Positions 1-64,000 of a stretch of DNA of 64,000 nt are shown piece by piece. Made by a program: the position numbers and the translations under genes. The notes beneath the pieces were generated by a model. That model was not told where the DNA came from and did no database searches. It saw only the letters and a list, made by a program, of their open reading frames with translations. This DNA is from a virus. Positions within the stretch are counted from its first letter, which is position 1. Each line of letters opens with the position of its first letter. The stretch is from IMG/VR virus record IMGVR_UViG_3300033148_006964, positions 116,927-180,926 of that record; one strand, written 5' to 3'.

Positions 1-638
1 GCTTTAGCTAATGGAACCGCTAATTCTCTTTTACCGGATGAACACCCATTAGCACTTCCAGGACTTTGTACACTATGAGTAGCATCAAATATAACAGGTA
101 CACCTATTTTCTTTAATTCATGAACGCCAGCAAAGTCAACTACAAGACGATTGTACCCAAAGAATGTACCTCTTTCAGTAAGCATACATCGATTACTATT
201 AGCTTTAAAAATTGCATACTTCATATTTTCAGGTGACATAAAATTACCCTTTTTTATATTTATAGGTAAACCAGTTTCCCCGGCGGCTGCAAGTAAATCT
301 GTTTGACGGCAAAGAAAAGCAGGTATTTGAAGAACGTCAACTACTTTTGAAATTATACTAGCTTCATTTGGAATATGAATATCCGTTAATATTGGAAGCC
401 CAAATTTACTTTTGATTTTTTCGAGTATATTTAATCCTTTTAAAATACCAGGTCCTCTAAATGAATCTACAGATGTACGATTAGCCTTATCATATGACGC
501 TTTAAATATTATTTTTATATTATTTTTTAATGAAATGTCTACTAATCTTTCAGCAACCTTAAAACATAAACTTTTAGATTCTATAACACAAGGTCCTGCA
601 ATAAAAAACAATGAATCATTAAACAAAATTACCTCCAT
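1..638 (-). CDS. kdsA: 3-deoxy-8-phosphooctulonate synthase (Kdo8P synthase), C-terminus outside window
   Basis: Condenses arabinose-5-phosphate and phosphoenolpyruvate to Kdo-8-phosphate, the committed step to the LPS inner-core sugar Kdo; cytoplasmic TIM barrel. About 212 residues of ~280 are present. Family signatures read in order: AGPCVIES, FKASYDKANRTS with SFRGPG, TDIH, PAFLCRQTDLL, NIKKGNF, TERGTFFGYN and FDATHSVQ. The Cys in AGPC is the metal ligand of class II (Aquifex-type) enzymes; E. coli has Asn there. The first ATG overlaps a GGAGG, so translation may really begin at the TTG five codons in. kdsB lies 17 kb away on the same strand. No stop or frameshift is seen in the visible part. 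Confidence 0.95.
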   Translation of the reverse strand, partial: MEVILFNDSLFFIAGPCVIESKSLCFKVAERLVDISLKNNIKIIFKASYDKANRTSVDSFRGPGILKGLNILEKIKSKFGLPILTDIHIPNEASIISKVVDVLQIPAFLCRQTDLLAAAGETGLPINIKKGNFMSPENMKYAIFKANSNRCMLTERGTFFGYNRLVVDFAGVHELKKIGVPVIFDATHSVQSPGSANGCSSGKRELAVPLAK

Positions 639-654
639 TTGATTAATAAAAAAG

Positions 655-728
655 ATGGATAGAGAAAAGGAATCAAAAATATAGGGAAAAGAAAAAAAAC
701 TATATTTCATCTAAAAATCTCTATCCAT
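655..728 (-). terminator. Branched terminator-like stem
   Basis: An 11-bp perfect closing stem (ATGGATAGAGA / TCTCTATCCAT) encloses an inner AAATATAG/CTATATTT hairpin. On the minus strand it is followed by CTTTTTTATT. It lies after the stop of the gene at 764-1147 and before kdsA, so it probably ends that transcript. It is the first of many such structures in the window. Confidence 0.55.
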
Positions 729-763
729 GGTTTAATTATATTTTTAAATTAAAAAAACTTATT

Positions 764-1147
764 TTATTTATTAAAACATTTCTTATATTTTTTTGAAACA
801 GTATAAGCTTCTTGTAAAAATTTTACTCCAGCTACACTTTCTGGATCGCTACCTGAACTGTAACTACCAGGTTCTTTATGTTCATTTGATAGTTTAACAA
901 GTTTTTTAAAATAAGAATGTAGAATTTTATTTTCTTTCAACAAATCCTCAGTTGAAATCTCAAAATCTACTATTACTCCCGACAACTTGTACACATTTTT
1001 CCATGTACCACCGCAGTCGTAGCATTCAATACATTCAATAGCAACTCCATCGTCCTGTACTTCGATCTTAGATAGCGTGTTGATATTCTTGCTTTGACAG
1101 AATAGACAGATATTACCTTCTGATTTAAGATATTTTTCTTCATTCAT
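764..1147 (-). CDS. Zinc-ribbon protein, paralogue of the 10.0-10.5 kb protein
   Basis: 127 residues. The N-terminal ribbon has CLFCQSKN and CIECYDCGGTW, then a hydrophobic strand and an acidic helical tail. The layout (CxxC, ~25 residues, CYDCG, then VDxxI) matches the protein at 10055-10501, so the two are paralogues. SD-like GGAGCG lies upstream. Phages often carry such single zinc-ribbon proteins; a nucleic-acid or protein-binding role is only inferred. Confidence 0.7.
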   Translation of the reverse strand: MNEEKYLKSEGNICLFCQSKNINTLSKIEVQDDGVAIECIECYDCGGTWKNVYKLSGVIVDFEISTEDLLKENKILHSYFKKLVKLSNEHKEPGSYSSGSDPESVAGVKFLQEAYTVSKKYKKCFNK

Positions 1148-1248
1148 TTTTATTTAACGCTCCTTATTTAAACATTTGATTTTAAACTAACAACCGCAAA
1201 GATAGGTTAAATATTTTTGGCACCGCAGACGTTTAAAATTCTTATTTT

Positions 1249-1479
1249 TCAACGATTTCTATAACTACAGTATTTCCCCTTTGTCATAAATCGTAATGCA
1301 AAACGAAGTCCCCATTTTTCTAACATCCATGCGTACCATATTCCAACATCAATTATAATAAACGCACTATACTGCATAATGCAAGCTAAAGGTGATTTTG
1401 GCTCTGTTATGAACGCAAGAAGCATATGAATAAAAAAAGCTGCCAATAACGCGATGCACATACCATTTTTATTTACCAT
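1249..1479 (-). CDS. Small membrane protein
   Basis: 76 residues with two hydrophobic stretches (about residues 7-25 and 32-52) and a basic C-terminus ending KGKYCSYRNR. Predicted inner-membrane protein with two spans. SD AAAGGAAAAA precedes the ATG. No family recognised. Confidence 0.65.
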   Translation of the reverse strand: MVNKNGMCIALLAAFFIHMLLAFITEPKSPLACIMQYSAFIIIDVGIWYAWMLEKWGLRFALRFMTKGKYCSYRNR

Positions 1480-1497
1480 AACATTTTTCCTTTTAAG

Positions 1498-1653
1498 TTA
1501 AATTTTTTTGCCACAATTTACACGCCTCGCTTCATCATTACAACATTTTATACATTCATCTTCGTCTTTTGTGTGTACTTTATTTTTAAAATGTATTATA
1601 TGATTAGTAGGTCTTTTGCATTTATCACACCATTCCCATATTATATTACTCAT
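1498..1653 (-). CDS. 51-residue Cys-rich protein
   Basis: Read directly from the minus strand: ATG with GGAGTAATT upstream, stop TAA at 1498. Cys pairs CDKC and CIKCC with a final Cys suggest a zinc-binding knuckle. Sits between the membrane protein and the Ser-rich protein with normal spacing. Function unknown. Confidence 0.6.
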   Translation of the reverse strand: MSNIIWEWCDKCKRPTNHIIHFKNKVHTKDEDECIKCCNDEARRVNCGKKI

Positions 1654-1674
1654 AATTACTCCTTTCATGTTTTA

Positions 1675-1845
1675 TTATTGTTTTCGCCATTCATGCAATC
1701 GGCACATCCAACATCCACAACTTTTATTTGGGGTTTTACCACAGCTACTTGATGAACTTGGGCCACTACCAGTTGGATACCTTTTATCATATTCTTTCCA
1801 ATATTCTTGAATTGTATATTTAGATGTTTTATTATCAGAACTCAT
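1675..1845 (-). CDS. 56-residue Ser/Cys-rich protein
   Basis: Start chosen at the ATG preceded by GAAAGGAAAAATAAAC; the longer frame would need a GTG start inside the structured RNA at 1889-2003. It has a Ser run (GPSSSSSC) followed by CGCWMCRLH, a possible zinc or metal site. The structured element may lie in its 5' leader. Function unknown. Confidence 0.6.
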   Translation of the reverse strand: MSSDNKTSKYTIQEYWKEYDKRYPTGSGPSSSSSCGKTPNKSCGCWMCRLHEWRKQ

Positions 1846-1888
1846 GTTTATTTTTCCTTTCAACAAAATTGTTATCTTAAATATAATA

Positions 1889-2003
1889 GTGGACACCTGA
1901 CTTATCTACGCAGAAGGGCTTAGATTATACTCCCGTTTCAGAGTCCGGCTTTACTGTTTGCCGAAAAAATCGACCCGTAGTTGATCATTAGTCAAGTGTC
2001 CAC
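1889..2003 (-). ncRNA. 115-nt structured RNA with 14-bp closing stem
   Basis: The ends pair as GTGGACAC/GTGTCCAC (perfect 8 bp) continued by TTGACT/AGTCAG. Inside, TTCGGC/GCCGGA forms a hairpin, ACTC/GAGT a second, and CTACG/CGTAG with GGG/CCC a joining helix, giving a multi-branched fold. It lies 44 bp before the start of the 1675-1845 gene on the same strand. It could be a leader RNA or riboswitch, but I recognise no known class; tRNA, hammerhead and purine or SAM riboswitch cores are absent. Confidence 0.55.
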
Positions 2004-2037
2004 GTTTTTTTCTCCATTTAATTTTATTAAAAAAAAT

Positions 2038-2067
2038 GGGGAGAGCAAATAAGTATTTACTCTCCCC
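2038..2067 (-). terminator. Strong intrinsic terminator
   Basis: Minus-strand GGGGAGAG/CTCTCCCC stem extended by AAATA/TATTT, followed by ATTTTTTTT. It lies only ~45 nt after the promoter-like element at 2114-2145, so it would end a very short RNA or act as an attenuator before the downstream structured RNA and gene. Confidence 0.8.
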
Positions 2068-2106
2068 CCATCATCACACACATGTCCACGTCTCGTGGCA
2101 TAACAA
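2068..2106 (-). ncRNA. Short leader RNA between promoter and terminator
   Basis: The transcript expected from the 2114-2145 element would hold a CCACG-AGA-CGTGG hairpin and then the 2038-2067 terminator, with no ORF. The segment CGTGGACA recurs as the 5' arm of the 115-nt structured RNA downstream. Confidence 0.4.
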
Positions 2107-2113
2107 ATCTACT

Positions 2114-2145
2114 ATAATTATATCATATTAAATATGATAATAACA
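2114..2145 (-). promoter_or_regulatory. Promoter-like element (copy a)
   Basis: Minus-strand TGTTAT, 14 bp, TGATATAATTAT; divergent copy of the window-wide element. Directs transcription into the short leader and terminator at 2038-2106. Confidence 0.6.
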
Positions 2146-2180
2146 GAATAACTTTTTTTATTGATATAACTAAATCGATA

Positions 2181-2259
2181 CTCTGCGGTGAAGAGAGAGT
2201 AGAAGCAGAGCAAAGGATACGTCGAGTTATTTAAAACGACGATCGGGCGTTTTAAATAA
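2181..2259. other. Two stable hairpins in intergenic DNA
   Basis: CTCTGC/GCAGAG (2181-2210) and a perfect 12-bp stem TTATTTAAAACG/CGTTTTAAATAA (2227-2259). They lie between the lipoprotein terminator and promoter copy a. An ORF in this region is not convincing. Confidence 0.45.
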
Positions 2260-2288
2260 TAAAGACCCGCCATACTAAAAGTAAAAGA

Positions 2289-2305
2289 GCCGATGAAACA
2301 CCGGC
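2289..2305 (-). terminator. Terminator of the lipoprotein gene
   Basis: GCCGGTG-TTT-CATCGGC on the minus strand followed by TCTTTTACTTTT, 35 bp after the stop of the 2340-2711 gene. Confidence 0.65.
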
Positions 2306-2339
2306 CCATGTTTTGTTCTTATATCAACGTTATTTAAAT

Positions 2340-2711
2340 TTATTGTCGTGGATTATATTTCTCACGATAAGTCAATGATTCGTTTTCCATATGATACTCA
2401 TGATACATTTTCCAAACGTTACTATTAACGCTCTTGAGTCTAATAGTCTTAACATCACCTCCCAGGAATACTGGATGATCAGTTTGATCAAGAAATAACC
2501 AACCATCACTACCTTCACAACTTTGTACAATAGCATTTGAAAGCTTATATACATCTACTATAACGCCACCGCTTTGGCTTATCACAATGTACGGTGCTTT
2601 CGAAGAAAATAACACACCACCTCGTGCATCAGCGCTATCCCAAAACTTTGCACAACCAACAAACAATAATAATAAAGATAAAACAAACAACAATACAAAT
2701 AAGCGTTTCAT
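2340..2711 (-). CDS. Predicted lipoprotein
   Basis: 123 residues. Basic start MKR, hydrophobic core LFVLLFVLSLLLLF, lipobox FVGC with Cys about residue 20, so predicted to be lipidated and anchored in the host envelope. The mature part is rich in short strand-like stretches. Phage lipoproteins often mediate superinfection exclusion; that role is inferred from type only. Own terminator downstream. Confidence 0.75.
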   Translation of the reverse strand: MKRLFVLLFVLSLLLLFVGCAKFWDSADARGGVLFSSKAPYIVISQSGGVIVDVYKLSNAIVQSCEGSDGWLFLDQTDHPVFLGGDVKTIRLKSVNSNVWKMYHEYHMENESLTYREKYNPRQ

Positions 2712-2772
2712 AAAATGCTCCTTTTTAATATTTAAAAATTTTATTTAGTTTTATATCAAAATCTAAAAAATC

Positions 2773-3039
2773 TTACATTGTAGGAAGTTTCGAAGAACTA
2801 GAAGAAGCGGAACTAGTTGATGAATTTGTACCAAAAATATAACCACAAAGATCAATTTTTTTTATAGCAACTAATTCTAACATTTGTTTTCCATCGTCAT
2901 CGTTGCAAAAATAAGGAACTGCTTTTCCAAGATTTTTGTGGACAAACATTCCTAAATTAAAAATATCTTGGTTGGATTCGGGGGTAAATCCTACACAATC
3001 GTCTGCAATAATTTCGTCTGGCCTAGTTGATAATTTCAT
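2773..3039 (-). CDS. Hypothetical protein with Ser-rich tail
   Basis: 88 residues, acidic, ending in a low-complexity tail SSTSSASSSSS. Such Ser tails also occur in the 1675-1845 gene. SD GAGGAGAG precedes the ATG. Function unknown. Confidence 0.6.
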   Translation of the reverse strand: MKLSTRPDEIIADDCVGFTPESNQDIFNLGMFVHKNLGKAVPYFCNDDDGKQMLELVAIKKIDLCGYIFGTNSSTSSASSSSSKLPTM

Positions 3040-3073
3040 ACTTCTCTCCTCGAATATTGTTTAAAGTTAAAAA

Positions 3074-3149
3074 CAGGGGTATCTGGATTCGAACCAGAGA
3101 AAATGCCAGCACCAAAAACTGGTGTGTTGAGCCGCTTCACCATACCCCT
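3074..3149 (-). tRNA. tRNA-Gln (UUG)
   Basis: Full cloverleaf on the minus strand: acceptor AGGGGTAT/ATACCCCT, D-arm with AAGCGG, anticodon stem CCAGT/GCTGG with loop TTTTGGT (anticodon TTG), and T-arm TCTGG-TTCGAAT-CCAGA. Discriminator G and A1-U72 resemble bacterial tRNA-Gln. CCA is not encoded. Reads CAA codons, which are favoured in this AT-rich genome. Confidence 0.93.
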
Positions 3150-3191
3150 TTAAATATTTTTATATTATGATACGGCTGATTGATAGATATA

Positions 3192-3473
3192 CTACGCTTT
3201 CTCTTTTGTTATATACCAATAGGGTTCTTTTAGAGGATTGTCAATCTGTAAATAACTATATTTGGTTAAGTGTTCAGCTGCTTCAACAAATGTTTTCCCA
3301 AGCCTTATCATCATTCCATCGGAATTAATTTGTGTGAGATATATTATTCTATCTGAGTTCCCAAATTTTCCTTCAGCGTCGTCACCACTATCCCAAGATA
3401 TAATTGATACTACATTTTTACATTTTATAAACATGCCGGATTTTATATCCGATGGTTCAAAAATATGTTTCAT
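3192..3473 (-). CDS. Hypothetical protein
   Basis: 93 residues with a mostly beta pattern (FIKCKNVVSIISW, RIIYLTQINSDGMMIRL) and no recognised motif. Likely a small soluble phage protein. SD AAGGAAA upstream. Confidence 0.55.
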   Translation of the reverse strand: MKHIFEPSDIKSGMFIKCKNVVSIISWDSGDDAEGKFGNSDRIIYLTQINSDGMMIRLGKTFVEAAEHLTKYSYLQIDNPLKEPYWYITKEKA

Positions 3474-3513
3474 AATATTTCCTTATTAAAGTTTTAATTA
3501 AATTTAAAATTTA

Positions 3514-3717
3514 CTACCATCCTATTGATTTTGATATTTCTAGTGTCATACCACCCTTTTCTTCAAATCTTTTTACAAAATGATCATATAAGCCTACGTT
3601 TGACATATCAAAATAAGGATGCCCAGATGGAGCAAATCTGTGAAGACTGGCTAGTTCTGTTTGGCTTAATTTATCTATTTCTTCTTTTTTAGTTTGTATT
3701 TCCTTTTTTGTCAACAT
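3514..3717 (-). CDS. Conserved small phage protein (FAPSGHPYFD family)
   Basis: 67 residues with RFAPSGHPYFD and a C-terminal GGMTxEISKSIGW. I recall this signature from many unrelated tailed phages, always without assigned function. SD AAGGAGAAAATATG is clear. Confidence 0.7.
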   Translation of the reverse strand: MLTKKEIQTKKEEIDKLSQTELASLHRFAPSGHPYFDMSNVGLYDHFVKRFEEKGGMTLEISKSIGW

Positions 3718-3738
3718 ATTTTCTCCTTAAATTATTAT

Positions 3739-4482
3739 TCACTCGTATAAATAATGAGTTTCAAGATACTGCTGAAATGTTATATTAAAATACAAAGGAA
3801 GTGTCATTGCTATTTCATCCATGTGGGCATGTTCTACTTTAAGTGGTATACGTTCAGCGTTTTCATAATGATCATAATAAAGACCATTAACCTGATCTGG
3901 AGTTATTATCTTATTAACAACACCATATTCATTAGGCACACCAGCTAATAACCCTTTAAATCCTTTAGTCCTTTGAACAATATTAAATACATGGTCTATA
4001 CTATTAGGAAGAGTTAATCTGCGCTCTTTTTTACCATTAATCTTATATTTCTTAGATACACTTCTTCTATGAAAATAAGTAGCATATCCATCAATAAAAA
4101 TAGCTAAACTAATATTTAGCCTTAGTTTCTTTTTTAACATTCTTAAAGAATCTATTACTCCAAAACTTTTAGCTATTAAAATTATATTAGCATCAAGATC
4201 AAGCATTATTAATTTATTATATATTTCACGTTCAGTTCTTTTCCCAATACATCCTCTTGCGAAGATAAAATCAATTTTTGATGGATCTGCACATCCACAC
4301 ATATTAACAGCACGAAGAGATTCATAAAATAAACAGCTATGGGTTTTCTCTCTATTAGTGACATTAGATGTAAAGTGAACATTATATTTGCTTAACATAT
4401 TATCTATTGGAAATTTATTTTCAGTGATCCACTCAGAACTTCTATTGTTACCTAATATGGTTATCATAATAGTTTTTTTCAA
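3739..4482 (-). CDS. Possible alpha/beta-hydrolase-like protein
   Basis: About 247 residues. The likely start is the TTG preceded by AGGTGAG; the longer frame runs into the junction with the insertion element. LIAKSFGVIDSLRML resembles a nucleophile elbow (x-S-x-G after a strand), FIDGYA supplies a later Asp, and VEHAHMDE near the end could hold the catalytic His. The identification rests on spacing only. The 5' end adjoins the IS200/IS605 element, and a related gene start lies on the other side of it. Confidence 0.55.
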   Translation of the reverse strand: MKKTIMITILGNNRSSEWITENKFPIDNMLSKYNVHFTSNVTNREKTHSCLFYESLRAVNMCGCADPSKIDFIFARGCIGKRTEREIYNKLIMLDLDANIILIAKSFGVIDSLRMLKKKLRLNISLAIFIDGYATYFHRRSVSKKYKINGKKERRLTLPNSIDHVFNIVQRTKGFKGLLAGVPNEYGVVNKIITPDQVNGLYYDHYENAERIPLKVEHAHMDEIAMTLPLYFNITFQQYLETHYLYE

Positions 4483-4512
4483 TTTATTTCTCACCTTTCT
4501 GTATTTGTTAAG
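4466..4512. repeat. Left copy of imperfect direct repeat flanking the IS
   Basis: 47 bp about 80% identical to 6094-6140, in the same orientation. Each copy contains an SD and the start TTGAAAAAAACTATTAT of a minus-strand gene. Too long and too diverged to be an ordinary target-site duplication; IS200/IS605 elements make none. Confidence 0.65.
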
Positions 4513-4893
4513 CATTGTAGATACCTATGTCAATATCATATTATTTTTTGCCCAAAATTTCGATATTCTGTTTTAAAAGGAAATGTTGAAACCAGCTTAA
4601 AAGAAATATTGGTAGATGTTGCAAACAGGTATGAATATGAAATAATACAGATGGAAGTGATGTCAGACCATATTCATATATTTGTTGGGGCCAAACCGAC
4701 GGTTGCTTCGATAGATATAGTAAGAGTTTTTAAAAGTATCACTGCTATTGAATTGTTCAAGAAATACCCAAAGTTAAAATCTTTTTATGGTAAATGTGGC
4801 TCTCTTTGGTCGGTAGGAAAATTCATATCAACTATTGGTAACGTTTCTGCTAAGACAATCAAAAAATATATTGCAGAGCAAAAGGGAAAATAA
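4513..4893 (+). pseudogene. tnpA: Y1 (HUH) transposase TnpA lacking its start codon
   Basis: The frame reads YHIIFCPKFRYSVLKG, then DHIHIF (HUH metal-binding pair) and the catalytic Tyr in IKKYIAEQ, so fold and active site are present. The family start lies 5-10 residues before the point where phage-like sequence takes over at 4513. In frame the first usable start is TTG at 4609, which would remove the first strand. Either 5'-truncated or dependent on a rare start. Confidence 0.75.
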
Positions 4894-4896
4894 AAT

Positions 4897-6057
4897 ATGT
4901 TGATACAAAGAGGCTACAAGTACAGAATTTTCCCGACTAAAGAGCAAGAAGAATCGTTGTTTCAATGTGGTGGTAATGCCAGATTTTTATGGAATTATGT
5001 TCTTAAAACAAATCAGGATTATTATAAAGAAACTGGTAAATTTAAGTTTTATTATGAATTAGCTATTTCATTACCAACGCTCAAAGAAGAGTACCCCTTC
5101 CTTAAAGAATCATTTTCACAATCTTTACAAATGGTTTTACGGCAATTTGATAAAGCGTTAAAAGATTCCTTTAAAAAAGAAAAAGGATTTCCATCTTTTA
5201 AGAAGAAAATGTTGTTGAATGATAGTTTCTCCTGTCCACAAAAATGGCGATTGGGAAAAGGGTTTGTTTTCATACCTAAAGTTGGAGAGATAAAATGGGC
5301 GAAACATAGGTCTATGAAAGGTAAACCTAAATCAATCACAATTTCACAAGATGGTAACAAATGGTATTGTTCTGTTTTGTGTGAATACAACATATCAGAA
5401 CAAGAAAAAAGATATAATAATGTTGTCGGTTGTGATGTTGGTTTGAAAAATTTTGCCACGCTATCTGATAGTATTATAATAAGTAATCCCAAGCATACTA
5501 AAAAGTATGAAAATAAGTTAGCAAAAGAACAGAGGAAATTGAATAGAAAACAAAAAGAAAGTAAAAACAGATTCAAACAAAGACTTAAGGTTAGAAAAAT
5601 TCAAAACAAAATAAAAGATACTCGTAAAGATTTTCTTCATAAAACATCTAATTTAATAACCAAGAGTTATGATGGAATTGTGGTAGAGGATTTGAATATA
5701 AAAGAGATGATGAAAAATCATTATCTCGCTAAAGCAATCGGAGATGTTTCATGGTCAGAGTTTAATAGACAACTTGAATACAAATGCAGATGGAATTTTA
5801 AGCATTATATCAAAATTGGTAGATTTGAACCGACAAGTAAGATGTGCTCAAATTGTGGTTGTATCCAAGAAATGTCTTTGAATAAAAGGATATTTAATTG
5901 TTCTGATTGCGGAGTATCAATAGATAGAGATTTAAATGCATCTTTAAATATTAGAAATATAGGATTAAGTACCGTAGGGCATACGGGAAATTACGCTTGT
6001 GGAGATAGTTCGTCGGAATTGTCGTTGAGGCAAGAAAAAGAATGCTTAGTAAACTAA
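4897..6057 (+). CDS. tnpB: TnpB RNA-guided nuclease (IS605 OrfB)
   Basis: 386 residues, full length. Helical N-terminal region, RuvC Asp in GCDVGLKNF, Glu in VVEDLNI, zinc ribbon CSNCG...CSDCG and last Asp in DRDLNAS. TnpB proteins cut DNA guided by an omega RNA made from the element's right end, helping the element persist. Here the 3' end of the gene plus 6058-6092 would form that RNA. All catalytic residues are present, so it may still be active although tnpA is damaged. Confidence 0.9.
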   Translation: MLIQRGYKYRIFPTKEQEESLFQCGGNARFLWNYVLKTNQDYYKETGKFKFYYELAISLPTLKEEYPFLKESFSQSLQMVLRQFDKALKDSFKKEKGFPSFKKKMLLNDSFSCPQKWRLGKGFVFIPKVGEIKWAKHRSMKGKPKSITISQDGNKWYCSVLCEYNISEQEKRYNNVVGCDVGLKNFATLSDSIIISNPKHTKKYENKLAKEQRKLNRKQKESKNRFKQRLKVRKIQNKIKDTRKDFLHKTSNLITKSYDGIVVEDLNIKEMMKNHYLAKAIGDVSWSEFNRQLEYKCRWNFKHYIKIGRFEPTSKMCSNCGCIQEMSLNKRIFNCSDCGVSIDRDLNASLNIRNIGLSTVGHTGNYACGDSSSELSLRQEKECLVN

Positions 6058-6064
6058 GCAGAAG

Positions 6065-6092
6065 CCACGGGGCTTGCCCTGTGGAGTGTCAC
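6065..6092 (+). repeat. IS right-end hairpin
   Basis: Imperfect stem CCAC-GGG/CCC-T-GTGG with CTTG loop ending in GTGTCAC, typical of IS200/IS605 right ends and of the 3' part of TnpB guide RNAs. Confidence 0.75.
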
Positions 6093-6093
6093 T

Positions 6094-6140
6094 ATAATAG
6101 TTTTTTTCAATTAGCTCCTACCTTTCTATATTTATTTAAG
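6094..6140. repeat. Right copy of imperfect direct repeat flanking the IS
   Basis: Mate of 4466-4512. On the minus strand it holds AGGTAGGAGCTAA then TTGAAAAAAACTATTATA, a gene start that runs into the IS end after about seven codons; it is the stump of an interrupted gene. Confidence 0.65.
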
Positions 6141-6278
6141 CGTGCGCATATCTTTTGAAAACATTTCACGAAGGCCTTTTAGTTCTTGAACTCCGCATTC
6201 TAAACAATAAACTTCATTGCCTATTCCATAGTGGCCTTCATTTTTTTTAATTTTTCTTTTACATTTTTTGCATATCAT
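6132..6278 (-). CDS. 48-residue zinc-ribbon protein
   Basis: MICKKCKRK, then CLECG about 20 residues later, form a two-knuckle zinc ribbon; the basic N-terminal half suits nucleic-acid binding. Its stop overlaps the right repeat next to the IS. Read directly from the minus strand. Confidence 0.7.
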   Translation of the reverse strand: MICKKCKRKIKKNEGHYGIGNEVYCLECGVQELKGLREMFSKDMRTLK

Positions 6279-6298
6279 AATAATACCTTTTTTAAAAG

Positions 6299-6679
6299 TT
6301 ATTTTTTGCTTGTGTCTTCTGTGCCACGCGCTTTACATTTTAGAGGACGATGATTAAGCCAATGTATTGCTTCTTCAATCTTAGTGATGGCTATTGCATT
6401 TTCACGACAAGAAAAGTTACCATTTTGAAAATGCTGAAGACGATCAATTACAATTGCAAGAAGATCTTCCTGATAGCAACCATTTGTTTCAAATTCTTTA
6501 ACGTGGCTTTCATGGAAAGATATCTTGGCAAACTCATCGCCTTCTCCCATTGTTGTACCTTCTGGTTGAGTCGGTCTTATTTCATATTTATGGCAAGCAC
6601 CACTCGCGCCAGGTTCGTCTAAACAAACTATTTGTGTAGATTTTTGAGTTCCAATTTTTAATACTCTCATTTTTACCAC
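6299..6679 (-). CDS. Tad1-like protein (probable anti-Thoeris signal sponge)
   Basis: 126 residues. After VKEFETNGCYQEDLLAIVIDRL comes FQNGNFSCRENAIAITK and then a helix ending HWLNHR. This is the core of a very widespread phage family that I believe includes Tad1, which sequesters the Thoeris signal 1''-3' gcADPR (related proteins also bind cyclic trinucleotides). As I recall, ligand contacts in Tad1 include a Phe, an Asn 10 residues on and an Arg 17 further on. F84, N94 and R111 here have exactly that spacing. The tail (KARGTEDTSKK) corresponds to the family's RGVEGT ending but is degenerate. Confidence 0.6.
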   Translation of the reverse strand: MVKMRVLKIGTQKSTQIVCLDEPGASGACHKYEIRPTQPEGTTMGEGDEFAKISFHESHVKEFETNGCYQEDLLAIVIDRLQHFQNGNFSCRENAIAITKIEEAIHWLNHRPLKCKARGTEDTSKK

Positions 6680-6741
6680 CTTTGTTATAAAATTTAAAAA
6701 ATAAAACTTATAAATGAATTTCCTTAAACCGTTTCAAAAAT

Positions 6742-6894
6742 TTAATATCTCCATATTTTATCAAAAATAGTTGAAATTAATTTAAAATGAGGAGAGCATA
6801 TATAGCATCCATCGTTTTCTCCACAAGTACACTTTTCTCCAAATAATATAAACATAACAAAGGAGTTAAAACAAATTTTAAGTTTTCGTATCAT
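6742..6894 (-). CDS. 50-residue Cys-rich protein
   Basis: ATG after GAGGTAAAAAA. A hydrophobic N-terminal segment (about 7-18) is followed by CTCGENDGCYICSPH, a compact three- or four-Cys site. Could be a small membrane-anchored zinc protein. Unknown function. Confidence 0.6.
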   Translation of the reverse strand: MIRKLKICFNSFVMFILFGEKCTCGENDGCYICSPHFKLISTIFDKIWRY

Positions 6895-6935
6895 TTTTTT
6901 TACCTCATTTTATATAAAATTAATGTTAAAAAAAA

Positions 6936-6958
6936 GGCCGACCTTTAAGACGTCGGCC
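6936..6958 (-). terminator. Intrinsic terminator
   Basis: Perfect GGCCGAC/GTCGGCC stem with a 9-nt loop and nine T on the minus strand. Ends the transcript that carries the two structured elements just upstream. Confidence 0.85.
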
Positions 6959-6962
6959 CAAT

Positions 6963-7133
6963 AGCTGTAACTAAAATTGAAGGTTAAAGTGTTTGAAAAG
7001 AGGCAATAGTAAAATTTTGTAGTTCATTTCCCCGCAGGAAATGAGAATTTTACTAAGGCCGGTTTCACACACGAATAACCTATCATGTTATCACCACCAT
7101 CTGTCGAAACAACAGACAATATAACTTACAGCT
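6963..7133 (-). ncRNA. 171-nt branched RNA element
   Basis: Closing stem AGCTGTAA/TTACAGCT. Inside are hairpins TCTGT/ACAGA, ATAAC/GTTAT and a long one with AGTAAAATT/AATTTTACT plus CATTTCC/GGGAAATG. No ORF. Lies between the 7143-7247 element and the terminator, so it is a 3' structured region or released small RNA. Confidence 0.5.
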
Positions 7134-7142
7134 TAAAAGTAC

Positions 7143-7247
7143 AAACAGGAGGAGTCCAACGGACTAGTGGTTTGCGTCCCACAAAGTATAGATAATAGGT
7201 TCCTATTTGAACATTCCCTATTATATACCTAGACCATCCTCCTGTTT
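7143..7247 (-). ncRNA. 105-nt branched RNA element
   Basis: 11-bp closing stem AAACAGGAGGA/TCCTCCTGTTT starting 2 nt after the stop of the 7250-7483 gene. Three inner hairpins: GTATA-TAATAGG/CCTATTA-TATAC, GTGG/CCAC and AGTCC-GTT-GGACT, giving a cloverleaf-like plan. Not a tRNA: no T-loop and no anticodon-type loop. Confidence 0.5.
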
Positions 7248-7249
7248 TG

Positions 7250-7483
7250 TTATTTAAAATTTTGTAATGTAATTATAGTTGGCAATGTTTTTTTATTGTT
7301 TATACATTCTGCCAAATAGATCTCAGCCTTTATAAAAGATCTGACTTCTTTTAATCTTTCTTTAGGTACACCCCTAACAATAATTGTAAAATCGTCCTCA
7401 ATTGTTATTATATCGTTTTTTGTATATTCAAAATCAGGAAACTGAGCTTTTAACATATCAATATATTTGTCTAAATCATCCAT
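7250..7483 (-). CDS. Hypothetical protein
   Basis: 77 residues, acidic N-terminal helix then beta stretch (DIITIEDDFTIIVRGV). Follows the transglycosylase gene by 12 bp, so co-transcribed. No family recognised. Confidence 0.55.
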   Translation of the reverse strand: MDDLDKYIDMLKAQFPDFEYTKNDIITIEDDFTIIVRGVPKERLKEVRSFIKAEIYLAECINNKKTLPTIITLQNFK

Positions 7484-7495
7484 ATCTTTTCCTTA

Positions 7496-8167
7496 TCAAT
7501 TCTCAGCTACTACTCCTTTATAAATGTAAATAAGACGTTTATACTCTTTCATAACTGATGTTTTATAATTTCCTATATAGTTTTTAGTTTTTTCATTTAC
7601 TTTTATATTTTTTTTATAATCAGGACCTCCCAAATATCTCCTAACGGCATGGGTAATTTTTGCTTGATGCGTAGTTTCATTACTAACAACATATCCATCT
7701 GAAAAATAAGATAATCCTATTACTAAGTTTAATAAATCATTCCAAAGAGTTTCGTTTTCTACATATTTAATATCAAGTTTTTTACATACCTCTTCAGCCG
7801 TACCTTCTAATATTTGAGCAATTCCTTTAGCTCCTCCTTCTGATTTTAATGTTGTTCTAAAATTAGATTCAATCCTTATAAGAGCGGCGTATACTTCCCA
7901 ATCTACTCCCGTTGATTCTGCAAAATCATAAAATATTACACTATAGTATTTACCTTCCCAATGGGATAAACCATAGGCAATGTGTAAAGTCTTTTCCATA
8001 TTAATAATGGTCCGATCCTTTAGCTGATATTCTTTTATCAGTTCTTTACTAATTGCAAGATCAGTCTTAAGTGATTTGTATCTTAACGTATAAATTTGAT
8101 GAAATGCTATCATTCCAATAAAACTTATAAGTATAAAATGCGTTATAAATATTAAAAATTTTCTCAT
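7496..8167 (-). CDS. Membrane-anchored lytic transglycosylase (SLT/Slt35-like)
   Basis: 223 residues. N-terminal membrane segment at about 4-22, then an SLT-type domain with VYAALIRIESNF (catalytic Glu100) and GGAKGIAQI, the second signature of soluble lytic transglycosylases. Cleaves the MurNAc-GlcNAc bond of peptidoglycan in the periplasm. The membrane anchor suggests a role in lysis or local wall remodelling rather than a virion tail lysozyme. Upstream is the acyl carrier protein; downstream a small hypothetical gene. Confidence 0.85.
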   Translation of the reverse strand: MRKFLIFITHFILISFIGMIAFHQIYTLRYKSLKTDLAISKELIKEYQLKDRTIINMEKTLHIAYGLSHWEGKYYSVIFYDFAESTGVDWEVYAALIRIESNFRTTLKSEGGAKGIAQILEGTAEEVCKKLDIKYVENETLWNDLLNLVIGLSYFSDGYVVSNETTHQAKITHAVRRYLGGPDYKKNIKVNEKTKNYIGNYKTSVMKEYKRLIYIYKGVVAEN

Positions 8168-8182
8168 ATATATTCCTTAATT

Positions 8183-8437
8183 TTATATTATTGAAACATC
8201 TATTAATTTTTTATCGACATTTAAACTTTCAAGTAAGACAACTATATTTCTTATGGTTTTACAATCAATAAATATCTCTGTATTAATATCGATTTCAAAG
8301 TTATCTTCTATTTCCATAAAAAGTTCTATCTGATCAAGAGAATCAATACCAAGGTCAGATTCAAGATGACTGTCCATAATTATTTTTTCTTTTTTAATGG
8401 ACAGTCTCTCAGATATTATATCAACTAGCTTTAACAT
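8183..8437 (-). CDS. acpP-like: Acyl carrier protein
   Basis: 84 residues from ATG after AAGAGAAAATA. LESDLGIDSLDQIELFMEIED carries the phosphopantetheine Ser33 in the DSL motif and the acidic helix II used for partner docking. Carries acyl chains as thioesters for lipid-type synthesis. Together with kdsA and kdsB it suggests interference with envelope lipid or LPS synthesis. The C-terminal helix is longer than in E. coli AcpP. Confidence 0.88.
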   Translation of the reverse strand: MLKLVDIISERLSIKKEKIIMDSHLESDLGIDSLDQIELFMEIEDNFEIDINTEIFIDCKTIRNIVVLLESLNVDKKLIDVSII

Positions 8438-8798
8438 TATTTTCTCTTGGTAACTTAAGCTTATTCCAGACATCATCTTCTAAAAAAGCGACTCTTGATT
8501 CGCCAATATTATCACCGAATATTTCCTTAGCTGCCTTTTCTTTTATAAGCGCCCATCCCCCTGTACGATATGGACTATCTTTATTTGTTCCATTTCTTAC
8601 TGATATAAAGATAACCCCTTGTTTCATATATTCCTTGCATTTGTCACATGGTTCATAATCAAAAACACATTTTCTTGGAGCCTCTTCATCATTCTTTAAA
8701 TGACCAAGTAATAGAACTTCTTTTTTGTCTTCTCCACAAAAAAAACATTTAGGTATAACTGGGTTAAGTCCATGTTTTTTACTTATTCTTAATGACAT
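8421..8798 (-). CDS. Conserved phage zinc protein
   Basis: About 125 residues from MSLRISKKHG. CFFCGEDKKEV, later EPCDKCKEYM, then VIFISV. I recall this layout (SLRxSxKHGxNP, CFxCG, EAPRK, EPCDKCxxxM) from several phages as an uncharacterised family. Overlaps the ACP start by 17 bp, indicating translational coupling. Confidence 0.7.
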   Translation of the reverse strand: MSLRISKKHGLNPVIPKCFFCGEDKKEVLLLGHLKNDEEAPRKCVFDYEPCDKCKEYMKQGVIFISVRNGTNKDSPYRTGGWALIKEKAAKEIFGDNIGESRVAFLEDDVWNKLKLPRENNVKAS

Positions 8799-9103
8799 AC
8801 TATTCCCCACCCCCAACTTAAAAAGGTACTTATAGTTTTCTTATTACCACCAGTAATCGGTTTATGTTTAATAATCATATAACCATTTTCCGTTGCTAAT
8901 TTACAAAATCTTTTAAAATGAGATTTACTTTTCCATATTGGAAGATCTTTAGTGAGACAAATTTCTAAGTGTCCTTTTTTAGCATTTACTCTAACGCTAT
9001 GATCAATATACTTTAAAAACGTTTGATATTCTGCTTCTGTAATTCCAATATCTTTACTTTCAGCAGTATTTGATATTTCTCTTGCTATTTTAGCTGTTAT
9101 CAT
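8789..9103 (-). CDS. Hypothetical protein
   Basis: 104 residues with a helical N-terminal half and RFCKLATENGYMIIKHKPITGG; overlaps the next gene by 10 bp. No family recognised. Confidence 0.55.
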   Translation of the reverse strand: MITAKIAREISNTAESKDIGITEAEYQTFLKYIDHSVRVNAKKGHLEICLTKDLPIWKSKSHFKRFCKLATENGYMIIKHKPITGGNKKTISTFLSWGWGIVCH

Positions 9104-9125
9104 ATTGTATCCTCTGTTATAAATA

Positions 9126-9150
9126 AAAAAGCTGATAAAATATCAGCTTT
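9126..9150 (-). terminator. Intrinsic terminator
   Basis: AAAGCTGATA/TATCAGCTTT stem followed by a T-run on the minus strand, directly after the 40-residue gene. Confidence 0.75.
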
Positions 9151-9271
9151 AAATTTCTACGCCATTCCATAGATCATCAAGAAAACATTCTGAAATTTCC
9201 TGCATAGCTTTCTCATCATTGATTTCTTGCTGTTCCGGGGCGTGGATTCTTGGATTGTACCCTATTCCCAT
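9149..9271 (-). CDS. 40-residue acidic protein
   Basis: Strong SD AAGGAGGAAACAAAA before ATG, promoter copy b 36 bp upstream and a terminator overlapping the stop: a complete one-gene unit. The protein is acidic and helical. Function unknown. Confidence 0.65.
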   Translation of the reverse strand: MGIGYNPRIHAPEQQEINDEKAMQEISECFLDDLWNGVEI

Positions 9272-9306
9272 TTTTGTTTCCTCCTTAAAATATTAATATT
9301 TTCAAT

Positions 9307-9338
9307 ATAGTTATACCATATTATTAAAATAAATAACA
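9307..9338 (-). promoter_or_regulatory. Promoter-like element (copy b)
   Basis: TGTTAT, 14 bp, TGGTATAACTAT on the minus strand, 36 bp before the start at 9271. Confidence 0.75.
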
Positions 9339-9341
9339 ATG

Positions 9342-9782
9342 CTAAAAATTGCCATCGGCGACTTGTAAACAACATATTCCAAGCCCACGCCACTTTTGTA
9401 CCATTATTTTTCTATCTTCCAAAACTAAAGCAATTTCATCAAATTCTATTCCAGCATCTTCTAATAATTCTGGTTTAACTATAGTATCATGTCTCACGTC
9501 TTTATCTTTTCTTAAAAGAACACGATAAGCTGGGTATACATTATTTTGCCATAACCATTCTATAGTTTTTCTTCTAGTTGATTCTCTTCTAGTAGAACAA
9601 ATAATAATAGTATATTCTGCAGCTAACAATCTAACAAGATCTATAATCACCTGTACAGGTTCGTCTTCGTCACAAGTATCATAAAAGGCATCCCAATTTT
9701 TAGGTTTTTCAGTGATATATTTAAGTCTTGGCCCAATCTTACTTAATGTACCGTCAATGTCAACTACTACATATTTTTTCAT
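9342..9782 (-). CDS. HAD phosphatase resembling the 3'-phosphatase domain of T4 Pnkp
   Basis: 146 residues. DxD motif in VDIDGTLSK, motif II in IICSTRRES, a Lys-containing segment RKDKDVRHDTIVK, motif III in VLEDRKIMVQKW, and the C-terminal signature GICCLQVADGNF found in T4-type polynucleotide kinase/phosphatases. The kinase half is absent. Expected to remove 3' (or 2',3' cyclic) phosphates from nucleic-acid ends, which fits an RNA-repair role beside RtcB. A KdsC-like sugar phosphatase is less likely because the Pnkp tail is so clear. Confidence 0.8.
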   Translation of the reverse strand: MKKYVVVDIDGTLSKIGPRLKYITEKPKNWDAFYDTCDEDEPVQVIIDLVRLLAAEYTIIICSTRRESTRRKTIEWLWQNNVYPAYRVLLRKDKDVRHDTIVKPELLEDAGIEFDEIALVLEDRKIMVQKWRGLGICCLQVADGNF

Positions 9783-9790
9783 GATTCTTT

Positions 9791-10033
9791 TTATCCCCTT
9801 TGTTCAGCTATAGCATCACGTAATAATTTTTGAAACTCTTTAAAAACTTTATTCTTATTAAAACTTACTAAATTAATATTAGAAGAAGTTTCATAGGTTG
9901 TATGTTTTGCTTTACATTTTTGACAGGATCTGCGTCTTCGTATATATAACCCATCGGGATGAGATCTTGAATCTATTACTTCCGATATACGGTGGCCACA
10001 TTCTGGACACTTTATTCCTTCTGCTTTTTCCAT
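9791..10033 (-). CDS. NrdR-like zinc-ribbon protein
   Basis: 80 residues. CPECGHRISEVIDSRSHPDG, then RRRRSCQKCKAKHTTYE, is the NrdR N-terminal zinc ribbon including the basic stretch. The ATP-cone domain of cellular NrdR is missing, so it cannot be a full nucleotide-sensing repressor of ribonucleotide reductase; a DNA-binding or decoy role is inferred. Confidence 0.75.
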   Translation of the reverse strand: MEKAEGIKCPECGHRISEVIDSRSHPDGLYIRRRRSCQKCKAKHTTYETSSNINLVSFNKNKVFKEFQKLLRDAIAEQRG

Positions 10034-10054
10034 AATATTTTCCTTTTAAGTTTC

Positions 10055-10501
10055 TTATGTTTTGTTACGTTCTTTTATAAGATCTCTCATTTCATTTATA
10101 ATGGGCATCCTCTTCGTGTCTTCCAATAAAACGAGCTTAAAGTCTTCTTCCGATATACCTGCATCTAAAATATTTACAGCAGCTATATGAGCTGCAGAGG
10201 AAATGCTATATGCCTCTTTAACAATTTCATCGGTTCTTTTTTGTACTGAGCTCCTATTTTCATTTAAAGCCTTCTTCATATCTTCGGAGTTTTCAGGATA
10301 ATACATACCAGGCTCAATTATTTTAACGTCAACCATTTTATATATTTCAATATATTCTGAACCACAATCATAACAACGTACTTCTTCTGATGCATTACCA
10401 CTACTATCAGCAAGCACTTTTTCACCAGTACTAGTAATATTGTTTGATCCACATATAAAACAAGTCATAGGATCTTTAATCTGTTCTCTTTTTGATTTCA
10501 T
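10055..10501 (-). CDS. Zinc-ribbon protein, paralogue of the 0.8-1.1 kb protein
   Basis: 148 residues. CFICGSNN and CYDCGSEYIE ribbon, then KMVDVKII and a long helical C-terminus. Same layout as 764-1147, with a longer tail. Confidence 0.65.
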   Translation of the reverse strand: MKSKREQIKDPMTCFICGSNNITSTGEKVLADSSGNASEEVRCYDCGSEYIEIYKMVDVKIIEPGMYYPENSEDMKKALNENRSSVQKRTDEIVKEAYSISSAAHIAAVNILDAGISEEDFKLVLLEDTKRMPIINEMRDLIKERNKT

Positions 10502-10517
10502 TTTTTTTGTCTCCGTT

Positions 10518-10868
10518 TTAATCTGTTTGCTTTAATGCTTCATTACATAAAAGCCTTATCCCTGAAAGCTTATCTGCGATAACACATTCTTTGCATGTTA
10601 ATACATCGATTATTTGCATTGCTAATAAATGATGCGGTGCAGCCATTTCTTCAAAATTTGTTTCTGCAAGTTTTTTTTTAATGATTTTTTTAACGTAATC
10701 ACGAACTTCATAATCTGATGGAAACACTACTTCATTGCTCCAAAGATGTATATCTTTTCCATTATCATCAAATACCTTTTCTCGTCCACAATCATTATTT
10801 ACTTTTAATAAAAGATTATCATCTTTATCATAAAATAATTTTCCTATTTCAACTTCTTCAAATTTCAT
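10518..10868 (-). CDS. Hypothetical protein
   Basis: 116 residues; N-terminal beta region (EVEIGKLFYDKDDNLLLKV) and helical C-terminus with two Cys (CKEC). No family recognised. Confidence 0.55.
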   Translation of the reverse strand: MKFEEVEIGKLFYDKDDNLLLKVNNDCGREKVFDDNGKDIHLWSNEVVFPSDYEVRDYVKKIIKKKLAETNFEEMAAPHHLLAMQIIDVLTCKECVIADKLSGIRLLCNEALKQTD

Positions 10869-10890
10869 ATAAAATCCTTTTTAAAAGATA

Positions 10891-10929
10891 GATGTAGATA
10901 TAGTGACTTCACAAAACTATATCTACATC
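10891..10929 (-). other. 13-bp perfect hairpin
   Basis: GATGTAGATATAG / CTATATCTACATC with a 13-nt loop, 23 bp upstream of the 10518-10868 start. Possible leader or terminator element; the T-run is weak. Confidence 0.45.
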
Positions 10930-10981
10930 CTGGTCATTGCAACTACAATTGACATACAGACAAATATTTTAAAATTACAGC

Positions 10982-11044
10982 GGGGAGGGTGCAAAAGCTG
11001 CTCGGTTAATAGCTTTCTTATTAACCGGCGCGTTGTACCTCCCC
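10982..11044 (-). ncRNA. 63-nt RNA with predicted pseudoknot
   Basis: Closing stem GGGGAGG/CCTCCCC, inner 9-bp hairpin CGGTTAATA/TATTAACCG. The hairpin loop (11012-11016, GCTTT) is complementary to AAAGC at 10994-10998, so an H-type pseudoknot is possible. GC-rich against an AT-rich background. Lies downstream of the 11150-11566 gene. Confidence 0.5.
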
Positions 11045-11149
11045 TAGGTAGTTTTTAAATATTATGCTGTGGTACTAACTTAGTCTTTCACTTGTTGAAA
11101 CAACAAGCATTTAAACTTGCAACTTTTATCGTCTATAAATTACTTTGGT

Positions 11150-11566
11150 TCAATCAATGTCTTCAACATCGTCTTCAGGATCGTCCAGGTCATCAAGAAT
11201 ACTCTTAAGCTCGTCTTCAGACTTACCTTCGAGAGACTCCCCTTGTTTCTTCTCAATAATTTCGAGAATTCGCTGTTTTTTAGCTTTTCTTTCAACAACC
11301 TTCTCGCACTTCTCCTTATGTGCTTTCTTGGCTTCAAGGACATTTAGAACAATCTTAAATTTGAGTTTAATTGTTCTTTCGCCACTTTTAGGGCCTTCCA
11401 AGAAATCCTCTTCCTCAAACTCTTTTATTTTCTTGTTCAAGCTTTTGCACAGTGAGTTAAGGTCTTCCAAACTGAGATCCCATAGATCCTCTGTTGATAT
11501 ATATCCACCAGGTATGTCAAACCTCAGCTTTACCTTTGCAGCTCTTGCAAACATTTCCATAGTCAT
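11150..11566 (-). CDS. Conserved phage protein, charged and helical
   Basis: 138 residues: FARAAKVKLRF, LWDLSLEDLN, then a Lys/Glu-rich helix and an acidic Asp tail. I recall the same arrangement (AAKxKxRF, EDLWDL, EKKQxxxLEGKSxDEL) in other phages next to the protein found here at 11605-13635, which supports a shared but unknown role. ATG after AAGGAGAAAG. Confidence 0.65.
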   Translation of the reverse strand: MTMEMFARAAKVKLRFDIPGGYISTEDLWDLSLEDLNSLCKSLNKKIKEFEEEDFLEGPKSGERTIKLKFKIVLNVLEAKKAHKEKCEKVVERKAKKQRILEIIEKKQGESLEGKSEDELKSILDDLDDPEDDVEDID

Positions 11567-11604
11567 AATACTTTCTCCTTATTGTTAATGAAATTATTTA
11601 GTAG

Positions 11605-13635
11605 TCACACTACTATTTTAATTGTTCTTGAAAAATTACCATCAACCTTAGCAATAATATCATTGTGTTGAGTTGATGAGAAACCAATTCCTGATAATTG
11701 CTTATCAGATTCATTTACTCTCATTTTTGAACCTAAAGCTTCAAATACGCGCTTATGGGTCAAAAGATCTTCTTTAAGAAATTCATTATAGAATCCCCTT
11801 GGAAGAGAGTCACTTTTACACTTTTCCAGGAAAAAGAAATAATGTTTGTTTCCAATCCCTTTCTGCCCGTCCCAGTAGTTTGGGCTAAACATAAGAGATA
11901 ATACCTTATGAAAAGTATTTGTCTTTACTCCCCAGATCTCACGAGAAGATGCTTTTGAATCCAGCGACTTAATAAACTTAATACCATCTGTTTTGCTGAA
12001 TTCTATTTCTGCAACAACAACATCTTCCTTGTGTCGAAGTTCTTTATCATAGTTGTATGTATAGATCTGACCATCATACTCTATTTCTGCAGAAAAACCA
12101 CTTGTGCCGCCATTGTGAGAATAATTACGGACATAGAACTTATATTTTCCTTCTTTCATCTTATTAATATCTGTCCATACGATGTTTTCAACAGCCGCTA
12201 CATTTGTTATAGGGTCGGTAATATCGACATCAAGCATTCCTGACGACGGATGACATTTTCCATGGCTTGGATAATAAATATGGTTTCTGTTAGGCTCGAC
12301 ACAATGGGCATCAAAATCGTTTTTATTATCAACCTGATCATTCCATTGTATAGAAAACCTCAAAACACCATCTACATTACCACCAGCATTCTTAACACGC
12401 TGTTTCATGCTATCGGTGATATCTCCATTGTATGACCAGCCGAAGTTATTGCTCCACTTCAGCATACTTGGAGCTCCTTTGTTAATAGGCGCTATCAAGC
12501 TCATCATATTACCCTGGTGTTTTGATTCAAGCATCAACTCAATATTTTTAGACTTAGGGATGATCTTATTTACAAAATCATCCATATTGACCTCTTCAAC
12601 CCTGCTAAAACTTCGAGGATTTACTCCAGCATCATCTTTTAAGCCCTCAAATACAGATTGACCACGGTTTTTAACATCTCTGTCAACAAATAATACGTTA
12701 TTAACATTAATATCATCGATTGTAGCAAACCTTCTTCCCAAAGAATCAAGATAACCGAGTTCCTGGATCTTCTTTTCAGCTTCTTCAACCATTCTCTTGG
12801 TGAAGATAGCTTTCGGGCGCTTATAATTAGTGGGAGCCATAACTTTTTCAAACTTAGTCACAGCATTGTCTAATTCAACGCCTGCTGAAAGATCTATCAA
12901 CAATGTCCCTAATGCAGTATTTCTTATTCTTGCTATTGGACTACTTGCTGATATCAACCAACACCAATTATCCTTTTGTCCCTTTGGAACTTTGTCATAT
13001 TCATCTTTAGCCTTAATAAAAGCATATATATTGCTTTTATATTCTTCACCACGATATAACGAACCCTGGTCGATCAATTCTAATATTGTCTGTCCGGCAT
13101 CTATAGTTAATTCTTCCATAGATCTTTTAAAAACATTCTTAGAATCTCTGAAATTACTCATTATTCCAGATATTTCCGCAGGTTTTTTGATAAACTTCTT
13201 AGGAAGTTTTGTATGAAAATGCTCCCATACATGCACAGACCCATCTTCAAGAAGCTGTCGCGTCTTATCTGCTCCTAAATTTGCTTCTGAAGACACAAAT
13301 ATATCTCTTATTATAGCTCGTTTCACAAGCTTAGAAAGGGCCTTAGCGACAGCGTTGTAAGGATGAGACAGATCTTCTATATCCCATATTGATATAGGTT
13401 TATTATCTTTGATTGCAACGACATTTCCGATTTTCCGTATAAATGTTTTACAACAGTTGCAATCATATTCACATCTTTCTTTATGGATTACATTTGTTCC
13501 TTCGGGGAAAGATTGTAAATAAGTATCCCAAAGTTGTTCCTTCGATACATTAGCCACAAATAGTCTATCATTATCTTTAATAATAGCATCTAAATGGCTT
13601 TTCATTGCTTTTTTAAAATCTTTAAATTCAGCCAA
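11605..13635 (-). CDS. Large conserved phage protein with DUF2135-like beta-sandwich
   Basis: 676 residues. N-terminal Cys cluster (CEYDCNCC, about 54-61), long helical middle, then about residues 440-560 a beta-sandwich with NDFDAHCVEP, IYYPSHG, LDVDIT, VENIVW and GFSAEIEYDG. The last block resembles the YfaP/DUF2135 type associated with extracellular or carbohydrate-like interactions. C-terminal helical domain. SD GGAGGATTAAA. Function unknown; conserved in many large phages as far as I recall. Confidence 0.65.
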   Translation of the reverse strand: MAEFKDFKKAMKSHLDAIIKDNDRLFVANVSKEQLWDTYLQSFPEGTNVIHKERCEYDCNCCKTFIRKIGNVVAIKDNKPISIWDIEDLSHPYNAVAKALSKLVKRAIIRDIFVSSEANLGADKTRQLLEDGSVHVWEHFHTKLPKKFIKKPAEISGIMSNFRDSKNVFKRSMEELTIDAGQTILELIDQGSLYRGEEYKSNIYAFIKAKDEYDKVPKGQKDNWCWLISASSPIARIRNTALGTLLIDLSAGVELDNAVTKFEKVMAPTNYKRPKAIFTKRMVEEAEKKIQELGYLDSLGRRFATIDDINVNNVLFVDRDVKNRGQSVFEGLKDDAGVNPRSFSRVEEVNMDDFVNKIIPKSKNIELMLESKHQGNMMSLIAPINKGAPSMLKWSNNFGWSYNGDITDSMKQRVKNAGGNVDGVLRFSIQWNDQVDNKNDFDAHCVEPNRNHIYYPSHGKCHPSSGMLDVDITDPITNVAAVENIVWTDINKMKEGKYKFYVRNYSHNGGTSGFSAEIEYDGQIYTYNYDKELRHKEDVVVAEIEFSKTDGIKFIKSLDSKASSREIWGVKTNTFHKVLSLMFSPNYWDGQKGIGNKHYFFFLEKCKSDSLPRGFYNEFLKEDLLTHKRVFEALGSKMRVNESDKQLSGIGFSSTQHNDIIAKVDGNFSRTIKIVV

Positions 13636-13664
13636 TTTAATCCTCCTTGTTCATTTTTTTATAT

Positions 13665-13832
13665 TTAATTTCCAAACATTGTATAAATAAACTCCATATT
13701 ATTTTTACACCACATTGTTAAAACAATCAGTATTATTATAATTGATATTGCTATGATTGGTATTGCGTCACGATCTTCAATAAATTTCATATGTTTTCTT
13801 TTCTTTGATATAATTAACTTAACTTTATCCAT
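13665..13832 (-). CDS. 55-residue single-span membrane protein
   Basis: Basic N-terminus KLIISKKRKHMK, then a hydrophobic span AIPIIAISIIIILIVLTMW. Positive-inside rule places the N-terminus in the cytoplasm. Read directly from the minus strand, stop TAA at 13665. Confidence 0.6.
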   Translation of the reverse strand: MDKVKLIISKKRKHMKFIEDRDAIPIIAISIIIILIVLTMWCKNNMEFIYTMFGN

Positions 13833-13851
13833 AATATTTTCCACTACAGGT

Positions 13852-13885
13852 TTAAGTAATAAAAAGTTGGCCGGTATTTACTTAA
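13852..13885 (-). repeat. 34-bp repeat, copy 1 (terminator-like)
   Basis: Identical to 14544-14577. Ends pair as TTAAGTAA/TTACTTAA around GGCCAACTTTTT. Lies 22 bp after the stop of the 13907-14107 gene. Confidence 0.7.
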
Positions 13886-13906
13886 TTTTTTACATACCTT
13901 TAAACG

Positions 13907-14107
13907 TTATTTGTTAAGCTTCCGCTTTGTTGATCCTTTTGCTCGCTGTTTTACAAGCCTGCGAGCAGCCTTAACAAGCTCAATGGCCCAAGAGTTTTCT
14001 GGTAAAGCTCTGAGACAAGCACCATGGATTCCGAAAGACACCTGAACCGGTTGATAATTTTCTGCATTCTCAATTAAGAAAGTTAATTCATTTTGGCTTA
14101 TCTTCAT
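13907..14107 (-). CDS. Small basic protein
   Basis: 66 residues ending in a strongly basic tail (RLVKQRAKGSTKRKLNK), suggesting nucleic-acid contact. Overlaps the upstream gene by 20 bp. Confidence 0.55.
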   Translation of the reverse strand: MKISQNELTFLIENAENYQPVQVSFGIHGACLRALPENSWAIELVKAARRLVKQRAKGSTKRKLNK

Positions 14108-14528
14108 ATTTTTTTCTATCTCCTATTAAATTTTTATAATTTTTTTTATCTTTATATACATCAAAAATAGAATTTTCTAATCTTCTTATAACCCTGTGTA
14201 CAGCATTAGGTAAATCTTTCTTGTTTATATATCTTTCACTTATCAGTTCCTGTAGTTCAGAAAGCAAAGACTCACATACTTCATGAAATGCACATTTATC
14301 AATTTCTTCCCTTGATGGCTTTTCTTTTATCCAATTTTCAGAATAAAATATTGCTATCATTCCTGAGCCTTCATCTAGATCATGCCAATATGCTGATGTT
14401 CTTGCACTTCTTTTTGATTGTGATCCTATAGTTAATTCAAAATCATATAGTTTAAATATTTCAAAGAAGTAAAATCTTACACGTTTTTCAAAATATTCAA
14501 TAAGTTTTTTCTTAGGAATATTTATCAT
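14088..14528 (-). CDS. Putative zinc-metalloprotease-like phage protein
   Basis: 146 residues. AFHEVCESLLSEL is an HExxE-type helix seen in a common family of small phage proteins (HEVxExLLS) that resemble zincins. A third ligand is not obvious, so activity is uncertain. Confidence 0.6.
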   Translation of the reverse strand: MINIPKKKLIEYFEKRVRFYFFEIFKLYDFELTIGSQSKRSARTSAYWHDLDEGSGMIAIFYSENWIKEKPSREEIDKCAFHEVCESLLSELQELISERYINKKDLPNAVHRVIRRLENSIFDVYKDKKNYKNLIGDRKKYEDKPK

Positions 14529-14543
14529 TTAGTTTCTCCATGC

Positions 14544-14577
14544 TTAAGTAATAAAAAGTTGGCCGGTATTTACTTAA
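14544..14577 (-). repeat. 34-bp repeat, copy 2 (terminator-like)
   Basis: Exact copy of 13852-13885, lying just after the stop of the 14590-14790 gene. Confidence 0.7.
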
Positions 14578-14589
14578 CTTTTACTAAAA

Positions 14590-14790
14590 TTAAATCCACC
14601 CTTCAACTAAATCAGATTTTTTAGTACGGGCCGCAGTATACTCATAATAATGTTTCCAATCTTTACCACAATTATATACAACAAAGACATAGTCTTTACC
14701 AGATATACTTTTTATTCTACCATGTTCTACTTTAAAATCCGTTTTATAAGTAACATATTGACCTATAGAATATTCAAATTTTTTATTCAC
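14590..14790 (-). CDS. Small beta-barrel-like protein
   Basis: 66 residues: YSIGQYVTYKTDFKVEHGRI followed by DYVFVVYNCG looks like an SH3/KOW-type barrel. Common type in phages; function unknown. Confidence 0.55.
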   Translation of the reverse strand: MNKKFEYSIGQYVTYKTDFKVEHGRIKSISGKDYVFVVYNCGKDWKHYYEYTAARTKKSDLVEGWI

Positions 14791-14799
14791 ATTAATTCC

Positions 14800-14991
14800 T
14801 CACACTACTCTTTTTTCAAGAATAGCAATTTCTTTTTTAATTTTTTCAATCTTTGATTGTATTGATTCTTTAGTGTGTCCAAGTGCTATTAGATCCTCAC
14901 CTTGAAGATAATTCGTATATTTCTTAAGATCTTTTTTACGGGCTTCTAACGCTACTTCCTGACGATTCTTTTTAGCTGCTTTGCCTCTCAT
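14800..14991 (-). CDS. Short coiled-coil protein
   Basis: 63 residues, very basic N-terminus and a long amphipathic helix (KIEKIKKEIAILEKRV). Promoter copy c lies 46 bp upstream. Confidence 0.55.
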   Translation of the reverse strand: MRGKAAKKNRQEVALEARKKDLKKYTNYLQGEDLIALGHTKESIQSKIEKIKKEIAILEKRVV

Positions 14992-15036
14992 AATAATCTC
15001 CTTAATTAAATTTTGATAATATTTTTTATCCTCATT

Positions 15037-15068
15037 ATAATTATTCCATAAAATTAGGGATTATAACT
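15037..15068 (-). promoter_or_regulatory. Promoter-like element (copy c)
   Basis: AGTTAT, 14 bp, TGGAATAATTAT on the minus strand; first gene downstream starts at 14991. Confidence 0.65.
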
Positions 15069-15085
15069 TAAATGTGATGGTTAAA

Positions 15086-15115
15086 AAAGAGCAACCATTA
15101 ATATAGTTGCTCTTT
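15086..15115 (-). terminator. Intrinsic terminator
   Basis: 10-bp perfect stem AAAGAGCAAC/GTTGCTCTTT with flanking A- and T-runs; ends the 15138-15416 transcript just before promoter copy c. Confidence 0.8.
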
Positions 15116-15137
15116 ATTATTTTAAATAATGTTCTTA

Positions 15138-15416
15138 TTACCAGGATATATAAAATGTGTCAGGTTGAGAGTGAATAAAACCATATTTACCATTTGATAG
15201 CTGTTTAGTAATTTCTATAAATATTTCTTTATCATTAAGATCTTTATAGTCATGATGACTCATATCTATTCGGACATTAAACTCACCATTATTCATGGCG
15301 TATCTTATATCCTTTTCAATAATATTTATAAGAACAAGTAAGCGTGGATCTTCCAGAATTTTATTGCTTAAAACAACCTTATTTGCCATTTCGTTGACTT
15401 CTTTTGCGGACAACAT
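15138..15416 (-). CDS. Hypothetical protein
   Basis: 92 residues, mixed alpha/beta (EFNVRIDMSHHDYKDL, KYGFIHSQPDTFYISW). Three bp from the upstream membrane gene, so same operon. No family recognised. Confidence 0.55.
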   Translation of the reverse strand: MLSAKEVNEMANKVVLSNKILEDPRLLVLINIIEKDIRYAMNNGEFNVRIDMSHHDYKDLNDKEIFIEITKQLSNGKYGFIHSQPDTFYISW

Positions 15417-15419
15417 AAT

Positions 15420-15962
15420 CTACTCCTTATAATCACAATTTTTAACGTAATATTTATTTTTATACTTAAACACGCAATCATCAGAACTTATATCAACATC
15501 TGCACTTGAGACGGTTTTTCCGTCTTTAGTTATTATAGTAACCCTATCAACATGGCCATATCCACCTGCACTGAAATTAAATGTTTTAATCTCACCAAAA
15601 AATACAGCTTGTTTGCGAGCATCTGCTATATTAAGTGATGTTTTTACTCCTAATATTAACACACAAGATACAATAATTATTATGAGAATTTCTATTAGTG
15701 TAATACTACCACAATTATTTTTCTTAAGTGGTAAAATTATAAGTTTAATTAACTCTCCAACTTTTGAAAATACAAAAAACATAGCTACGATAATTATACC
15801 AATAACTGAAACGGGCCATGCTAGTGAAAGTAAAGCTATTAACACCCACAATTCACTTCCTGTAACACCAAACATTACTCCTGATACTATTATACCAAGT
15901 AATGCTGGAATAAGATAACCTATTACCATAAAAAAATCTGAATATTGTGTTGCTTCCGTCAT
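15420..15962 (-). CDS. Multi-span membrane protein
   Basis: 180 residues with about four hydrophobic segments (12-30, 36-70, 86-106), then a soluble beta-rich tail (TIITKDGKTVSSADVDI). Inner-membrane protein of unknown role. Confidence 0.65.
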   Translation of the reverse strand: MTEATQYSDFFMVIGYLIPALLGIIVSGVMFGVTGSELWVLIALLSLAWPVSVIGIIIVAMFFVFSKVGELIKLIILPLKKNNCGSITLIEILIIIIVSCVLILGVKTSLNIADARKQAVFFGEIKTFNFSAGGYGHVDRVTIITKDGKTVSSADVDISSDDCVFKYKNKYYVKNCDYKE

Positions 15963-15975
15963 AATTTTTTCTCCT

Positions 15976-16173
15976 TTATACTGATTTTATAAAAAGCTTT
16001 CTATCTGAACGCCATTGGTATCCAAATTGTCTTCTTAACTCATCAAAAAAGTCTGTAAGCTCATGCTCGGCTATTGTGTCAAACATTTCACGATCGGTTT
16101 CACAGTTTTGGTCTTGTGCAAAACTTCTCGCAAGCTTAAGCGCTTCGGCTTTATTTAGATGTATTGCTTTCAT
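15976..16173 (-). CDS. Hypothetical protein
   Basis: 65 residues from the ATG after AAAGGGAATAAAA; an upstream extension lacks an SD. Helical, with LNKAEALKLARSFAQ and FFDELRRQFGYQW. Confidence 0.55.
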   Translation of the reverse strand: MKAIHLNKAEALKLARSFAQDQNCETDREMFDTIAEHELTDFFDELRRQFGYQWRSDRKLFIKSV

Positions 16174-16245
16174 TTTTATTCCCTTTCTTTGTTTATTCTT
16201 CTTCTGGTACCCCATATTTAGCCTCAAGAATACCCTCAATTCTTA

Positions 16246-16509
16246 TTATTTAATCACATCATCCTTTTGTTCATAAGCGCAGCGTTCAATTATTATACCT
16301 TTGCATGGATAAGTAGTACCTGGATAACTTTCACTATTGCCCATCATTATAAAATTATCTGCTAATCTAAAACTTTCGTTAATAGCACCCTTATCTGTAT
16401 AACCATCTTCCATACGCCTTTCCATAAGTTTTTGATAAATGGGGAGGGCTATAGACATACGTTTATTAATACGTTGTTGGTCAAGACTTTCTTTACAATC
16501 CTTTGACAT
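16246..16509 (-). CDS. Hypothetical protein
   Basis: 87 residues, helical N-terminus, two Cys near the end. SD AAGGAGATATAAT. No family recognised. Confidence 0.55.
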   Translation of the reverse strand: MSKDCKESLDQQRINKRMSIALPIYQKLMERRMEDGYTDKGAINESFRLADNFIMMGNSESYPGTTYPCKGIIIERCAYEQKDDVIK

Positions 16510-16521
16510 ATTATATCTCCT

Positions 16522-16668
16522 TTAATTGGTAACATAAAAACGATAACATTTGTCACACGGTTTACTAATAGATATACCATGTTTACATTTTCTTCTAGCC
16601 TTAAGTGATTTTTCTTTGTTAGCAATTATGTTTGATCTAATTTTTTGATTTTGTGTTACTACTTTCAT
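16522..16668 (-). CDS. 48-residue basic Cys protein
   Basis: Basic N-terminal helix, then CKHGISISKPCDKC, a CxxH/CxxC zinc site common in very small phage proteins. Its start overlaps the 3' end of the preceding gene by 32 bp. Confidence 0.6.
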   Translation of the reverse strand: MKVVTQNQKIRSNIIANKEKSLKARRKCKHGISISKPCDKCYRFYVTN

Positions 16669-16996
16669 CACGTTCTATTACTTTCTTTAGAAAATCAATT
16701 TCATCGTTGCATAACTTGAAGAGTTTTTTAGTAACTTTATATCTTTTATTTTTAGAAGAAAATATATAAAATAAATATTTTATAAATTTATAATATGGTG
16801 TACCAACACAAGTATTACCAGAAAATAATAATACAGGACATTGATAACATTTAGTAAATTTATTACAATAAGGACACTCTTTTTTCCTTATCCTTTTATA
16901 AAGTTCATAACTACATTTTTCTCCAATATTCTCCTCAATCATCTTAGCTCGTTCAGTCCAGATATCTAAAACTTTTTTATTAATCTTTTTCATCAT
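16637..16996 (-). CDS. Cys-rich family protein 1 of 3
   Basis: 119 residues. KVLDIWTERAKMIEENIG, then CPYC...CYQCP, CVGTPYYKF, and a helix LFKLCNDEIDFLKKVIE. Shares the whole plan with 16980-17291 and 18025-18354. Probably two zinc sites; function unknown. Confidence 0.65.
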   Translation of the reverse strand: MMKKINKKVLDIWTERAKMIEENIGEKCSYELYKRIRKKECPYCNKFTKCYQCPVLLFSGNTCVGTPYYKFIKYLFYIFSSKNKRYKVTKKLFKLCNDEIDFLKKVIERDESSNTKSKN

Positions 16997-17291
16997 ATTC
17001 TATCACTTTCTTTAAAAAATAAATTTCATCATTACATAACTTAAGGAGTTTTTTAGTAATATGAGAAGGTTTATAACAAACAAAAGTTTCATAAGGTGTA
17101 TTATAACAATTTCTATGTCCAAAATTTGCTATTGGGCAATCAACACAAGCTGATCTTTGTGAACAATAAGGACATGGTGTTAACATATATTTATTACGAA
17201 AAGATATAGTATAACCTTCACCTATATAATTTTCAATAACTTTTGCTCGTTTAGTCCAAATATCTAAGACTTTTTTATTAATTGCTTTCAT
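16980..17291 (-). CDS. Cys-rich family protein 2 of 3
   Basis: 103 residues: KVLDIWTKRAKVIENYIG, CPYC...CVDCP, CYNTPYETF, LLKLCNDEIYFLKKVIE. Overlaps the kdsB stop by 14 bp and copy 1 by 17 bp, so the cluster is translationally coupled. Closest relative is copy 1. Confidence 0.65.
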   Translation of the reverse strand: MKAINKKVLDIWTKRAKVIENYIGEGYTISFRNKYMLTPCPYCSQRSACVDCPIANFGHRNCYNTPYETFVCYKPSHITKKLLKLCNDEIYFLKKVIEYDEKD

Positions 17292-18015
17292 TTTTTACCT
17301 TTTGTTTAAAATTTTCAAGATCTTCAGGTGTATCTATACCTATATTATCAAAATTCATAACTAAGCACTTTATCTTCATCTCATGTTCTAATGCTCTTAA
17401 TTGTTCAAGTTTTTCTACCTCTTCAAGTTTACCGTGAGGTAAAGAACAAAATCGTTTTAGACTTTCCATTGAATATCCATATATTCCTGTATGACTATAA
17501 GCATTACGAAGTCTGCCTCGAATATAAGGAATAGGAGCTCGTGAGAAATAAAGAGCATTATTATTAACCGATAAAACAGCCTTGACAACGTTAGGATCTT
17601 GTAACTTTTTATAAGTAACATTACTGACTACTGTTAATATGCTGTTTGCATCAAGCTTTTTAACTTTTCTTGAAACAGCTTGTATAACGTGAAGAGGTAA
17701 CATTGGTTCATCACCCTGTAAGTTCACAATAAATGAACAACCAAGACGATCTACTGCCTCCATTACTCTATCAGTACCAGAAACATGATCTTTAGAAGTT
17801 ATCATCGCTCTTCCACCAAACTTGATCACCGTTCTATAGATTGTTTCATCATCAGTAGCAATAAATATCTCATCAAATGCACCAGATTGCTCTGCTGATC
17901 GATAAGCCCACATAACAAGGGGTAAATCATTGACAAATAAAAGGGGCTTTCCTGGAAGTCTCTTTGATGCATAACGTGCAGGTATTATACATGTAACACG
18001 ATCATTATTTTTCAT
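17278..18015 (-). CDS. kdsB: 3-deoxy-manno-octuloson­ate cytidylyltransferase (CMP-Kdo synthetase)
   Basis: 245 residues, full length. Activates Kdo with CTP to CMP-Kdo, the donor for LPS inner core. Signatures: IIPARYASKRLPGKPL (nucleotide loop), MWAYRSAEQSGAFDEIFIATDD, VSGTDRVMEA, NLQGDEPMLP, YFSRAPIPYIRG, HTGIYGYS and GIDTPEDLENF. The active-site residues typical of the family all appear present. Embedded within the three-gene Cys-rich family; it and kdsA give the phage two of the four Kdo-activation steps. kdsC- and kdsD-like genes are not in the window. Confidence 0.95.
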   Translation of the reverse strand: MKNNDRVTCIIPARYASKRLPGKPLLFVNDLPLVMWAYRSAEQSGAFDEIFIATDDETIYRTVIKFGGRAMITSKDHVSGTDRVMEAVDRLGCSFIVNLQGDEPMLPLHVIQAVSRKVKKLDANSILTVVSNVTYKKLQDPNVVKAVLSVNNNALYFSRAPIPYIRGRLRNAYSHTGIYGYSMESLKRFCSLPHGKLEEVEKLEQLRALEHEMKIKCLVMNFDNIGIDTPEDLENFKQKVKNESN

Positions 18016-18024
18016 GGTTTTCTC

Positions 18025-18354
18025 CTATTTTTTTTCGTCCCACATAATGATTTCCAGTAAGAAATCAATCTCATCTTCACAAATCTTAATGGTATCTTTG
18101 TCAATAATTTTACCTTTTTCAATTACAGTTTCCATGTTATAATAAGGCGTGTTATTACAATGTCTGTATTTATTATCTTTTTCAATAAGAAGACAGCCGT
18201 CACAACTACTCCCAAAACCTGTTTTACAATAAGGACAGGATTTCTCCCATATTTTACTAATCAATTTAATGGTTAGTTTTTTACCTAGATTCTTCTTTAT
18301 GAGCAACAGCCTCTCAAACCAAATACACAGTACTTCACGATTAATATCCTTCAT
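18025..18354 (-). CDS. Cys-rich family protein 3 of 3
   Basis: 109 residues: REVLCIWFERLLLIKKNLG, CPYCKTGFGSSCDGC, CNNTPYYNM, TIKICEDEIDFLLEII. Lies immediately upstream of kdsB. The most divergent of the trio. Confidence 0.65.
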   Translation of the reverse strand: MKDINREVLCIWFERLLLIKKNLGKKLTIKLISKIWEKSCPYCKTGFGSSCDGCLLIEKDNKYRHCNNTPYYNMETVIEKGKIIDKDTIKICEDEIDFLLEIIMWDEKK

Positions 18355-18707
18355 TTTTTATCCTTTAGTCGGGTTAATTTTTTTATTAACTTATCGTTAT
18401 CAGCGATATGCCCACGTAGTTCTATATTATCATCTTTAGTACGCTTTATAAGATCCTTTTTAGCATCATCATATGTTTCAAAGATATTACTCCTATCAAT
18501 TGAAATACTTGTGTCAACAAATTTAACCTTTAGCCCTATTTTCCTTATAGAAATTCCATGTTCTCTTGCACTATTGCGTTTTACTTCAAATTCTTCTACA
18601 GATGCTTTTATAATAAATTTCCTGCCAGAATACGACATTCTTGGAATCACATCTATATCCTCTACAACAATAAAAACTTCTTGTCCTATCTTTAGTTCAG
18701 ATATCAT
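18351..18707 (-). CDS. Hypothetical protein
   Basis: 118 residues with an N-terminal beta region (KIGQEVFIVVEDIDVIPR, KFIIKASVEEFEV) and a charged C-terminal helix. 4-bp overlap with the next gene. Possibly a small barrel protein. Confidence 0.55.
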   Translation of the reverse strand: MISELKIGQEVFIVVEDIDVIPRMSYSGRKFIIKASVEEFEVKRNSAREHGISIRKIGLKVKFVDTSISIDRSNIFETYDDAKKDLIKRTKDDNIELRGHIADNDKLIKKLTRLKDKK

Positions 18708-18739
18708 AACTTTCTCCTTTATACACGATTAAATTCCTT

Positions 18740-18877
18740 TTATAAAAAACCCTCTTCGATAAGTATTACCACAATATTTATCACGACTGTTGTAGCCACC
18801 GCACAAACCCACGGGCATTCGATATACTTTCTTTCAAACATGTTTAGTAGCACTAAAAATAATATTGCAAGTTCCAT
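18740..18877 (-). CDS. 45-residue membrane protein
   Basis: Two short hydrophobic stretches (ELAILFLVLL and VCAVATTVVINIVVILI) separated by a charged turn. ATG after AGGAGAATGTT. Read directly. Confidence 0.55.
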   Translation of the reverse strand: MELAILFLVLLNMFERKYIECPWVCAVATTVVINIVVILIEEGFL

Positions 18878-18886
18878 AACATTCTC

Positions 18887-19051
18887 CTAAACACAATGAG
18901 GTTCGTTGTTTTCTTCTTCAGCTTTCTTTGTTACTGACAACTTCTTAGCTAACATAACTCCATAGCCAATACCAGCAGTAACTAACATTACTATCATTAT
19001 CATAACTACTAATGAAACTACCTTACTTATAATACTTGAATTGGATTTCAT
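18887..19051 (-). CDS. 54-residue membrane protein
   Basis: One span (VVSLVVMIMIVMLVTAGIGYGV) followed by a basic then acidic tail. ATG after GAGGAAAAAACT. Read directly. Confidence 0.6.
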   Translation of the reverse strand: MKSNSSIISKVVSLVVMIMIVMLVTAGIGYGVMLAKKLSVTKKAEEENNEPHCV

Positions 19052-19075
19052 AGTTTTTTCCTCACTTTAAGTTAA

Positions 19076-19118
19076 AATGGCTCCCCTAACTAATAATTTT
19101 TTGGCCGGGGGAACCATT
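19076..19118 (-). terminator. Intrinsic terminator with GGCCAAAAA loop
   Basis: Stem AATGGTTCCCC/GGGGAGCCATT (one G·T) just after the stop of the 19117-19827 gene; loop contains CGGCCAAAAAATTATTAG. Related to 20398-20439. Confidence 0.7.
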
Positions 19119-19827
19119 AAAATTCGTCATCCTTAATAACTTTTTCATCTTTACATTTGTTAAAAAGGATCTCAAGACAGTCGGTTTGTTTTACCAGGTT
19201 TAAATGGTTTTTACGGTGTTCATCATAAGCTTTTATAATAGCTTCTTTAATTTTAGATGGAATTCTAGGAACATTTATATATTGTTTAGTTGCTTCAAGA
19301 TCCAGGTTATGTCGTTCTATATTAAAAACAATAGATCTTATAGTATCTTCCACTACATCAGGTGGCACTAATGTATATGCGTGAATAGTATGTACTATAG
19401 ACATTATTAGATCTAAGTTTCTTCTGGATGTTTTTATTTTTATATCCGTTCCACGATAATCAATAACAATATCTTCAAATTCTTCTGCAATACTGTGACC
19501 ATTTCTTACATAATGATCTGTGGCTTGGTTATTATAAACATTTAAAAAGTTAGTTGAAGAACTTCCATCTGAATTATCAATACCATAATTAGCATTATTT
19601 ACATATTCTGCAAAATTATTATTTACATAAGCCGATGGCGGTTCATATGTACGTCCATTATTATTTCCATAATGATCATTCCAATTTTGTTGTATATCGA
19701 AAGGTACTTCCCCTAAAGTAGGAAGTAATTTATTAACTGCTGATTTTTTCGATCCACCTATATAATAAACATCATTTTCATGACGACCACCATCACTATC
19801 TAAGTTATTATTACGTTCTTCATTCAA
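19117..19827 (-). CDS. Paralogue family A, member 1
   Basis: About 236 residues, starting at TTG (MNEERNNNLD) with SD GGAGGTGA eight bases upstream. Low-complexity Asn/Tyr-rich N-terminal half, then a folded region DIVIDYRGTDIKIKTSRRNLDLI, and a conserved C-terminus IIKAYDEHRKNHLNLVKQ followed by TDCLEILF. Shares start and C-terminus with the next two genes. Unknown function. Confidence 0.65.
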   Translation of the reverse strand: MNEERNNNLDSDGGRHENDVYYIGGSKKSAVNKLLPTLGEVPFDIQQNWNDHYGNNNGRTYEPPSAYVNNNFAEYVNNANYGIDNSDGSSSTNFLNVYNNQATDHYVRNGHSIAEEFEDIVIDYRGTDIKIKTSRRNLDLIMSIVHTIHAYTLVPPDVVEDTIRSIVFNIERHNLDLEATKQYINVPRIPSKIKEAIIKAYDEHRKNHLNLVKQTDCLEILFNKCKDEKVIKDDEF

Positions 19828-19855
19828 AAGTCTCACCTCCAATTAATTATATAAG

Positions 19856-20359
19856 TTAGCCATCTTTAATAATCTTCTTCTTTTTATATTCATCAAAAAG
19901 GATCTCAAGACAGTCGGTTTGTTTTACCAAATTTAAATGATTATTACAATGTTCATTGTAAGCTTCTATAATAACTTCTTTAATTTCAGGTGAAACACAT
20001 GATTCTGACATTAAAGTATATTTATTATTAAGTTTATTTATTATATCTTCATAAGGAGCACAAACTTTTATATTATGTTTACCTATACAAAATATAAGAC
20101 AATTTATAATTTGTCTTTTTCTATCTATTGGCATTAAATCATGTATACAAATAATATCTAATATGGATTCTAATAATTCTTTGTCTTTTTTAGGCATATT
20201 TATAATAATATCTTCATTATTACATTCAAAATAAAATGTTTCATTCATAGTATAAGTATCGAGATGTCTATTATAATTTAATAAACCAGGCACTATGGTT
20301 TCTTCACTATTATAATAATTTTCATTGTTATCTAAGTTATTATTACGTTCTTCATTCAA
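19856..20359 (-). CDS. Paralogue family A, member 2
   Basis: About 167 residues from TTG after GGAGGTGA. N-terminus NEERNNNLD and C-terminus EAYNEHCNNHLNLVKQTDC match member 1; the centre is diverged. SD and start region is nearly identical to member 1, pointing to tandem duplication. Confidence 0.65.
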   Translation of the reverse strand: MNEERNNNLDNNENYYNSEETIVPGLLNYNRHLDTYTMNETFYFECNNEDIIINMPKKDKELLESILDIICIHDLMPIDRKRQIINCLIFCIGKHNIKVCAPYEDIINKLNNKYTLMSESCVSPEIKEVIIEAYNEHCNNHLNLVKQTDCLEILFDEYKKKKIIKDG

Positions 20360-20397
20360 ATATCTCACCTCCAATTAATTATATAAGTTTAAGTTAA

Positions 20398-20439
20398 AAT
20401 GGCTCCCCTAACTAACATATTTTTGGCCAAGGAACCATT
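20398..20439 (-). terminator. Intrinsic terminator, second copy type
   Basis: AATGGTTCC/GGAGCCATT stem and loop TTGGCCAAAAATATG, clearly related to 19076-19118, overlapping the stop of family A member 3. Confidence 0.65.
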
Positions 20440-21037
20440 AAGTCACATCATCTGTTATAAATTTTCTATCTTTACACTCACTAAAAAGAACTTCAAGACA
20501 ATCAGTTTGCTTTACCAGATTTAAATGGTTATTACAGTGTTCTTTGTAGGCATCTTGAAAGATCTCTTTAGTTTTACTGGAAATGGTTACAGAACTCAGA
20601 TCTCTGGTTGATTCTATTTCATTACGAATTTCTGTTATTTTATTTATATGAATTATTTCTAAATTTTCCTGGAGTATTGATAAATGTGAATCTATTTCTG
20701 TTGCTATACATATAAATATATCTTCTAAGGATTTTTCTCCTATTTTTTCAACATCTTTTTCGTCTAAAACTCTTATCATCCTTTCTAATATCATACAAGT
20801 ACAATCAGATATATTAGGTATTCTGATAGTTACCCCATAATACTTAACATGAAAATTACGAAGTGTGTTATTTATTCCTTCTCTATGATTTTGTTGTGCT
20901 GCTATTCTATCAATAGTTGATATTTGTTCAACAGTTGGTGGTTCATCCCTAATAGGTTCTTCTGGTGTCGTTGGTATTTCGGCATTAAGATGTTGTATTG
21001 TTTCTGCCATTAGGTTAATTGGTGTACGTTCATTCAT
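20438..21037 (-). CDS. Paralogue family A, member 3
   Basis: 199 residues. MNERTPINL start, Pro/Glu-rich linker, then the folded region (HVKYYGVTIRIPN) and the shared C-terminus DAYKEHCNNHLNLVKQTDC. The start lies only about 9 bp from the adjacent TnpB element, whose insertion probably replaced the normal promoter and SD; no good SD is visible. Confidence 0.65.
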   Translation of the reverse strand: MNERTPINLMAETIQHLNAEIPTTPEEPIRDEPPTVEQISTIDRIAAQQNHREGINNTLRNFHVKYYGVTIRIPNISDCTCMILERMIRVLDEKDVEKIGEKSLEDIFICIATEIDSHLSILQENLEIIHINKITEIRNEIESTRDLSSVTISSKTKEIFQDAYKEHCNNHLNLVKQTDCLEVLFSECKDRKFITDDVT

Positions 21038-21045
21038 AAAAATTG

Positions 21046-22290
21046 TGTAAGGAAACCACCACGCTTGTCGTGGTGGAGGAATTACACCTTTTCCTTTCTT
21101 TTAAATTAATATTTGACATCTTCAATACTTTAATATATATTATATACATATGAAAACTATTAGAACAATGAAAATAAAAATATCTGGTCAACATAAAGCT
21201 GATACCATCTTAGTTAACTGGTTATCTGCAGCTAATTGGTTGTCCAGTATTGTTTATAAAGTTAAAGATGTTAATTCAAATAGACTTCATAAAGCATATT
21301 ATCATATTGTTAGAGAAAAGTTTAATTTGCCATCACAGCTTACATGTACATTGTTTAGAACAATATCTGCAACCTATAAAACACAGAGATCGTCTAAGCA
21401 ATGGAATCTTGCAAATTATAAACGTAAGACCATACCAATTGTTTGGAAAAGAGATTTTTCAATTACAAAAAAAGGTGTAACATTATGGTCAGATATAATT
21501 AAATTAAATGATCCAAGAAAAATTTCAGATCATTGGAAAGATTCAAAATTATTATTTGTTAAAAAACAATGGTATTTAATCCTTTCTTATGAAATTGAAA
21601 TTCCAGATAATAAAAAGACTGGAACCATAGTTGGTGTTGACCAAGGTATTAAGAGAATCTTTGTAGCATCTGATTCTAATAACAATAAACTTTTTTATAA
21701 AGCAAATCATTTAAATCATAAAATTTCTAGTATACAAAAAACCAGGTCTAAAATACAAGCGGTTGGATCTCGATCTGCAAAAAGGCTTCTGAAAAGAATG
21801 TCTAACCATCAAGCTTCCGTAACCGAATATGCTATACATATTGCTTCTAAAAGACTTGTAGAATGGGCTGATTCTGTTGGTGCTAGAAAAATAGTGGTTG
21901 AAGATTTGTCAAATATAAGATTCGCAGGAAAAAATAAGGGGAAACAGTTACGTAGTAAATTAAATAAATGGTCTTATGGTATGTTTACATTTTGTACAAC
22001 ATATAAGGCTGCAGTTAAAGGTATTGCTGTTGAAACTGTATCTCCCAGAAACACATCCAGGATGTGTAATAAATGCGGTCATATTGATGAATCTAATAGG
22101 CATGGTTTAAAATTTAACTGTCGTGCCTGCGGATATACGGCAGACGCAGATTGGAACGCTAGCAAGAATATTGCTAGTCGTTACATATCCATTGAGTTAA
22201 ACTCAAGGGATAAGGGGAGCCATAAATCCCCCAAAAAACGAGTTGTCAGTTAGCTACGTTTAAAACCTCTCCCCTTGTGGGAGAGGTAAT
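21046..22290 (+). mobile_element. Orphan TnpB element (IS1341-like, no tnpA)
   Basis: tnpB flanked by a hairpin at each end: CCACCACG-CTTGT-CGTGGTGG (21056-21076) and ACCTCTCCC-CTTGT-GGGAGAGGT (22265-22287). Both loops are CTTGT, so they look like the two ends of one element. Boundaries approximate. It separates family A from the 22342-23172 gene. Confidence 0.7.
21150..22253 (+). CDS. tnpB: TnpB RNA-guided nuclease
   Basis: 367 residues. RuvC Asp in VGVDQGIKR, Glu in VVEDLSNIR, zinc ribbon CNKCG...CRACG and final Asp in DADWNAS. All nuclease residues are present. The N-terminus lacks the usual KYRIYPT start and differs from the other two TnpBs, so it is an independent acquisition. Guide RNA would come from its 3' end and the 22265-22287 hairpin. 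Confidence 0.88.
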   Translation: MKTIRTMKIKISGQHKADTILVNWLSAANWLSSIVYKVKDVNSNRLHKAYYHIVREKFNLPSQLTCTLFRTISATYKTQRSSKQWNLANYKRKTIPIVWKRDFSITKKGVTLWSDIIKLNDPRKISDHWKDSKLLFVKKQWYLILSYEIEIPDNKKTGTIVGVDQGIKRIFVASDSNNNKLFYKANHLNHKISSIQKTRSKIQAVGSRSAKRLLKRMSNHQASVTEYAIHIASKRLVEWADSVGARKIVVEDLSNIRFAGKNKGKQLRSKLNKWSYGMFTFCTTYKAAVKGIAVETVSPRNTSRMCNKCGHIDESNRHGLKFNCRACGYTADADWNASKNIASRYISIELNSRDKGSHKSPKKRVVS

Positions 22291-22341
22291 TTATGCCCTA
22301 ATTGTCCTTTAATAATTTTAATTAAAATTTTAATTGTTATT

Positions 22342-23172
22342 TTATTGCCTTAAGTCAGGTAAGTTTAAGCCATCTTCAATAGACTTATCATTATCTTTAT
22401 CATTTACTGATTTTTTAAAGGTCCAAATTTGTTCTGCAACATTTGCTATATTTTCATCACTTATCATAACTTCTTGTTCAGATATATTATATAATGGCAT
22501 AACTGGAGGGCCACCTATAATAAAATTAGCAATAATTATTTTAAACCTTTTAAACTTATGATAATTAAATAATCCTTCAAGTTGTAGTTTCTCAGTTAAC
22601 TTCGTTGTAATTTCATCAACATAATCAAAAAACATTTCATATGAAATAAAACTCATTGGATCTTTTACATTATCTAATTCTTTTATAATAATATCCACTG
22701 CAGTTTTAAATTCACTTATCTTAGCAAAATATTGAAGATAACTTTTAGGAACAACTTCTGGAGATACTTTGAAAATTTGTAACAAAGATGCTTCTGTATT
22801 TTTAATATCAGGAACTTCTTCTAATAATGTATCAATAACAATTTTCTTACATACTATATATACAGGCCACAATAATATATCATTTGTCATTATACAAAAA
22901 CAAAGATGATATATAACTTCCATTCTAAACGTATCATTTTCTAACATTTCAGGTTTATATTCTAAACCATGCATAAAAGAATAAGCTAGATATGGTTCGA
23001 GCGCTTTCATTATTTTTTCTGAATCTACATTAATCTTTTGAGTAAGTTTGTTTGTTAATTTATATAATACTTCCTGGTGATCTCTTACTACATCATATAA
23101 AATTGGCGCATGAGCTTGAATATCTTCTTCATTAATATCAAATTCAATACCATTTCTGATACTTTCTGACAT
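22342..23172 (-). CDS. Hypothetical helical protein
   Basis: 276 residues, almost entirely helical with acidic patches and no motif I recognise. Its start lies 20 bp from the left arm of the inverted repeats at 23193-23404, which may therefore control it. Confidence 0.6.
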   Translation of the reverse strand: MSESIRNGIEFDINEEDIQAHAPILYDVVRDHQEVLYKLTNKLTQKINVDSEKIMKALEPYLAYSFMHGLEYKPEMLENDTFRMEVIYHLCFCIMTNDILLWPVYIVCKKIVIDTLLEEVPDIKNTEASLLQIFKVSPEVVPKSYLQYFAKISEFKTAVDIIIKELDNVKDPMSFISYEMFFDYVDEITTKLTEKLQLEGLFNYHKFKRFKIIIANFIIGGPPVMPLYNISEQEVMISDENIANVAEQIWTFKKSVNDKDNDKSIEDGLNLPDLRQ

Positions 23173-23192
23173 ACTAAACTCCTAAAAATAGT

Positions 23193-23404
23193 GTTTACAA
23201 AGTGACCACTTATAAGTCACTTTTTTGAAATTAATTATGTACGTTAAGCGTTTAAATAAAAATAAGCCCTAAAATAAGGAGTCATCTTGTAAACAACCGT
23301 TTTGTTTACATGTGGTTCCTGAAAAAAGGGGCTTAGCTCATTTTTGCTCATTTTTCTCTCTTTTTTGTTGATAAAAGTGACTTATAAGTAGTCATTTTGT
23401 AAAC
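23193..23404. repeat. 32-bp inverted repeats around a structured, AT-rich region
   Basis: Arms at 23193-23224 and 23373-23404 are inverted copies with 30 of 32 positions equal. TGTAAACA (or its complement) occurs four times, at 23192-23199, 23288-23295, 23303-23310 and 23398-23405. An AT-repeat tract follows at 23470-23535. No gene lies between 23172 and 23753. Candidate origin or operator region. Confidence 0.55.
23264..23334. ncRNA. 71-nt branched element inside the inverted repeats
   Basis: AAGCCC/GGGCTT closing stem, AGGA/TCCT next, and a TGTAAACAA/TTGTTTACA hairpin at the tip. On the minus strand a T-rich stretch (ATTTTTATTT) follows. Confidence 0.4.
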
Positions 23405-23752
23405 AAAAATAAGATCTCTAAGTTATTGATATTATTATAGTTAAAAATTGGCATGATTTTTGCTTATACTATATAATATATATATATAACTATACATATA
23501 ACAATAACTTATATATATATATTTACCTTATATAGTAGTAGTATGGACACTACGATGTATAGAAATTGCTTTATATTTTTCAGAAAATAATTAAGGGTTT
23601 TAAAAGGGGTGTTTGTGTGTACGGGGGGTAGACACATGTTTTCACAGGAGCTGGAGTGTCCATTCAGCTTTTGTGCCATATTTCACATATTTCATGGCCA
23701 GATATCACATGTCCCTTTTAAACAGCTAAAATCATTTTAAGATTTGTTTTGT

Positions 23753-23944
23753 TTAAGAATTTCCACTTTTTGCTGATTCTAATGCTAAACTTGCTTCTGC
23801 AAGTGAAAGTTCTAAATTATCATAATTAAACTCTTCTATCTTAAATAAGTCCCGTGGGTTTTTCATTTTTAAGATCTCTGGATGTTTTGGTATTAAATTA
23901 CTAATGCGTTTAACTAAAGTATCACAAGTGTCTTGGTAGTTCAT
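23753..23944 (-). CDS. Small helical protein
   Basis: 63 residues, acidic, helical. SD AAAGGAATTTAAT before ATG; promoter copy d lies 106 bp upstream. Function unknown. Confidence 0.55.
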   Translation of the reverse strand: MNYQDTCDTLVKRISNLIPKHPEILKMKNPRDLFKIEEFNYDNLELSLAEASLALESAKSGNS

Positions 23945-24049
23945 ATTAAATTCCTTTGTTTATTTTAAAATTACATTGATATTTTTAATTTATATATACC
24001 AATCTTATATAAGATTGACTTCATTAAAAATATATTTAATATCTACATA

Positions 24050-24081
24050 ATAGTTATACCAAATAAATCCAAATAATAACA
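24050..24081 (-). promoter_or_regulatory. Promoter-like element (copy d)
   Basis: TGTTAT, 14 bp, TGGTATAACTAT then TATGTAGATA. The 5' leader to the 23944 start is longer than for other copies and holds the palindrome ATCTTATATAAGAT. Confidence 0.75.
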
Positions 24082-24142
24082 ATAGATAAAAAAAAGATAA
24101 GTTTAAGTTATATTACTTTGTTTATAATATAATGTAAAAGAA

Positions 24143-24231
24143 AGGCTAAAGTCGTGATGTAATAGAAATTATTACATCAAAAGGTTGAAAGGACCCATAA
24201 AATGGGGAAAGACCTTTTTTGACTTTAGCCT
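24143..24231 (-). ncRNA. 89-nt three-way-junction RNA
   Basis: Closing stem AGGCTAAAGTC/GACTTTAGCCT, hairpin TGATGTAATA/TATTACATCA, and a second arm with AAAAGGT/ACCTTTT and CCCAT/ATGGG. On the minus strand TTTCTTTT follows, so it could terminate the 24311-24484 transcript. The rest of 23944-24311 holds only promoter copy d. Confidence 0.55.
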
Positions 24232-24310
24232 GATAATAAAGTATAACTTTAGATAAGTTATTATAAAGTACAGGAGATAAAACAAATTTAAATAATAAAC
24301 TTAAACTTGA

Positions 24311-24484
24311 TTATTTTATTATTGTTGATATCTCACATTCTTTAAGTTTTAAAACTTTTGTTTTTTTCAAAGTCTTTACTACAATAGCAAGATCTTGAAT
24401 AATATTAAGTAGTTGATGTTCTTTAGCACTAAAATGAAGTTCGTCGCTATTAAGTTTAATTATTTGATCTAAATTATAAAGCAT
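24311..24484 (-). CDS. 57-residue helical protein
   Basis: Read directly: MLYNLDQIIKLNSDELHF start, Lys-rich C-terminal half, stop TAA at 24311. SD AAAGGATAAATATT. Function unknown. Confidence 0.55.
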   Translation of the reverse strand: MLYNLDQIIKLNSDELHFSAKEHQLLNIIQDLAIVVKTLKKTKVLKLKECEISTIIK

Positions 24485-24556
24485 AATATTTATCCTTTAA
24501 CCTAATGTTATAATAGATATTAATTATTGTACTTACGTTCATTGTTATTTCCTTTC

Positions 24557-24766
24557 TTATTTATTTTCTAACCAGGTTATTCTAGGACATGCAGGATCTA
24601 GTTCACGAAGTTCAGTATATATAGCCTTTAGATTTTTAAACATAGTGTATAATTCTGGTTTAATATGTTTTGTTAATTGTATATTACTATTAAAAATACT
24701 ATGCATTTTCTTATATTTTACATAGATCCTTTTAAATTTCCTTTTTAAGAAGAATTTTTTAATCAT
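24557..24766 (-). CDS. Small basic helical protein
   Basis: 69 residues; strongly basic N-terminus KKFFLKRKFKRIYVKYKK. Overlaps the upstream gene by 8 bp. Confidence 0.5.
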   Translation of the reverse strand: MIKKFFLKRKFKRIYVKYKKMHSIFNSNIQLTKHIKPELYTMFKNLKAIYTELRELDPACPRITWLENK

Positions 24767-25217
24767 CTCCTATTCCTTTCATTTCAGCAGATAATTTAAA
24801 ACCTTTTAGTTTAATTTGGTTATTATCAAAATCTTTAGTATTATTAGGAAATTGTGATGTTGAACAAATAATAGAAATAATCTCAGTTTTTAAATCAAAA
24901 CTAAATGATTTAACACGGCCAATTGGTGAACCATTAATTATAATAACTAAATTATTACCTAATAAATAAAGCGAGGTACGTTCTGATTTAATACTAATAT
25001 TATTACTAAGATTCATATCAATAGTAACTATATCTTTATCTTCTAAATTATAGAAGAAAAATCTACCACTTGTTTTTTCTTTAAAACATATAGTTATATT
25101 GTTATCTTTATATATGTCTACGTTTAAAGAAAAGTTTTCAATATCATCTTCTACTTTTACACCATTTTTAAAAACAACTATTTCGTCATTTTCTTTTTTA
25201 ATGATTTTGCATTCCAT
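24759..25217 (-). CDS. Beta-rich hypothetical protein
   Basis: 152 residues made of regular strands (KIIKKENDEIVVFKNGVKV, FFFYNLEDKDIVTIDM). Possible beta-sandwich. No family recognised. Confidence 0.55.
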   Translation of the reverse strand: MECKIIKKENDEIVVFKNGVKVEDDIENFSLNVDIYKDNNITICFKEKTSGRFFFYNLEDKDIVTIDMNLSNNISIKSERTSLYLLGNNLVIIINGSPIGRVKSFSFDLKTEIISIICSTSQFPNNTKDFDNNQIKLKGFKLSAEMKGIGDD

Positions 25218-25218
25218 A

Positions 25219-25368
25219 TTAATTTCCTTTCTTATATTCTTCTTGTAAAATTTCTTCGTCTATTTTTTTAATGCATTTTTCCTTTTCTTGAGGACTCCAA
25301 AACATATCTTCAGCACCAAGTTCTGCTCTAGCCCTTTCTTTGTGTAACTCAGACAATTTGGTGTTCAT
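25219..25368 (-). CDS. 49-residue acidic protein
   Basis: Helical, charged (KLSELHKERARAEL, KKIDEEILQEEY). SD GAGAGAATAACCG before ATG; ends 2 bp before the next start. Read directly. Confidence 0.55.
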   Translation of the reverse strand: MNTKLSELHKERARAELGAEDMFWSPQEKEKCIKKIDEEILQEEYKKGN

Positions 25369-25390
25369 CGGTTATTCTCTCCTTTTTGCT

Positions 25391-25678
25391 TTAGTTCTTT
25401 AGAATCTTAGTATATCTAGCCATTTCATTTGAAAACATATCGCCTTCTTTACCACTTGTAATCTCACCTTGTTTGGTAAATTCTATTTTATGGTATTCAA
25501 ATAGATAACCATTAATATCGTTAAACATTATCATAGATGTAGTAATCAAAACCGCTAATGTGAGACCCATTCCCATAACTACTACACAAATATTTTTATT
25601 AGTTATAGTGGCGGACTTTAAATACCATATAAATCCTAAAGTAAAAATTATTATGCTAAGTATTAATATTAGAATCAT
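25391..25678 (-). CDS. Two-span membrane protein
   Basis: 95 residues; spans at about 2-20 and 29-50, soluble C-terminal half. Follows the ATPase gene by 3 bp, so the two may act together. Confidence 0.55.
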   Translation of the reverse strand: MILILILSIIIFTLGFIWYLKSATITNKNICVVVMGMGLTLAVLITTSMIMFNDINGYLFEYHKIEFTKQGEITSGKEGDMFSNEMARYTKILKN

Positions 25679-25681
25679 TTG

Positions 25682-26233
25682 TTACTCCTTATTATTGATA
25701 AATGGTTTTAAAAATGTTTGTGACTTAATCCATCTTTTTCTATTAAGACAAAAAACTTTCTCCACTGATTGAATAATCAAATAAGAATGAGTTGAAATAA
25801 TAACTTGGCATCCATTATTTATTGCATCATCAAATACCTTAAGTAATTTCACTTGGTTTTTAAGAGATAATCCTGCTTCTGGTTCATCAATAAAGATAAC
25901 CTTATTCTTTTCAGTTTTAAGGTGTTCGAGTATAGGAAACATAGCTTCACCATGAGAAGAAAACCTCATCATAATATCTTGAGTATAAGATTCGTCCCTA
26001 GGCTGATTTACTCTTGGATTATTTTTTTCAGTATCAAAGAACAAAAATTGAGGTTTTCCAGAATAATTAATAGAGCAAATATTCTTATAAACGTTACTAT
26101 GAATTAATAATTCAAGTATAGTTGATTTGCCAGAACCATTTTCTCCAACAATAACAGATAGACCTTTATTAAAATCAATTTTAAATGGAGAAATTTTTCT
26201 ATGTTTCTTTGTGAGTTGAAATGAATTAAGCAT
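25682..26233 (-). CDS. Small ABC/AAA_21-type ATPase
   Basis: 183 residues. Walker A GENGSGKST (about 32-40), Walker B VIFIDEPEAGLS and the H-loop STHS. Resembles the ATPase half of OLD-like or RloC-type proteins but has no nuclease or long coiled coil and is shorter than transporter NBDs. Followed by a two-span membrane protein. Could be an ATP-dependent accessory or a defence-related remnant. Confidence 0.75.
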   Translation of the reverse strand: MLNSFQLTKKHRKISPFKIDFNKGLSVIVGENGSGKSTILELLIHSNVYKNICSINYSGKPQFLFFDTEKNNPRVNQPRDESYTQDIMMRFSSHGEAMFPILEHLKTEKNKVIFIDEPEAGLSLKNQVKLLKVFDDAINNGCQVIISTHSYLIIQSVEKVFCLNRKRWIKSQTFLKPFINNKE

Positions 26234-26279
26234 AATTTCTCCTTTCTTTTAATATGATATTATGCATTTTTTAAAATCT

Positions 26280-26513
26280 TTAATTTGATAATTCTATTGT
26301 GCCATCGAAATTTTCAAACATATCAGAACACCAATCTTCTTCGTAAGTTCCAACATGTAATAACTTTTTTTTAGGTTCTACATATACAACAATGCCCTTT
26401 AAAAAGTTATTGTTTTTATGAATAGCTAATATAATTAATGAACTAGTTTTTTTTATCATTAATTTAGGGAATTTATCTTCTTTGTTTTTGTTTTCTTTAA
26501 TAACAGATTTCAT
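26280..26513 (-). CDS. Hypothetical protein
   Basis: 77 residues, basic N-terminus then beta strands (SLIILAIHKNNNFLKGIVVYV). No family recognised. Confidence 0.5.
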   Translation of the reverse strand: MKSVIKENKNKEDKFPKLMIKKTSSLIILAIHKNNNFLKGIVVYVEPKKKLLHVGTYEEDWCSDMFENFDGTIELSN

Positions 26514-26572
26514 AATTACTTCTTTCTTTTAATATTATGTTGTGTATTTTTTTTAAATAAATTTAAAGTTAT

Positions 26573-26824
26573 TTAATACATATATATACAGACAGTATCT
26601 AATATATTAATATTATTATAAGGCCATAACTTATTACATGATGTTTGAGTAAACCATCTATTTAATGGATCTCTTGCATTTATTTCCATGCATTTTTCTG
26701 GATCACATAGATTATCTACTATTTTATTATATGAGTCTTTATTTATTAGATTAGCGTGTATTTCATTACCATTTTCTTGATATAATATTAGATATCCTTC
26801 ACTTATTTTTTTGTGTTTACACAT
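26573..26824 (-). CDS. Hypothetical protein
   Basis: 83 residues with four Cys (start CKHK, later CDPEKC and C near the end). SD AAGGAAATATT. Function unknown. Confidence 0.5.
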   Translation of the reverse strand: MCKHKKISEGYLILYQENGNEIHANLINKDSYNKIVDNLCDPEKCMEINARDPLNRWFTQTSCNKLWPYNNINILDTVCIYMY

Positions 26825-26844
26825 AATATTTCCTTAAATTAATA

Positions 26845-28000
26845 TTAACCTTTAATAACCCCAAGAGGTGATAGTTCTATAACTATATTAATTAGATCAC
26901 TTTGGTTTTGCATAACTTTCTGAATATCTTTGTATGCTCCAGGTGCTTCGTCAAGATCACTTTTATGTCTAACAGAATGAATAATGTTTTGTTGATTTAA
27001 TAAGTCTTTTTCATTAGCAAGTGATAATTCTTCTTTTGCTTGATTACGACTCATCTTACGACCGGCACCGTGAGAACATGACATAAAAGACTCTGGGTTA
27101 CTTTTTCCAGACACAATATAACTCTTAGTTCCTTGAGATCCTGGTATAATACCGATTTGATCTTTTCTGGCAGAAATTGCTCCCTTACGATGAACAATTA
27201 CATTTTCTCCAAAATGATGTTCTAATACAGCATAGTTATGGTGAACATCTATAGCTTTATCAAAACTAATATTATTAATAACCTTAGCCATTGAATGTTT
27301 AATTACATCAATCATATGATATCTATTTGCTTTAGCAAATTGTAATACATAATTCATAGCATTTATATATTCATTTGCCTCTTGGGTATCAGTCGGAAGA
27401 AATGAAAGATCCTTGTTCGGTAATTCAGAAAACCATTTTTCACACAATATCTTTGCTTTTTTATGATATTCATTTGCAATTTTTAATCCAAAATTTCGAG
27501 AACCTGAATGTAGCATGATCCATATATAACCATCTGATCCACTTTGGATTTCAATAAAATGATTACCACCACCAAGAGTACCAAGTTGATATTCTGCACT
27601 ATTTAATTCTTGCGTAACAATATCTACTTCAGGGGCTTCATCAAAACCACTCCATAATTGTCTTTTTTTATGATGGTTAAAACCCATTGGGATTTTTCTT
27701 CTTATTTTCCCCATAATCTTTTTTAAAGATTCTTTTTCAATTGATTTTAAAGATGTTTTTATAGCACACATCCCACATCCAATATCAACACCAACAGCGT
27801 TTGGTATGATTGCACGTTTTGTAGCTAGAACGCCACCTATGGGCATACCGTACCCCTGGTGACAGTCTGGCATTATAGCTACCCATTTGAATACAAAAGG
27901 AAGATTAGCAAGATTACGGGCCTGTATCAAGGCCCCTTCTTCTATATCATCCAACCATAATTTTATCGGTTTTTTTTTCGTCTGTGATAACTTTATTCAT
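26845..28000 (-). CDS. rtcB: RtcB-type RNA ligase with N-terminal frameshift
   Basis: Joins RNA 2',3'-cyclic-phosphate or 3'-phosphate ends to 5'-OH ends, using GTP and Mn. From 27954 the frame is open for 369 residues: MPDCHQGYGMPIGG, GVDIGCGM (metal Cys), GGGNHFIE, LHSGSR, HNYA, VHRKGA, PGSQG and SCSHGAGR (guanylylated His). The normal start is the ATG at 28000 after AAAGGAAATAAAA. It reads MNKVITDEKK, then nine A's at 27971-27979, after which PIKLWLDDIEEG continues in another frame. Losing one A restores the whole protein. Either a sequencing error or slippage on the A-run. Confidence 0.9.
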
Positions 28001-28023
28001 TTTTATTTCCTTTCAATTAATTA

Positions 28024-28242
28024 TTATTCATGAGAAATGTCTATCCATATAGCCATAATAATTGGTATTATTACTAATATTAAACTTGATATTACAACAT
28101 AACCAGTTATAGACCAATCAACATCCCAAAAATACTGATGCCATTTCATAAGTATATCAGTGTACCATTTACAAACACAAATACTTATAAACGGAAATAT
28201 ATAAGCCATTAAACCAATTAAATACTTATTTTTGTGTTTCAT
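28024..28242 (-). CDS. Two-span membrane protein
   Basis: 72 residues, spans at about 6-24 and 46-66. Overlaps the preceding membrane gene by 17 bp. Confidence 0.55.
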   Translation of the reverse strand: MKHKNKYLIGLMAYIFPFISICVCKWYTDILMKWHQYFWDVDWSITGYVVISSLILVIIPIIMAIWIDISHE

Positions 28243-28618
28243 TTTTAGCCTCTTTCATAGCAAATTTCCAGTTACTTATTATCCAATACACAAATTGTCT
28301 TGGCCATTTTATTATGATACAATGGATTAAGAATCCTATAGCAATAAAAAAAGATGTTGATGAAATACCAACACATATATAATCAGGTTTATTATTATCA
28401 AATCCTATAAAGATTTGAGGAAATATAATACTAATTAAAAATCCAATACCATAAAATATGCTGAGTAATAATAGTACACCACATACTATTGCAAATATAG
28501 ATATTAATATTTTAATTGTTTCTGGCATATTTGGTAATGTTAATTTTATATTTGCTTTTATTTCTTTGATTTTATTCTTTAAGAATATTTTTATTGCTTT
28601 TTTAATTATGTTATTCAT
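28226..28618 (-). CDS. Membrane protein
   Basis: 130 residues, basic N-terminal region then two or three spans (ILISIFAIVCGVLLLLSIFY, FFIAIGFLIHCIII). Paired with the overlapping two-span protein. Confidence 0.55.
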   Translation of the reverse strand: MNNIIKKAIKIFLKNKIKEIKANIKLTLPNMPETIKILISIFAIVCGVLLLLSIFYGIGFLISIIFPQIFIGFDNNKPDYICVGISSTSFFIAIGFLIHCIIIKWPRQFVYWIISNWKFAMKEAKNETQK

Positions 28619-28647
28619 GTTTTTTTCCTTTCAATTAATTGTTTTTT

Positions 28648-29061
28648 TTATTTTAATTTTTGTCCATTACAATCATATCTTTCAGTTGCTTGTTTTAACA
28701 TAGGAAGCCATGTAGCACAAATTTGAGTAGTAGGTTCAACAACATTTCCTTTACGAAAAGTTTTATTTATCTCATCTAAAATTTTTACAACTTCATCTAA
28801 ATTTTCTTTATCTGTTTTATTAGATTTTTCTAAAATATCTTCAGTAGTTCCATATAATATTAGATTTCGAATTGAATCATTCTTTTCTTTTAGTATTTTT
28901 TTTGCTTCTTTTAAAGATATATATTTACTTAATATTTTTAATTCAAGTTTATCTTGTTTTTTTATTGCTTTTGCACAAAGATCCATAAATTTAACTATTT
29001 CAGGATCTATTTTTATATTTTTATACTTATCAATTTCTCTTAATACAATTTTCTTATTCAT
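28648..29061 (-). CDS. Charged helical protein
   Basis: 137 residues, Lys/Glu-rich with long helices; two Cys near the end. No family recognised. Confidence 0.5.
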   Translation of the reverse strand: MNKKIVLREIDKYKNIKIDPEIVKFMDLCAKAIKKQDKLELKILSKYISLKEAKKILKEKNDSIRNLILYGTTEDILEKSNKTDKENLDEVVKILDEINKTFRKGNVVEPTTQICATWLPMLKQATERYDCNGQKLK

Positions 29062-29102
29062 ATTTTTTTTCCTTTCAATTAATTATTATTTAAATAAGAG
29101 GA

Positions 29103-29159
29103 GGGCAAAGTTCATACTACTGTCACGTTTTGCCTCTGTCAACATAGTAGTTCATGCCC
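29103..29159 (-). ncRNA. 57-nt hairpin element
   Basis: GGGCA/TGCCC closing stem with ACTACT/AGTAGT inside and TGACAG repeated in both arms. Follows the short frameshifted gene at 29212-29408. Confidence 0.4.
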
Positions 29160-29211
29160 GGTATAATATCACTTATTTGATATATTGACCGCCCCCCGCT
29201 TTTATAATATT

Positions 29212-29408
29212 TTATCTATAAATACCAACCCGAGACAATTGAGAAAGACATTCTTCAACACCTGGGTTTTTCTCAAACATTTCAATAGTAGCATCAACCT
29301 CAGCCATTTGTTTGGCAAGATTTTCCTTTTTTTGAACCAATTGTTCCATAACACCCATTGGTTGTGCTTCACAAATTGCTCCGCTGGGTTTTTTTCTAAA
29401 TCATACAT
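29212..29408 (-). CDS. Small protein split by an A-run frameshift
   Basis: The ATG at 29408 starts MYDLEKK; after a run of seven A's the well-formed frame is a different one: QPMGVMEQLVQKKENLAKQ, then MAEVDATIEMFEKNP and a stop at 29212. One more A would join them into a ~66-residue coiled-coil protein. The unshifted frame has an implausible Leu/Trp-rich composition. Confidence 0.6.
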
Positions 29409-29502
29409 AAAAGTTCCTTTTGTTAAAATTAAAAGTGATTGGGAAAATGTGTTTTGTTATCGTTATTTTTAACATATAGTTTTTCTTTCATATAATGTCA
29501 TA

Positions 29503-29718
29503 CTATTTTTTTGGACTAAGAGTAGATTTGATAAACATACTCGAAAGAAAACTTAAACACCAAGCCTGCCCCCATGTAATTTCAGGTAAATCCCAAATTG
29601 CGACAATAGTTGAATTCCAGCACCATTGGATTGGGAAAGCTAAAACTAAACCGAAAACTACAGTTATAACAATAGCACCTACGAATGCTATTATTATTGT
29701 CATTATATCATTATTCAT
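29503..29718 (-). CDS. Two-span membrane protein
   Basis: 71 residues, spans DIMTIIIAFVGAIVITVVFG and a second after the Trp-rich loop. The opposite-strand ORF here is its shadow. Confidence 0.55.
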   Translation of the reverse strand: MNNDIMTIIIAFVGAIVITVVFGLVLAFPIQWCWNSTIVAIWDLPEITWGQAWCLSFLSSMFIKSTLSPKK

Positions 29719-29753
29719 AAGACTAATCCCTTCAATTAAAATTAAATAGATAG

Positions 29754-29845
29754 GCGAAATATCTCACTTCGTTTACAGTGCTAATTAATCCGTTCCGATC
29801 ACGAGAGCAGAATACACTCTTCAACTAAATTTTTTCGTATTTCGC
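29754..29845. ncRNA. 92-nt branched element
   Basis: GCGAAATA/TATTTCGC closing stem with CACT/AGTG and GAG/CTC inner hairpins. The plus strand continues TCTGTTTTTTATTT, so it may work as a terminator for either direction. Lies after the stop of the 29858-30301 gene. Confidence 0.45.
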
Positions 29846-29857
29846 TCTGTTTTTTAT

Positions 29858-30301
29858 TTATGAACCAATGCTCAAATGAACAAATATTTTATTTTTTTCT
29901 TCTGTTATATTAATACCTTCTATTACCAGGTCTCCGATGTCATGCCCCCAAATACCATATTTACCATTAGTTGCGTTCCTATTAAAACATGAACCACGTT
30001 TGTTGATTGGTATTGTTTTTGTTTTAGTAGTTTCTTCTTCAGTTTTATAAATCTTTTGATATGTGTTTCTAATTGCTTCAACCAATTCTAATCTTGAAAA
30101 GTTTTTGTTATTCTTTGCTTTAATTTTAAAACTATAAGCCTTTTTTAATGGATAATGAACAATCAAAGTAATAACATTAGAATTAATAACAATTCCAGTT
30201 GCATCAATAAGATGTTTTAAACTGTTTTTTCCGGCAATATCAACCCACCAACCGTCTTTTTGTAATGTTCTATCAATTTTAATTGGTATTTCTTTATTCA
30301 T
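29858..30301 (-). CDS. Hypothetical protein
   Basis: 147 residues; N-terminal strands, then FNRNATNGKYGIWGHDIGDLVIEGI, a distinctive Gly/Trp/His motif, and a beta tail. SD AAGGAGAAATAAA. Function unknown. Confidence 0.55.
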   Translation of the reverse strand: MNKEIPIKIDRTLQKDGWWVDIAGKNSLKHLIDATGIVINSNVITLIVHYPLKKAYSFKIKAKNNKNFSRLELVEAIRNTYQKIYKTEEETTKTKTIPINKRGSCFNRNATNGKYGIWGHDIGDLVIEGINITEEKNKIFVHLSIGS

Positions 30302-30346
30302 TTTATTTCTCCTTTTGAAATAAATAATACAATTATATGTTAGGAT

Positions 30347-30676
30347 TTATTCTTCAGTAAATCCTAATTTGTTAGCAATATCTATTCTGCAATCATCCCA
30401 TCCTATTTTAAAACTTTCTTCATCAATATCAGAGCGTCCTTTTAAATACGCAAAAAGCATTAGTTTGTTAACTAACTTTTCAGTGAAATAAAATTCCTTT
30501 TCAATAGTAAGCGTTTTAGCTTCATCGGTTTCTAATTCTTTACTTACAGTTTTAGCCCATAAAATATGTTGAGGAAAGATAGTTTCTTTATCTGATTTAT
30601 TAGTTACTTTGATAATACCACTGTTATCGTTGGCATATTTTTTTTTACCTTTTAAATAATCTTCATATGGTGACAT
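30347..30676 (-). CDS. Hypothetical protein
   Basis: 109 residues from MSPYEDYLKGKKKY after AAAAGGATTTTAC. Helical C-terminus (AYLKGRSDIDEESFKIGWDD). No family recognised. Confidence 0.5.
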   Translation of the reverse strand: MSPYEDYLKGKKKYANDNSGIIKVTNKSDKETIFPQHILWAKTVSKELETDEAKTLTIEKEFYFTEKLVNKLMLFAYLKGRSDIDEESFKIGWDDCRIDIANKLGFTEE

Positions 30677-30690
30677 GTAAAATCCTTTTA

Positions 30691-30858
30691 TTAGAGTTTT
30701 TCGATAAATTTTAATAATAAACAAACCGCTCCAGTAAAACAAATTCCTGAAAGTAGAAAAGATGTAAGTGCAGCTCTTACTCTTTTTACAATAATAGTTT
30801 CAATTATACCAAAACCAAAAGATAAAATAGCAAAACCAAACATTATTCCAATAATCAT
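30691..30858 (-). CDS. 55-residue two-span membrane protein
   Basis: MIIGIMFGFAILSFGFGII and SFLLSGICFTGAVCLLL around a basic KRVRAA turn. Overlaps the upstream stop by 4 bp. Read directly. Confidence 0.6.
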   Translation of the reverse strand: MIIGIMFGFAILSFGFGIIETIIVKRVRAALTSFLLSGICFTGAVCLLLKFIEKL

Positions 30859-31388
30859 TTTTTACCATCCTTTTCAGGTTCTATATATTGCCAACCTAAA
30901 GTTGTCATTTTGTTAATTTCATCTGTAGTAACATGGTTATAATTTTGCACTTTTACGGGGTTTTGATAACGGTTTCCTGTTGAAGGTTCTATCAAACAAT
31001 ATTTCATGTCATCTACCTGACAAAGAATACTTTTCTGACTACATACTATAAACCTATCTCCCTTTTTATATGTTTGCTCTTTCTCAACTTCACATTGCAC
31101 ACGTACACCCTGCATGAAACAAAGCATTTCTCTATGAGCTTGACGGTATTTTTCTGTACCCTTTATGAATGTCCTCATTTTTCCAAAATGGGTATCATCA
31201 AAATCACACCTTTCAATTATTCCAAGAAGACATTTATTGCAATCACAATTAGCTTCTTTACAACAAGCGCAACTATTCTCACTATGTACTGGTGTATAAT
31301 TAATATCATTATCCAACTTTTCCTGTTCTTCCTGATAATATTTAATACTACTATCAAGTGCCTTTAATTGACTTTTTGTTGCTTTCAT
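30855..31388 (-). CDS. Cys-rich protein related to the 39 kb pair
   Basis: 177 residues. SQLKALDSSIKYYQEEQEKL helix, then CACCKEANCDCNKCLLG zinc cluster and a beta-rich C-terminus with KKGDRFIVCSQ. The N-terminal helix plus Cys cluster matches 39155-39541 and 39547-39945. Confidence 0.6.
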   Translation of the reverse strand: MKATKSQLKALDSSIKYYQEEQEKLDNDINYTPVHSENSCACCKEANCDCNKCLLGIIERCDFDDTHFGKMRTFIKGTEKYRQAHREMLCFMQGVRVQCEVEKEQTYKKGDRFIVCSQKSILCQVDDMKYCLIEPSTGNRYQNPVKVQNYNHVTTDEINKMTTLGWQYIEPEKDGKK

Positions 31389-31403
31389 TTTTTTTACCTT
31401 TCA

Positions 31404-31568
31404 TTAATGTATTTTTTGAATATAATTACCTGCATAATCTACTTTATGTTCTTTGAGTTCTTCTGTTTCTATAAATATCCATCTCTCAAAATCTGAATCC
31501 CATATTTGTAGTGCAGGTTCAGTCTTGTGTCCGACTTTATCACAAAGTACTAACCATCTTAATCTCAT
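31404..31568 (-). CDS. 54-residue hypothetical protein
   Basis: ATG after AGGAGTAAAAA; acidic with RLRWLVLCDKVGHKTEPAL. Three bp downstream of the next gene's stop, so same operon. Read directly. Confidence 0.55.
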   Translation of the reverse strand: MRLRWLVLCDKVGHKTEPALQIWDSDFERWIFIETEELKEHKVDYAGNYIQKIH

Positions 31569-31571
31569 TTT

Positions 31572-31814
31572 TTACTCCTTATGATAGAAGGTTTTAGCTT
31601 TAGAAGTTTCTAATCTTGTTTCAAATTCTTTTATGTGTTTAACATTATATGTCGCCCCAGCATAATGTATATCACTTTCGAATGCCACGCGATTTTCATG
31701 TGATGAATAATTATAATGGATTTCTGTTACATTACGTAAGGTTATATTTTCTTTATAATTACTATCTTTAGTAAAAATTATTGTTACTTTATTTCCATAG
31801 TTTATGCTTGTCAT
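31572..31814 (-). CDS. Hypothetical protein
   Basis: 80 residues, beta-rich first half (NYGNKVTIIFTKDSNYKEN). SD AAGGAAAATAAT. No family recognised. Confidence 0.5.
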   Translation of the reverse strand: MTSINYGNKVTIIFTKDSNYKENITLRNVTEIHYNYSSHENRVAFESDIHYAGATYNVKHIKEFETRLETSKAKTFYHKE

Positions 31815-31816
31815 TA

Positions 31817-32020
31817 TTATTTTCCTTGTTTTCTACGATTTAATTCTTGTGTAATCTTAATAACAATACGTTTATTTGTGTCTAATCTTTTTTGTACTGA
31901 ACCACCGCTATAGTTATTAATATTATTAAGTAGAGCTCCTTTGCAGATTTGTATATCTTTTTTACTTTCTTGTAAATCTTTTTTAAGTTCTTCCATTGAT
32001 ATTGTTTTTATGTTTTTCAT
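31817..32020 (-). CDS. Short helical protein
   Basis: 67 residues, Lys-rich helices with a small Gly turn (NNYSGGSVQKRLDTN). Function unknown. Confidence 0.5.
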   Translation of the reverse strand: MKNIKTISMEELKKDLQESKKDIQICKGALLNNINNYSGGSVQKRLDTNKRIVIKITQELNRRKQGK

Positions 32021-32050
32021 ATAAGTTTTTCTTTGTTTGAAATTAATATT

Positions 32051-32362
32051 TTAGCCTACTAAGTGCCTATCATTTTTCCACTCAGTATTAATAAGATTAA
32101 TAAGGCCTTTAAAAGTATCATGTTCGTACATATGTTCATTATACATACATATCCAACATTCATTTTTACTTATAACTTCAGCTTTTTCTTTATAGATTAA
32201 AAACTTAGCTTCATCTTTTATATTTATTATTCTAGATTCAGCATTATTTAATCTTTCACTCATAGACTCTGGATAATTAGGGCAATCCTTATGGTGATAT
32301 ATTTCATCTTCTCCGGAGTTTATATTACCGAATACTTTACAACCAGCTATACATTTACCCAT
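32051..32362 (-). CDS. Zinc-binding phage protein
   Basis: 103 residues. CIAGCKVFG, then HHKDCPNYPES, a small Cys/His site common at the N-terminus of phage proteins, followed by a coiled region with CWICM. Confidence 0.55.
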   Translation of the reverse strand: MGKCIAGCKVFGNINSGEDEIYHHKDCPNYPESMSERLNNAESRIINIKDEAKFLIYKEKAEVISKNECWICMYNEHMYEHDTFKGLINLINTEWKNDRHLVG

Positions 32363-32364
32363 TA

Positions 32365-32667
32365 TTATTTTCCATTTCTAATATGTTGTATATTTTCTTC
32401 AGGAGATTCTTTTTCATCGTAATTGTCTCCCATTATACACATAATAATTGTAGTAAGTTTGTTATACTTTGATTCCCAATAATCATCTGTTTTGGGTTGG
32501 GAAATTTGTTTTTCTATTCTGCCAACATAAACCTCAAGTGCATGAGCTGGTGATTTAGCTCTATTTTTTGGAATACCCAATAACTCAAGTGCTTGCCTAA
32601 CTCTTTTACATTGTGGGCAATTTTCTTTCTTTTTGGGAAGAACATTTAGATATTTAATAATACTCAT
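32365..32667 (-). CDS. Hypothetical protein with CxxC
   Basis: 100 residues: CPQCKRVRQALELLGIPKNRAKS, then a helical region. Starts 2 bp after the upstream gene's region; operon member. Confidence 0.5.
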   Translation of the reverse strand: MSIIKYLNVLPKKKENCPQCKRVRQALELLGIPKNRAKSPAHALEVYVGRIEKQISQPKTDDYWESKYNKLTTIIMCIMGDNYDEKESPEENIQHIRNGK

Positions 32668-32697
32668 TATTTACTCCTTTTTTTTTAGGTTTTGAAA

Positions 32698-32952
32698 TTA
32701 TGGCATAAATAAATTTCTACAATCATAAGATTTGTCTTCTCCTTCTGCTATGTCAGAGCGGGAGTGCAAATCCTTTTGAGCTTCAATACAAGTACACGCA
32801 AAATAATTTTCACCAATAGCAATTTGGTATTTACAAAGATATGGCATATCTTTTTTGGGGTGTTTGTTATATTTACATTGTTCTGTTTCGTCTGGACAGC
32901 TTGCAGCACAGCCATAGCTTATTACGCAATAATTTTTCAATTTCTCACTCAT
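32698..32952 (-). CDS. Cys-rich protein
   Basis: 84 residues with seven Cys (CAASCPDETEQC, CKYQ, CTCIEAQ). Shares its start MSEKLKNYC with the neighbour MSEKLKPC, suggesting a duplicated start region. Overlaps the next gene's stop by 1 bp. Confidence 0.55.
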   Translation of the reverse strand: MSEKLKNYCVISYGCAASCPDETEQCKYNKHPKKDMPYLCKYQIAIGENYFACTCIEAQKDLHSRSDIAEGEDKSYDCRNLFMP

Positions 32953-33290
32953 TATTTCTCCTTTGTCTTTGAAATCAATACTAAATCATTTTGAATTTTT
33001 TTTATTGCTTTTGCCAAAGCGTCTACATCTACTAATAAACTAATATATTTTTCCCGTTTTCCCTTTGTTGTTATAGAGCGGAAGTTCCAAGCTTTGATTG
33101 CTTCTCGTTTATAATGCCACCAACAAGTCTGTAAACCACATTTTGCACACCTAATTTGGAACCCATGTGTTTGGTTAGCAACCACACGAGGATATCTATC
33201 TGAATATGATTGCCCGCGGAAAACAGTGTTATCACGCAATAGTTCTGCTATGCTATCGCACCCATGACACGGCTTCAATTTCTCACTCAT
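32952..33290 (-). CDS. Lar-like restriction-alleviation family protein
   Basis: 112 residues. KPCHGCDS, then FQIRCAKCGLQT and KREAIKAWNFRS reproduce the Lar/zinc-ribbon plan (KPCPFCG...C..CG....EAI..WN.R). Rac-prophage Lar stimulates type I modification and so relieves restriction; here the role is by similarity only. C-terminal helix extends beyond the usual domain. Confidence 0.65.
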   Translation of the reverse strand: MSEKLKPCHGCDSIAELLRDNTVFRGQSYSDRYPRVVANQTHGFQIRCAKCGLQTCWWHYKREAIKAWNFRSITTKGKREKYISLLVDVDALAKAIKKIQNDLVLISKTKEK

Positions 33291-33468
33291 CTTCTACCTC
33301 AATTTCTGTGTTAATTACAGTCAATACAGGCTCGCATTTTACTAACTCAAATTCTTTATCTGATCCAGTATACCCACACCTTAATTCAGAATCATTACAT
33401 TCATGTGGTTCTCGATGTATACAAATTGTAGGACAATTACTATTTTTCCCATTACAAATTTTCTTCAT
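33283..33468 (-). CDS. Small Cys-rich protein
   Basis: 61 residues from MKKICNGKNSNCPTICIH; SD GGGGGAGCG. Its ATG overlaps the previous stop (ATGA), a classic coupling. Probably metal-binding. Confidence 0.6.
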   Translation of the reverse strand: MKKICNGKNSNCPTICIHREPHECNDSELRCGYTGSDKEFELVKCEPVLTVINTEIEVEDE

Positions 33469-33629
33469 CGCTCCCCCTCTGTGGGTTGGGGTTTTTTGTG
33501 CCAATCAATTCCCCATAAAAAGATTCGGATACAATATCTTGGTATAAAATGTAAATAAATACCTTTCCAAAATTTATGCCATGATACAAAAACAAAATAT
33601 TTTCCAAAAACCTTTATCATCTTTTCCAT
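33465..33629 (-). CDS. 54-residue Trp-rich protein
   Basis: Basic and aromatic (FVSWHKFWKGIYLHFIPRY, FLWGIDWHKK). Coupled to the next gene by ATGA. Possibly membrane-associated. Read directly. Confidence 0.55.
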   Translation of the reverse strand: MEKMIKVFGKYFVFVSWHKFWKGIYLHFIPRYCIRIFLWGIDWHKKPQPTEGER

Positions 33630-33656
33630 AGCCTCATCACTCCTTTGCTTTGGTTT

Positions 33657-33830
33657 TTATTTTTTAAGCCATTTCTTAAAGTTTCCCCACCAGCTTAATT
33701 GCCTTGTATCTTTTATTATATTTTGGTATTCTATAACTTCAAGAGTTTCTAAAAAATCAATAGGATGGCCTTTTCTAACCTCATCACTAAGCCTTTCTAA
33801 TCTGTCATTTTTCACTACTAATATTTTCAT
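33657..33830 (-). CDS. 57-residue hypothetical protein
   Basis: MKILVVKNDRLERLSDEVRK, ending WWGNFKKWLKK. SD GAGTGAGAAAGTT. Read directly. Function unknown. Confidence 0.5.
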   Translation of the reverse strand: MKILVVKNDRLERLSDEVRKGHPIDFLETLEVIEYQNIIKDTRQLSWWGNFKKWLKK

Positions 33831-33849
33831 AACTTTCTCACTCCTTTGC

Positions 33850-34002
33850 TTACATTAAAATTCTATTTTGCATTTTCTTCATTGACAATGCTTTTTCTAA
33901 ATCTGCATTTTCCTCGCGTAATTTTTTGCATTTAGATTCAAGGCAAAAAATTTTAATAGTCGCTATTAGCAATAATACCCATAATGTCCATATTAATATC
34001 AT
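33850..34002 (-). CDS. 50-residue membrane-anchored coiled-coil protein
   Basis: N-terminal span MILIWTLWVLLLIATIKIF then helix KCKKLREENADLEKAL. The plan resembles i-spanin-like or other anchored small proteins, without stronger evidence. Starts 3 bp after the 34006 gene's stop. Confidence 0.55.
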   Translation of the reverse strand: MILIWTLWVLLLIATIKIFCLESKCKKLREENADLEKALSMKKMQNRILM

Positions 34003-34005
34003 AAT

Positions 34006-34431
34006 TCACTCCTCTATTTGAATTTTCTCGCCGCAATATGGACAAAACTTAAATCTATTATCTTCCGGAGTGCCAGCCGTAATTTCAAAAGCTTCATCAC
34101 ATTCGGTTTTATAATATCCATCAGCCCATGTCCATGTACATTTGCCTTTTGTTTTAGGGCAGGTATCCTCAAGAAAATTTAAGTTTTTTGGTTTAACTGT
34201 ATCAATTTTTTTTTCAGATAAATATTGTTCTGTTAGTTGTTGACTAAATGGCCCTACTCCAGTGTGGGAGTCTTCTGAAATTAATCTTTTGAGTGTTTCA
34301 AATATAGTTTTCATTTTTCCACAATATCTGTTATAAGAAATATCATTAAAGTCTTTTTTCATTTCGTGCATATCTTTTAAATTAGTTTCGATATACTCTA
34401 ATTTGTCAGTTACATTTATTGAATTATTCAT
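34006..34431 (-). CDS. Protein with C-terminal phage zinc ribbon
   Basis: 141 residues, helical N-terminus, then CTWTWADGYYKTECDEAF and FCPYCGEKI: a common two-CxxC-like ribbon found at the C-terminus of many phage proteins. Confidence 0.65.
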   Translation of the reverse strand: MNNSINVTDKLEYIETNLKDMHEMKKDFNDISYNRYCGKMKTIFETLKRLISEDSHTGVGPFSQQLTEQYLSEKKIDTVKPKNLNFLEDTCPKTKGKCTWTWADGYYKTECDEAFEITAGTPEDNRFKFCPYCGEKIQIEE

Positions 34432-34434
34432 TAT

Positions 34435-34704
34435 TTATCTCACTGTGGGTTGGGATTTAGATTCGTATTTTTGAATAGCAGCCACCATTTTGTTCAATTT
34501 TATATGATCTTCAGTGTTTATATCAGGGTCTTTCACTATTAAAGGTTCAATATTTTTTAACGCCTTTTTGTACTCTTCTTTGCTTGTAATATTAAAATCA
34601 TAGCGGCATTCACAACCAATAATATTATTCAAAATACCACAGTTATTTAATTCGGACTCATTATAACATTCACAATCTGTATTTAGACATTCATAATTTT
34701 CCAT
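34435..34704 (-). CDS. Cys-rich hypothetical protein
   Basis: About 89 residues from MENYECLNTDCECYNE after GGGGAGCT. N-terminal Cys knot-like cluster (five Cys in ~25 residues), helical C-terminus. Confidence 0.55.
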   Translation of the reverse strand: MENYECLNTDCECYNESELNNCGILNNIIGCECRYDFNITSKEEYKKALKNIEPLIVKDPDINTEDHIKLNKMVAAIQKYESKSQPTVR

Positions 34705-34712
34705 AGCTCCCC

Positions 34713-34940
34713 TCACTCCTTTACTTTGGTGGGTGGATTTTCTTCATCAATTATCTTACATAATCCCATAGCAACGCTCCAAGCTAAAAAATCCATTTCA
34801 TCTTCCCATTGTCCTATTACCCATTTTTCATCGCAATTACCGCATCCGACAAAAACTTTCTGCTGTTCCATGGTGTTACATAATTCTGTATAAACCTGAT
34901 CTTTGGTTGTTGGTTTTAGCTTAATTTGCAGCGTAATCAT
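34713..34940 (-). CDS. Hypothetical protein
   Basis: 75 residues: beta start ITLQIKLKPT, CGNCDEKWVIGQW in the middle and helical end. No family recognised. Confidence 0.5.
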   Translation of the reverse strand: MITLQIKLKPTTKDQVYTELCNTMEQQKVFVGCGNCDEKWVIGQWEDEMDFLAWSVAMGLCKIIDEENPPTKVKE

Positions 34941-34947
34941 AATTCAC

Positions 34948-35082
34948 TCACTTTCCTTTCTCAGCTTCTTTAAATCTTAATTTACTTTCACCCGTTTTTT
35001 TATGAGCATCAATGATCTTCTGGATAAGTTTCATTGCTCGTTTTCTTGCCTTTTCTGCTGCTATTGTAAAATTAGTTTTCAT
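34948..35082 (-). CDS. 44-residue basic helical protein
   Basis: MKTNFTIAAEKARKRAMKLI, Lys-rich to the end. Starts 1 bp before the upstream gene's stop. Read directly. Confidence 0.5.
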   Translation of the reverse strand: MKTNFTIAAEKARKRAMKLIQKIIDAHKKTGESKLRFKEAEKGK

Positions 35083-35262
35083 TTATCTCTTGGCTTCTTT
35101 ATGCGGTTGTTGACTTAATACAAATTTCATTTCTTCGTTTTCTTGCCTCAATTGCTCGTTTTGCAGAAGAATATCAGCATCAACACCAATGGATAAAATG
35201 TGAATATAAGACCTTAGCGGTTCTGGCGAACTATTAATTTGCCTAATCAATATATCATTCAT
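35083..35262 (-). CDS. Small coiled-coil protein
   Basis: 59 residues from MNDILIRQINSS, whose ATG overlaps the upstream stop. Helix QNEQLRQENEEMKFVL. A longer frame exists but would overlap the upstream gene by 140 bp. Confidence 0.5.
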   Translation of the reverse strand: MNDILIRQINSSPEPLRSYIHILSIGVDADILLQNEQLRQENEEMKFVLSQQPHKEAKR

Positions 35263-35479
35263 TAACATGTGCCGTGAAAAATAATTGCCCTTTACCAGCA
35301 ACCGGCAAAACAGTATCCGCGACAAATCCCATTTCTTTGCCCAACGCTTCCCATGCAGTGTTGGCATTTTCTTGGGGGGAAGAAGGTGTCCCACATTGTA
35401 GCATAATCATCGGAACAGGTTTGCACGCTTCTAAAATTTTGTCAAGGTTGGTTTGTGTCATTTTAAATTCCTTACGCAT
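35255..35479 (-). CDS. Hypothetical protein
   Basis: 74 residues; AGGAGGAAATT precedes the ATG. Contains MIMLQCGTPSSPQENANTAW and FFTAHVNE. No family recognised. Confidence 0.55.
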   Translation of the reverse strand: MRKEFKMTQTNLDKILEACKPVPMIMLQCGTPSSPQENANTAWEALGKEMGFVADTVLPVAGKGQLFFTAHVNE

Positions 35480-35570
35480 AATTTCCTCCTAATTAAATTA
35501 ATTATTCATCCCTTATCCTCTATTCATATACCCACAATCACGCCAATCATTCTCAGCTTGCATTTGTTAT

Positions 35571-35762
35571 CTACCGTTCTTCGTGTTCATCGCCGCTAAA
35601 ATTATATAGGTCTCCCGTTTCACATCCTTCGCAATTATTTCTTATCATGCTATGTCTGTCATAAAAGCTTCTGTTATTAATTTCGCTTGTTGTATAACCA
35701 TTAGCTTTTAGTATATTTGTTTGCCTGTCCCATTCCCACATTTCATGTTCATTCATTGACAT
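35571..35762 (-). CDS. Acidic hypothetical protein
   Basis: 63 residues, NNCEGCETGD Cys pair and an acidic end. SD GGGGAAGAGTT. Function unknown. Confidence 0.5.
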   Translation of the reverse strand: MSMNEHEMWEWDRQTNILKANGYTTSEINNRSFYDRHSMIRNNCEGCETGDLYNFSGDEHEER

Positions 35763-35830
35763 ATTAACTCTTCCCCTTTATTATCTCAAGATTTGATTTC
35801 ATCTGGTTTCCTCAACTTTTAAGTAAAGAC

Positions 35831-35941
35831 ACAATACTCTGGACTCAAACCAAAGACCAACCAGCCTTTCACAGAACCACTAATTGCGGAATCGAACCGC
35901 TGAAGACTGGTGTGTTTCTGACCACTGCATCTGCTGTGGGT
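35831..35941 (-). pseudogene. tRNA-like remnants
   Basis: The minus strand has a good T-arm GCGG-TTCGATT-CCGC preceded by a D-arm-like GTGGTCAGAAACAC and half an anticodon arm (ACCAGTCTTCA), but the 3' anticodon stem is gone and the acceptor arms do not pair. A second T-arm-like stretch (TTTGG-TTTGAGT-CCAGA) follows. Reads as one or two decayed tRNA genes. Confidence 0.35.
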
Positions 35942-35967
35942 TAATTGTATCATTTATCTTTCGTTTA

Positions 35968-36087
35968 TCATCCCGGATTTCCTATAAACATAGCACTTGT
36001 GTTTTTAAACTTAAAAAACTGCACCAGCTTATCTTGGTCCAACTTAACCTTTGGAAATTTTTTAATTGTATGCTTTTTCTTTTTCAC
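35968..36087 (-). CDS. 39-residue basic protein with GTG start
   Basis: GTG preceded by GGGGGAGGAT; reads KKKKHTIKKFPKVKLDQDK and ends in TGA. Strong SD makes it credible despite its size. Confidence 0.45.
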   Translation of the reverse strand: MKKKKHTIKKFPKVKLDQDKLVQFFKFKNTSAMFIGNPG

Positions 36088-36101
36088 ATCCTCCCCCTTT
36101 T

Positions 36102-36227
36102 TTAAACTTTAGGGCTATAAGCTTCTGGCCATATTCTTAATACAACATGACACCAAACAGTCCACTTAATAACTTTTATCAAGCCAGGTGTGTAACACTT
36201 TCTAAATGGAACTTTGTAATGCTTCAT
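36102..36227 (-). CDS. 41-residue basic/aromatic protein
   Basis: Start at MKHYKVPFRK after AAGGAGTTATT rather than the longer frame that overlaps the next gene. Contains IKVIKWTVWCHVVLRIW, possibly membrane-associated. Confidence 0.5.
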   Translation of the reverse strand: MKHYKVPFRKCYTPGLIKVIKWTVWCHVVLRIWPEAYSPKV

Positions 36228-36264
36228 AATAACTCCTTCGTTAAGGTTTGGCACAATTTCCGTT

Positions 36265-36600
36265 TTATCCTTCTTTGATATTAGTTTTTTCTTTTTTCTC
36301 TCTCCTTCCACATATTTTTCTTATTTTATTAAAAAACTCTTTTACCGCAAGGCCAGTCCAAGAGTCACAGTCCTCAGCCTCTTTGTGTTCCTCAAGTAGT
36401 TTGTTAATCTTTTCTGTTGATGATTCGGGTTTAAAATAAACAGACAAACTTACTAATTGGCCATCTTCCTGCTTTTGCCACGAAATTGAATCAACACTAC
36501 ACAAGTTTATTCCTAATCGGTTTGGGATTACATCAGTTGGTAAAGGACAATATTCTTCGTTGTCCACTATTTCGTCTATTGTTTTAGTTGTTATATTCAT
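36265..36600 (-). CDS. Hypothetical protein
   Basis: 111 residues; alpha/beta first half and a Lys/Glu-rich end. SD AAGGAGGCAGT. No family recognised. Confidence 0.55.
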   Translation of the reverse strand: MNITTKTIDEIVDNEEYCPLPTDVIPNRLGINLCSVDSISWQKQEDGQLVSLSVYFKPESSTEKINKLLEEHKEAEDCDSWTGLAVKEFFNKIRKICGRREKKEKTNIKEG

Positions 36601-36619
36601 ACTGCCTCCTTGTTAAAGT

Positions 36620-36892
36620 TTACTTTGGCGTTATTTTACATTTTTCCGTAAGTATAAGGGTGTATCCGTTACTTTTTATATATTTATGCCGCTCTTCGCT
36701 TTTACCTATAACATATTTAAAAAAGTTATTAATCGGTGGCTTAAACATATCCCCTGCGGTGTCAACATCGTCAAGAAGCCCCCATAACGCAACCGCTATA
36801 GCCTTCCATGTTTCAGCATCTCCTCTACACGGTTCTCCACGTTTATCTTTATTTGCATTTAATTGCATCAATGTAGTTTTTTGTGTATCCAT
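36620..36892 (-). CDS. Hypothetical protein
   Basis: 90 residues with WKAIAVALWGLLDDVDTAGDM. Promoter copy e lies 46 bp upstream, so it heads a transcription unit running toward 32 kb. Confidence 0.55.
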   Translation of the reverse strand: MDTQKTTLMQLNANKDKRGEPCRGDAETWKAIAVALWGLLDDVDTAGDMFKPPINNFFKYVIGKSEERHKYIKSNGYTLILTEKCKITPK

Positions 36893-36937
36893 AATTTATC
36901 TACCTTTTGTTGGATTTAATAATTAATTCCTATCTTT

Positions 36938-36969
36938 ATTGTTATGTCATGTATTATTGAAAAATAACA
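36938..36969 (-). promoter_or_regulatory. Promoter-like element (copy e)
   Basis: TGTTAT, 14 bp, TGACATAACAAT on the minus strand. Confidence 0.65.
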
Positions 36970-37002
36970 AAAAGATAAGAATTAATTATTTAAGATACTA
37001 CT

Positions 37003-37203
37003 TTATTTTTCATTTTTATCTTTAGTTTGAACTTCTAAAACAACTACATCAACAAATTGAGAAAAAACACCAGGCTCGCCAATGCGTTTCCAATTGACAA
37101 GAGCGACTTCATCACCGGTACGCTCACATTTTAAAATATCTCCAATGACACCTGTACCATAATTGTTTCCACCTATTATTTTTACTGGATCACCGCGTTT
37201 CAT
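37003..37203 (-). CDS. Small barrel-like protein
   Basis: 66 residues: GDPVKIIGGNNYGTGVIGDI resembles a KOW/SH3-type turn, followed by VALVNW. Common in phages; function unknown. Confidence 0.55.
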   Translation of the reverse strand: MKRGDPVKIIGGNNYGTGVIGDILKCERTGDEVALVNWKRIGEPGVFSQFVDVVVLEVQTKDKNEK

Positions 37204-37235
37204 TTTAACTCCTTACTAAGATTTAAAAAAAATAT

Positions 37236-37385
37236 TTACTTTATTTGTTTCCAAGTTTTTTGGGCAATCCAATGTTGTATTTTTTGTATTAAACATGCAA
37301 ATACAAACGGGACTTTGAATAACTTTTTTCCACTCGGCATTATTAAAGCACCATCATTGTCAATTCCCATAAGTCCTATAAACAT
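37236..37385 (-). CDS. 49-residue protein
   Basis: MFIGLMGIDNDGALIMPSG, then a basic aromatic helix. SD AAGGAATTTAT. Read directly. Function unknown. Confidence 0.5.
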   Translation of the reverse strand: MFIGLMGIDNDGALIMPSGKKLFKVPFVFACLIQKIQHWIAQKTWKQIK

Positions 37386-37411
37386 ATAAATTCCTTATGT
37401 TAAAATTAATG

Positions 37412-37612
37412 TTAATCTTTTATTAGTAAATTTAAAAAATTCTTTGCAGCTTTATTAGCTACTTTATGAACTGTTTTATGTGAAAGATTATTGCCTGTTC
37501 GTCTGTATTCATCATAAAATGCCATCGCAATATTTGCCTGATAAACATGATAAAACTCTTTATCATTTGATAAAGCTTTTTTAAAAATATTAATTGCTTT
37601 TTGTATTTTCAT
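37412..37612 (-). CDS. Small helical protein
   Basis: 66 residues from MKIQKAINIFKKAL after AAAGAGTTAAAA; contains ANIAMAFYDEYRRTG and basic C-terminus. Function unknown. Confidence 0.5.
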   Translation of the reverse strand: MKIQKAINIFKKALSNDKEFYHVYQANIAMAFYDEYRRTGNNLSHKTVHKVANKAAKNFLNLLIKD

Positions 37613-37625
37613 TTTTAACTCTTTG

Positions 37626-37805
37626 TTAAGATTCAAGAAAAATATTTATTGATTTTACAAAACTACGATTTATAATAGCCAGACAATGTAATCCATCCCA
37701 ATACGTATCATCTTTATATAAACCAATTTGATTTCTTGTTTTTCTGTTACATATAATATCTTTTAATGATATTTTTTGATGAATTGTTAGATCATTGTAA
37801 TTCAT
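37626..37805 (-). CDS. 59-residue hypothetical protein
   Basis: MNYNDLTIHQKISLKDIICN, later DDTYWDGLHCLAI. SD AAAGGAAATAAAAT. Read directly. Confidence 0.55.
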   Translation of the reverse strand: MNYNDLTIHQKISLKDIICNRKTRNQIGLYKDDTYWDGLHCLAIINRSFVKSINIFLES

Positions 37806-37830
37806 ATTTTATTTCCTTTTTAAAATTAAA

Positions 37831-37914
37831 GAGTGTGCCGCCGAAGCCTTAAGAACTATATCCACTCTATATTTTATCGGACTTGCACCGCGTAGGATAT
37901 AATCAGACACACTC
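37831..37914 (-). ncRNA. 84-nt branched element
   Basis: GAGTGTG/CACACTC closing stem, inner TATATCC/GGATATA, single-stranded GGTGCAAGTCCG on the minus strand. Lies 4 bp after the stop of the 37919-38215 gene and is followed by TTTAATTTT. Confidence 0.45.
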
Positions 37915-37918
37915 ATTT

Positions 37919-38215
37919 TTAAGCCGCTACTTTGTTAATTTCTTCAATCGTTCCTATGTAACACTTAAAAGGTCGGCTTTCATTTGGTAATATTCTTTTT
38001 ATATAGTTTAATTCATTATCAGAATCGCAAACAAGCAAAGCTGTAAACATACCATTATTAAGAAGAACTAATGCATATTTATCTTTTAGTTCCAGGCTGA
38101 AGAAATTTAACTTTTTAAAATTATATAATTCAATTTCTTCAACGTATTTTTCTTTTATCCCTTCGGCAATCCACTCTTCTTTACTTTTTTCTTTGGGGTT
38201 GACATAAGTTCCCAT
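37919..38215 (-). CDS. Hypothetical protein
   Basis: 98 residues; NFFSLELKDKYALVLLNNG and a beta C-terminus. Starts 1 bp before the upstream stop. No family recognised. Confidence 0.55.
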   Translation of the reverse strand: MGTYVNPKEKSKEEWIAEGIKEKYVEEIELYNFKKLNFFSLELKDKYALVLLNNGMFTALLVCDSDNELNYIKRILPNESRPFKCYIGTIEEINKVAA

Positions 38216-38616
38216 TATGTTTTTCCTTTCATATTTTTTTGCCTAAGATCAATAGATTTATATGGTGTCATACTACATCCACATTTTATACATTCATCGT
38301 CACACATTGAGTCCCATTCTTCTATCCATTTGCGACCACAATCAGCACAGCGATAAAAATTTCGATAGATTTTGTTATTTTTCTCTTTAATAGTTTGTTC
38401 AAATGTTTCTAATGCATTTTTTATCGAATAAATAGAATTAGAAATATTGTCATTATTTGTTTTAATTGCTTGAGTAAATTTCATTGCATTAACTATATCT
38501 CCTGCCGGTACTGGGCCGGAACATTTTGCCAATATAAATTCAGGATCATTAGCATATCCGCTTTCAATAACATGATATTCTTTTGATGAAATTTTTTTTA
38601 CTTTATAAAAATACAT
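38215..38616 (-). CDS. Protein with C-terminal zinc ribbon
   Basis: 133 residues; YRCADCGRKWIEEWDSMCDDECIKCG is a zinc ribbon. N-terminal region beta-rich (YHVIESGYANDPEFIL). SD AAGGAAATTAATT. Confidence 0.6.
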   Translation of the reverse strand: MYFYKVKKISSKEYHVIESGYANDPEFILAKCSGPVPAGDIVNAMKFTQAIKTNNDNISNSIYSIKNALETFEQTIKEKNNKIYRNFYRCADCGRKWIEEWDSMCDDECIKCGCSMTPYKSIDLRQKNMKGKT

Positions 38617-38658
38617 AATAATTAATTTCCTTTTCGTTTATTTGTGTGATTATTATAA

Positions 38659-38784
38659 AACAGGCATTTCTGTAAAGGTCTTTTCAGTTTATCGTGATCA
38701 AACAAAAGTAAGGTTTCGATCCTTATTTGGCTTTCCCTATTTTATGGGGCCACTTTCTCTCACTACGATACAGAAATACCTGTT
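38659..38784 (-). ncRNA. 126-nt branched RNA with 16-position closing stem
   Basis: AACAGG-ATTTCTGTA pairs with TACAGAAAT-CCTGTT with one mismatch. Inside are TGGC-CCC/GGG-GCCA, AAGG/CCTT and ATCGT/ACGAT. The loop CCCCATAAAATAGGGAAAG resembles the one at 24193-24213. No ORF in 38616-38906. Confidence 0.55.
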
Positions 38785-38787
38785 AGA

Positions 38788-38894
38788 AAAGGTTGTATAA
38801 TTTTTTTACGGCAGTTAGGAGTTCATGTTGTCCTGGTTGACACCAGACTAAGCTTAAACATGATAGGCTCAGACAGATTAATTATACAACCTTT
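38788..38894 (-). ncRNA. 107-nt branched RNA with 15-bp closing stem
   Basis: Perfect AAAGGTTGTATAATT/AATTATACAACCTTT, inner CATGTT/AACATG and TGG/CCA hairpins. Begins 11 bp after the stop of the 38906-39127 gene and is directly followed by the previous element. Confidence 0.55.
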
Positions 38895-38905
38895 GTTAGT
38901 TTTGA

Positions 38906-39127
38906 TTAATTTCCTGCTCTTTTAGCAGCTCTTCTTTTTCCTCTTAGCGTTACTGGGCGATCAGGCAACAACCCTCCAGGGGGATAGTTATCAGCTCTTG
39001 GAACATCAGATTTTATTATTTCAGATTGTCGATCCTGACGAGCTAATTTTTTTATTATAGGTGTAATGAGTTTTTCTAACCTTATTGACAACTTTTTAGT
39101 CTTCTCATCTTTTAATGCGGTTTTCAT
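38906..39127 (-). CDS. Small basic protein
   Basis: 73 residues, Lys/Arg-rich ending RPVTLRGKRRAAKRAGN with a PPGG turn. Likely nucleic-acid binding by charge only. Confidence 0.5.
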   Translation of the reverse strand: MKTALKDEKTKKLSIRLEKLITPIIKKLARQDRQSEIIKSDVPRADNYPPGGLLPDRPVTLRGKRRAAKRAGN

Positions 39128-39154
39128 TACATATCTCCTTTTGATATTATTGGT

Positions 39155-39541
39155 TTAAGATTTTTTTGATTTCCTCATTGCCCTTGTTTCACAATGTCTT
39201 AGTATAGATCTGAGTTTTTTTAATACTTTTCGATGAAGATTAGTAAAACTACCGTTTTCATAAGTTTTTTTATATGATTTAAGCATTTCAAGATAACCTA
39301 TTTTATTACAGTATTCGTGGCCAGAACGTCCTATAGCACAACGTTTATGACAGATAGTAGAGTCTGAATTATAATCATCAAACTCAGAGACTAAACAGCA
39401 ATCACAGTAGTTTGGGCCAATCTTTACTTTTTTAACTTTCCCAGAATCTAATAATATTTGATCGTCTTCATAATGTTTGATGCTTTTCTGAAGAGCCTTA
39501 TACATCTTTTGAGATACTAATGTCATTTTCGTTTTAGCCAT
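39155..39541 (-). CDS. Cys-rich paralogue pair, member 1
   Basis: 128 residues. TLVSQKMYKALQKSIKHYEDDQ, then CDCCLV, CHKRCAIGRSGHEYC, and basic end LHRKVLKKLRSILRHCETR. Nearly the same as 39547-39945; the shared C-terminal DNA is almost identical. Confidence 0.65.
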   Translation of the reverse strand: MAKTKMTLVSQKMYKALQKSIKHYEDDQILLDSGKVKKVKIGPNYCDCCLVSEFDDYNSDSTICHKRCAIGRSGHEYCNKIGYLEMLKSYKKTYENGSFTNLHRKVLKKLRSILRHCETRAMRKSKKS

Positions 39542-39546
39542 AATTT

Positions 39547-39945
39547 TTATTTTGCTTTCCGAGCAGTTCTCATAGCCCTTGTTTCACAATGTCTTAGTAT
39601 AGATCTGAGTTTTTTTAATACTTTTCGATGTAACTCAGGAAATTTATTAATACAGTTACTCTGAGTGAGTTTTGATTTTCTCATCTCGTCATAACCTATT
39701 TCAAGGCAACCTTCGTGGTTAGAACGTCCTATTGCGCAATATTTACGACAGTGCCAGATTCTTCTATGATTAATATTAGTTAGGCTTTTTACTAATTGGC
39801 AACAGGCACAATAGCCCATTCCAACTAGAACAGTTTTAACTTTTCCAGAATCAAGCAACTTTTGATCTTCTTTATAATGTTTAATGCTTTTCTGAAGAGC
39901 TTTATACATTTTTTGGGTTACTAATGTCATTTTTGTTTTAGGCAT
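39547..39945 (-). CDS. Cys-rich paralogue pair, member 2
   Basis: 132 residues from MPKTKMTLVTQK after AAGGAATATTAC. Same plan as member 1 with CACCQLV and CRKYCAIGRSNHEGC. A tandem duplication; related to 30855-31388. Confidence 0.65.
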   Translation of the reverse strand: MPKTKMTLVTQKMYKALQKSIKHYKEDQKLLDSGKVKTVLVGMGYCACCQLVKSLTNINHRRIWHCRKYCAIGRSNHEGCLEIGYDEMRKSKLTQSNCINKFPELHRKVLKKLRSILRHCETRAMRTARKAK

Positions 39946-40144
39946 GTAATATTCCTTTTTTATAGTGTATGAAGTAATAATAGGGATGCACATGTAGACA
40001 CGTCATGAATAGTCAATGTTCCGTAAACAAGAAGCTATCCTGTCTCGCCACCCCCATTATCACATAATTATTAATAAAACTTTACTTCTAATTCAAAATT
40101 ATAGCTACTACTATTGCCAACACATTATCCTCCAATCTAAGTGT

Positions 40145-40729
40145 TTAGGTAGTTAAGGATAATTTGTCTAATTCGTTTAACACCTTTAATTCGTCTGGCA
40201 TTCTTGGTATTATCGATTCTGTTTCTTCTCTTGATATTATTCTTAAGCTTCCGCTTCTGTTATGAATAAAAGTGCTTTTTTCTCCACGATTTATTTTAAT
40301 TATAGTTAGTGGCTCCATAATAACCAGATCGTCATACCATTTATAATTTTCGTTATTAATTACATCACATCCATTAGCTCTTACTTCGCAGGTTGCTTGT
40401 CCATGAATTGTATGCCAATATCCATGAGCAGGTATTGGTGACGATGTATTAATTCTTACTAATACATTTCCAATATTTATATTTGGTTTAGCTAATGATG
40501 TGTAATTAAATAGTTCAGCGTTATTTTTATCTTTTACTATGTTATTACGAGGATACGCAAATTTTATACTTTTATTAACAACTTTAGCAGGATTGTATTT
40601 ATCCAATAAGACTTTTTTTTGACGACCTTTATGACCATTTTGACCTAGAAATAATATTAATCCATCATTATCCTTTAATAGATCAATTCCTTCTTTTATT
40701 TCATCGTGGGCAATGGTGTACGTTTTCAT
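40145..40729 (-). CDS. Beta-rich hypothetical protein
   Basis: 194 residues. IAHDEIKEGIDLLKDNDGLILFLG, then many strands and GYWHTIHGQATCEVRANG. Promoter copy f is 44 bp upstream and SD AAAAGGAGCATATT is strong. Between 39993 and 40145 I see no convincing gene. Confidence 0.55.
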   Translation of the reverse strand: MKTYTIAHDEIKEGIDLLKDNDGLILFLGQNGHKGRQKKVLLDKYNPAKVVNKSIKFAYPRNNIVKDKNNAELFNYTSLAKPNINIGNVLVRINTSSPIPAHGYWHTIHGQATCEVRANGCDVINNENYKWYDDLVIMEPLTIIKINRGEKSTFIHNRSGSLRIISREETESIIPRMPDELKVLNELDKLSLTT

Positions 40730-40772
40730 AATATGCTCCTTTTAAATTAATTAAAATATTAAAATCTACATA

Positions 40773-40804
40773 ATAGTTATTCCATGATTAGTATAATTAT
40801 AACA
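40773..40804 (-). promoter_or_regulatory. Promoter-like element (copy f)
   Basis: TGTTAT, 14 bp, TGGAATAACTAT then TATGTAGAT; drives the 40729 start. Confidence 0.75.
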
Positions 40805-40889
40805 AGAGCGTGTGATAGATAAAAAAAAGCAACAGGTAGTTGCTTTTTCTTGCGGTGTATCAGTAGGTTTTTTTGATAATACTAAATAA

Positions 40890-42188
40890 TTAATCTTTTA
40901 TTAATCGAACCGAATGTCCACGTTTTCTATTATGTCTACCCAGGGTTAAAGCATTATGCTCAAATCTTAATCCTCGGGAACTATAAACAGGATATGGGTC
41001 AATAGTATTATCAGATGTCCACCAGTAACATTCTTCACGTTGACCTATAAAAGGTCCATAATATGTACGATAACCACATGGGACAGCTGAAAACCCACTA
41101 CTATTATTTAGTGATGGATTATAACCTGGTGTACCTTCATAAGACGATAAATCCCACCCATATTCTATGGCAAGAGATTGCGCCATTCTGTTATATATTG
41201 TTGTTCCGTCATAGTTGTAACCGTTAGTCATTAAATATTCTTCCAATTCTGTCCATTCAGCGATTGTTGGTACGTGCCATCCAATTGGAGCAAGTTTACT
41301 TGTATTTACAACATACCAGTTATATAATACCGAATTTTGTTTCAAGCGTCTTCCTGCATCTGAAGAAGGATTAGTATCGTTATCATAAAAACAGTAGGCG
41401 CCATCATGTGTTCGTGATGTCTGTTCCCACCATAACGAATCATTAGTAATATAAGGTATAGGAGTGCCATCGTTATAATGTGTTACGCGAAGATTTTCTA
41501 CACTCCATTCTTGATTACCTATAACAATTGTTTTGTATATATTACTATCAATATCAATAAGTCGTGGAATGATTGATAATACAATTTTTATATATTGATT
41601 ATATGAATAAAGAGCAATTTTTTTTGGTTTATAATTAGTAGCTTCAACTCTAAGAGTGTCAATAGCATCAATCATTTTTTTTGATAAATGTTTTATATTA
41701 GTATTATTACTGATTTGAAAAACGTTATTTAAAATATTTGTTTTAAACGCATAAGATTGACTACCAATTTTTATACAAACAATATATATACCATTTGCAA
41801 TATCAGTAAATATTGGTATATGATGAGTCCCTGTTTGTAAGTTTAAAATATCAACGCTTAAGACTTTAATGCCTTGAACATTATATGTTTTAATTGAAAC
41901 ACATTCTTTTTTATCAATTGTTATTACCGCAATATTTTTATCTATTTTGATAATATGTTTTGGTAAAAGTTCTTTTTGTGTTTCAATAATCGTTATATAA
42001 TCAATGATCTCAAAATAACCGACTTCATTAGTCGTATCAGAGAATGGTCCTTGATCGAGACTAATATATGCATTTTGAATAGGTAAATCTGTATCTTCTG
42101 CTATGACATTACCAGTAAGCGTAACATGTGTTGACTGTGCTGCATATACTAATAATAATATAAGTATTTTAGTAAGAATTGTTTTCAC
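40890..42188 (-). CDS. Secreted FISUMP-domain protein
   Basis: 432 residues. Signal peptide (about 1-18, ending YAAQS), a carboxypeptidase-regulatory-like strand region (VTLTGNVIAEDTDLPIQNAY), a linker domain with TGTHHIPIFTDIANGIYIVCI, then from ~215 the Fibrobacter succinogenes major paralogous domain: IYKTIVIGNQEWSVENLRV, YNWYVVN, GWHVPTIAEWTELEEYL, NNSSGFSAVPCGYR, CYWWTSD and GHSVRLI. Such domains are abundant on Fibrobacter and Bacteroidota surfaces. In a phage it may be a receptor mimic, adhesion or surface-modifying factor. Own promoter g, 47 bp upstream. Confidence 0.8.
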   Translation of the reverse strand: MKTILTKILILLLVYAAQSTHVTLTGNVIAEDTDLPIQNAYISLDQGPFSDTTNEVGYFEIIDYITIIETQKELLPKHIIKIDKNIAVITIDKKECVSIKTYNVQGIKVLSVDILNLQTGTHHIPIFTDIANGIYIVCIKIGSQSYAFKTNILNNVFQISNNTNIKHLSKKMIDAIDTLRVEATNYKPKKIALYSYNQYIKIVLSIIPRLIDIDSNIYKTIVIGNQEWSVENLRVTHYNDGTPIPYITNDSLWWEQTSRTHDGAYCFYDNDTNPSSDAGRRLKQNSVLYNWYVVNTSKLAPIGWHVPTIAEWTELEEYLMTNGYNYDGTTIYNRMAQSLAIEYGWDLSSYEGTPGYNPSLNNSSGFSAVPCGYRTYYGPFIGQREECYWWTSDNTIDPYPVYSSRGLRFEHNALTLGRHNRKRGHSVRLIKD

Positions 42189-42234
42189 AATATTCTCCTT
42201 TAAGTTATTAATTGGAATTATTAAAATCTACATA

Positions 42235-42266
42235 ATAGTTATTCCATGATTGGTATGATTATAACA
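42235..42266 (-). promoter_or_regulatory. Promoter-like element (copy g)
   Basis: TGTTAT, 14 bp, TGGAATAACTAT then TATGTAGATTTTAATA; nearly identical to copy f over ~50 bp. Confidence 0.75.
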
Positions 42267-42314
42267 AGAATATACGATAGATAAAAAAAATAGATATTTT
42301 TTTGTTAAAATAAA

Positions 42315-42386
42315 AGTGGTGAGAGAGGTTAATCAAGTCTCTTTTAACCATAAGCTCTATTAGCTTAGGTCCTAGAACTCACCACT
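42315..42386 (-). terminator. 72-nt branched terminator-like element
   Basis: AGTGGTGAG/CTCACCACT closing stem, inner GGTTA/TAACC and AAGCT/AGCTT hairpins, TTTATTTT after it on the minus strand. Ends the 42412-43008 transcript just before promoter g. Confidence 0.6.
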
Positions 42387-42411
42387 AAAATATTGTTAAA
42401 GGTTAATTTTT

Positions 42412-43008
42412 TTAAATTTCCATATCATCAATTAGTCTTGATAGCTCATCAGGATCAGGAATAGTATCTCTGAAAGTTTCCAGGTCCTCGGGGTTGTGAC
42501 CTAAATCTCTCCAGATATCAGCTCCCAAACTTAATCTTTTTTCGGCAGACTTTAGTTGTCCAGGAACGATAGACATATAATTAATTGCATCGCCCTCATT
42601 CATGCCTTCTCGAATTATAAAATGGGTACTTGGAGAACATAGAATATGTTTATGTTCATTTGGTTCAATTCCATTAAATGATTCCTTTAGAGCATATAAT
42701 GGCGCAGGAGTTGCTTTTCTTTCACGGTCAGTTGTAATAATGTTTTGGCTATAGAAGTCATTTCTTTCTCTTCTATTTCCAATGTTAGTCATTCTGACCA
42801 GATTTCTTATAACCATTTTATTGTATGTTCTTTCTACAAGAAAAAACAAAGCAAACCCACCGTCGAAATTAGATAGTAGTTCCATATGCTGTTGGCTGGT
42901 ACGTCTTGGGAACCGTCTTACATTGCCTGCAAATTTGTTCATGACATTAGGACGTATTAAATTCCTATAATCATATAATAATCGTATATCTGAAGCTGAT
43001 GTGTTCAT
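42412..43008 (-). CDS. Hypothetical protein
   Basis: 198 residues from MNTSASDIRLLYDYRN after GGAGGAAATTTC; ATGA overlap with the upstream stop. Arg-rich first half (KFAGNVRRFPRRTSQ), acidic end. Function unknown; coupled to the zinc-repeat protein. Confidence 0.6.
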   Translation of the reverse strand: MNTSASDIRLLYDYRNLIRPNVMNKFAGNVRRFPRRTSQQHMELLSNFDGGFALFFLVERTYNKMVIRNLVRMTNIGNRRERNDFYSQNIITTDRERKATPAPLYALKESFNGIEPNEHKHILCSPSTHFIIREGMNEGDAINYMSIVPGQLKSAEKRLSLGADIWRDLGHNPEDLETFRDTIPDPDELSRLIDDMEI

Positions 43009-44579
43009 GAAATTTCCTCCATTATTGGTTTGATGGAATAACTTTTTACACCACGAGGAAGCCGTGTAAAAATATCCCAACCTTTTTGTTTAAAGTATTT
43101 AAGATTGTCTATAAAGATGTTTTTAAATATAGACATTGATATATCCGCATTAGTCTCTTTTACAAAAGACATATACCATCGAGTCAGATTACCGTGGATT
43201 TCATTAGGGCCAGCTTTGTATCCCAAATAATTAGTACTTGACAACTTAATAGGAACGCTGTTTTTATATAAACTTTTAGCTTCATGTTCAATGAAATTAA
43301 TCATTTGAGAATCATATTTATGTTCTTTTCCTTTCTTTGGGTTAACACTAAGATCATCAATTCTTTTGTTAAGTCTGGCAATCTCTTTCTTTTGCACATT
43401 ATCTCTATCTACAAGTTTATCGAAATTTGCCTTAGCTACTTTTGCAAACTTATCAAATGTTGTAGAGAGCTTTTTATACTTCTTTTGAGATTCTAGAGAT
43501 TCTAGATATAGATCAAAAAGCTTTTGGCTTTTTTTTCTTTCTGAATCATCTTCTATGTAACCTTTAGGCATTTTTTTTGTAATATTATGGTGTATTTTTT
43601 TTAAATCATCCTCTGTTACATTGCCTCCAATCCACATATATTTACATTTTTTAATTTTTACTATATATTCAAGATCAATTAAAGCATAGAAAAATCTATA
43701 ATTATTTTTTGGGATTGGCAAAGAATAGATATTGTTATCATTGAAAAGGTTTTTTATTTTTTTTATTATTTTCTCAAATTCATCAGTTGATATCTTATGG
43801 CCACAGCAGACTTTACATGATCCATACCTTTTCCAAGAATACGCTTGTATTGGATATTCTCTTCCACAATCGCATTTAACTAGGAAATATCTTGCGGCGG
43901 TTTCTTTAGAATACCTTTCTTTGGCTTCTTCTTTGGAAAGATCCTTGATATAGGTGAGTTTTTTGTATCTTTCTCCAATGTTGGGTATTATTATAGGGCT
44001 TCTTGGTGAAAGTGGACAATCTATAGAACATCCAAATCTTTTCTTATTTAAATTGGCTATTAATTTTATTGATGTTTTCCCACAGTCACATTTAACTTCA
44101 GCCATTGTCCTTTCTTTGTTTGCGGTATTTGCGTGAAGCATTTTAGTGATAACTAAAGGACCAATTCGTACTCCTACTTTATATTTAGATTTAATGCTAC
44201 ATGTTTTGCTACAACATTCATCCTTTTTAACAGTAGTAGTTAATTTTTTTACAATTTTACCACAACGACACTTTACTTTAAATTGTCTAACGATAGCTCC
44301 AGATTTAAATATTTTTGGTTCAATTTCTCCTATCATAGTAAAATTACCAAATACTTGGCCTTTTTTATATATGGTCTTTTTTTTGAGGCTGCACTGTTTA
44401 CCACAATATTCATGGGTCTTAATATTGTGAGGTGATTTTTTTACAATTTTACCGCAACGACATTTTATTTTAAATTGTCTAACATTGGACCAAAGTTTAG
44501 ATATTTTTAGTTCAACTTCTTCTATTATGGTAAAATTACCAAACACTTGGCCCTTTTTATATATAATTCTTTTACTCAT
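43005..44579 (-). CDS. Protein with four CxCG zinc repeats
   Basis: 524 residues from MSKRIIYKKGQVFG. Four repeats of ~70 residues, each with GxxFGxxTIIxE, KCRCGK or KCDCG, and a later Cys pair. Repeats 1 and 2 are nearly the same, 3 and 4 diverged. The rest is helical with a coiled coil at ~400-430. Similar CxCG modules occur with phage homing-type and DNA-binding proteins; I see no nuclease motif. Promoter copy h lies 44 bp upstream. Confidence 0.65.
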   Translation of the reverse strand: MSKRIIYKKGQVFGNFTIIEEVELKISKLWSNVRQFKIKCRCGKIVKKSPHNIKTHEYCGKQCSLKKKTIYKKGQVFGNFTMIGEIEPKIFKSGAIVRQFKVKCRCGKIVKKLTTTVKKDECCSKTCSIKSKYKVGVRIGPLVITKMLHANTANKERTMAEVKCDCGKTSIKLIANLNKKRFGCSIDCPLSPRSPIIIPNIGERYKKLTYIKDLSKEEAKERYSKETAARYFLVKCDCGREYPIQAYSWKRYGSCKVCCGHKISTDEFEKIIKKIKNLFNDNNIYSLPIPKNNYRFFYALIDLEYIVKIKKCKYMWIGGNVTEDDLKKIHHNITKKMPKGYIEDDSERKKSQKLFDLYLESLESQKKYKKLSTTFDKFAKVAKANFDKLVDRDNVQKKEIARLNKRIDDLSVNPKKGKEHKYDSQMINFIEHEAKSLYKNSVPIKLSSTNYLGYKAGPNEIHGNLTRWYMSFVKETNADISMSIFKNIFIDNLKYFKQKGWDIFTRLPRGVKSYSIKPIMEEIS

Positions 44580-44622
44580 ATTATACTCCTTATTTAAATA
44601 TTTAAGATTTATAATCCTCATA

Positions 44623-44654
44623 ATAGTTATGCCAGATTGTGGGTAATAATAACA
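44623..44654 (-). promoter_or_regulatory. Promoter-like element (copy h)
   Basis: TGTTAT, 14 bp, TGGCATAACTAT on the minus strand; first gene starts at 44579, confirming that start over the longer frame. Confidence 0.75.
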
Positions 44655-44704
44655 CTTCTTAATAGCTAAAAAAACGTAATACATTATACATATTGATATT
44701 TAAG

Positions 44705-44733
44705 TTGCTTAATGCTATATTATGTATTATAAC
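44705..44733 (+). promoter_or_regulatory. Possible plus-strand promoter for the polymerase gene
   Basis: TTGCTT, 17 bp, TATAAC about 25 bp before the ATG. Different from the minus-strand element family. Weak match only. Confidence 0.35.
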
Positions 44734-44757
44734 CTTGATACATATTTGGGGTAATCA

Positions 44758-47700
44758 ATGCCAATTAAGAGTGATCAAAAGATATTAAGACAATTAGAAA
44801 AGATGGAAACATCTGCACGAAATAATGTGTTGATGAATACAACAGTAGCTGATACTGTGAGTAAAATCCTTAATTCTGTTGAAGATGATGACATAAAACT
44901 TAATGTTAATAAGGTATGGATAGAGAAGAAACATGATAATAGAAATATCCAGGATCAGCAAGATGTAAGAAATAAAGGTCAGGTTTGGAGCAATGAACTT
45001 AGGGCAGATCTTTCTCTTGTTGATAAGGAATCAAATAAAGTTGTCGATCACATTACTAACATAAAAGTTGCCACTATTCCTAAACTCACTGATAGAAACA
45101 CCTATCTTATTAAAGGTAATGAATACCAATTTACTAAACAGTCAAGATTGAAGCCTGGAGTTTATACTAAAGAGCAAACTAATGGTGAGATCAGTTCTTT
45201 TTTTAATGTAGATAAGACTATTGATTTTGATCGTGGATTTAACAATAATTTTAAAATTAATTTTGAACCTGAACGTAAACGTTTTATCATGCAGTATGGT
45301 AGTAAAAGAGTTCCATTGATAAATGCTTTAAAAGCAGTTGGTGTTACTAAAAAAGAACTTGTAGAGAAGTGGGGCCAGGATGTTTATGACGCTAATGCTA
45401 AAGCTTTTGATAAACATGAGAATAGAGATCAGCAAAAATTATATAATGCTATATTTGGTTTTTTGCCAGGAAGTGATCTTACTGATGATCAAGTAAGGAC
45501 AGAAATTAAAGATAGACTTTTTGCTACTAAGCTCGATCCAGATACTACGAAAATAACTTTAGGCAAAGCATATAAAAATGTAGGGAAAGCTCCAATCCTT
45601 GATGCCTCTAAGAAGATCATAGATATCCATCGTGGAGATGTTGAAGGTGATGACCGAGAGTCGCTCATCTTCAAATCTTTTTATGATGTTGAAGATCATA
45701 TCAGAGAGAAGCTCGTTAAGAACAGTAATAAGATTATGTTTAATATGAAATATAAGCTTAAGAAGAATAAAGCAATAAATAAATCATTAAGCTCTCAAAG
45801 TTTTGATCCTTTTATTGTAGGAACTCTTACTAATAGCCAATTGTCCAATCCTCCCACTCAAACAAATCCTATGTCTATTATTGGAGAAACAAGTAAGATG
45901 ACAGTAATGGGAGAAGGTGGTATTGGAACTACTAATGCAATTACGAATGATGTTCGGGAAATATCTAATAGTGAAGCTGGCTTTATAGACCCGCTACATA
46001 CTCCGGAAGGAGGCTCTATTGGAGTTGCCGTTCATCATACTGCAGGTACAATTAAAGTTGGTAATGATATTTATAGTAAGTTTATAAACAAAAAAGGCGA
46101 AAAAATGTTGTTAAGGCCTGTTGATGTTTATGATAGAAATATATCATTTCCAGATCAATTTATTGAAACTGATAAAGGGTTGAAGCCTAAATCTGCTAAA
46201 GTAAAAGTTATTCGTAGAGGTAAGTTAGCTGAAATTGCTGCAAATAAAGTAGATGCTGTAATAAATAGTTCAGTTAATATGTTTGATACATCTGCTAATT
46301 CAATTCCTTTTCTTGATTCAATCCAGGGTAATAGAGGTTTAACTGCTTCTAAAATGCAGGAACAGGCTTTATCTTTAACTAATCGTGATAAACCTATGTT
46401 TAATATTGTGGATAAATCAGGTACAAGTATTGGTGAAACACTTGGAACTCTTATTGCTATTCCAAAATCTTCTATTAATGGGGAAGTAGTTGATATAACT
46501 GATAATGAAATAGTTGTTGCAGATAAAAAAGGTAAAAAGCATATTTCACAGTTATATAATAACTTTTCTCTTAATTCAGAAAGTTTTTTACATAATAGGC
46601 CAATAGTAAAAATTGGCGATTCTGTTAAGAAAGATCAAATTCTTGCTGATAATAATTATACAAGAGATGGTCAAATGTCATTAGGCGCTAATCTTCGAGT
46701 TGCTTATTTGCCATATAAAGGTTATAACTTTGAGGATTCAGCGATTATGTCAGAGAGTGGTGCTAAGAAACTTACTTCACAACATATATATGATCATAAA
46801 GCCAAAAGATCTGCTAATGGTGTTTTTTCGAAATCGAAATATAAAGCTTACTATCCTGAAGAGTTGAACGCTAAACAGGCAGCAAAATTAGATAAAGAAG
46901 GTGTAGCTAAGATTGGTCAGGTTTTAGAACGTGACGATACAGTTGTAGCTTATATGGAACAAAAAGCTCCTACGGCTGATGATTTGGCCGTTGGACGGTT
47001 AGATAAACAGTTACGTAGAGATATGGCTAATGATGCTATAAAGTGGGATAACGATGTCCCAGGGGTGGTTACAGGAGTTAAGAAACATGGTAATAGTGTT
47101 ATAGTTAGTGTAAAAGCAGAAGAGCCACTTAAGGTTGCGGATAAGATATCCGGGTTACATGGTAATAAACATATTATTTCTAAGATAATTCCAGATGAAG
47201 AAATGCCTTTTAATCCTGTTACTGGGAAATATATTGATCTTACAATGAGTCCTATTGGAGTATCAAATAGAATAAATACTTCGCAGTTACTTGAGAATGC
47301 TGCGGGTAAAATAGCTGAAAAAACAGGTGAACAGTTTAAAATACATAATTTTTCAGGTAAAGATAATACTGCTTATATTTTGAATGAATTAAAAAAAGTC
47401 GGGTTATCTGATAAAGATATACTTGTAGATCCGGAAACTAGAAAACCATTTATTAATCCTGTTGCTAATGGTATTTCTCATATACTTAAACTTGAACATA
47501 AAGTTGATCATAAGTATTCTGCCAGGTATCGAGATGGGTATGATTCTAATGAACAGGCTGCTACTGGTGGTAAAACGGGTGGTAAGAATATTGGACGTAT
47601 GGAGATGGCTGCTTTACTTGCTCGTGGTGCCAATGAAAATCTTAGAGAGATGTTTAATATTAAAGGACAAGAGAATACTGAGTATTGGAAAGCTATGGAG

Positions 47701-50700
47701 ACAGGGCAGTCTTTACCACCTCCAAAAAAGGCTTTTGTCTGGGATAAGATGTTATCGATGATGGCTGGTGCTGGTATAGATGTAGAACAAAAAGGTAAAA
47801 CATTTACATTAAAACCTATGACTGACGATGAAATCGTAAAAAAGTCAGCTGGGGAATTAAAGAGGCCGCATGAGACTTATCGTAAAAAAGATCTTATGCC
47901 TATGAGAGAAGGATTATTTGATCCGATTAAAGCTGGCGGTATGTATGGTGAGCACTATACTCACTTTAAACTTCCAGAGAAGATACTTAATCCTATTACT
48001 GCTTCGGCTACAGGTGTTCTTATTGATAAGACATCTACAGAACTTGATAATATTATTAATGGTAGATCATTTATTAATAAGACAACAGGTAAGACTGTAG
48101 AGCCTGGATCTCTTAATGCTATTTCTGGTGGACCTGCTATTGAGAACTTATTAAGTAGGGTTAGTGTTGATGAGGATTTGAAGCAAGCAAAGATGATAGC
48201 TGAGAATTCTAATAACTCAACTGTAATAGAAAAGATGCGTCGAAAGATAAAATATTTAAGGTCATTTAAAGAAAAAGGTATGAAGCCTACTGATTATATG
48301 ATAGAGAATGTTTTAGTTACTCCATCTAAATATAGGCCTATGTTTACTATGGGGACGGAAAAGACTGTTATCATGTCAGATATTAATGAGCTTTATCAAC
48401 AAACAGCTCATAGTGCGCAGGCTTTTAGGGCGGCTAAAAAAGATCTTGATGAGAATGTTAAGAATGAAGATATTAAAAATCTTACACTTGCTGAGATAAG
48501 AGGACAGATATATCAGGATGCAAAAGCAGTTGCAGGATTACAAGAACCTACTTCTTATCTTCATCGAGTAAAAAATAAAAAAGGTTATATAACTCAAATA
48601 GATGGCGGTCAAAAGAAACAAACTAAAGAAGGTTTTTTTCAGGATAAAGTCATGGAGCGTAGGCAGGATCTTGTTGGTAGATCTACTATTATACTTAATC
48701 CTGATCTTGGTGGAGATAATATAGGTATTCCTAAAACTATGGCTACTGAAATATTTAGACCTTTTATAATGAGTAAACTTGTAAGTTGGGGTTATCCTCC
48801 ATTAGAAGCACAGAAGCAAATAAAAGATAAGACTAAAGTGTTTGAAAGAGCTCGTCAGGTAGTTACTGATGATAGATTAGTTATTGCAAATAGAGCGCCT
48901 ACACTTCATAGATGGAACATGACTGCATTTAAGCCTAAGCTTACAGATGGTAAGTCTGTAGAGGTCCCGGCGGTTGTAGTTACTAAGAACTTTTCAGGAG
49001 ATTATGATGGAGACGCTTTCACCATTCATACTCCAGTAAGTCAAGCTGCACTTAAAGAAGCAGAGAAGATGAAACCTTCTGCCAGTATGCTTAAGACCGG
49101 TTATGATACAGTTCTTAATGCTCCTTCTATGGATGCTATTGTAGGTTCATGGCTTGTTTCTAAAGGTATGGGTGGCAATACTATTTCTAAGAAATTTAAG
49201 AATGTTGATGAAGCTAAATATGCATTTGATAACCATAATATTAAGTATAGTGATATGGTTACTATAAATAGTCGCAAAGCTCCTTTTGGTATGCATGCTA
49301 TAAATTCAGTAGTTCCTGAAGATTCTAAGCGTTGGGATGTTGAGCTTGATAAAGATAATGTTGATGATTGGATTCATGATGTAACTAAGAAACATAATGG
49401 TAAACTTGCACTTAATCTTGCTGATAAAGTTAAAGAAATAGGTAATAATTATTCAACAACATTTGGATTTACTCTTGGTGTATCTGATACAGTTGTGGAT
49501 AAAGATATTCGTGATAAAGCCATAAGTCAGGCTAAGAAAAAATCAAAAAGTGGATCTCCTGATTCTATTATTAAAGCTTATTATAATGAACGTGAAAGTG
49601 CACAAAAGGCTCTTGAAAAGAAACATGGTATTAAAACAATGCTTGGTATCGGTATAAAATCAGGTGGAAGTAAAGGCATTGGAAATACAGCTGCCATTAC
49701 ACTTATGCCAGGTATAGTTACAGATGCAAGTGATAGACCTATTCCAATACCAATAACTAAGTCTTATTCAGAAGGTCTTGATACTTTCGGTTACTGGACG
49801 GCTGCTCAAGGTGCTCGTGGTGGAAATATTAAGAAATCAGTTTCTTCTTTTAAACCTGGATGGTTAACTAAAGATCTTATGAATTCTATTTATGATACGA
49901 AGATCTATACAGACGATCCTACGGATACAGAAGGTCTTGAACAGGATATTTCTAATCGGAAAGCTATAACTAATCGTTATCTAGCTCAAGATGTTAAAAA
50001 TACTAAAGGTAAGATAATAGCTAAAAGAAATGATTTAATTGATAGTGATGTAGTTAATAAATTAAATCAACGGGGTATAAAGAAAGTATTTGTACAATCG
50101 CCGATCACTGACCCAACGCCAGGTGATGGGTTTTCAGGATACTCATATGGATTGGATTATGATGGTAAACGTCCGCAACGTGGAGATAATATAGGTGTTA
50201 TATCTGCACATACAATCACAGAACCTTCTCTTAATTTAGCTATGAAGGCTTTTCATACTGGTGGTGCTATGGAAGCTGGGGAAAAGGGTAAAGGGACTTT
50301 ATTTGATAGGTTATGGGATACAGTTCATTTTACTAAGAACGTTCCAGATAAAGCTACAATGTCCAGTATGAATGGTGTTGTATCAAATGTTAATAAATCT
50401 TCTGTTGGTGGGTGGGATGTTGTATTATCAGATGGTAAAAATGAAGAAGTACGATATATTGATCCACGTAATAAACTTATAGTAAATCAGGGCCAATCTA
50501 TTAAAGCTGGTGACATGTTATCAACAGGAACGCCAAGTGTTCATGATGTTTTAAAGTATAAAGGTATGAGACAAGCTCAGAAGTTTCTTGTTGGCGAAAT
50601 AGATAAGATCAATGATGGTAAACTTGATTCAAGGGATATAGAAACAATAGTACGTGGTATATCTAATACGACCAGGGTAACAGATCCTGGTTCAAGTACT

Positions 50701-51102
50701 TATGTTAAAGGTGATGTTGCTCCTCTTACTACTATAGATTATTACAATAAGAATAATCTTAAAGAAGAGGATGTTTCAGATACTGAAGGGGATCATTTAG
50801 CTCAGGGATACGATAAGTATAATTCGGGGATAAAGATAACTAAGAATATGATGAATGATTTTGCCAAGCAGGGTTTAAAGAGGATAAAGGTTCGCAAAGA
50901 TAAGATTAAACATGATCCTTTCCTCACCCCTGCAGGCATAGCGGCTAAAGCGGCATCCAGTGAAGATTGGATAGCACGTTTAGCTCATAATAGAGTAAGG
51001 AAGGTATTACAAGAAGGGACGACTCAGGGTTGGAAGAGTACATTAGATCCAATTAAGGGACATCCTATTTCAAACTATGTGGCAGGAGGCTACTCGTGGT
51101 AG
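44758..51102 (+). CDS. rpoBC-like: Single-chain fused RNA polymerase beta-beta' subunit
   Basis: 2114 residues without interruption. Beta half: HTPEGGSIGV (~413), GANLRVAYLPYKGYNFEDSA (~641), LHGNKHIISKI (~800), GKNIGRMEM (~942). Beta' half from ~1050: RPMFTMG, MERRQDLVGRS, NRAPTLHRWN, the catalytic loop NFSGDYDGDAF (Asp1415, 1417, 1419), bridge-helix region AAQGARGG (~1680) and trigger-loop AMKAFHTGG (~1829). The order and motifs are those of cellular RNAP, not the split phiKZ type or the crAss/YonO type. The beta' zinc-ribbon Cys are missing. Natural cellular fusions are near 2890 residues, so this is a reduced core. No alpha, omega or sigma gene in the window. Confidence 0.93.
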   Translation: MPIKSDQKILRQLEKMETSARNNVLMNTTVADTVSKILNSVEDDDIKLNVNKVWIEKKHDNRNIQDQQDVRNKGQVWSNELRADLSLVDKESNKVVDHITNIKVATIPKLTDRNTYLIKGNEYQFTKQSRLKPGVYTKEQTNGEISSFFNVDKTIDFDRGFNNNFKINFEPERKRFIMQYGSKRVPLINALKAVGVTKKELVEKWGQDVYDANAKAFDKHENRDQQKLYNAIFGFLPGSDLTDDQVRTEIKDRLFATKLDPDTTKITLGKAYKNVGKAPILDASKKIIDIHRGDVEGDDRESLIFKSFYDVEDHIREKLVKNSNKIMFNMKYKLKKNKAINKSLSSQSFDPFIVGTLTNSQLSNPPTQTNPMSIIGETSKMTVMGEGGIGTTNAITNDVREISNSEAGFIDPLHTPEGGSIGVAVHHTAGTIKVGNDIYSKFINKKGEKMLLRPVDVYDRNISFPDQFIETDKGLKPKSAKVKVIRRGKLAEIAANKVDAVINSSVNMFDTSANSIPFLDSIQGNRGLTASKMQEQALSLTNRDKPMFNIVDKSGTSIGETLGTLIAIPKSSINGEVVDITDNEIVVADKKGKKHISQLYNNFSLNSESFLHNRPIVKIGDSVKKDQILADNNYTRDGQMSLGANLRVAYLPYKGYNFEDSAIMSESGAKKLTSQHIYDHKAKRSANGVFSKSKYKAYYPEELNAKQAAKLDKEGVAKIGQVLERDDTVVAYMEQKAPTADDLAVGRLDKQLRRDMANDAIKWDNDVPGVVTGVKKHGNSVIVSVKAEEPLKVADKISGLHGNKHIISKIIPDEEMPFNPVTGKYIDLTMSPIGVSNRINTSQLLENAAGKIAEKTGEQFKIHNFSGKDNTAYILNELKKVGLSDKDILVDPETRKPFINPVANGISHILKLEHKVDHKYSARYRDGYDSNEQAATGGKTGGKNIGRMEMAALLARGANENLREMFNIKGQENTEYWKAMETGQSLPPPKKAFVWDKMLSMMAGAGIDVEQKGKTFTLKPMTDDEIVKKSAGELKRPHETYRKKDLMPMREGLFDPIKAGGMYGEHYTHFKLPEKILNPITASATGVLIDKTSTELDNIINGRSFINKTTGKTVEPGSLNAISGGPAIENLLSRVSVDEDLKQAKMIAENSNNSTVIEKMRRKIKYLRSFKEKGMKPTDYMIENVLVTPSKYRPMFTMGTEKTVIMSDINELYQQTAHSAQAFRAAKKDLDENVKNEDIKNLTLAEIRGQIYQDAKAVAGLQEPTSYLHRVKNKKGYITQIDGGQKKQTKEGFFQDKVMERRQDLVGRSTIILNPDLGGDNIGIPKTMATEIFRPFIMSKLVSWGYPPLEAQKQIKDKTKVFERARQVVTDDRLVIANRAPTLHRWNMTAFKPKLTDGKSVEVPAVVVTKNFSGDYDGDAFTIHTPVSQAALKEAEKMKPSASMLKTGYDTVLNAPSMDAIVGSWLVSKGMGGNTISKKFKNVDEAKYAFDNHNIKYSDMVTINSRKAPFGMHAINSVVPEDSKRWDVELDKDNVDDWIHDVTKKHNGKLALNLADKVKEIGNNYSTTFGFTLGVSDTVVDKDIRDKAISQAKKKSKSGSPDSIIKAYYNERESAQKALEKKHGIKTMLGIGIKSGGSKGIGNTAAITLMPGIVTDASDRPIPIPITKSYSEGLDTFGYWTAAQGARGGNIKKSVSSFKPGWLTKDLMNSIYDTKIYTDDPTDTEGLEQDISNRKAITNRYLAQDVKNTKGKIIAKRNDLIDSDVVNKLNQRGIKKVFVQSPITDPTPGDGFSGYSYGLDYDGKRPQRGDNIGVISAHTITEPSLNLAMKAFHTGGAMEAGEKGKGTLFDRLWDTVHFTKNVPDKATMSSMNGVVSNVNKSSVGGWDVVLSDGKNEEVRYIDPRNKLIVNQGQSIKAGDMLSTGTPSVHDVLKYKGMRQAQKFLVGEIDKINDGKLDSRDIETIVRGISNTTRVTDPGSSTYVKGDVAPLTTIDYYNKNNLKEEDVSDTEGDHLAQGYDKYNSGIKITKNMMNDFAKQGLKRIKVRKDKIKHDPFLTPAGIAAKAASSEDWIARLAHNRVRKVLQEGTTQGWKSTLDPIKGHPISNYVAGGYSW

Positions 51103-51335
51103 ATAAACAAACTATATTAGAACAGATATATAAAGATTCATTTAATGATGAATTAGAGAAGATGTCTGGTATAGGTGAAATGATCGGTGCAGTTAAAGCA
51201 GCAAAAACAACTATACAGGGTAATAGACAAAATAAAAGAGTAATAAGGCAACAACGAAGACACGATCGTAATATTGGTAAAGGTAATAGCTCTGCTCGTT
51301 GGAAAGGGTTTGCATTACCTGGTACTGGAAATTAA
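51096..51335 (+). CDS. Tagged small protein 1
   Basis: 79 residues. N-terminal tag VDKQTILEQIYKDSFNDELE followed by KMSGIGEM, then a basic region (TTIQGNRQNKRVIRQQRR). Overlaps the polymerase stop by 7 bp. First member of the tag family. Confidence 0.65.
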   Translation: MVDKQTILEQIYKDSFNDELEKMSGIGEMIGAVKAAKTTIQGNRQNKRVIRQQRRHDRNIGKGNSSARWKGFALPGTGN

Positions 51336-51347
51336 TAAAGGAATATA

Positions 51348-51884
51348 ATGATTAAATTAAATGCAGAATTATTAGAAAAGATTGCCCTTAATATTGATAT
51401 AGATATTGGGGATATAGTTCTTGGTGGTAGGTTTAAAAATAAACGTATGGAAGTTAAAAAGTTTGGTACGGATGATCTTGGTCAACCCACTATAAACGGA
51501 CGTAAACTACTTACTGTAAGAATAGAAAAGAAACTTCCTATTAATAAACAAAGTTCAAAAACTAGAGAGGAAAAAGATATGAATAAAGAATCAATGTTAA
51601 ATCAGATTTATGAGAATTCATTTAACGATGAAGTTCAGAAGATGGCCGGAATTAGAACAGAGTTTTTGGGTAATGCCGGTATTGGTGCTCCATTTGGTGC
51701 GCTTGCTGCCGCAATGACGCCTACAAAAACAGACGAGCAAATGAAAAAGCAAGAGAAAAAAACATGGTCTAATATGCTTTTGCCTGGTGTTGGGACCTAT
51801 AGAACGTTTAAGCGTATGGGCCATTCAAGAAAAAAGATCAAAGAATTAATTGAAAAAGATGATGCTAAAGCTAAAGCTAAATAG
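51348..51884 (+). CDS. Two-module protein with internal tag
   Basis: 178 residues. Module 1 (about 1-65) is a small conserved phage domain with GDIVLGGRFKNKRMEVKK and GTDDLGQPTINGRKLL. Module 2 begins at an internal ATG (51579, preceded by AGAGGAAAAAGAT) as MNKESMLNQIYENSFNDEV, then QKMAGI, the shared tag, followed by a Gly/Ala segment and basic tail. Could be a fusion or two overlapping products. Confidence 0.65.
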   Translation: MIKLNAELLEKIALNIDIDIGDIVLGGRFKNKRMEVKKFGTDDLGQPTINGRKLLTVRIEKKLPINKQSSKTREEKDMNKESMLNQIYENSFNDEVQKMAGIRTEFLGNAGIGAPFGALAAAMTPTKTDEQMKKQEKKTWSNMLLPGVGTYRTFKRMGHSRKKIKELIEKDDAKAKAK

Positions 51885-51907
51885 TTTTTAATTTAAAGGG
51901 AGCAAAT

Positions 51908-53275
51908 ATGGAAGGCCCTTCATTAACTTATGTACCTGTACCATGTATTTGTAGTGGTGTTATTAGTAGTTATATAGGTGAAGATGATGTATATGAAGTT
52001 GCTGTTTATGATTCTCCTGTAGGCGAACTAAATGGCCCTATTCATTGTGGTTTAATATATCCTCCAGGCTTTGACGGTAACTATAAACAAGGGACATATG
52101 TTAAACTTCTTATTCCATTTATGTTTGGTGGTGTTGAAGAGAAATTTATTGATATAGCTCCATCTGCTTCATATTACATTATTGGTACTTTTAATGAAGA
52201 AGTAATGGTTAAAGCTGATGTTGAAAACCCATTGGCTGAAAACGATGAGGATAAAATAAGGTTTATACATCCAAAAAGCAATGCTGGTATTACAGCTTCA
52301 GAAGATGGTAAAACAAAAGTTATATCAGGAGGTGTTTCTTATATACTATTAGCTGCTCTTGGCAATGGGACAATGGAAGAAGCTTCTTATTCAGCTGCAC
52401 AGAACTTTCATCGAGTTATAGCTAATAACGGCCCACTGTATCTTGCTAAAGAACATTTTGGTATGTATCGTGGTAAAGATTATGCTGATAAAGCTTTAAA
52501 TGTAATGCCTGATGATATGCTTATTAACTTTCGAAGATTTGTTACACAATCAAGATCTCCTGAGAACTGGGTGGCTACATGTGAAGGTGCATGGGCTCCT
52601 TTTGTCGGAGCCAATGTAAAGAACGATGAAGTAACGAAAGGAAAAGAGGTCTTATTCTCGAAAGCTGTAAATTATGGAGATTCTAGAATTACGATAGAAA
52701 TGGGTAATCCTGGGGATGAATTTATTAACTTAAGAGTTGATACTATTCCTATAAGTGAAAAAGCTATACCTATGGCTCCAGGTGCAACTCCGGCAGTAGT
52801 TGGTAATAAGTTTAAAATAAATATAAGTGATAGTGGAAAACTTGATATAAGAGCAGGTGGTAAAGGAATTCCAGCAAGTAATATTAATGGGTTGCATATA
52901 AGTATAGATGAATTAAATAATTTAACAATTCATGCTTCTGGTAAGATCACATTTTCTCATGGAGACACTGATGAAGCTAATAACTCTTTAGTTATGGACC
53001 CAAAAACAGGTATTGATATAACAGCATTAAATGGTTTTAGAGTAAATGGACTTGAAGTACTTACCAGAGCATTTCTTGATTGGTTTAATACGTATCAAGC
53101 ATCATTAGTCCAAGTTACAGGAATTGGGGCTCCAGCCCCTATAAGTATTGCTGCGTTACCGGACTTTATTGCAGGAGTTAAGAAGTTTGCAAAGGCGGGT
53201 GGGTTTTCCACAATAGGCAAAAGTGCACCGGCGAGTGGTGTTATTAAAGATGCTGATGCATTTAGAACAGTTTAA
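51908..53275 (+). CDS. Baseplate/spike-like virion protein
   Basis: 455 residues. N-terminal barrel-like region (VPCICSGVISSY, GEDDVYEVAVYDSPVGEL, YKQGTYVKLLIPFMFGG), a middle region, then strand repeats (GNKFKINISDSGKLDIRA, HISIDELNNLTIHASGKITF) like the beta-helix of gp5-type puncturing devices, and a C-terminal FLDWFNTYQASLVQVTGIG. Assignment by architecture only. Confidence 0.55.
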   Translation: MEGPSLTYVPVPCICSGVISSYIGEDDVYEVAVYDSPVGELNGPIHCGLIYPPGFDGNYKQGTYVKLLIPFMFGGVEEKFIDIAPSASYYIIGTFNEEVMVKADVENPLAENDEDKIRFIHPKSNAGITASEDGKTKVISGGVSYILLAALGNGTMEEASYSAAQNFHRVIANNGPLYLAKEHFGMYRGKDYADKALNVMPDDMLINFRRFVTQSRSPENWVATCEGAWAPFVGANVKNDEVTKGKEVLFSKAVNYGDSRITIEMGNPGDEFINLRVDTIPISEKAIPMAPGATPAVVGNKFKINISDSGKLDIRAGGKGIPASNINGLHISIDELNNLTIHASGKITFSHGDTDEANNSLVMDPKTGIDITALNGFRVNGLEVLTRAFLDWFNTYQASLVQVTGIGAPAPISIAALPDFIAGVKKFAKAGGFSTIGKSAPASGVIKDADAFRTV

Positions 53276-53292
53276 CAAGCTAGGGGATTAAA

Positions 53293-53769
53293 ATGGATAG
53301 TAAATCTGTAAAAGAAACAAAAAAGCATATTGGTAATGTTTACGATTTTATAAATAAGTTTCGGGCTGAATTACTTAATCGTGCAATTAAGCATGATAAA
53401 AGTAAATTAGAAGATCCTGAAGTTTCTATATTTGAAGAATTCACACCTAAACTTAAAAATAGTACATATAATAGCAATGAATATAAAGGTTTTTTAAAAG
53501 ATATGAAACCGGCACTTGATCACCATTATTCTAAAAATTCCCATCATCCGGAACATTATAAAAACGGTATAGACGGTATGAATTTGGTAGATATTATTGA
53601 GCTGTATTGTGATTGGGCTGCCGCCTCCATGAGGCATAGTGATGGAGACCTTAAGAAGAGTATTCAGATAAACAAGAAAAGATTTGATATGTCGGATCAA
53701 TTAACTAAGATATTTGAGAATTCAATGACATTGTTAGGAAAGAAGCTGGTAGTTAAAAAAGGCAAATAA
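53293..53769 (+). CDS. DUF5662-like phage protein
   Basis: 158 residues. HDKSKLEDPE, HHYSKNSHHPEHY, MNLVDIIELYCDWAAASMRH and RFDMSDQL match a common all-helical family (DUF5662 as I recall) with conserved His and Asp, suggestive of an HD-like metal site. Role unknown. Confidence 0.7.
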   Translation: MDSKSVKETKKHIGNVYDFINKFRAELLNRAIKHDKSKLEDPEVSIFEEFTPKLKNSTYNSNEYKGFLKDMKPALDHHYSKNSHHPEHYKNGIDGMNLVDIIELYCDWAAASMRHSDGDLKKSIQINKKRFDMSDQLTKIFENSMTLLGKKLVVKKGK

Positions 53770-53776
53770 TTTGCCT

Positions 53777-54001
53777 TTAATTTTTTCTGTCATAAAGAAC
53801 TTTTACACCTTTTTTTTCTAAGAACTTTATGATAGTGTTATTGATTATTATGTTTTTGCAAAGCCTTGTTTCGGCTTTTAAATGAATTTCCTTAATCTTA
53901 CCGATTTCTGCCCGATGACAAAGTTCCAGTAGTTTATAATTACCTGTTGTGGCTAAGTTTAACCATAATTGTTCTTCTGTATTATATTTACTTTTTTCCA
54001 T
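53777..54001 (-). CDS. Small hypothetical protein
   Basis: 74 residues, ankyrin-like hint (LWLNLATTGNYKLLELCHRA). It lies alone on the minus strand; its probable promoter (copy i, 55348-55379) is now separated from it by the inserted TnpB element. Confidence 0.55.
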   Translation of the reverse strand: MEKSKYNTEEQLWLNLATTGNYKLLELCHRAEIGKIKEIHLKAETRLCKNIIINNTIIKFLEKKGVKVLYDRKN

Positions 54002-54027
54002 ATTTACTCCCTATAAATAATGAACGA

Positions 54028-55342
54028 GAAAATCCATGGTTTTAGTTGTGAGATGAGGATAAACATATATTTATAAAAAATGCTTGTTTTTTATAAGAAA
54101 CTAATGTATATTATTATTATGTTAAAAACATATAAATATAGAATCTATCCAACTGAGGATCAAAAAGTTTTAATATCAAAAACTTTTGGTTGTTGTAGAA
54201 AGATATACAATTGGGCCCTTGATTTTAAGAATAAAAGATATTCACAATATGGAGATAATGTTAACAGGTATGAACTTGATAAAATGTTAACATTTTTAAA
54301 ATCTACAGATGAATTAAAATATCTTAACGAGGTTCATAGTCAATCTCTTCAGCAGGAACTTATTCATCTGGAAAAATCTTTTACAGGATTCTTTAAGAAG
54401 AAGAGTAAATATCCGAATTTTAAAAGCAAGAATAATAGACAATCATATTCTTGTCCGCAAGGGGTAAGAATTAATTCTAAAAATCAAAAAGTCTTTATAC
54501 CAAAGATAAAATATGTCGATTTGAAAATAGACAGACAATTTGATGGTAAGATAAAGACATGCACCGTAAATATGTCACCATCTCAAAAGTATTTTATATC
54601 AATGCTTGTTGATGACGGCAAAGAGCTTCCTTCAAAGAAAGATATAAATAAAGAAACTTCTATAGGCTTAGACGTTGGTATAAAAACATTTCTGACTGAT
54701 TCTAATGGAAACGAAGTTAAGAATCCAAGATTTTATCATAATTCTGAACCAAGAATAAAATGCTTGGGCAAAAGATTGTCAAGAAAAACCAAGGGTTCTA
54801 AGAATAGAAATAAGGCAAGAGTTAGACTTGCTATAAGATATGAGAAAACCTTAAATCAAAGGAAAGACTTTCTTCAAAAGCTTTCAACAAATATTATCAA
54901 AAACCACGATACTATATTTGTTGAAGATCTTGATATTAATAAAATGTTAAAGAATCAAAATTTATCTAAATTAATCAGTGATGTAAGTTGGTTTGAATTT
55001 TTTAGAATGCTTGAATATAAATCTGATTGGTATGGTAAAAATTTTATTAAAATTGGTAAATTTGATCCAAGTTCAAAAATGTGTAGATGCGGAATCATTA
55101 ACAAAGATTTAACTCTTAAGGATAGAACTTGGACTTGTAAAGAGTGCGGTTCTATTAATCAAAGAGATATCTTAGCCGCAGAAAACGTTAAGAAGTTTGG
55201 GTTATTAAGATTTAAGTATGATACATCGCCGGGCGGGCGAGGTGAGCCTGTGGAGCCGCTGTCATTAGACAGGGTTATGAAACAGGAAGCAATACAAGTG
55301 ATTGTATGAAATACATGACTTTAGTCGTGGGAGTATGTCAAC
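54028..55342 (+). mobile_element. TnpB element (IS200/IS605-type, no tnpA)
   Basis: One tnpB followed by the right-end hairpin CATGAC-TTTA-GTCGTG and GTATGTCAAC. A left-end motif CATGGTTTTAGTTGTG is at about 54035. It has split promoter copy i from the 53777-54001 gene. Boundaries approximate. Confidence 0.75.
54119..55309 (+). CDS. tnpB: TnpB RNA-guided nuclease
   Basis: 396 residues from MLKTYKYRIYPTEDQ. RuvC Asp in GLDVGIKTF, Glu in VEDLDINKM, zinc site MCRCGIIN...CKECG (C-x-C instead of C-x-x-C) and NQRDILAAENV in place of the usual DRDxNAAxN, where the third Asp is kept. Slightly atypical zinc finger; probably active. Confidence 0.88.
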   Translation: MLKTYKYRIYPTEDQKVLISKTFGCCRKIYNWALDFKNKRYSQYGDNVNRYELDKMLTFLKSTDELKYLNEVHSQSLQQELIHLEKSFTGFFKKKSKYPNFKSKNNRQSYSCPQGVRINSKNQKVFIPKIKYVDLKIDRQFDGKIKTCTVNMSPSQKYFISMLVDDGKELPSKKDINKETSIGLDVGIKTFLTDSNGNEVKNPRFYHNSEPRIKCLGKRLSRKTKGSKNRNKARVRLAIRYEKTLNQRKDFLQKLSTNIIKNHDTIFVEDLDINKMLKNQNLSKLISDVSWFEFFRMLEYKSDWYGKNFIKIGKFDPSSKMCRCGIINKDLTLKDRTWTCKECGSINQRDILAAENVKKFGLLRFKYDTSPGGRGEPVEPLSLDRVMKQEAIQVIV

Positions 55343-55347
55343 TCATT

Positions 55348-55379
55348 ATTGTTATACCATATTTTTTAAATTAATAACT
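55348..55379 (-). promoter_or_regulatory. Promoter-like element (copy i)
   Basis: AGTTAT, 14 bp, TGGTATAACAAT on the minus strand, beginning just 6 bp outside the TnpB element's right end and pointing into it. Confidence 0.6.
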
Positions 55380-55437
55380 AGCTTGCAATTTGTTATTATA
55401 TTATCATATATTATGTATATATCAAAAGGATGGTTGG

Positions 55438-55719
55438 ATGCCTATACCCAGACAAACAATGTCTGTCATTGGCAAATCTATAGTTGGTAGTATTAAAAAC
55501 TTTATGATTGCTAATGCTAACTCTATGGCTATACAGAAAGAATCAACTCCGGAAGAAGGGGCTGAAGCTATGGCTCATGCAATATCATACGGGATAGCAA
55601 AGGCTTTATCAACCCCCCAAATGCAAGCTGCGTTTTCTGCAGGGATAGCTCCACCTTCGGGAGGGCCTGTCGGTAGTTTGATCTTTCTTCAAATAAAAGC
55701 CAATACTTTAGAGGTCTAA
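55438..55719 (+). CDS. Virion-region protein, paralogue of 57370-57675
   Basis: 93 residues from MPIPRQTMSVIGKSI after AAAAGGATGGTTGG. Shares EEGAEAMAHAISYGIAKAL, the Met/Ser turn, PPSGGPVGSLI and the end LEV with 57370-57675. Each copy directly precedes a tagged gene. Probably a small structural protein. Confidence 0.65.
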   Translation: MPIPRQTMSVIGKSIVGSIKNFMIANANSMAIQKESTPEEGAEAMAHAISYGIAKALSTPQMQAAFSAGIAPPSGGPVGSLIFLQIKANTLEV

Positions 55720-55720
55720 T

Positions 55721-56140
55721 ATGGATAAGCGAGCATTATTAGAACAGGTCTATGAAAACTCATTTAGTGATGAGTTAATAAAGCTTTCTGATTTTGGTGA
55801 TATTACTAGAAAAGTTTTTGGTTATCATGATCTTAAAGAAGTGTCTAAAACGACTGGTATTCCAAAAAAAGATGTAGTTACGTATTACCATGGGTTGAGG
55901 GCTCCTAATAGAATGCTTTATAGTAAAGAGAATGTTGCTAAAGACATTAAAAATATATGGACACAAAGAGAAAAATATAATAAAGCACGTCAGAAGGTTA
56001 AGTTTTTAGATACAAAACCTGGCGGTAAAGAAGAAGCTGCTATATTAAAAACTCATGGTAAATCGTGGGATAAAATGCTAGGTAATCTTTTAAAAACGCG
56101 AAAAGGTTTAATGACAAAGTATCGTGATCTTAAAAATTAA
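55721..56140 (+). CDS. Tagged protein 2
   Basis: 139 residues. Tag MDKRALLEQVYENSFSDELI (then KLSDF), a helix-turn-helix-like stretch LKEVSKTTGIPKKDVVTYY, and a basic helical C-terminus. One base after the previous stop. Confidence 0.65.
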   Translation: MDKRALLEQVYENSFSDELIKLSDFGDITRKVFGYHDLKEVSKTTGIPKKDVVTYYHGLRAPNRMLYSKENVAKDIKNIWTQREKYNKARQKVKFLDTKPGGKEEAAILKTHGKSWDKMLGNLLKTRKGLMTKYRDLKN

Positions 56141-56157
56141 ATGGTGTGAGGTTTAAT

Positions 56158-56325
56158 ATGAATATTCATTTTGGGAAATTTGAAATATGTTTTAGAAACC
56201 ATACAGGTCTTCTTAGGAAAGCAATGAATCCAAGATATGAAATAATATTTGATAATACTGATAAATATATTGGGTTGTTTTTTGCGTTTTGGTATTTCGA
56301 TTTACAATTAAATAAATTTAAATAA
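56158..56325 (+). CDS. 55-residue protein, paralogue of the next gene
   Basis: MNIHFGKFEICFRNHTGLL, PRYEIIFDNTDKYIGL, ending LNKFK. Shares H-GKF, FRNH, PRYEI-FDN-DKYIGL and NKFK with 56342-56512. Read directly. Confidence 0.6.
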   Translation: MNIHFGKFEICFRNHTGLLRKAMNPRYEIIFDNTDKYIGLFFAFWYFDLQLNKFK

Positions 56326-56341
56326 AAGATATGGGTTTAAT

Positions 56342-56512
56342 ATGCTTGATCTACATATTGGTAAATTTCAAGTATGGTTTAGAAATCATATAAAAGCTTA
56401 TAGGAAATTAATAAAACCAAGATATGAAATAACGTTTGATAACAATGATAAGTATATTGGATTGAATTTTTCATTTGGATATCTTGATTTGCGTTTTAAT
56501 AAATTTAAATAA
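56342..56512 (+). CDS. 56-residue protein, paralogue of the previous gene
   Basis: MLDLHIGKFQVWFRNHIKAY, PRYEITFDNNDKYIGL, ending FNKFK. Tandem duplicate of 56158-56325. Function unknown. Confidence 0.6.
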   Translation: MLDLHIGKFQVWFRNHIKAYRKLIKPRYEITFDNNDKYIGLNFSFGYLDLRFNKFK

Positions 56513-56524
56513 TAGGGGTATGGC

Positions 56525-56944
56525 ATGGATAAGCAAGCACTTTTAGAACAGGTCTATGAAGAGTCGTTTAAAGATGAGATGCAAAAAATTGCTGGTAAAA
56601 CATTAAAAGATGTTGGAACAGGTACATTAGTAGGCGCTGGAGTTGGTGGGACATTAGGTGCTGCTAAACTTTATAGAATGTTAAAACCTGTTAGTGGACT
56701 TTTACCGATGTTTTCAAAGTCGCAATTGATACAACAGGGTGCTAAGTATATCGGGAGTAAAGCTGGCAAAGGGGCCTTGCTAGGTGCTGGTGCCGCGTAT
56801 TTGCTTAGTAAAATAAAAAAAGTAGATAAAGAACGCAGTATTGGCGGTGGCGGACTTGCTGGTGCTGGTGGTGGAACTCGTCGCTTTGATAGTTCTGGTG
56901 GTGGTACTGGTAATTATGGAACACCTAATCAACCTGAAAATTAA
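56525..56944 (+). CDS. Tagged glycine-zipper protein
   Basis: 139 residues. Tag MDKQALLEQVYEESFKDEMQ (then KIAGK), a glycine-zipper segment TGTLVGAGVGGTLGAAKLY, a second at KGALLGAGAAYLL, and a Gly-rich low-complexity tail. Glycine zippers often insert into or span membranes. Confidence 0.7.
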   Translation: MDKQALLEQVYEESFKDEMQKIAGKTLKDVGTGTLVGAGVGGTLGAAKLYRMLKPVSGLLPMFSKSQLIQQGAKYIGSKAGKGALLGAGAAYLLSKIKKVDKERSIGGGGLAGAGGGTRRFDSSGGGTGNYGTPNQPEN

Positions 56945-56956
56945 AGAGGTTTTAGC

Positions 56957-57370
56957 ATGGATAAGCAAGCGTTGTTAGAACAGGTCTATGAAGAGTCGTT
57001 TAATGATGAGTTGGAGAAGATAAGTGATGAAGTAAAGATACCTGAAGGCGGTCTTAAACCTGGCTTATTAATAAATGATTTAACACGACTTATGACAGAT
57101 GAAGACGCTAAACGTGTTAAAAAAAATAAAAATGTTTTTCTTAGATCAGGCCCTGGATTAATACCAGGAGCGCTTGTTGGTGCTGTAACAGGTAATACTT
57201 TACATTCTCTTTTATCAAAATCTTATAAGTTAAAAAGACCATATGGAGCTATTGCTGGTGGAGCATTATTACCATTAATCGCAATGATTGGATCTAAAGC
57301 TGGGTTATATGATAAACAAGCTTTATCAGCTGCAAAAAAAATGGTGCAAGACACTAAAAAGGAAAAATAA
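56957..57370 (+). CDS. Tagged membrane-type protein
   Basis: 137 residues. Tag MDKQALLEQVYEESFNDELE (then KIS), a polar middle, then PGALVGAVTGNTLHSLL and GAIAGGALLPLIAMIGSK, two glycine-rich hydrophobic stretches. Its ATG region repeats the DNA at 56525 almost exactly, so the tag was copied recently. Ends overlapping the next start. Confidence 0.7.
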   Translation: MDKQALLEQVYEESFNDELEKISDEVKIPEGGLKPGLLINDLTRLMTDEDAKRVKKNKNVFLRSGPGLIPGALVGAVTGNTLHSLLSKSYKLKRPYGAIAGGALLPLIAMIGSKAGLYDKQALSAAKKMVQDTKKEK

Positions 57371-57675
57371 TGCCACAAATAAGATTTACAACCTCCGCTT
57401 TAGGTAATTATATAGAACCTAAGATAGAATCTTTTCTTAAGGGTAATATTACTTATATGAAGTCTTTAAAAGAATCAAGTCTTGAAGATGGTGCAGAAAC
57501 AATTGCTAATGCTATTTCTTATGGGATAGCAATAGCTCTTTCAAGTTCTATGATGCAGAGTTCTTTTTCTTTAGGAATATGCCCACCTCCTATTCCTCCA
57601 TCAGCAGTTACTCCTGGTGGGCCTGTTGGATCATTAATATATGCGGCTTTAAAGCCTCAAGTGTTGGAAATATAA
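57370..57675 (+). CDS. Virion-region protein, paralogue of 55438-55719
   Basis: 101 residues with EDGAETIANAISYGIAIAL and PGGPVGSLIYAALKP. Longer Pro-rich turn than its paralogue. Function unknown. Confidence 0.65.
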   Translation: MPQIRFTTSALGNYIEPKIESFLKGNITYMKSLKESSLEDGAETIANAISYGIAIALSSSMMQSSFSLGICPPPIPPSAVTPGGPVGSLIYAALKPQVLEI

Positions 57676-57676
57676 T

Positions 57677-58333
57677 ATGGATAAGCAAGCGATATTAGAA
57701 CAAGTATATAATAATTCGTTTGATAATGAATTGGTTAAAATATCGTCTAAACATCTAGTAACAAAGATATTTACAGTAGGTGGATTAACTGCAGCAGGAG
57801 CTTTAAGTGGGATAGGTTATGGGAATGTAACTTCATTAATAGCAAATATTAAAGCGGCTAAAGAAATTGAAAAAAAGATTAAAGAAGATATAGTTCCTGC
57901 CAAAACTATAATAAAAAAATATGCCCCTGATGTTGTGCATATTGGTGATGAAGATACTGCTAAGAAAAATTTATCTACATTCAAAAGAATAATAGTTAAA
58001 CCTGGGCTTGAAGGTAGAGGTGCATTTTATGTTTCAGGGAAAAAACCGATTATAGTTACTGCAAAAAATATAAATAAAAGTATTTTAGGTCATGAGATTG
58101 GCCATCATTTTGATAGACCTGTTAGTTTTAAAGGAAAAGTAAAGAATATATTTAGAAGTACGGTAAAAAGAGAGCAAGAAGCTTGGGATAAGTCACCGAT
58201 AAAAGTAGATCCTAAAGTTAAAGACGTAGCTCTTGGTACTTATAAAACATTAGCTAAACATCAAAATATAGGAGCTCTTATAGGAGCTCTCACAGGCGCT
58301 GGTCTTGGGACGTATTTAATAAAAAGTTTATAA
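57677..58333 (+). CDS. Tagged zinc-metalloprotease-like protein
   Basis: 218 residues. Tag MDKQAILEQVYNNSFDNELV (then KISSK); hydrophobic Gly segment TVGGLTAAGALSGIGYG (~33-50); zincin motif ILGHEIGHHFD (HExxH, ~138-146); C-terminal ALIGALTGAGLGTYLI. A membrane-inserting peptidase carrying the virion-region tag: a good candidate for a protein injected with the DNA that cuts host proteins or envelope. Confidence 0.75.
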   Translation: MDKQAILEQVYNNSFDNELVKISSKHLVTKIFTVGGLTAAGALSGIGYGNVTSLIANIKAAKEIEKKIKEDIVPAKTIIKKYAPDVVHIGDEDTAKKNLSTFKRIIVKPGLEGRGAFYVSGKKPIIVTAKNINKSILGHEIGHHFDRPVSFKGKVKNIFRSTVKREQEAWDKSPIKVDPKVKDVALGTYKTLAKHQNIGALIGALTGAGLGTYLIKSL

Positions 58334-58346
58334 AAATATAAAAAGG

Positions 58347-60569
58347 ATGGAATCTATGCTTAGTACAAAAGACGCAGTTATTCACCCACTGACATTTGAG
58401 AAGGTCGCTGATTATGATTTATCAACCGATTCTTCTGAATGGAACGATGAGATAATTAAATATTTCTATGAGCAGGTTCCTTATTTGCCAAAGGAAATGA
58501 ATTCAGACATTGTTGTTAATAATGTTGATGAAAATAAGGGTTATGCAAAAGGAAGTATTATCGTTTGGTTTAATGATAAAAAGATTAACTTTCCAGTGAT
58601 TGTTAATGATTTTAAATTAAGTCCTTTTGATACTTTTATTTATCAAGATGGTAACAAGTCAGAATATCATCCTGCAAATCTTAATAATATTAAATCAATA
58701 TTAGCTTCATCTCAGATTGGTACTGTAGATTCTCGTAGAAGTGGTTCTGATGGTTATAATAAAGATGTAAAACTTCCTGGTGATATCCAACCTAAAGATA
58801 CTGTACCGATTGATGATGTTGAAGTCGGTATGTATGGTTATCCCGGTGTTAAGATGTCTAGTTGGGCAGCGCATGCTAAAAAAGAAGACCTTGAGAAACT
58901 GGCAGTTCAAATGAAAGCAGAACCTGATGTAGCTAGTTCTTTTGTAGACAACAGTGGAGATCTTATTACTAATGTTATTAGTATGAAAGATAATGAGACT
59001 AAAACTATTAAAGATAGCCAAAAGGATGGCATTTTGGATTTGGATAATGTTATAGATGCCAAACGTGCTGTAACAGCTATTGATTTTGAAATGTTTGATG
59101 TTTCTAAATTAAAACCAGTAGAAGCTCCTTCAGTATGTGAACTTAGAATGTATGAATATCCTTCTATGGAAGATTTTATGGAAAGCGGAAAGAGCATGGC
59201 ATCCAGGTTTATGGCCACTAAAATAGGCAAACCCATTACAGGAATTATTATTGATTATAAAGATGAGTATGATTTTCGTAATGATAGAAATGAAGTAGAG
59301 TCTGCGTATTCATCTGATACTGATGCAGATAAATTAAAAAAAGTACGTAATAAACGTTCTCAGATATTTATATCGGCGGATGGTAAATATTATAGTAAAT
59401 ATAGAGATTATAATAAAACCGGAATAGGGTTTTACGGTTCAGAAATCTTAAATGTGCCTGGAGCTATTGAGAAAGTTGTTAAAATAATTTTTGAAAAAAC
59501 TTCAGATCAATTTTCGTTACTTAATCGTGATAATCGAGGGGATGGGGCTGATAAGAGTTTTGTGCCTAATAAAAACGCAAATCAGGGAATGGAAATGTAT
59601 TCAGATAATATGCCTACCGCTTACTCTCCTAGTGGAAATAATTTAATAGCTATATATGGAGCAGGTGATTCATATGAATCTATAGAATTTGAAGGTAAAT
59701 ATAAGCGTTATATAGTTAATGGTGCTAAAATATATGTTTCAAATAATACTGCTATTATACCAGCTAATGTAGCTGCACCTCAACTTGTTAATTCTGTAGA
59801 AGACCCTGTTTATAAGATGATCTTAGGAACTGGATCAAAATATATATATCTTATGCCTGAGAGTATAATTATAATAAATACTAAGTTTATGAAATGTCTT
59901 GATAAAAAAGATTTTATGAAACCAGATCTTTCAGTTCAGAAGACTTATGAAGATGCTGCTATTAAAAAAGTCGCTGTATTAGTAGATCCTTCACGTCATG
60001 GTTATTGTATAAGCGGAGAGCCATTTGAGTCGCTTCAGAAGATAGCTAGACTTACTGATGATTCAATTCTTTCTACTAAAGAAACACTTGCTGCTCTTAA
60101 TATAATGGGAATGGAAAAAGAAGCTGCTAATACTGTCCTTAAAGTTGCGCTTAATCGTCAACTTGAGAAAACTGCTTTAGATAAATCTGTTAATATATTT
60201 GGGTTAAGAAGTGATTATATTAATACTAAGGCATTTGAAGGTCAGGAAAAACAAGCTCGTATTAAAGATATATATCGTCAGATAGCTGATGATCTTCGTA
60301 AAGATCTTATAAAAGAAGCAAGTGTTTTAACCGATCCTGATGCCGTTGATGTAGTTCTTTCTCTTAATTATATAAACGAAGAAAACCTTAATATGTATAT
60401 TGAGAATATTCCAACTATGAATAAGATCATTGGCGTTCTTGCGCAGCTTCTTATAGCTTCTAGAATGGGGTTATCAGATATGAATGAAGGTGCGATTAAA
60501 AAGGCTATGGAAGGTCTTGATGATGTAGTTTCTGGTCTTGAAGATGTTAAACTAGCAATAGGTAAATAA
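58347..60569 (+). CDS. Large virion-region protein
   Basis: 740 residues; the better SD places the start at 58356 (MLSTKDAVIHPLTFEKVADYD). Mixed alpha/beta with strand-rich centre (GYAKGSIIVWFNDKKINFPV), Lys/Glu-rich C-terminal helices (AANTVLKVALNRQLEKTAL). Follows the tagged genes; probably a structural or ejected protein. No domain recognised. Confidence 0.6.
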   Translation: MESMLSTKDAVIHPLTFEKVADYDLSTDSSEWNDEIIKYFYEQVPYLPKEMNSDIVVNNVDENKGYAKGSIIVWFNDKKINFPVIVNDFKLSPFDTFIYQDGNKSEYHPANLNNIKSILASSQIGTVDSRRSGSDGYNKDVKLPGDIQPKDTVPIDDVEVGMYGYPGVKMSSWAAHAKKEDLEKLAVQMKAEPDVASSFVDNSGDLITNVISMKDNETKTIKDSQKDGILDLDNVIDAKRAVTAIDFEMFDVSKLKPVEAPSVCELRMYEYPSMEDFMESGKSMASRFMATKIGKPITGIIIDYKDEYDFRNDRNEVESAYSSDTDADKLKKVRNKRSQIFISADGKYYSKYRDYNKTGIGFYGSEILNVPGAIEKVVKIIFEKTSDQFSLLNRDNRGDGADKSFVPNKNANQGMEMYSDNMPTAYSPSGNNLIAIYGAGDSYESIEFEGKYKRYIVNGAKIYVSNNTAIIPANVAAPQLVNSVEDPVYKMILGTGSKYIYLMPESIIIINTKFMKCLDKKDFMKPDLSVQKTYEDAAIKKVAVLVDPSRHGYCISGEPFESLQKIARLTDDSILSTKETLAALNIMGMEKEAANTVLKVALNRQLEKTALDKSVNIFGLRSDYINTKAFEGQEKQARIKDIYRQIADDLRKDLIKEASVLTDPDAVDVVLSLNYINEENLNMYIENIPTMNKIIGVLAQLLIASRMGLSDMNEGAIKKAMEGLDDVVSGLEDVKLAIGK

Positions 60570-60574
60570 TAGAA

Positions 60575-60820
60575 ATGATTAAAACATTTGAACATATTGT
60601 AGCAAAAGGTATTAAGAAGGCTTTGAAATATACTAAAGCTTTTGGTAAGACGGAAACTGGTAAAGACATTAAAGAAAAATATATGCCAGAAACTGAGGAG
60701 CAAAGGTTAAAAAGAATATTAGAAATAAATAAGGTAAGCGGCATGAAGGAAATATATAGAAGTTCTTTTTATGACGAGCTTGAAAAAATAAGCTTACAAA
60801 TCACAAGCGTTCATAGTTAA
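60575..60820 (+). CDS. Small protein with C-terminal tag-like motif
   Basis: 81 residues, basic helix then KEIYRSSFYDELEKISLQI, the tag motif placed at the C-terminus. An internal ATG just before KEIYR raises the alternative of a tag-only peptide. Last plus-strand gene before the convergent region. Confidence 0.55.
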   Translation: MIKTFEHIVAKGIKKALKYTKAFGKTETGKDIKEKYMPETEEQRLKRILEINKVSGMKEIYRSSFYDELEKISLQITSVHS

Positions 60821-60823
60821 AAA

Positions 60824-60860
60824 AAAGGTGACAAGCCTAAAAGTTTAAGCAGTCACCCTT
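60824..60860 (-). terminator. Terminator of the small RNA
   Basis: AAAGGGTGAC/GTCACCTTT stem followed by eight T on the minus strand. On the plus strand it may also stop read-through from 60575-60820. Confidence 0.8.
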
Positions 60861-60978
60861 TCCCAGATTTATTATTTTTTCTACTTATTAACCATTTTAT
60901 GCAGTACCCGGTTGTTAATAAGCGTTGCCCTCGATGAGGGTTGTTAAGTACGCTTCTGCACAATAGCATACTTAACAT
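60824..60978 (-). ncRNA. Stand-alone small RNA gene (~150 nt)
   Basis: Promoter copy j lies upstream; no ORF follows. The RNA has TGCAG/CTGCA closing AAGCGT/ACGCTT and CCCTC-GAT-GAGGG (60900-60960), then an intrinsic terminator. It sits between converging gene blocks. Confidence 0.65.
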
Positions 60979-60986
60979 TTTCTATT

Positions 60987-61018
60987 ATAGTTATACCACA
61001 TTATTGGAAAAAATAACA
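60987..61018 (-). promoter_or_regulatory. Promoter-like element (copy j)
   Basis: TGTTAT, 14 bp, TGGTATAACTAT on the minus strand, between the 61031-61065 terminator and the small RNA. Confidence 0.75.
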
Positions 61019-61030
61019 TATATGATAGCT

Positions 61031-61065
61031 AAAAAAAAGGCTTATCCCGATCGGAGGATAAGCCT
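61031..61065 (-). terminator. Terminator of the RT/RNase H unit
   Basis: Perfect 10-bp AGGCTTATCC/GGATAAGCCT stem followed by eight T on the minus strand. Confidence 0.88.
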
Positions 61066-61078
61066 AATATTAATCAAT

Positions 61079-61195
61079 TTAATAATATGGAACTGAAACT
61101 GGCTGGGGTCGGGGGTCAGACAGGTGAAACCTGGCTGCCCCTTTATGGCACAAGTCTTTCTGTGCCATAAAATCAGCCAGTAATTGAATATTCAT
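61079..61195 (-). CDS. Possible 38-residue peptide
   Basis: ATG after GGGTGGTACCAAA; reads MNIQLLADFMAQKDLCHKG and ends in TAA. Base composition is more GC-rich than neighbours and the DNA also forms a strong RNA fold (61098-61181), so it may be RNA rather than coding. Confidence 0.35.
   Translation of the reverse strand: MNIQLLADFMAQKDLCHKGAARFHLSDPRPQPVSVPYY
61098..61181 (-). ncRNA. GC-rich structured element downstream of RNase H
   Basis: ACTGGCTG/CAGCCAGT closing stem, hairpin ATGGCACA/TGTGCCAT, hairpin CAGGT-GAA-ACCTG within a G-rich/C-rich pair (GGGG/CCCC). Part of the RT transcript. A retron-type non-coding RNA is one reading, but the usual position is upstream of the RT. Confidence 0.4.
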
Positions 61196-61301
61196 TTTGG
61201 TACCACCCTGGTAACAAAACAGAATGCATCAACTACTGTCACACATAAGCGAAACACTTACGACAAGAGATGATTGCTCTCTTCTTCCATATTTATTGAT
61301 A

Positions 61302-61469
61302 TTATTCAGAAGAATCTTTATTAGATTCTTTTTTTTTTATTTTTTTCATCTTCTGAGAAAAATCAAAAGAGTGAGGTATCACCGCTTTAACAAGAGTGCC
61401 AATAGCGTTTACAACTTCTTCACACTCCTTAATAAATTTTTCTTTAATACTAAGAGGTTTTTCTGTCAT
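61302..61469 (-). CDS. 55-residue Lys-rich protein
   Basis: Starts MTEKPLSIKEKFIKECEE and ends in a Lys-rich tail KKIKKKESNKDSSE; SD AGGAGAAGTAGAA. Third minus-strand gene after RT and RNase H, probably the same operon. Read directly. Confidence 0.6.
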   Translation of the reverse strand: MTEKPLSIKEKFIKECEEVVNAIGTLVKAVIPHSFDFSQKMKKIKKKESNKDSSE

Positions 61470-61502
61470 TTTCTACTTCTCCTAAATGCTGTAAGGAAGA
61501 GA

Positions 61503-61991
61503 TTAGTGAAGTCTCTTCCTTTCAATATAAGATTGTGCCAGTGCGTCTGCTTTCTCATTCCATCTGTTTGACGCATGGCCTTTGACCCACTGAAAACAAA
61601 AAGATTTAAACTCTCGGGTCAGACTGTCAATCTGTTTCCATAATCTAATATTTAGCACTTTACTACCATTTGTTTTTCTCCATCCCATTGATTTCCATAA
61701 TGGGACATATTCAATAAAATTATCACATACATATTTCGAATCAGTTTTAATTATACAATTATGATTCTTTGAATTATCACAACTTTCTTCAAGGTATTTA
61801 ATTAACGCTTTTAAACTTTCTATAACGGCCATCATTTCCATTTGATTATTAGTTGTATTATCCTCTATTCCTTTTCCGCAAATAATACTGCTTTCTGAAG
61901 CATCAAGAATAATATAACCATAACCACCTTTGCAACCAGCATCTCGCCTATTACCAGAACAACTGCCATCTGTATAAATTATATAAGTCAT
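61503..61991 (-). CDS. rnhA: Ribonuclease HI
   Basis: 162 residues, full length. Degrades the RNA strand of RNA-DNA hybrids. Catalytic set visible: Asp in IYTDGSC, Glu in NQMEMMAVIESL, Asp in IKTDSKYV, and the C-terminal His/Asp in WVKGHASNRWNEKADALA. The basic protrusion region (LWKSMGWRKTNGSKV) is present as in E. coli RnhA. Starts 8 bp after the RT stop; the pair would process reverse-transcription products. Confidence 0.93.
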   Translation of the reverse strand: MTYIIYTDGSCSGNRRDAGCKGGYGYIILDASESSIICGKGIEDNTTNNQMEMMAVIESLKALIKYLEESCDNSKNHNCIIKTDSKYVCDNFIEYVPLWKSMGWRKTNGSKVLNIRLWKQIDSLTREFKSFCFQWVKGHASNRWNEKADALAQSYIERKRLH

Positions 61992-61999
61992 AGGTAATT

Positions 62000-63073
62000 T
62001 TACGTAGTAACTGACACTGGTCCAGAAAACTTACTCCGCTCAAAGTCTAGTAGTTGATTCATATATTTTTTACCTTTTTTATGATCAACAGACATTAAAA
62101 ACGAAGCCCATCCCTTTAACTTCCTAAGATCAAGCCTTGTAGTATCATTAGCATTTTTTACTGTAGCATGATGAACTTTAGCTCGAAATAATTTTACTTC
62201 AGATCTTTGTATTGATTTTTTTACATTAACGACTATTCCGCAAATTTTCATTCTTCCGGTTTTTGATTTCCATTTTGTTTTTTTATATTTTGGTTTGAAA
62301 TTATAAGCTCTTAATAGAGCATATGCTTTCTTTTGTATAGTATTTCGTAATTCGTCTTTATTATGAACTTTACTACTAAAAGATAGATCATCAGCATATC
62401 TGGTATATGTAACATTATGTTCTTTACAATACTCAGATATAGATTGATCAAAACCACGTAAAACAATATTAGCAATGACTGGAGAAGTAGGAAACCCTTG
62501 TGCTGTATAATTATCGTATGTGCAAAGACCTATTATTCTATTGAATAAAGATTGATATCCCATTTGTTCACAATATTCTGGAATATGCACAGCTTTAATT
62601 TCTTCACATTTGAATTCAAAGTCTGTAAATTTATTATGATATAATGAAGGATGGCATCTACCATTCAACATACGTTCATAGTTTTTACAGAGTCTGCAAA
62701 TATGTTTGTTTCCAAATATACAGTTTTTAAGGTGATCTACAGATATTGAATCAAAAAAATTCTCAATATCAATTTTACCTATACAATTAGTACCTACATG
62801 GGGTTCAGCATTAGTAACAATACTTTTTTTTGGAACAAATCCATGGGCTGCACTATTCGCTTTATATCTCTTGAAAAATTTCCAATATAAGCTTTTTTGT
62901 ATAAATTTAAATTCAGGACTTGGTGCTATAATATGCCTTTTAGAACCATCATGCTTAGGTATAACAATACGTTCAATATGATGTTCTTTGTTTGCTATTA
63001 TCTCATCAACTTCTTCTACAGGTTTGCCGAAAATTGTATGCAGATCAAAATTACTACGTTGTAGTGTCTTCAT
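62000..63073 (-). CDS. Retron-like reverse transcriptase
   Basis: About 357 residues from MKTLQRSNFDLHTIF (GAGGTG eight bases upstream). RT blocks: HGFVPKKSIVTNAEPHVG with IGKIDIENFFDSIS (first catalytic Asp), QGFPTSPVIANIV, YTRYADDLSFSS (YADD) and KICGIVVN where retrons carry a VTG-like motif. An insert of ~50 residues between blocks 3 and 4 holds CRLC and further Cys. No maturase, protease or endonuclease domain, and no DGR-type repeats seen nearby. Overlaps the DHH gene's end and is followed by RNase HI. Confidence 0.88.
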   Translation of the reverse strand: MKTLQRSNFDLHTIFGKPVEEVDEIIANKEHHIERIVIPKHDGSKRHIIAPSPEFKFIQKSLYWKFFKRYKANSAAHGFVPKKSIVTNAEPHVGTNCIGKIDIENFFDSISVDHLKNCIFGNKHICRLCKNYERMLNGRCHPSLYHNKFTDFEFKCEEIKAVHIPEYCEQMGYQSLFNRIIGLCTYDNYTAQGFPTSPVIANIVLRGFDQSISEYCKEHNVTYTRYADDLSFSSKVHNKDELRNTIQKKAYALLRAYNFKPKYKKTKWKSKTGRMKICGIVVNVKKSIQRSEVKLFRAKVHHATVKNANDTTRLDLRKLKGWASFLMSVDHKKGKKYMNQLLDFERSKFSGPVSVTT

Positions 63074-64000
63074 CTTTCGGCACCTCATTTGCATCTTCAG
63101 ATTCTAAGGTGTCGTTAGTTACACTTGATCTTGCTTCTTCTATATTTTCTGATTCACCAGTTTTAACCATCTCCTGGGCTTCTTTTTCTACAGCATCTTC
63201 TTCTTTATCAACTCCATATTTTTCCATTTCTTCTTCCACTGGTTGATCCTCCAATTTTGGGTTAAGTTTAAGACTTAGATCATCAAGCAGCCTTTCAGCA
63301 TCTTTTGAGTTAAGGATGCCCCCACCAACATTATAATGCCCTCCAGCACTAATTAAATAATTTAATCCATTTAACATTTGGCCAATATGAATAGAAGCTT
63401 GATCATTATGCCATTTGTTAAATCCAATTTGCAAATAGAGTCTGTCTCCTCTAATATTAGTTAATCTGATAGAATATTTGATCTCAGGTTTAATCTTGTA
63501 TTCTACGTATCGAGGAAATTGATTAGGTCTTCTTTGGCGTATAACAGAGAAGTTGTTATACACTTCCATAAATTTACATATTTTTTTTGTTTGAATTTTT
63601 AATATTTCAACATCATATTTACTAATGCCAAGTCGTGCTATAGCTTCTTCACAATCAAACTTTGTTTGAGAAAGAATTTCTGCAATACGGCAATAGGTCA
63701 TATTTGAAGGAAAATTACATTCTAAATGAGCTCTAATAAGCATCAAAGGAGATGTATCAGAAAAAATTTGGTTTACATCTTCATATTCAGCTTGGTCAAT
63801 CATATGAACAGTATCCAAAAAACCATCGGGCAGATCTAATGGGTTATACTTATTAGCAAGCAATTCCGCTGCTGATCCAATAGATGAATCATAACATATA
63901 TTTTCATTAATAACAGGTGAGCCTCCAAAACTTTTATTCCAATGATGGTCACACCACAAATTAGCCTTTTGATGATATTCAAAATCAAGAACAATAAGAA
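63054..64000 (-). CDS. DHH/DHHA1 phosphoesterase, N-terminus outside window
   Basis: About 315 residues visible. CDHHW supplies the DHH metal motif, and SAGGHYNVGGG near residue ~220 is the DHHA1 signature. Members degrade short oligonucleotides (NrnA), pAp or cyclic dinucleotides. The C-terminus is an unusual acidic tail of ~75 residues. The 3' end overlaps the RT start by 20 bp, so the three enzymes are co-expressed. Confidence 0.85.
   Translation of the reverse strand, partial: LIVLDFEYHQKANLWCDHHWNKSFGGSPVINENICYDSSIGSAAELLANKYNPLDLPDGFLDTVHMIDQAEYEDVNQIFSDTSPLMLIRAHLECNFPSNMTYCRIAEILSQTKFDCEEAIARLGISKYDVEILKIQTKKICKFMEVYNNFSVIRQRRPNQFPRYVEYKIKPEIKYSIRLTNIRGDRLYLQIGFNKWHNDQASIHIGQMLNGLNYLISAGGHYNVGGGILNSKDAERLLDDLSLKLNPKLEDQPVEEEMEKYGVDKEEDAVEKEAQEMVKTGESENIEEARSSVTNDTLESEDANEVPKDEDTTT

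Follow-up and report, generated by a model that had tools for sequence, protein, structure and literature searches.

A short peptide tag on otherwise unrelated late proteins of a phage clade: a likely capsid-targeting propeptide

A short peptide segment with the core (I/V)Y..AF.DEL.K(I/L)(A/S), here called the tag, is carried by otherwise unrelated proteins encoded in a 64,000-nucleotide stretch of phage DNA (“the window,” bases 116,927–180,926 of a 180,926-base phage record) and in related phages, and it is likely to be a capsid-targeting propeptide that is removed by the phage's head protease. The existence of the tag, its occurrence on unrelated bodies, the selection acting on the peptide, the location of its genes, the motif it has in common with the protease, capsid and scaffold-like proteins, and the second motif upstream are all shown by the sequence comparisons presented below. 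What the tag docks on, whether its proteins are packaged, cut (and at which bond) and ejected, and what the cargo does are inferred, without experimental demonstration. In the proposed mechanism, the (I/V)Y..AF.DE segment would dock the tagged proteins on a common partner inside the forming head, by analogy with T4 most likely the scaffold or core; the phage's own head-maturation protease would then cut at the L-x-K-x-A/S with which the tag ends, and the cargo freed inside the head would be ejected with the DNA. Cargo lying upstream of an internal or C-terminal tag would be released through a second K-x-A/S on the upstream side.

A genome-wide profile search identified nine tags in the record, seven of them inside the window; the profile built from the first tags recovered all seven (E = 4e-15 to 1e-4), with a gap to the noise. 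On the plus strand of the window, MVDKQTILEQIYKDSFNDELEKMS (51096–51167) opens a 79-aa basic protein whose ORF (51096–51335) has a GTG start and overlaps the RNA polymerase gene at its end, and MNKESMLNQIYENSFNDEVQKMA (51579–51647) lies within a 178-aa protein (ORF 51348–51884), flanked by an LGGRFKN domain before it and a basic C-terminal part after it, with K-E-S immediately upstream of the core. The LGGRFKN domain also precedes the tag in related records G002 and G011, so the architecture is conserved and this tag is internal; GAGG stands 8 bases before the ATG at 51579, and a short form starting there is also possible. Further N-terminal tags on the same strand are MDKRALLEQVYENSFSDELIKLS (55721–55789) on a 139-aa protein, MDKQALLEQVYEESFKDEMQKIA (56525–56593) on a 139-aa glycine-rich protein with a weak Gly-zipper match, MDKQALLEQVYEESFNDELEKIS (56957–57025) on a 137-aa protein, and MDKQAILEQVYNNSFDNELVKIS (57677–57745) on a 218-aa metalloprotease-like HExxH protein with orthologues in G006 and G003. 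The seventh, MKEIYRSSFYDELEKIS (about 60743–60793, plus strand), is C-terminal in the product of an 81-aa ORF (60575–60820) and is preceded by N-K-V-S-G, which provides an upstream K-x-S. Outside the window are the tag of a glycine-rich protein encoded just before the head-protease gene (genome position 7837) and a weaker internal tag (profile E = 0.001) in a 223-aa protein on the minus strand (genome 558–1229), the orthologue of which in a relative has an internal tag too.

The first-pass annotation had placed the tag at the same seven window sites, and all seven proved correct; its internal assignment at 51579 held, given the conserved domain order, subject to the possible short form. The profile search of the whole genome and related phages that it had proposed was run, and gave the two extra tags in the record and many in relatives. 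Its reading of the bodies held in part: an “HTH-like” body has no Pfam support, the glycine zippers have a match that falls below Pfam's cut-off, and the HExxH motif of the supposed protease is real, being kept in three orthologues (HEIGHH, HELGHH, HELGHS).

Capsid relatives in IMG/VR numbered 35 loci, and tags were present in 11 of the 14 related records searched with the profile. Ten of the tagged related records were fetched, the search was iterated and the window's own record was added, giving about 72 tags on 71 proteins from 11 related contigs plus the window's own record, with 7 to 12 tagged proteins in each larger related record. When the tags were masked, the bodies of the 71 proteins fell into 54 unrelated groups, of which 45 had a single member. 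The E at position 3 and the K at position 6 of the core are invariant (72/72 tags), and the F, D/N, L and I/L are nearly so. The tag therefore satisfies the description of a short conserved segment on otherwise unrelated proteins, in 53 cases at the N-terminus and in 20 internally or at the C-terminus, the ambiguous 51579 tag being counted in both sets. The tag alignment proved too variable to serve as a query against the IMG/VR collection. A degenerate DNA pattern of the core AF.DEL.KIA took its place and matched at least 120 stretches; about 3 chance matches were estimated, assuming some 60 billion bases and even composition. A homologous capsid protein is encoded by 36 of the 43 larger contigs picked up in this way, mostly with only 28–36% identity to that of this phage, and in four distant genomes so found most copies of the core lie right at the N-terminus, on unrelated proteins, with none seen in shuffled proteins. 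No tag was found in named phages (tblastn, E up to 10), the profile search of Salmonella phage Arash and Vibrio phage D181 was empty (weak evidence), and no relatives of the capsid protein were found among bacterial genome contigs.

Tags on unrelated bodies in the same genome have a mean identity of 0.596, against 0.486 between genomes and 0.535 for those on homologous bodies of different genomes (permutation p < 2e-4). Codon identity at shared residues over all tag pairs of this genome is 0.622, against 0.611 expected from codon usage; it is near that expectation in most larger tag sets, with a moderate excess in G005 and some small sets. Since the peptide is alike within a genome while synonymous sites have drifted, the similarity of the tags is mainly kept by selection, and codon identity led us to reject recent DNA duplication as its origin. 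The exception is the pair at 56525 and 56957, whose DNA is nearly identical (11 of 13 codons the same at shared residues). This near-identity had been noticed earlier and taken to mean that the tag moves as a module: the observation holds but is exceptional among this genome's tag pairs, and modularity holds for the architecture, the similarity coming mostly from selection and not from recent DNA copying. The likeness within a genome is as expected if all tags must fit one partner, an inference made from sequence alone.

The late block of the window starts with a gene for a fused beta-beta' RNA polymerase of 2114 aa (44758–51102, plus strand), followed by those for a conserved 455-aa protein that is syntenic in relatives (51908–53275, plus) and a conserved 740-aa protein (58347–60569, plus); the latter contains five E-K-x-A motifs where 0.3 are expected and is a predicted substrate of the head protease. 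The first 15 kb of the record encode the terminase large subunit, a homologue of head-maturation proteases, a scaffold-like protein and the major capsid protein. Relatives, where covered, show the gene order RNA polymerase, 455-aa, 740-aa, terminase, protease, scaffold-like, 165-aa, capsid, so the two ends of the record most likely adjoin each other in the genome. The tag genes occupy gaps in this conserved order, downstream of the polymerase, flanking the 740-aa gene and ahead of the protease; in G003 and G004 a cluster of them has a sigma factor gene on one side and a baseplate gene on the other. The late strand carries 58 of the 61 tags in eight records (p = 2e-14 against one half), and tag genes mostly adjoin head and tail genes. 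Six of these records have their tags nearer to structural genes than genes in general are, the remaining two being short contigs that hold mostly structural genes.

Other features were recorded. The late block encodes a DUF5662 protein (53293–53769, plus; E = 8e-36), and an IS605 OrfB/TnpB-like transposase gene is inserted among the tagged genes (54080–55309, plus). A reverse transcriptase gene (61503–63094, minus; Pfam RVT_1, E = 1e-20) adjoins a separate RNase H gene, a pair also seen in L016 and G005 and oriented opposite to the late genes. In L009, structural-region proteins (12676–13518 and 18079 onward) contain long serine-rich low-complexity stretches. At 2641 aa in the gene call, its start and end being normal, the polymerase homologue of G003 possibly contains an insertion.

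The nearest named phages, Salmonella phage Arash and three Vibrio phages, are distant (about 29–30% identity for the polymerase, 26–30% for the capsid protein). Mass spectrometry of Arash virions detected the RNA polymerase, most of all, together with the capsid protein, the protease homologue and other enzymes (PMC10585845); the polymerase of the window is a distant homologue of that most detected protein. This homology, together with the direct adjacency of several tag genes to the RNA polymerase gene (in the window and in G002, G005, G006 and G007), would favor a different reading, that tagged proteins dock on the virion RNA polymerase and are brought into the head with it, in which case the K-x-A motif would be a separate matter. 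We consider this unlikely: the clusters between sigma-factor and baseplate genes in G003 and G004 are far from the polymerase, and neither the motif common to protease and capsid nor the motif upstream of internal tags would be explained. Less likely still, the tag could send proteins to another place in the infected cell (a membrane or a phage compartment), or could be a domain that occurs generally in phage proteins and has no connection with virions. Several glycine-rich bodies might enter membranes, and the functions of most bodies are unknown, but the tags lie among structural genes on the late strand, co-occur with the capsid gene, and have a motif in common with head proteins.

That motif, the L-x-K-x-A/S end of the tag, is strongly over-represented in head proteins of the clade, as seen in an unbiased count of all gapped three-residue patterns in the head-block proteins of six genomes, with tags masked. 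E-K-x-A ranked first (74 against 12.4 expected) and K-x-A-S second (60 against 10.6), with L-x-K-x-A close behind, whereas four control blocks showed no comparable rise of E-K-x-A or K-x-A-S; these two motifs also come out on top in the pooled distant relatives, Arash and D181. The over-represented form is [LIVMF]-x-K-x-A-[S/A/G], in which Glu before the K is preferred without being required, and up to nine copies are found in one protein. Counts across relatives are not independent; E-K-x-A ranked third in this genome's head block alone, and single-gene tests of [LIVMF]-x-K-x-[A/S] genome-wide were modest (best p ~1e-5).

The 633-aa head-maturation protease (genome 8443–10344) was assigned to its family by a weak match to PHROG 18299 “head maturation protease” (E = 1.5e-6) and by its homologue in the Arash virion proteome, gp222; it has no Pfam match. 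Every full-length head protease, 21 of 21 across all subclades, has [LMF]-x-K-x-A followed by S, A, T or G before the catalytic domain, the K being at residues 27–32. Of 32 further capsid proteins, 30 have K-x-A within their first 40 residues, against an average of 6.5 in shuffles; the column of the K-x-A differs among subclades, and capsid proteins of near relatives have K-[IVL]-[A/S/G] at residues 17–19, so K-x-S or K-x-G is possible there. The scaffold-like protein has multiple L-x-K-x-A/S sites. The motif that ends the tag is thus shared with the N-termini of protease and capsid and with the scaffold-like protein; full homology of the tag to capsid or scaffold N-termini was rejected, only this end being common. 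We infer, on sequence evidence, that L-x-K-x-A/S is the cut site of the head protease, while accepting that it could mark binding rather than cutting. A scissile bond after the tag's invariant Glu was considered, and misfits the head motif, where Glu is not required. Two uncharacterised families rich in [LIVMF]-x-K-x-[A/S], both in G000, one at 85930–86601 (L013, 9930–10598) and the other at 5045–5866 (L009), are likewise only predicted to be cut by the head protease.

Were the motif a cut site, it would be needed only on the downstream side of an N-terminal tag, but on both sides of an internal or C-terminal one. K-x-[A/S] stands directly upstream of 18 of the 20 internal or C-terminal tags, where random windows drawn from these proteins would give 3.4, but of only 9 of the 53 N-terminal tags, even when T is allowed (Fisher p = 1.2e-8; p = 8e-10 without this genome; each related protein enters the count on its own, and the ambiguous 51579 tag figures in both groups). 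Six of the nine are MDKQA-like starts of this genome, in which 6 of 7 N-terminal tags have an upstream K-x-A/S/T that would not be needed under the cut-site reading. A Met stands at the tag in both exceptions among the 20, whose start codons may have been placed wrongly and whose tags may then be N-terminal. One tag of G010 lies exactly between a DNA-ligase part and a histidine phosphatase.

These data also bear on the possibility that the tag is a docking segment, for packaging or for another phage structure, without any proteolysis, L-x-K-x-A/S being merely part of the binding surface. In its favor, C-terminal and internal tags show that position is flexible, and a cut on the downstream side only would leave a C-terminal tag on its cargo. 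Against it, the upstream K-x-A/S is almost confined to tags with cargo upstream, and the motif stands before the protease catalytic domain in every full-length copy; we regard this alternative as improbable. A propeptide removed by the head protease remains the preferred reading.

Most tagged bodies match nothing. The recognisable ones are the HExxH protein (window 57677), a LigD 3'-phosphoesterase, a ligase-phosphatase fusion and a weak KptA-like protein (RNA 2'-phosphotransferase), and we infer that such enzymes are plausible as injected cargo of the first minutes of infection. A 514-aa LigD 3'-phosphoesterase plus ligase of G003 (L095, 3175–4719) has a tag-like C-terminal stretch, LFNESLVKEFQKIA, that the tag profile did not report. 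AlphaFold models of the HExxH and 51348 proteins (pLDDT 40 and 52) were of too low confidence to use, and an amphipathic helix in the tag is not claimed, the hydrophobic moment not exceeding that of shuffles.

The initial proposal of a packaging signal like the capsid-targeting sequences of T4 is thus supported, without experimental demonstration, by the head-protein motif, the upstream motif, the co-occurrence with capsid genes, the late-strand location and the likeness of tags within a genome; its suggestion of cleavage after KIS/KIA is supported by motif sharing and the upstream motif, cleavage itself being only inferred. Against the reading stands the lack of proteomics for any tagged phage; no named tagged phage was found, so Arash and D181 can test the motif and not the tag. 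The weak identification of the protease, the shifting capsid column, the invariant Glu of the tag and the superfluous upstream motifs in six of seven tags here also count against it. A bolder reading joins two claims, that the head protease of a very broad clade cuts at K-x-A/S and not after Glu, and that the tag is a two-sided excisable targeting cassette which can be placed before, after or between cargo domains, such that the injected set could be read from any genome of the clade; taken together, we judge the balance to tip slightly towards it.

Injected phage proteins are hard to recognise because their bodies lack mutual similarity. If the reading is true, the tag would allow their prediction from the genome throughout a large clade that is mostly uncultured and has an RNA polymerase of the virion type. 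Enzymes that repair DNA ends, metalloprotease-like proteins and small basic proteins are among the candidate early effectors to which it would point. With the proposed K-x-A/S specificity, head maturation in this clade becomes open to direct test, also in the isolates Arash and D181, and the tag, if shown to act in this way, would be another means of loading chosen proteins into phage heads.

Among known systems, the crassvirus phi-crAss001 stores RNA polymerase and other proteins in its virion for ejection, with no common targeting tag described in the relevant sections (PMC10172136). In phage P1, the N-terminal 30 residues of DarB suffice to carry a reporter into the head (PMC9024508), a signal shown on one protein, whereas the tag described here is common to many. 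SPN3US and phiKZ are alike in that gp245/gp175 cleaves the propeptides of many head proteins at a short motif, and the C-terminal propeptide of the protease has been proposed as a targeting signal; they differ in that the motif is A-x-E or S/A-x-E and the propeptides are mostly long, and no common tag is described in the relevant sections (PMC10052503, PMC7411985, PMC9026906). The head proteases of T4, phiKZ and SPN3US all cut after Glu (PMC10052503, PMC7411985, PMC9026906). The closest parallel in organisation is T4, where the scaffold has multiple gp21 sites and the capsid protein and the protease have one each near the N-terminus (PMC9026906), the same layout as that of the motif in the scaffold-like protein, capsid and protease of this clade. 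As here, the signals of T4 IPI-III and Alt are short terminal sequences on unrelated cargo that end in a motif, the cargo is hypervariable, and Alt is cut at both ends; in T4 the terminal motif is the cleavage motif of the head protease and recurs in scaffold, capsid and protease, a role in cleavage that is inferred for the tag (PMC9026906, PMC7411985). Unlike the T4 signals of about 10 residues, the tags are 17–24 residues long, are N-terminal, internal and C-terminal, and mark 7 to 12 proteins per larger record. The tag does not meet the gp21-type requirement of L/I-x-E before the cut, the predicted motif being L-x-K-x-A/S, and for this reason we do not class it as a T4-type member; the likeness is one of organisation and not of shown homology.
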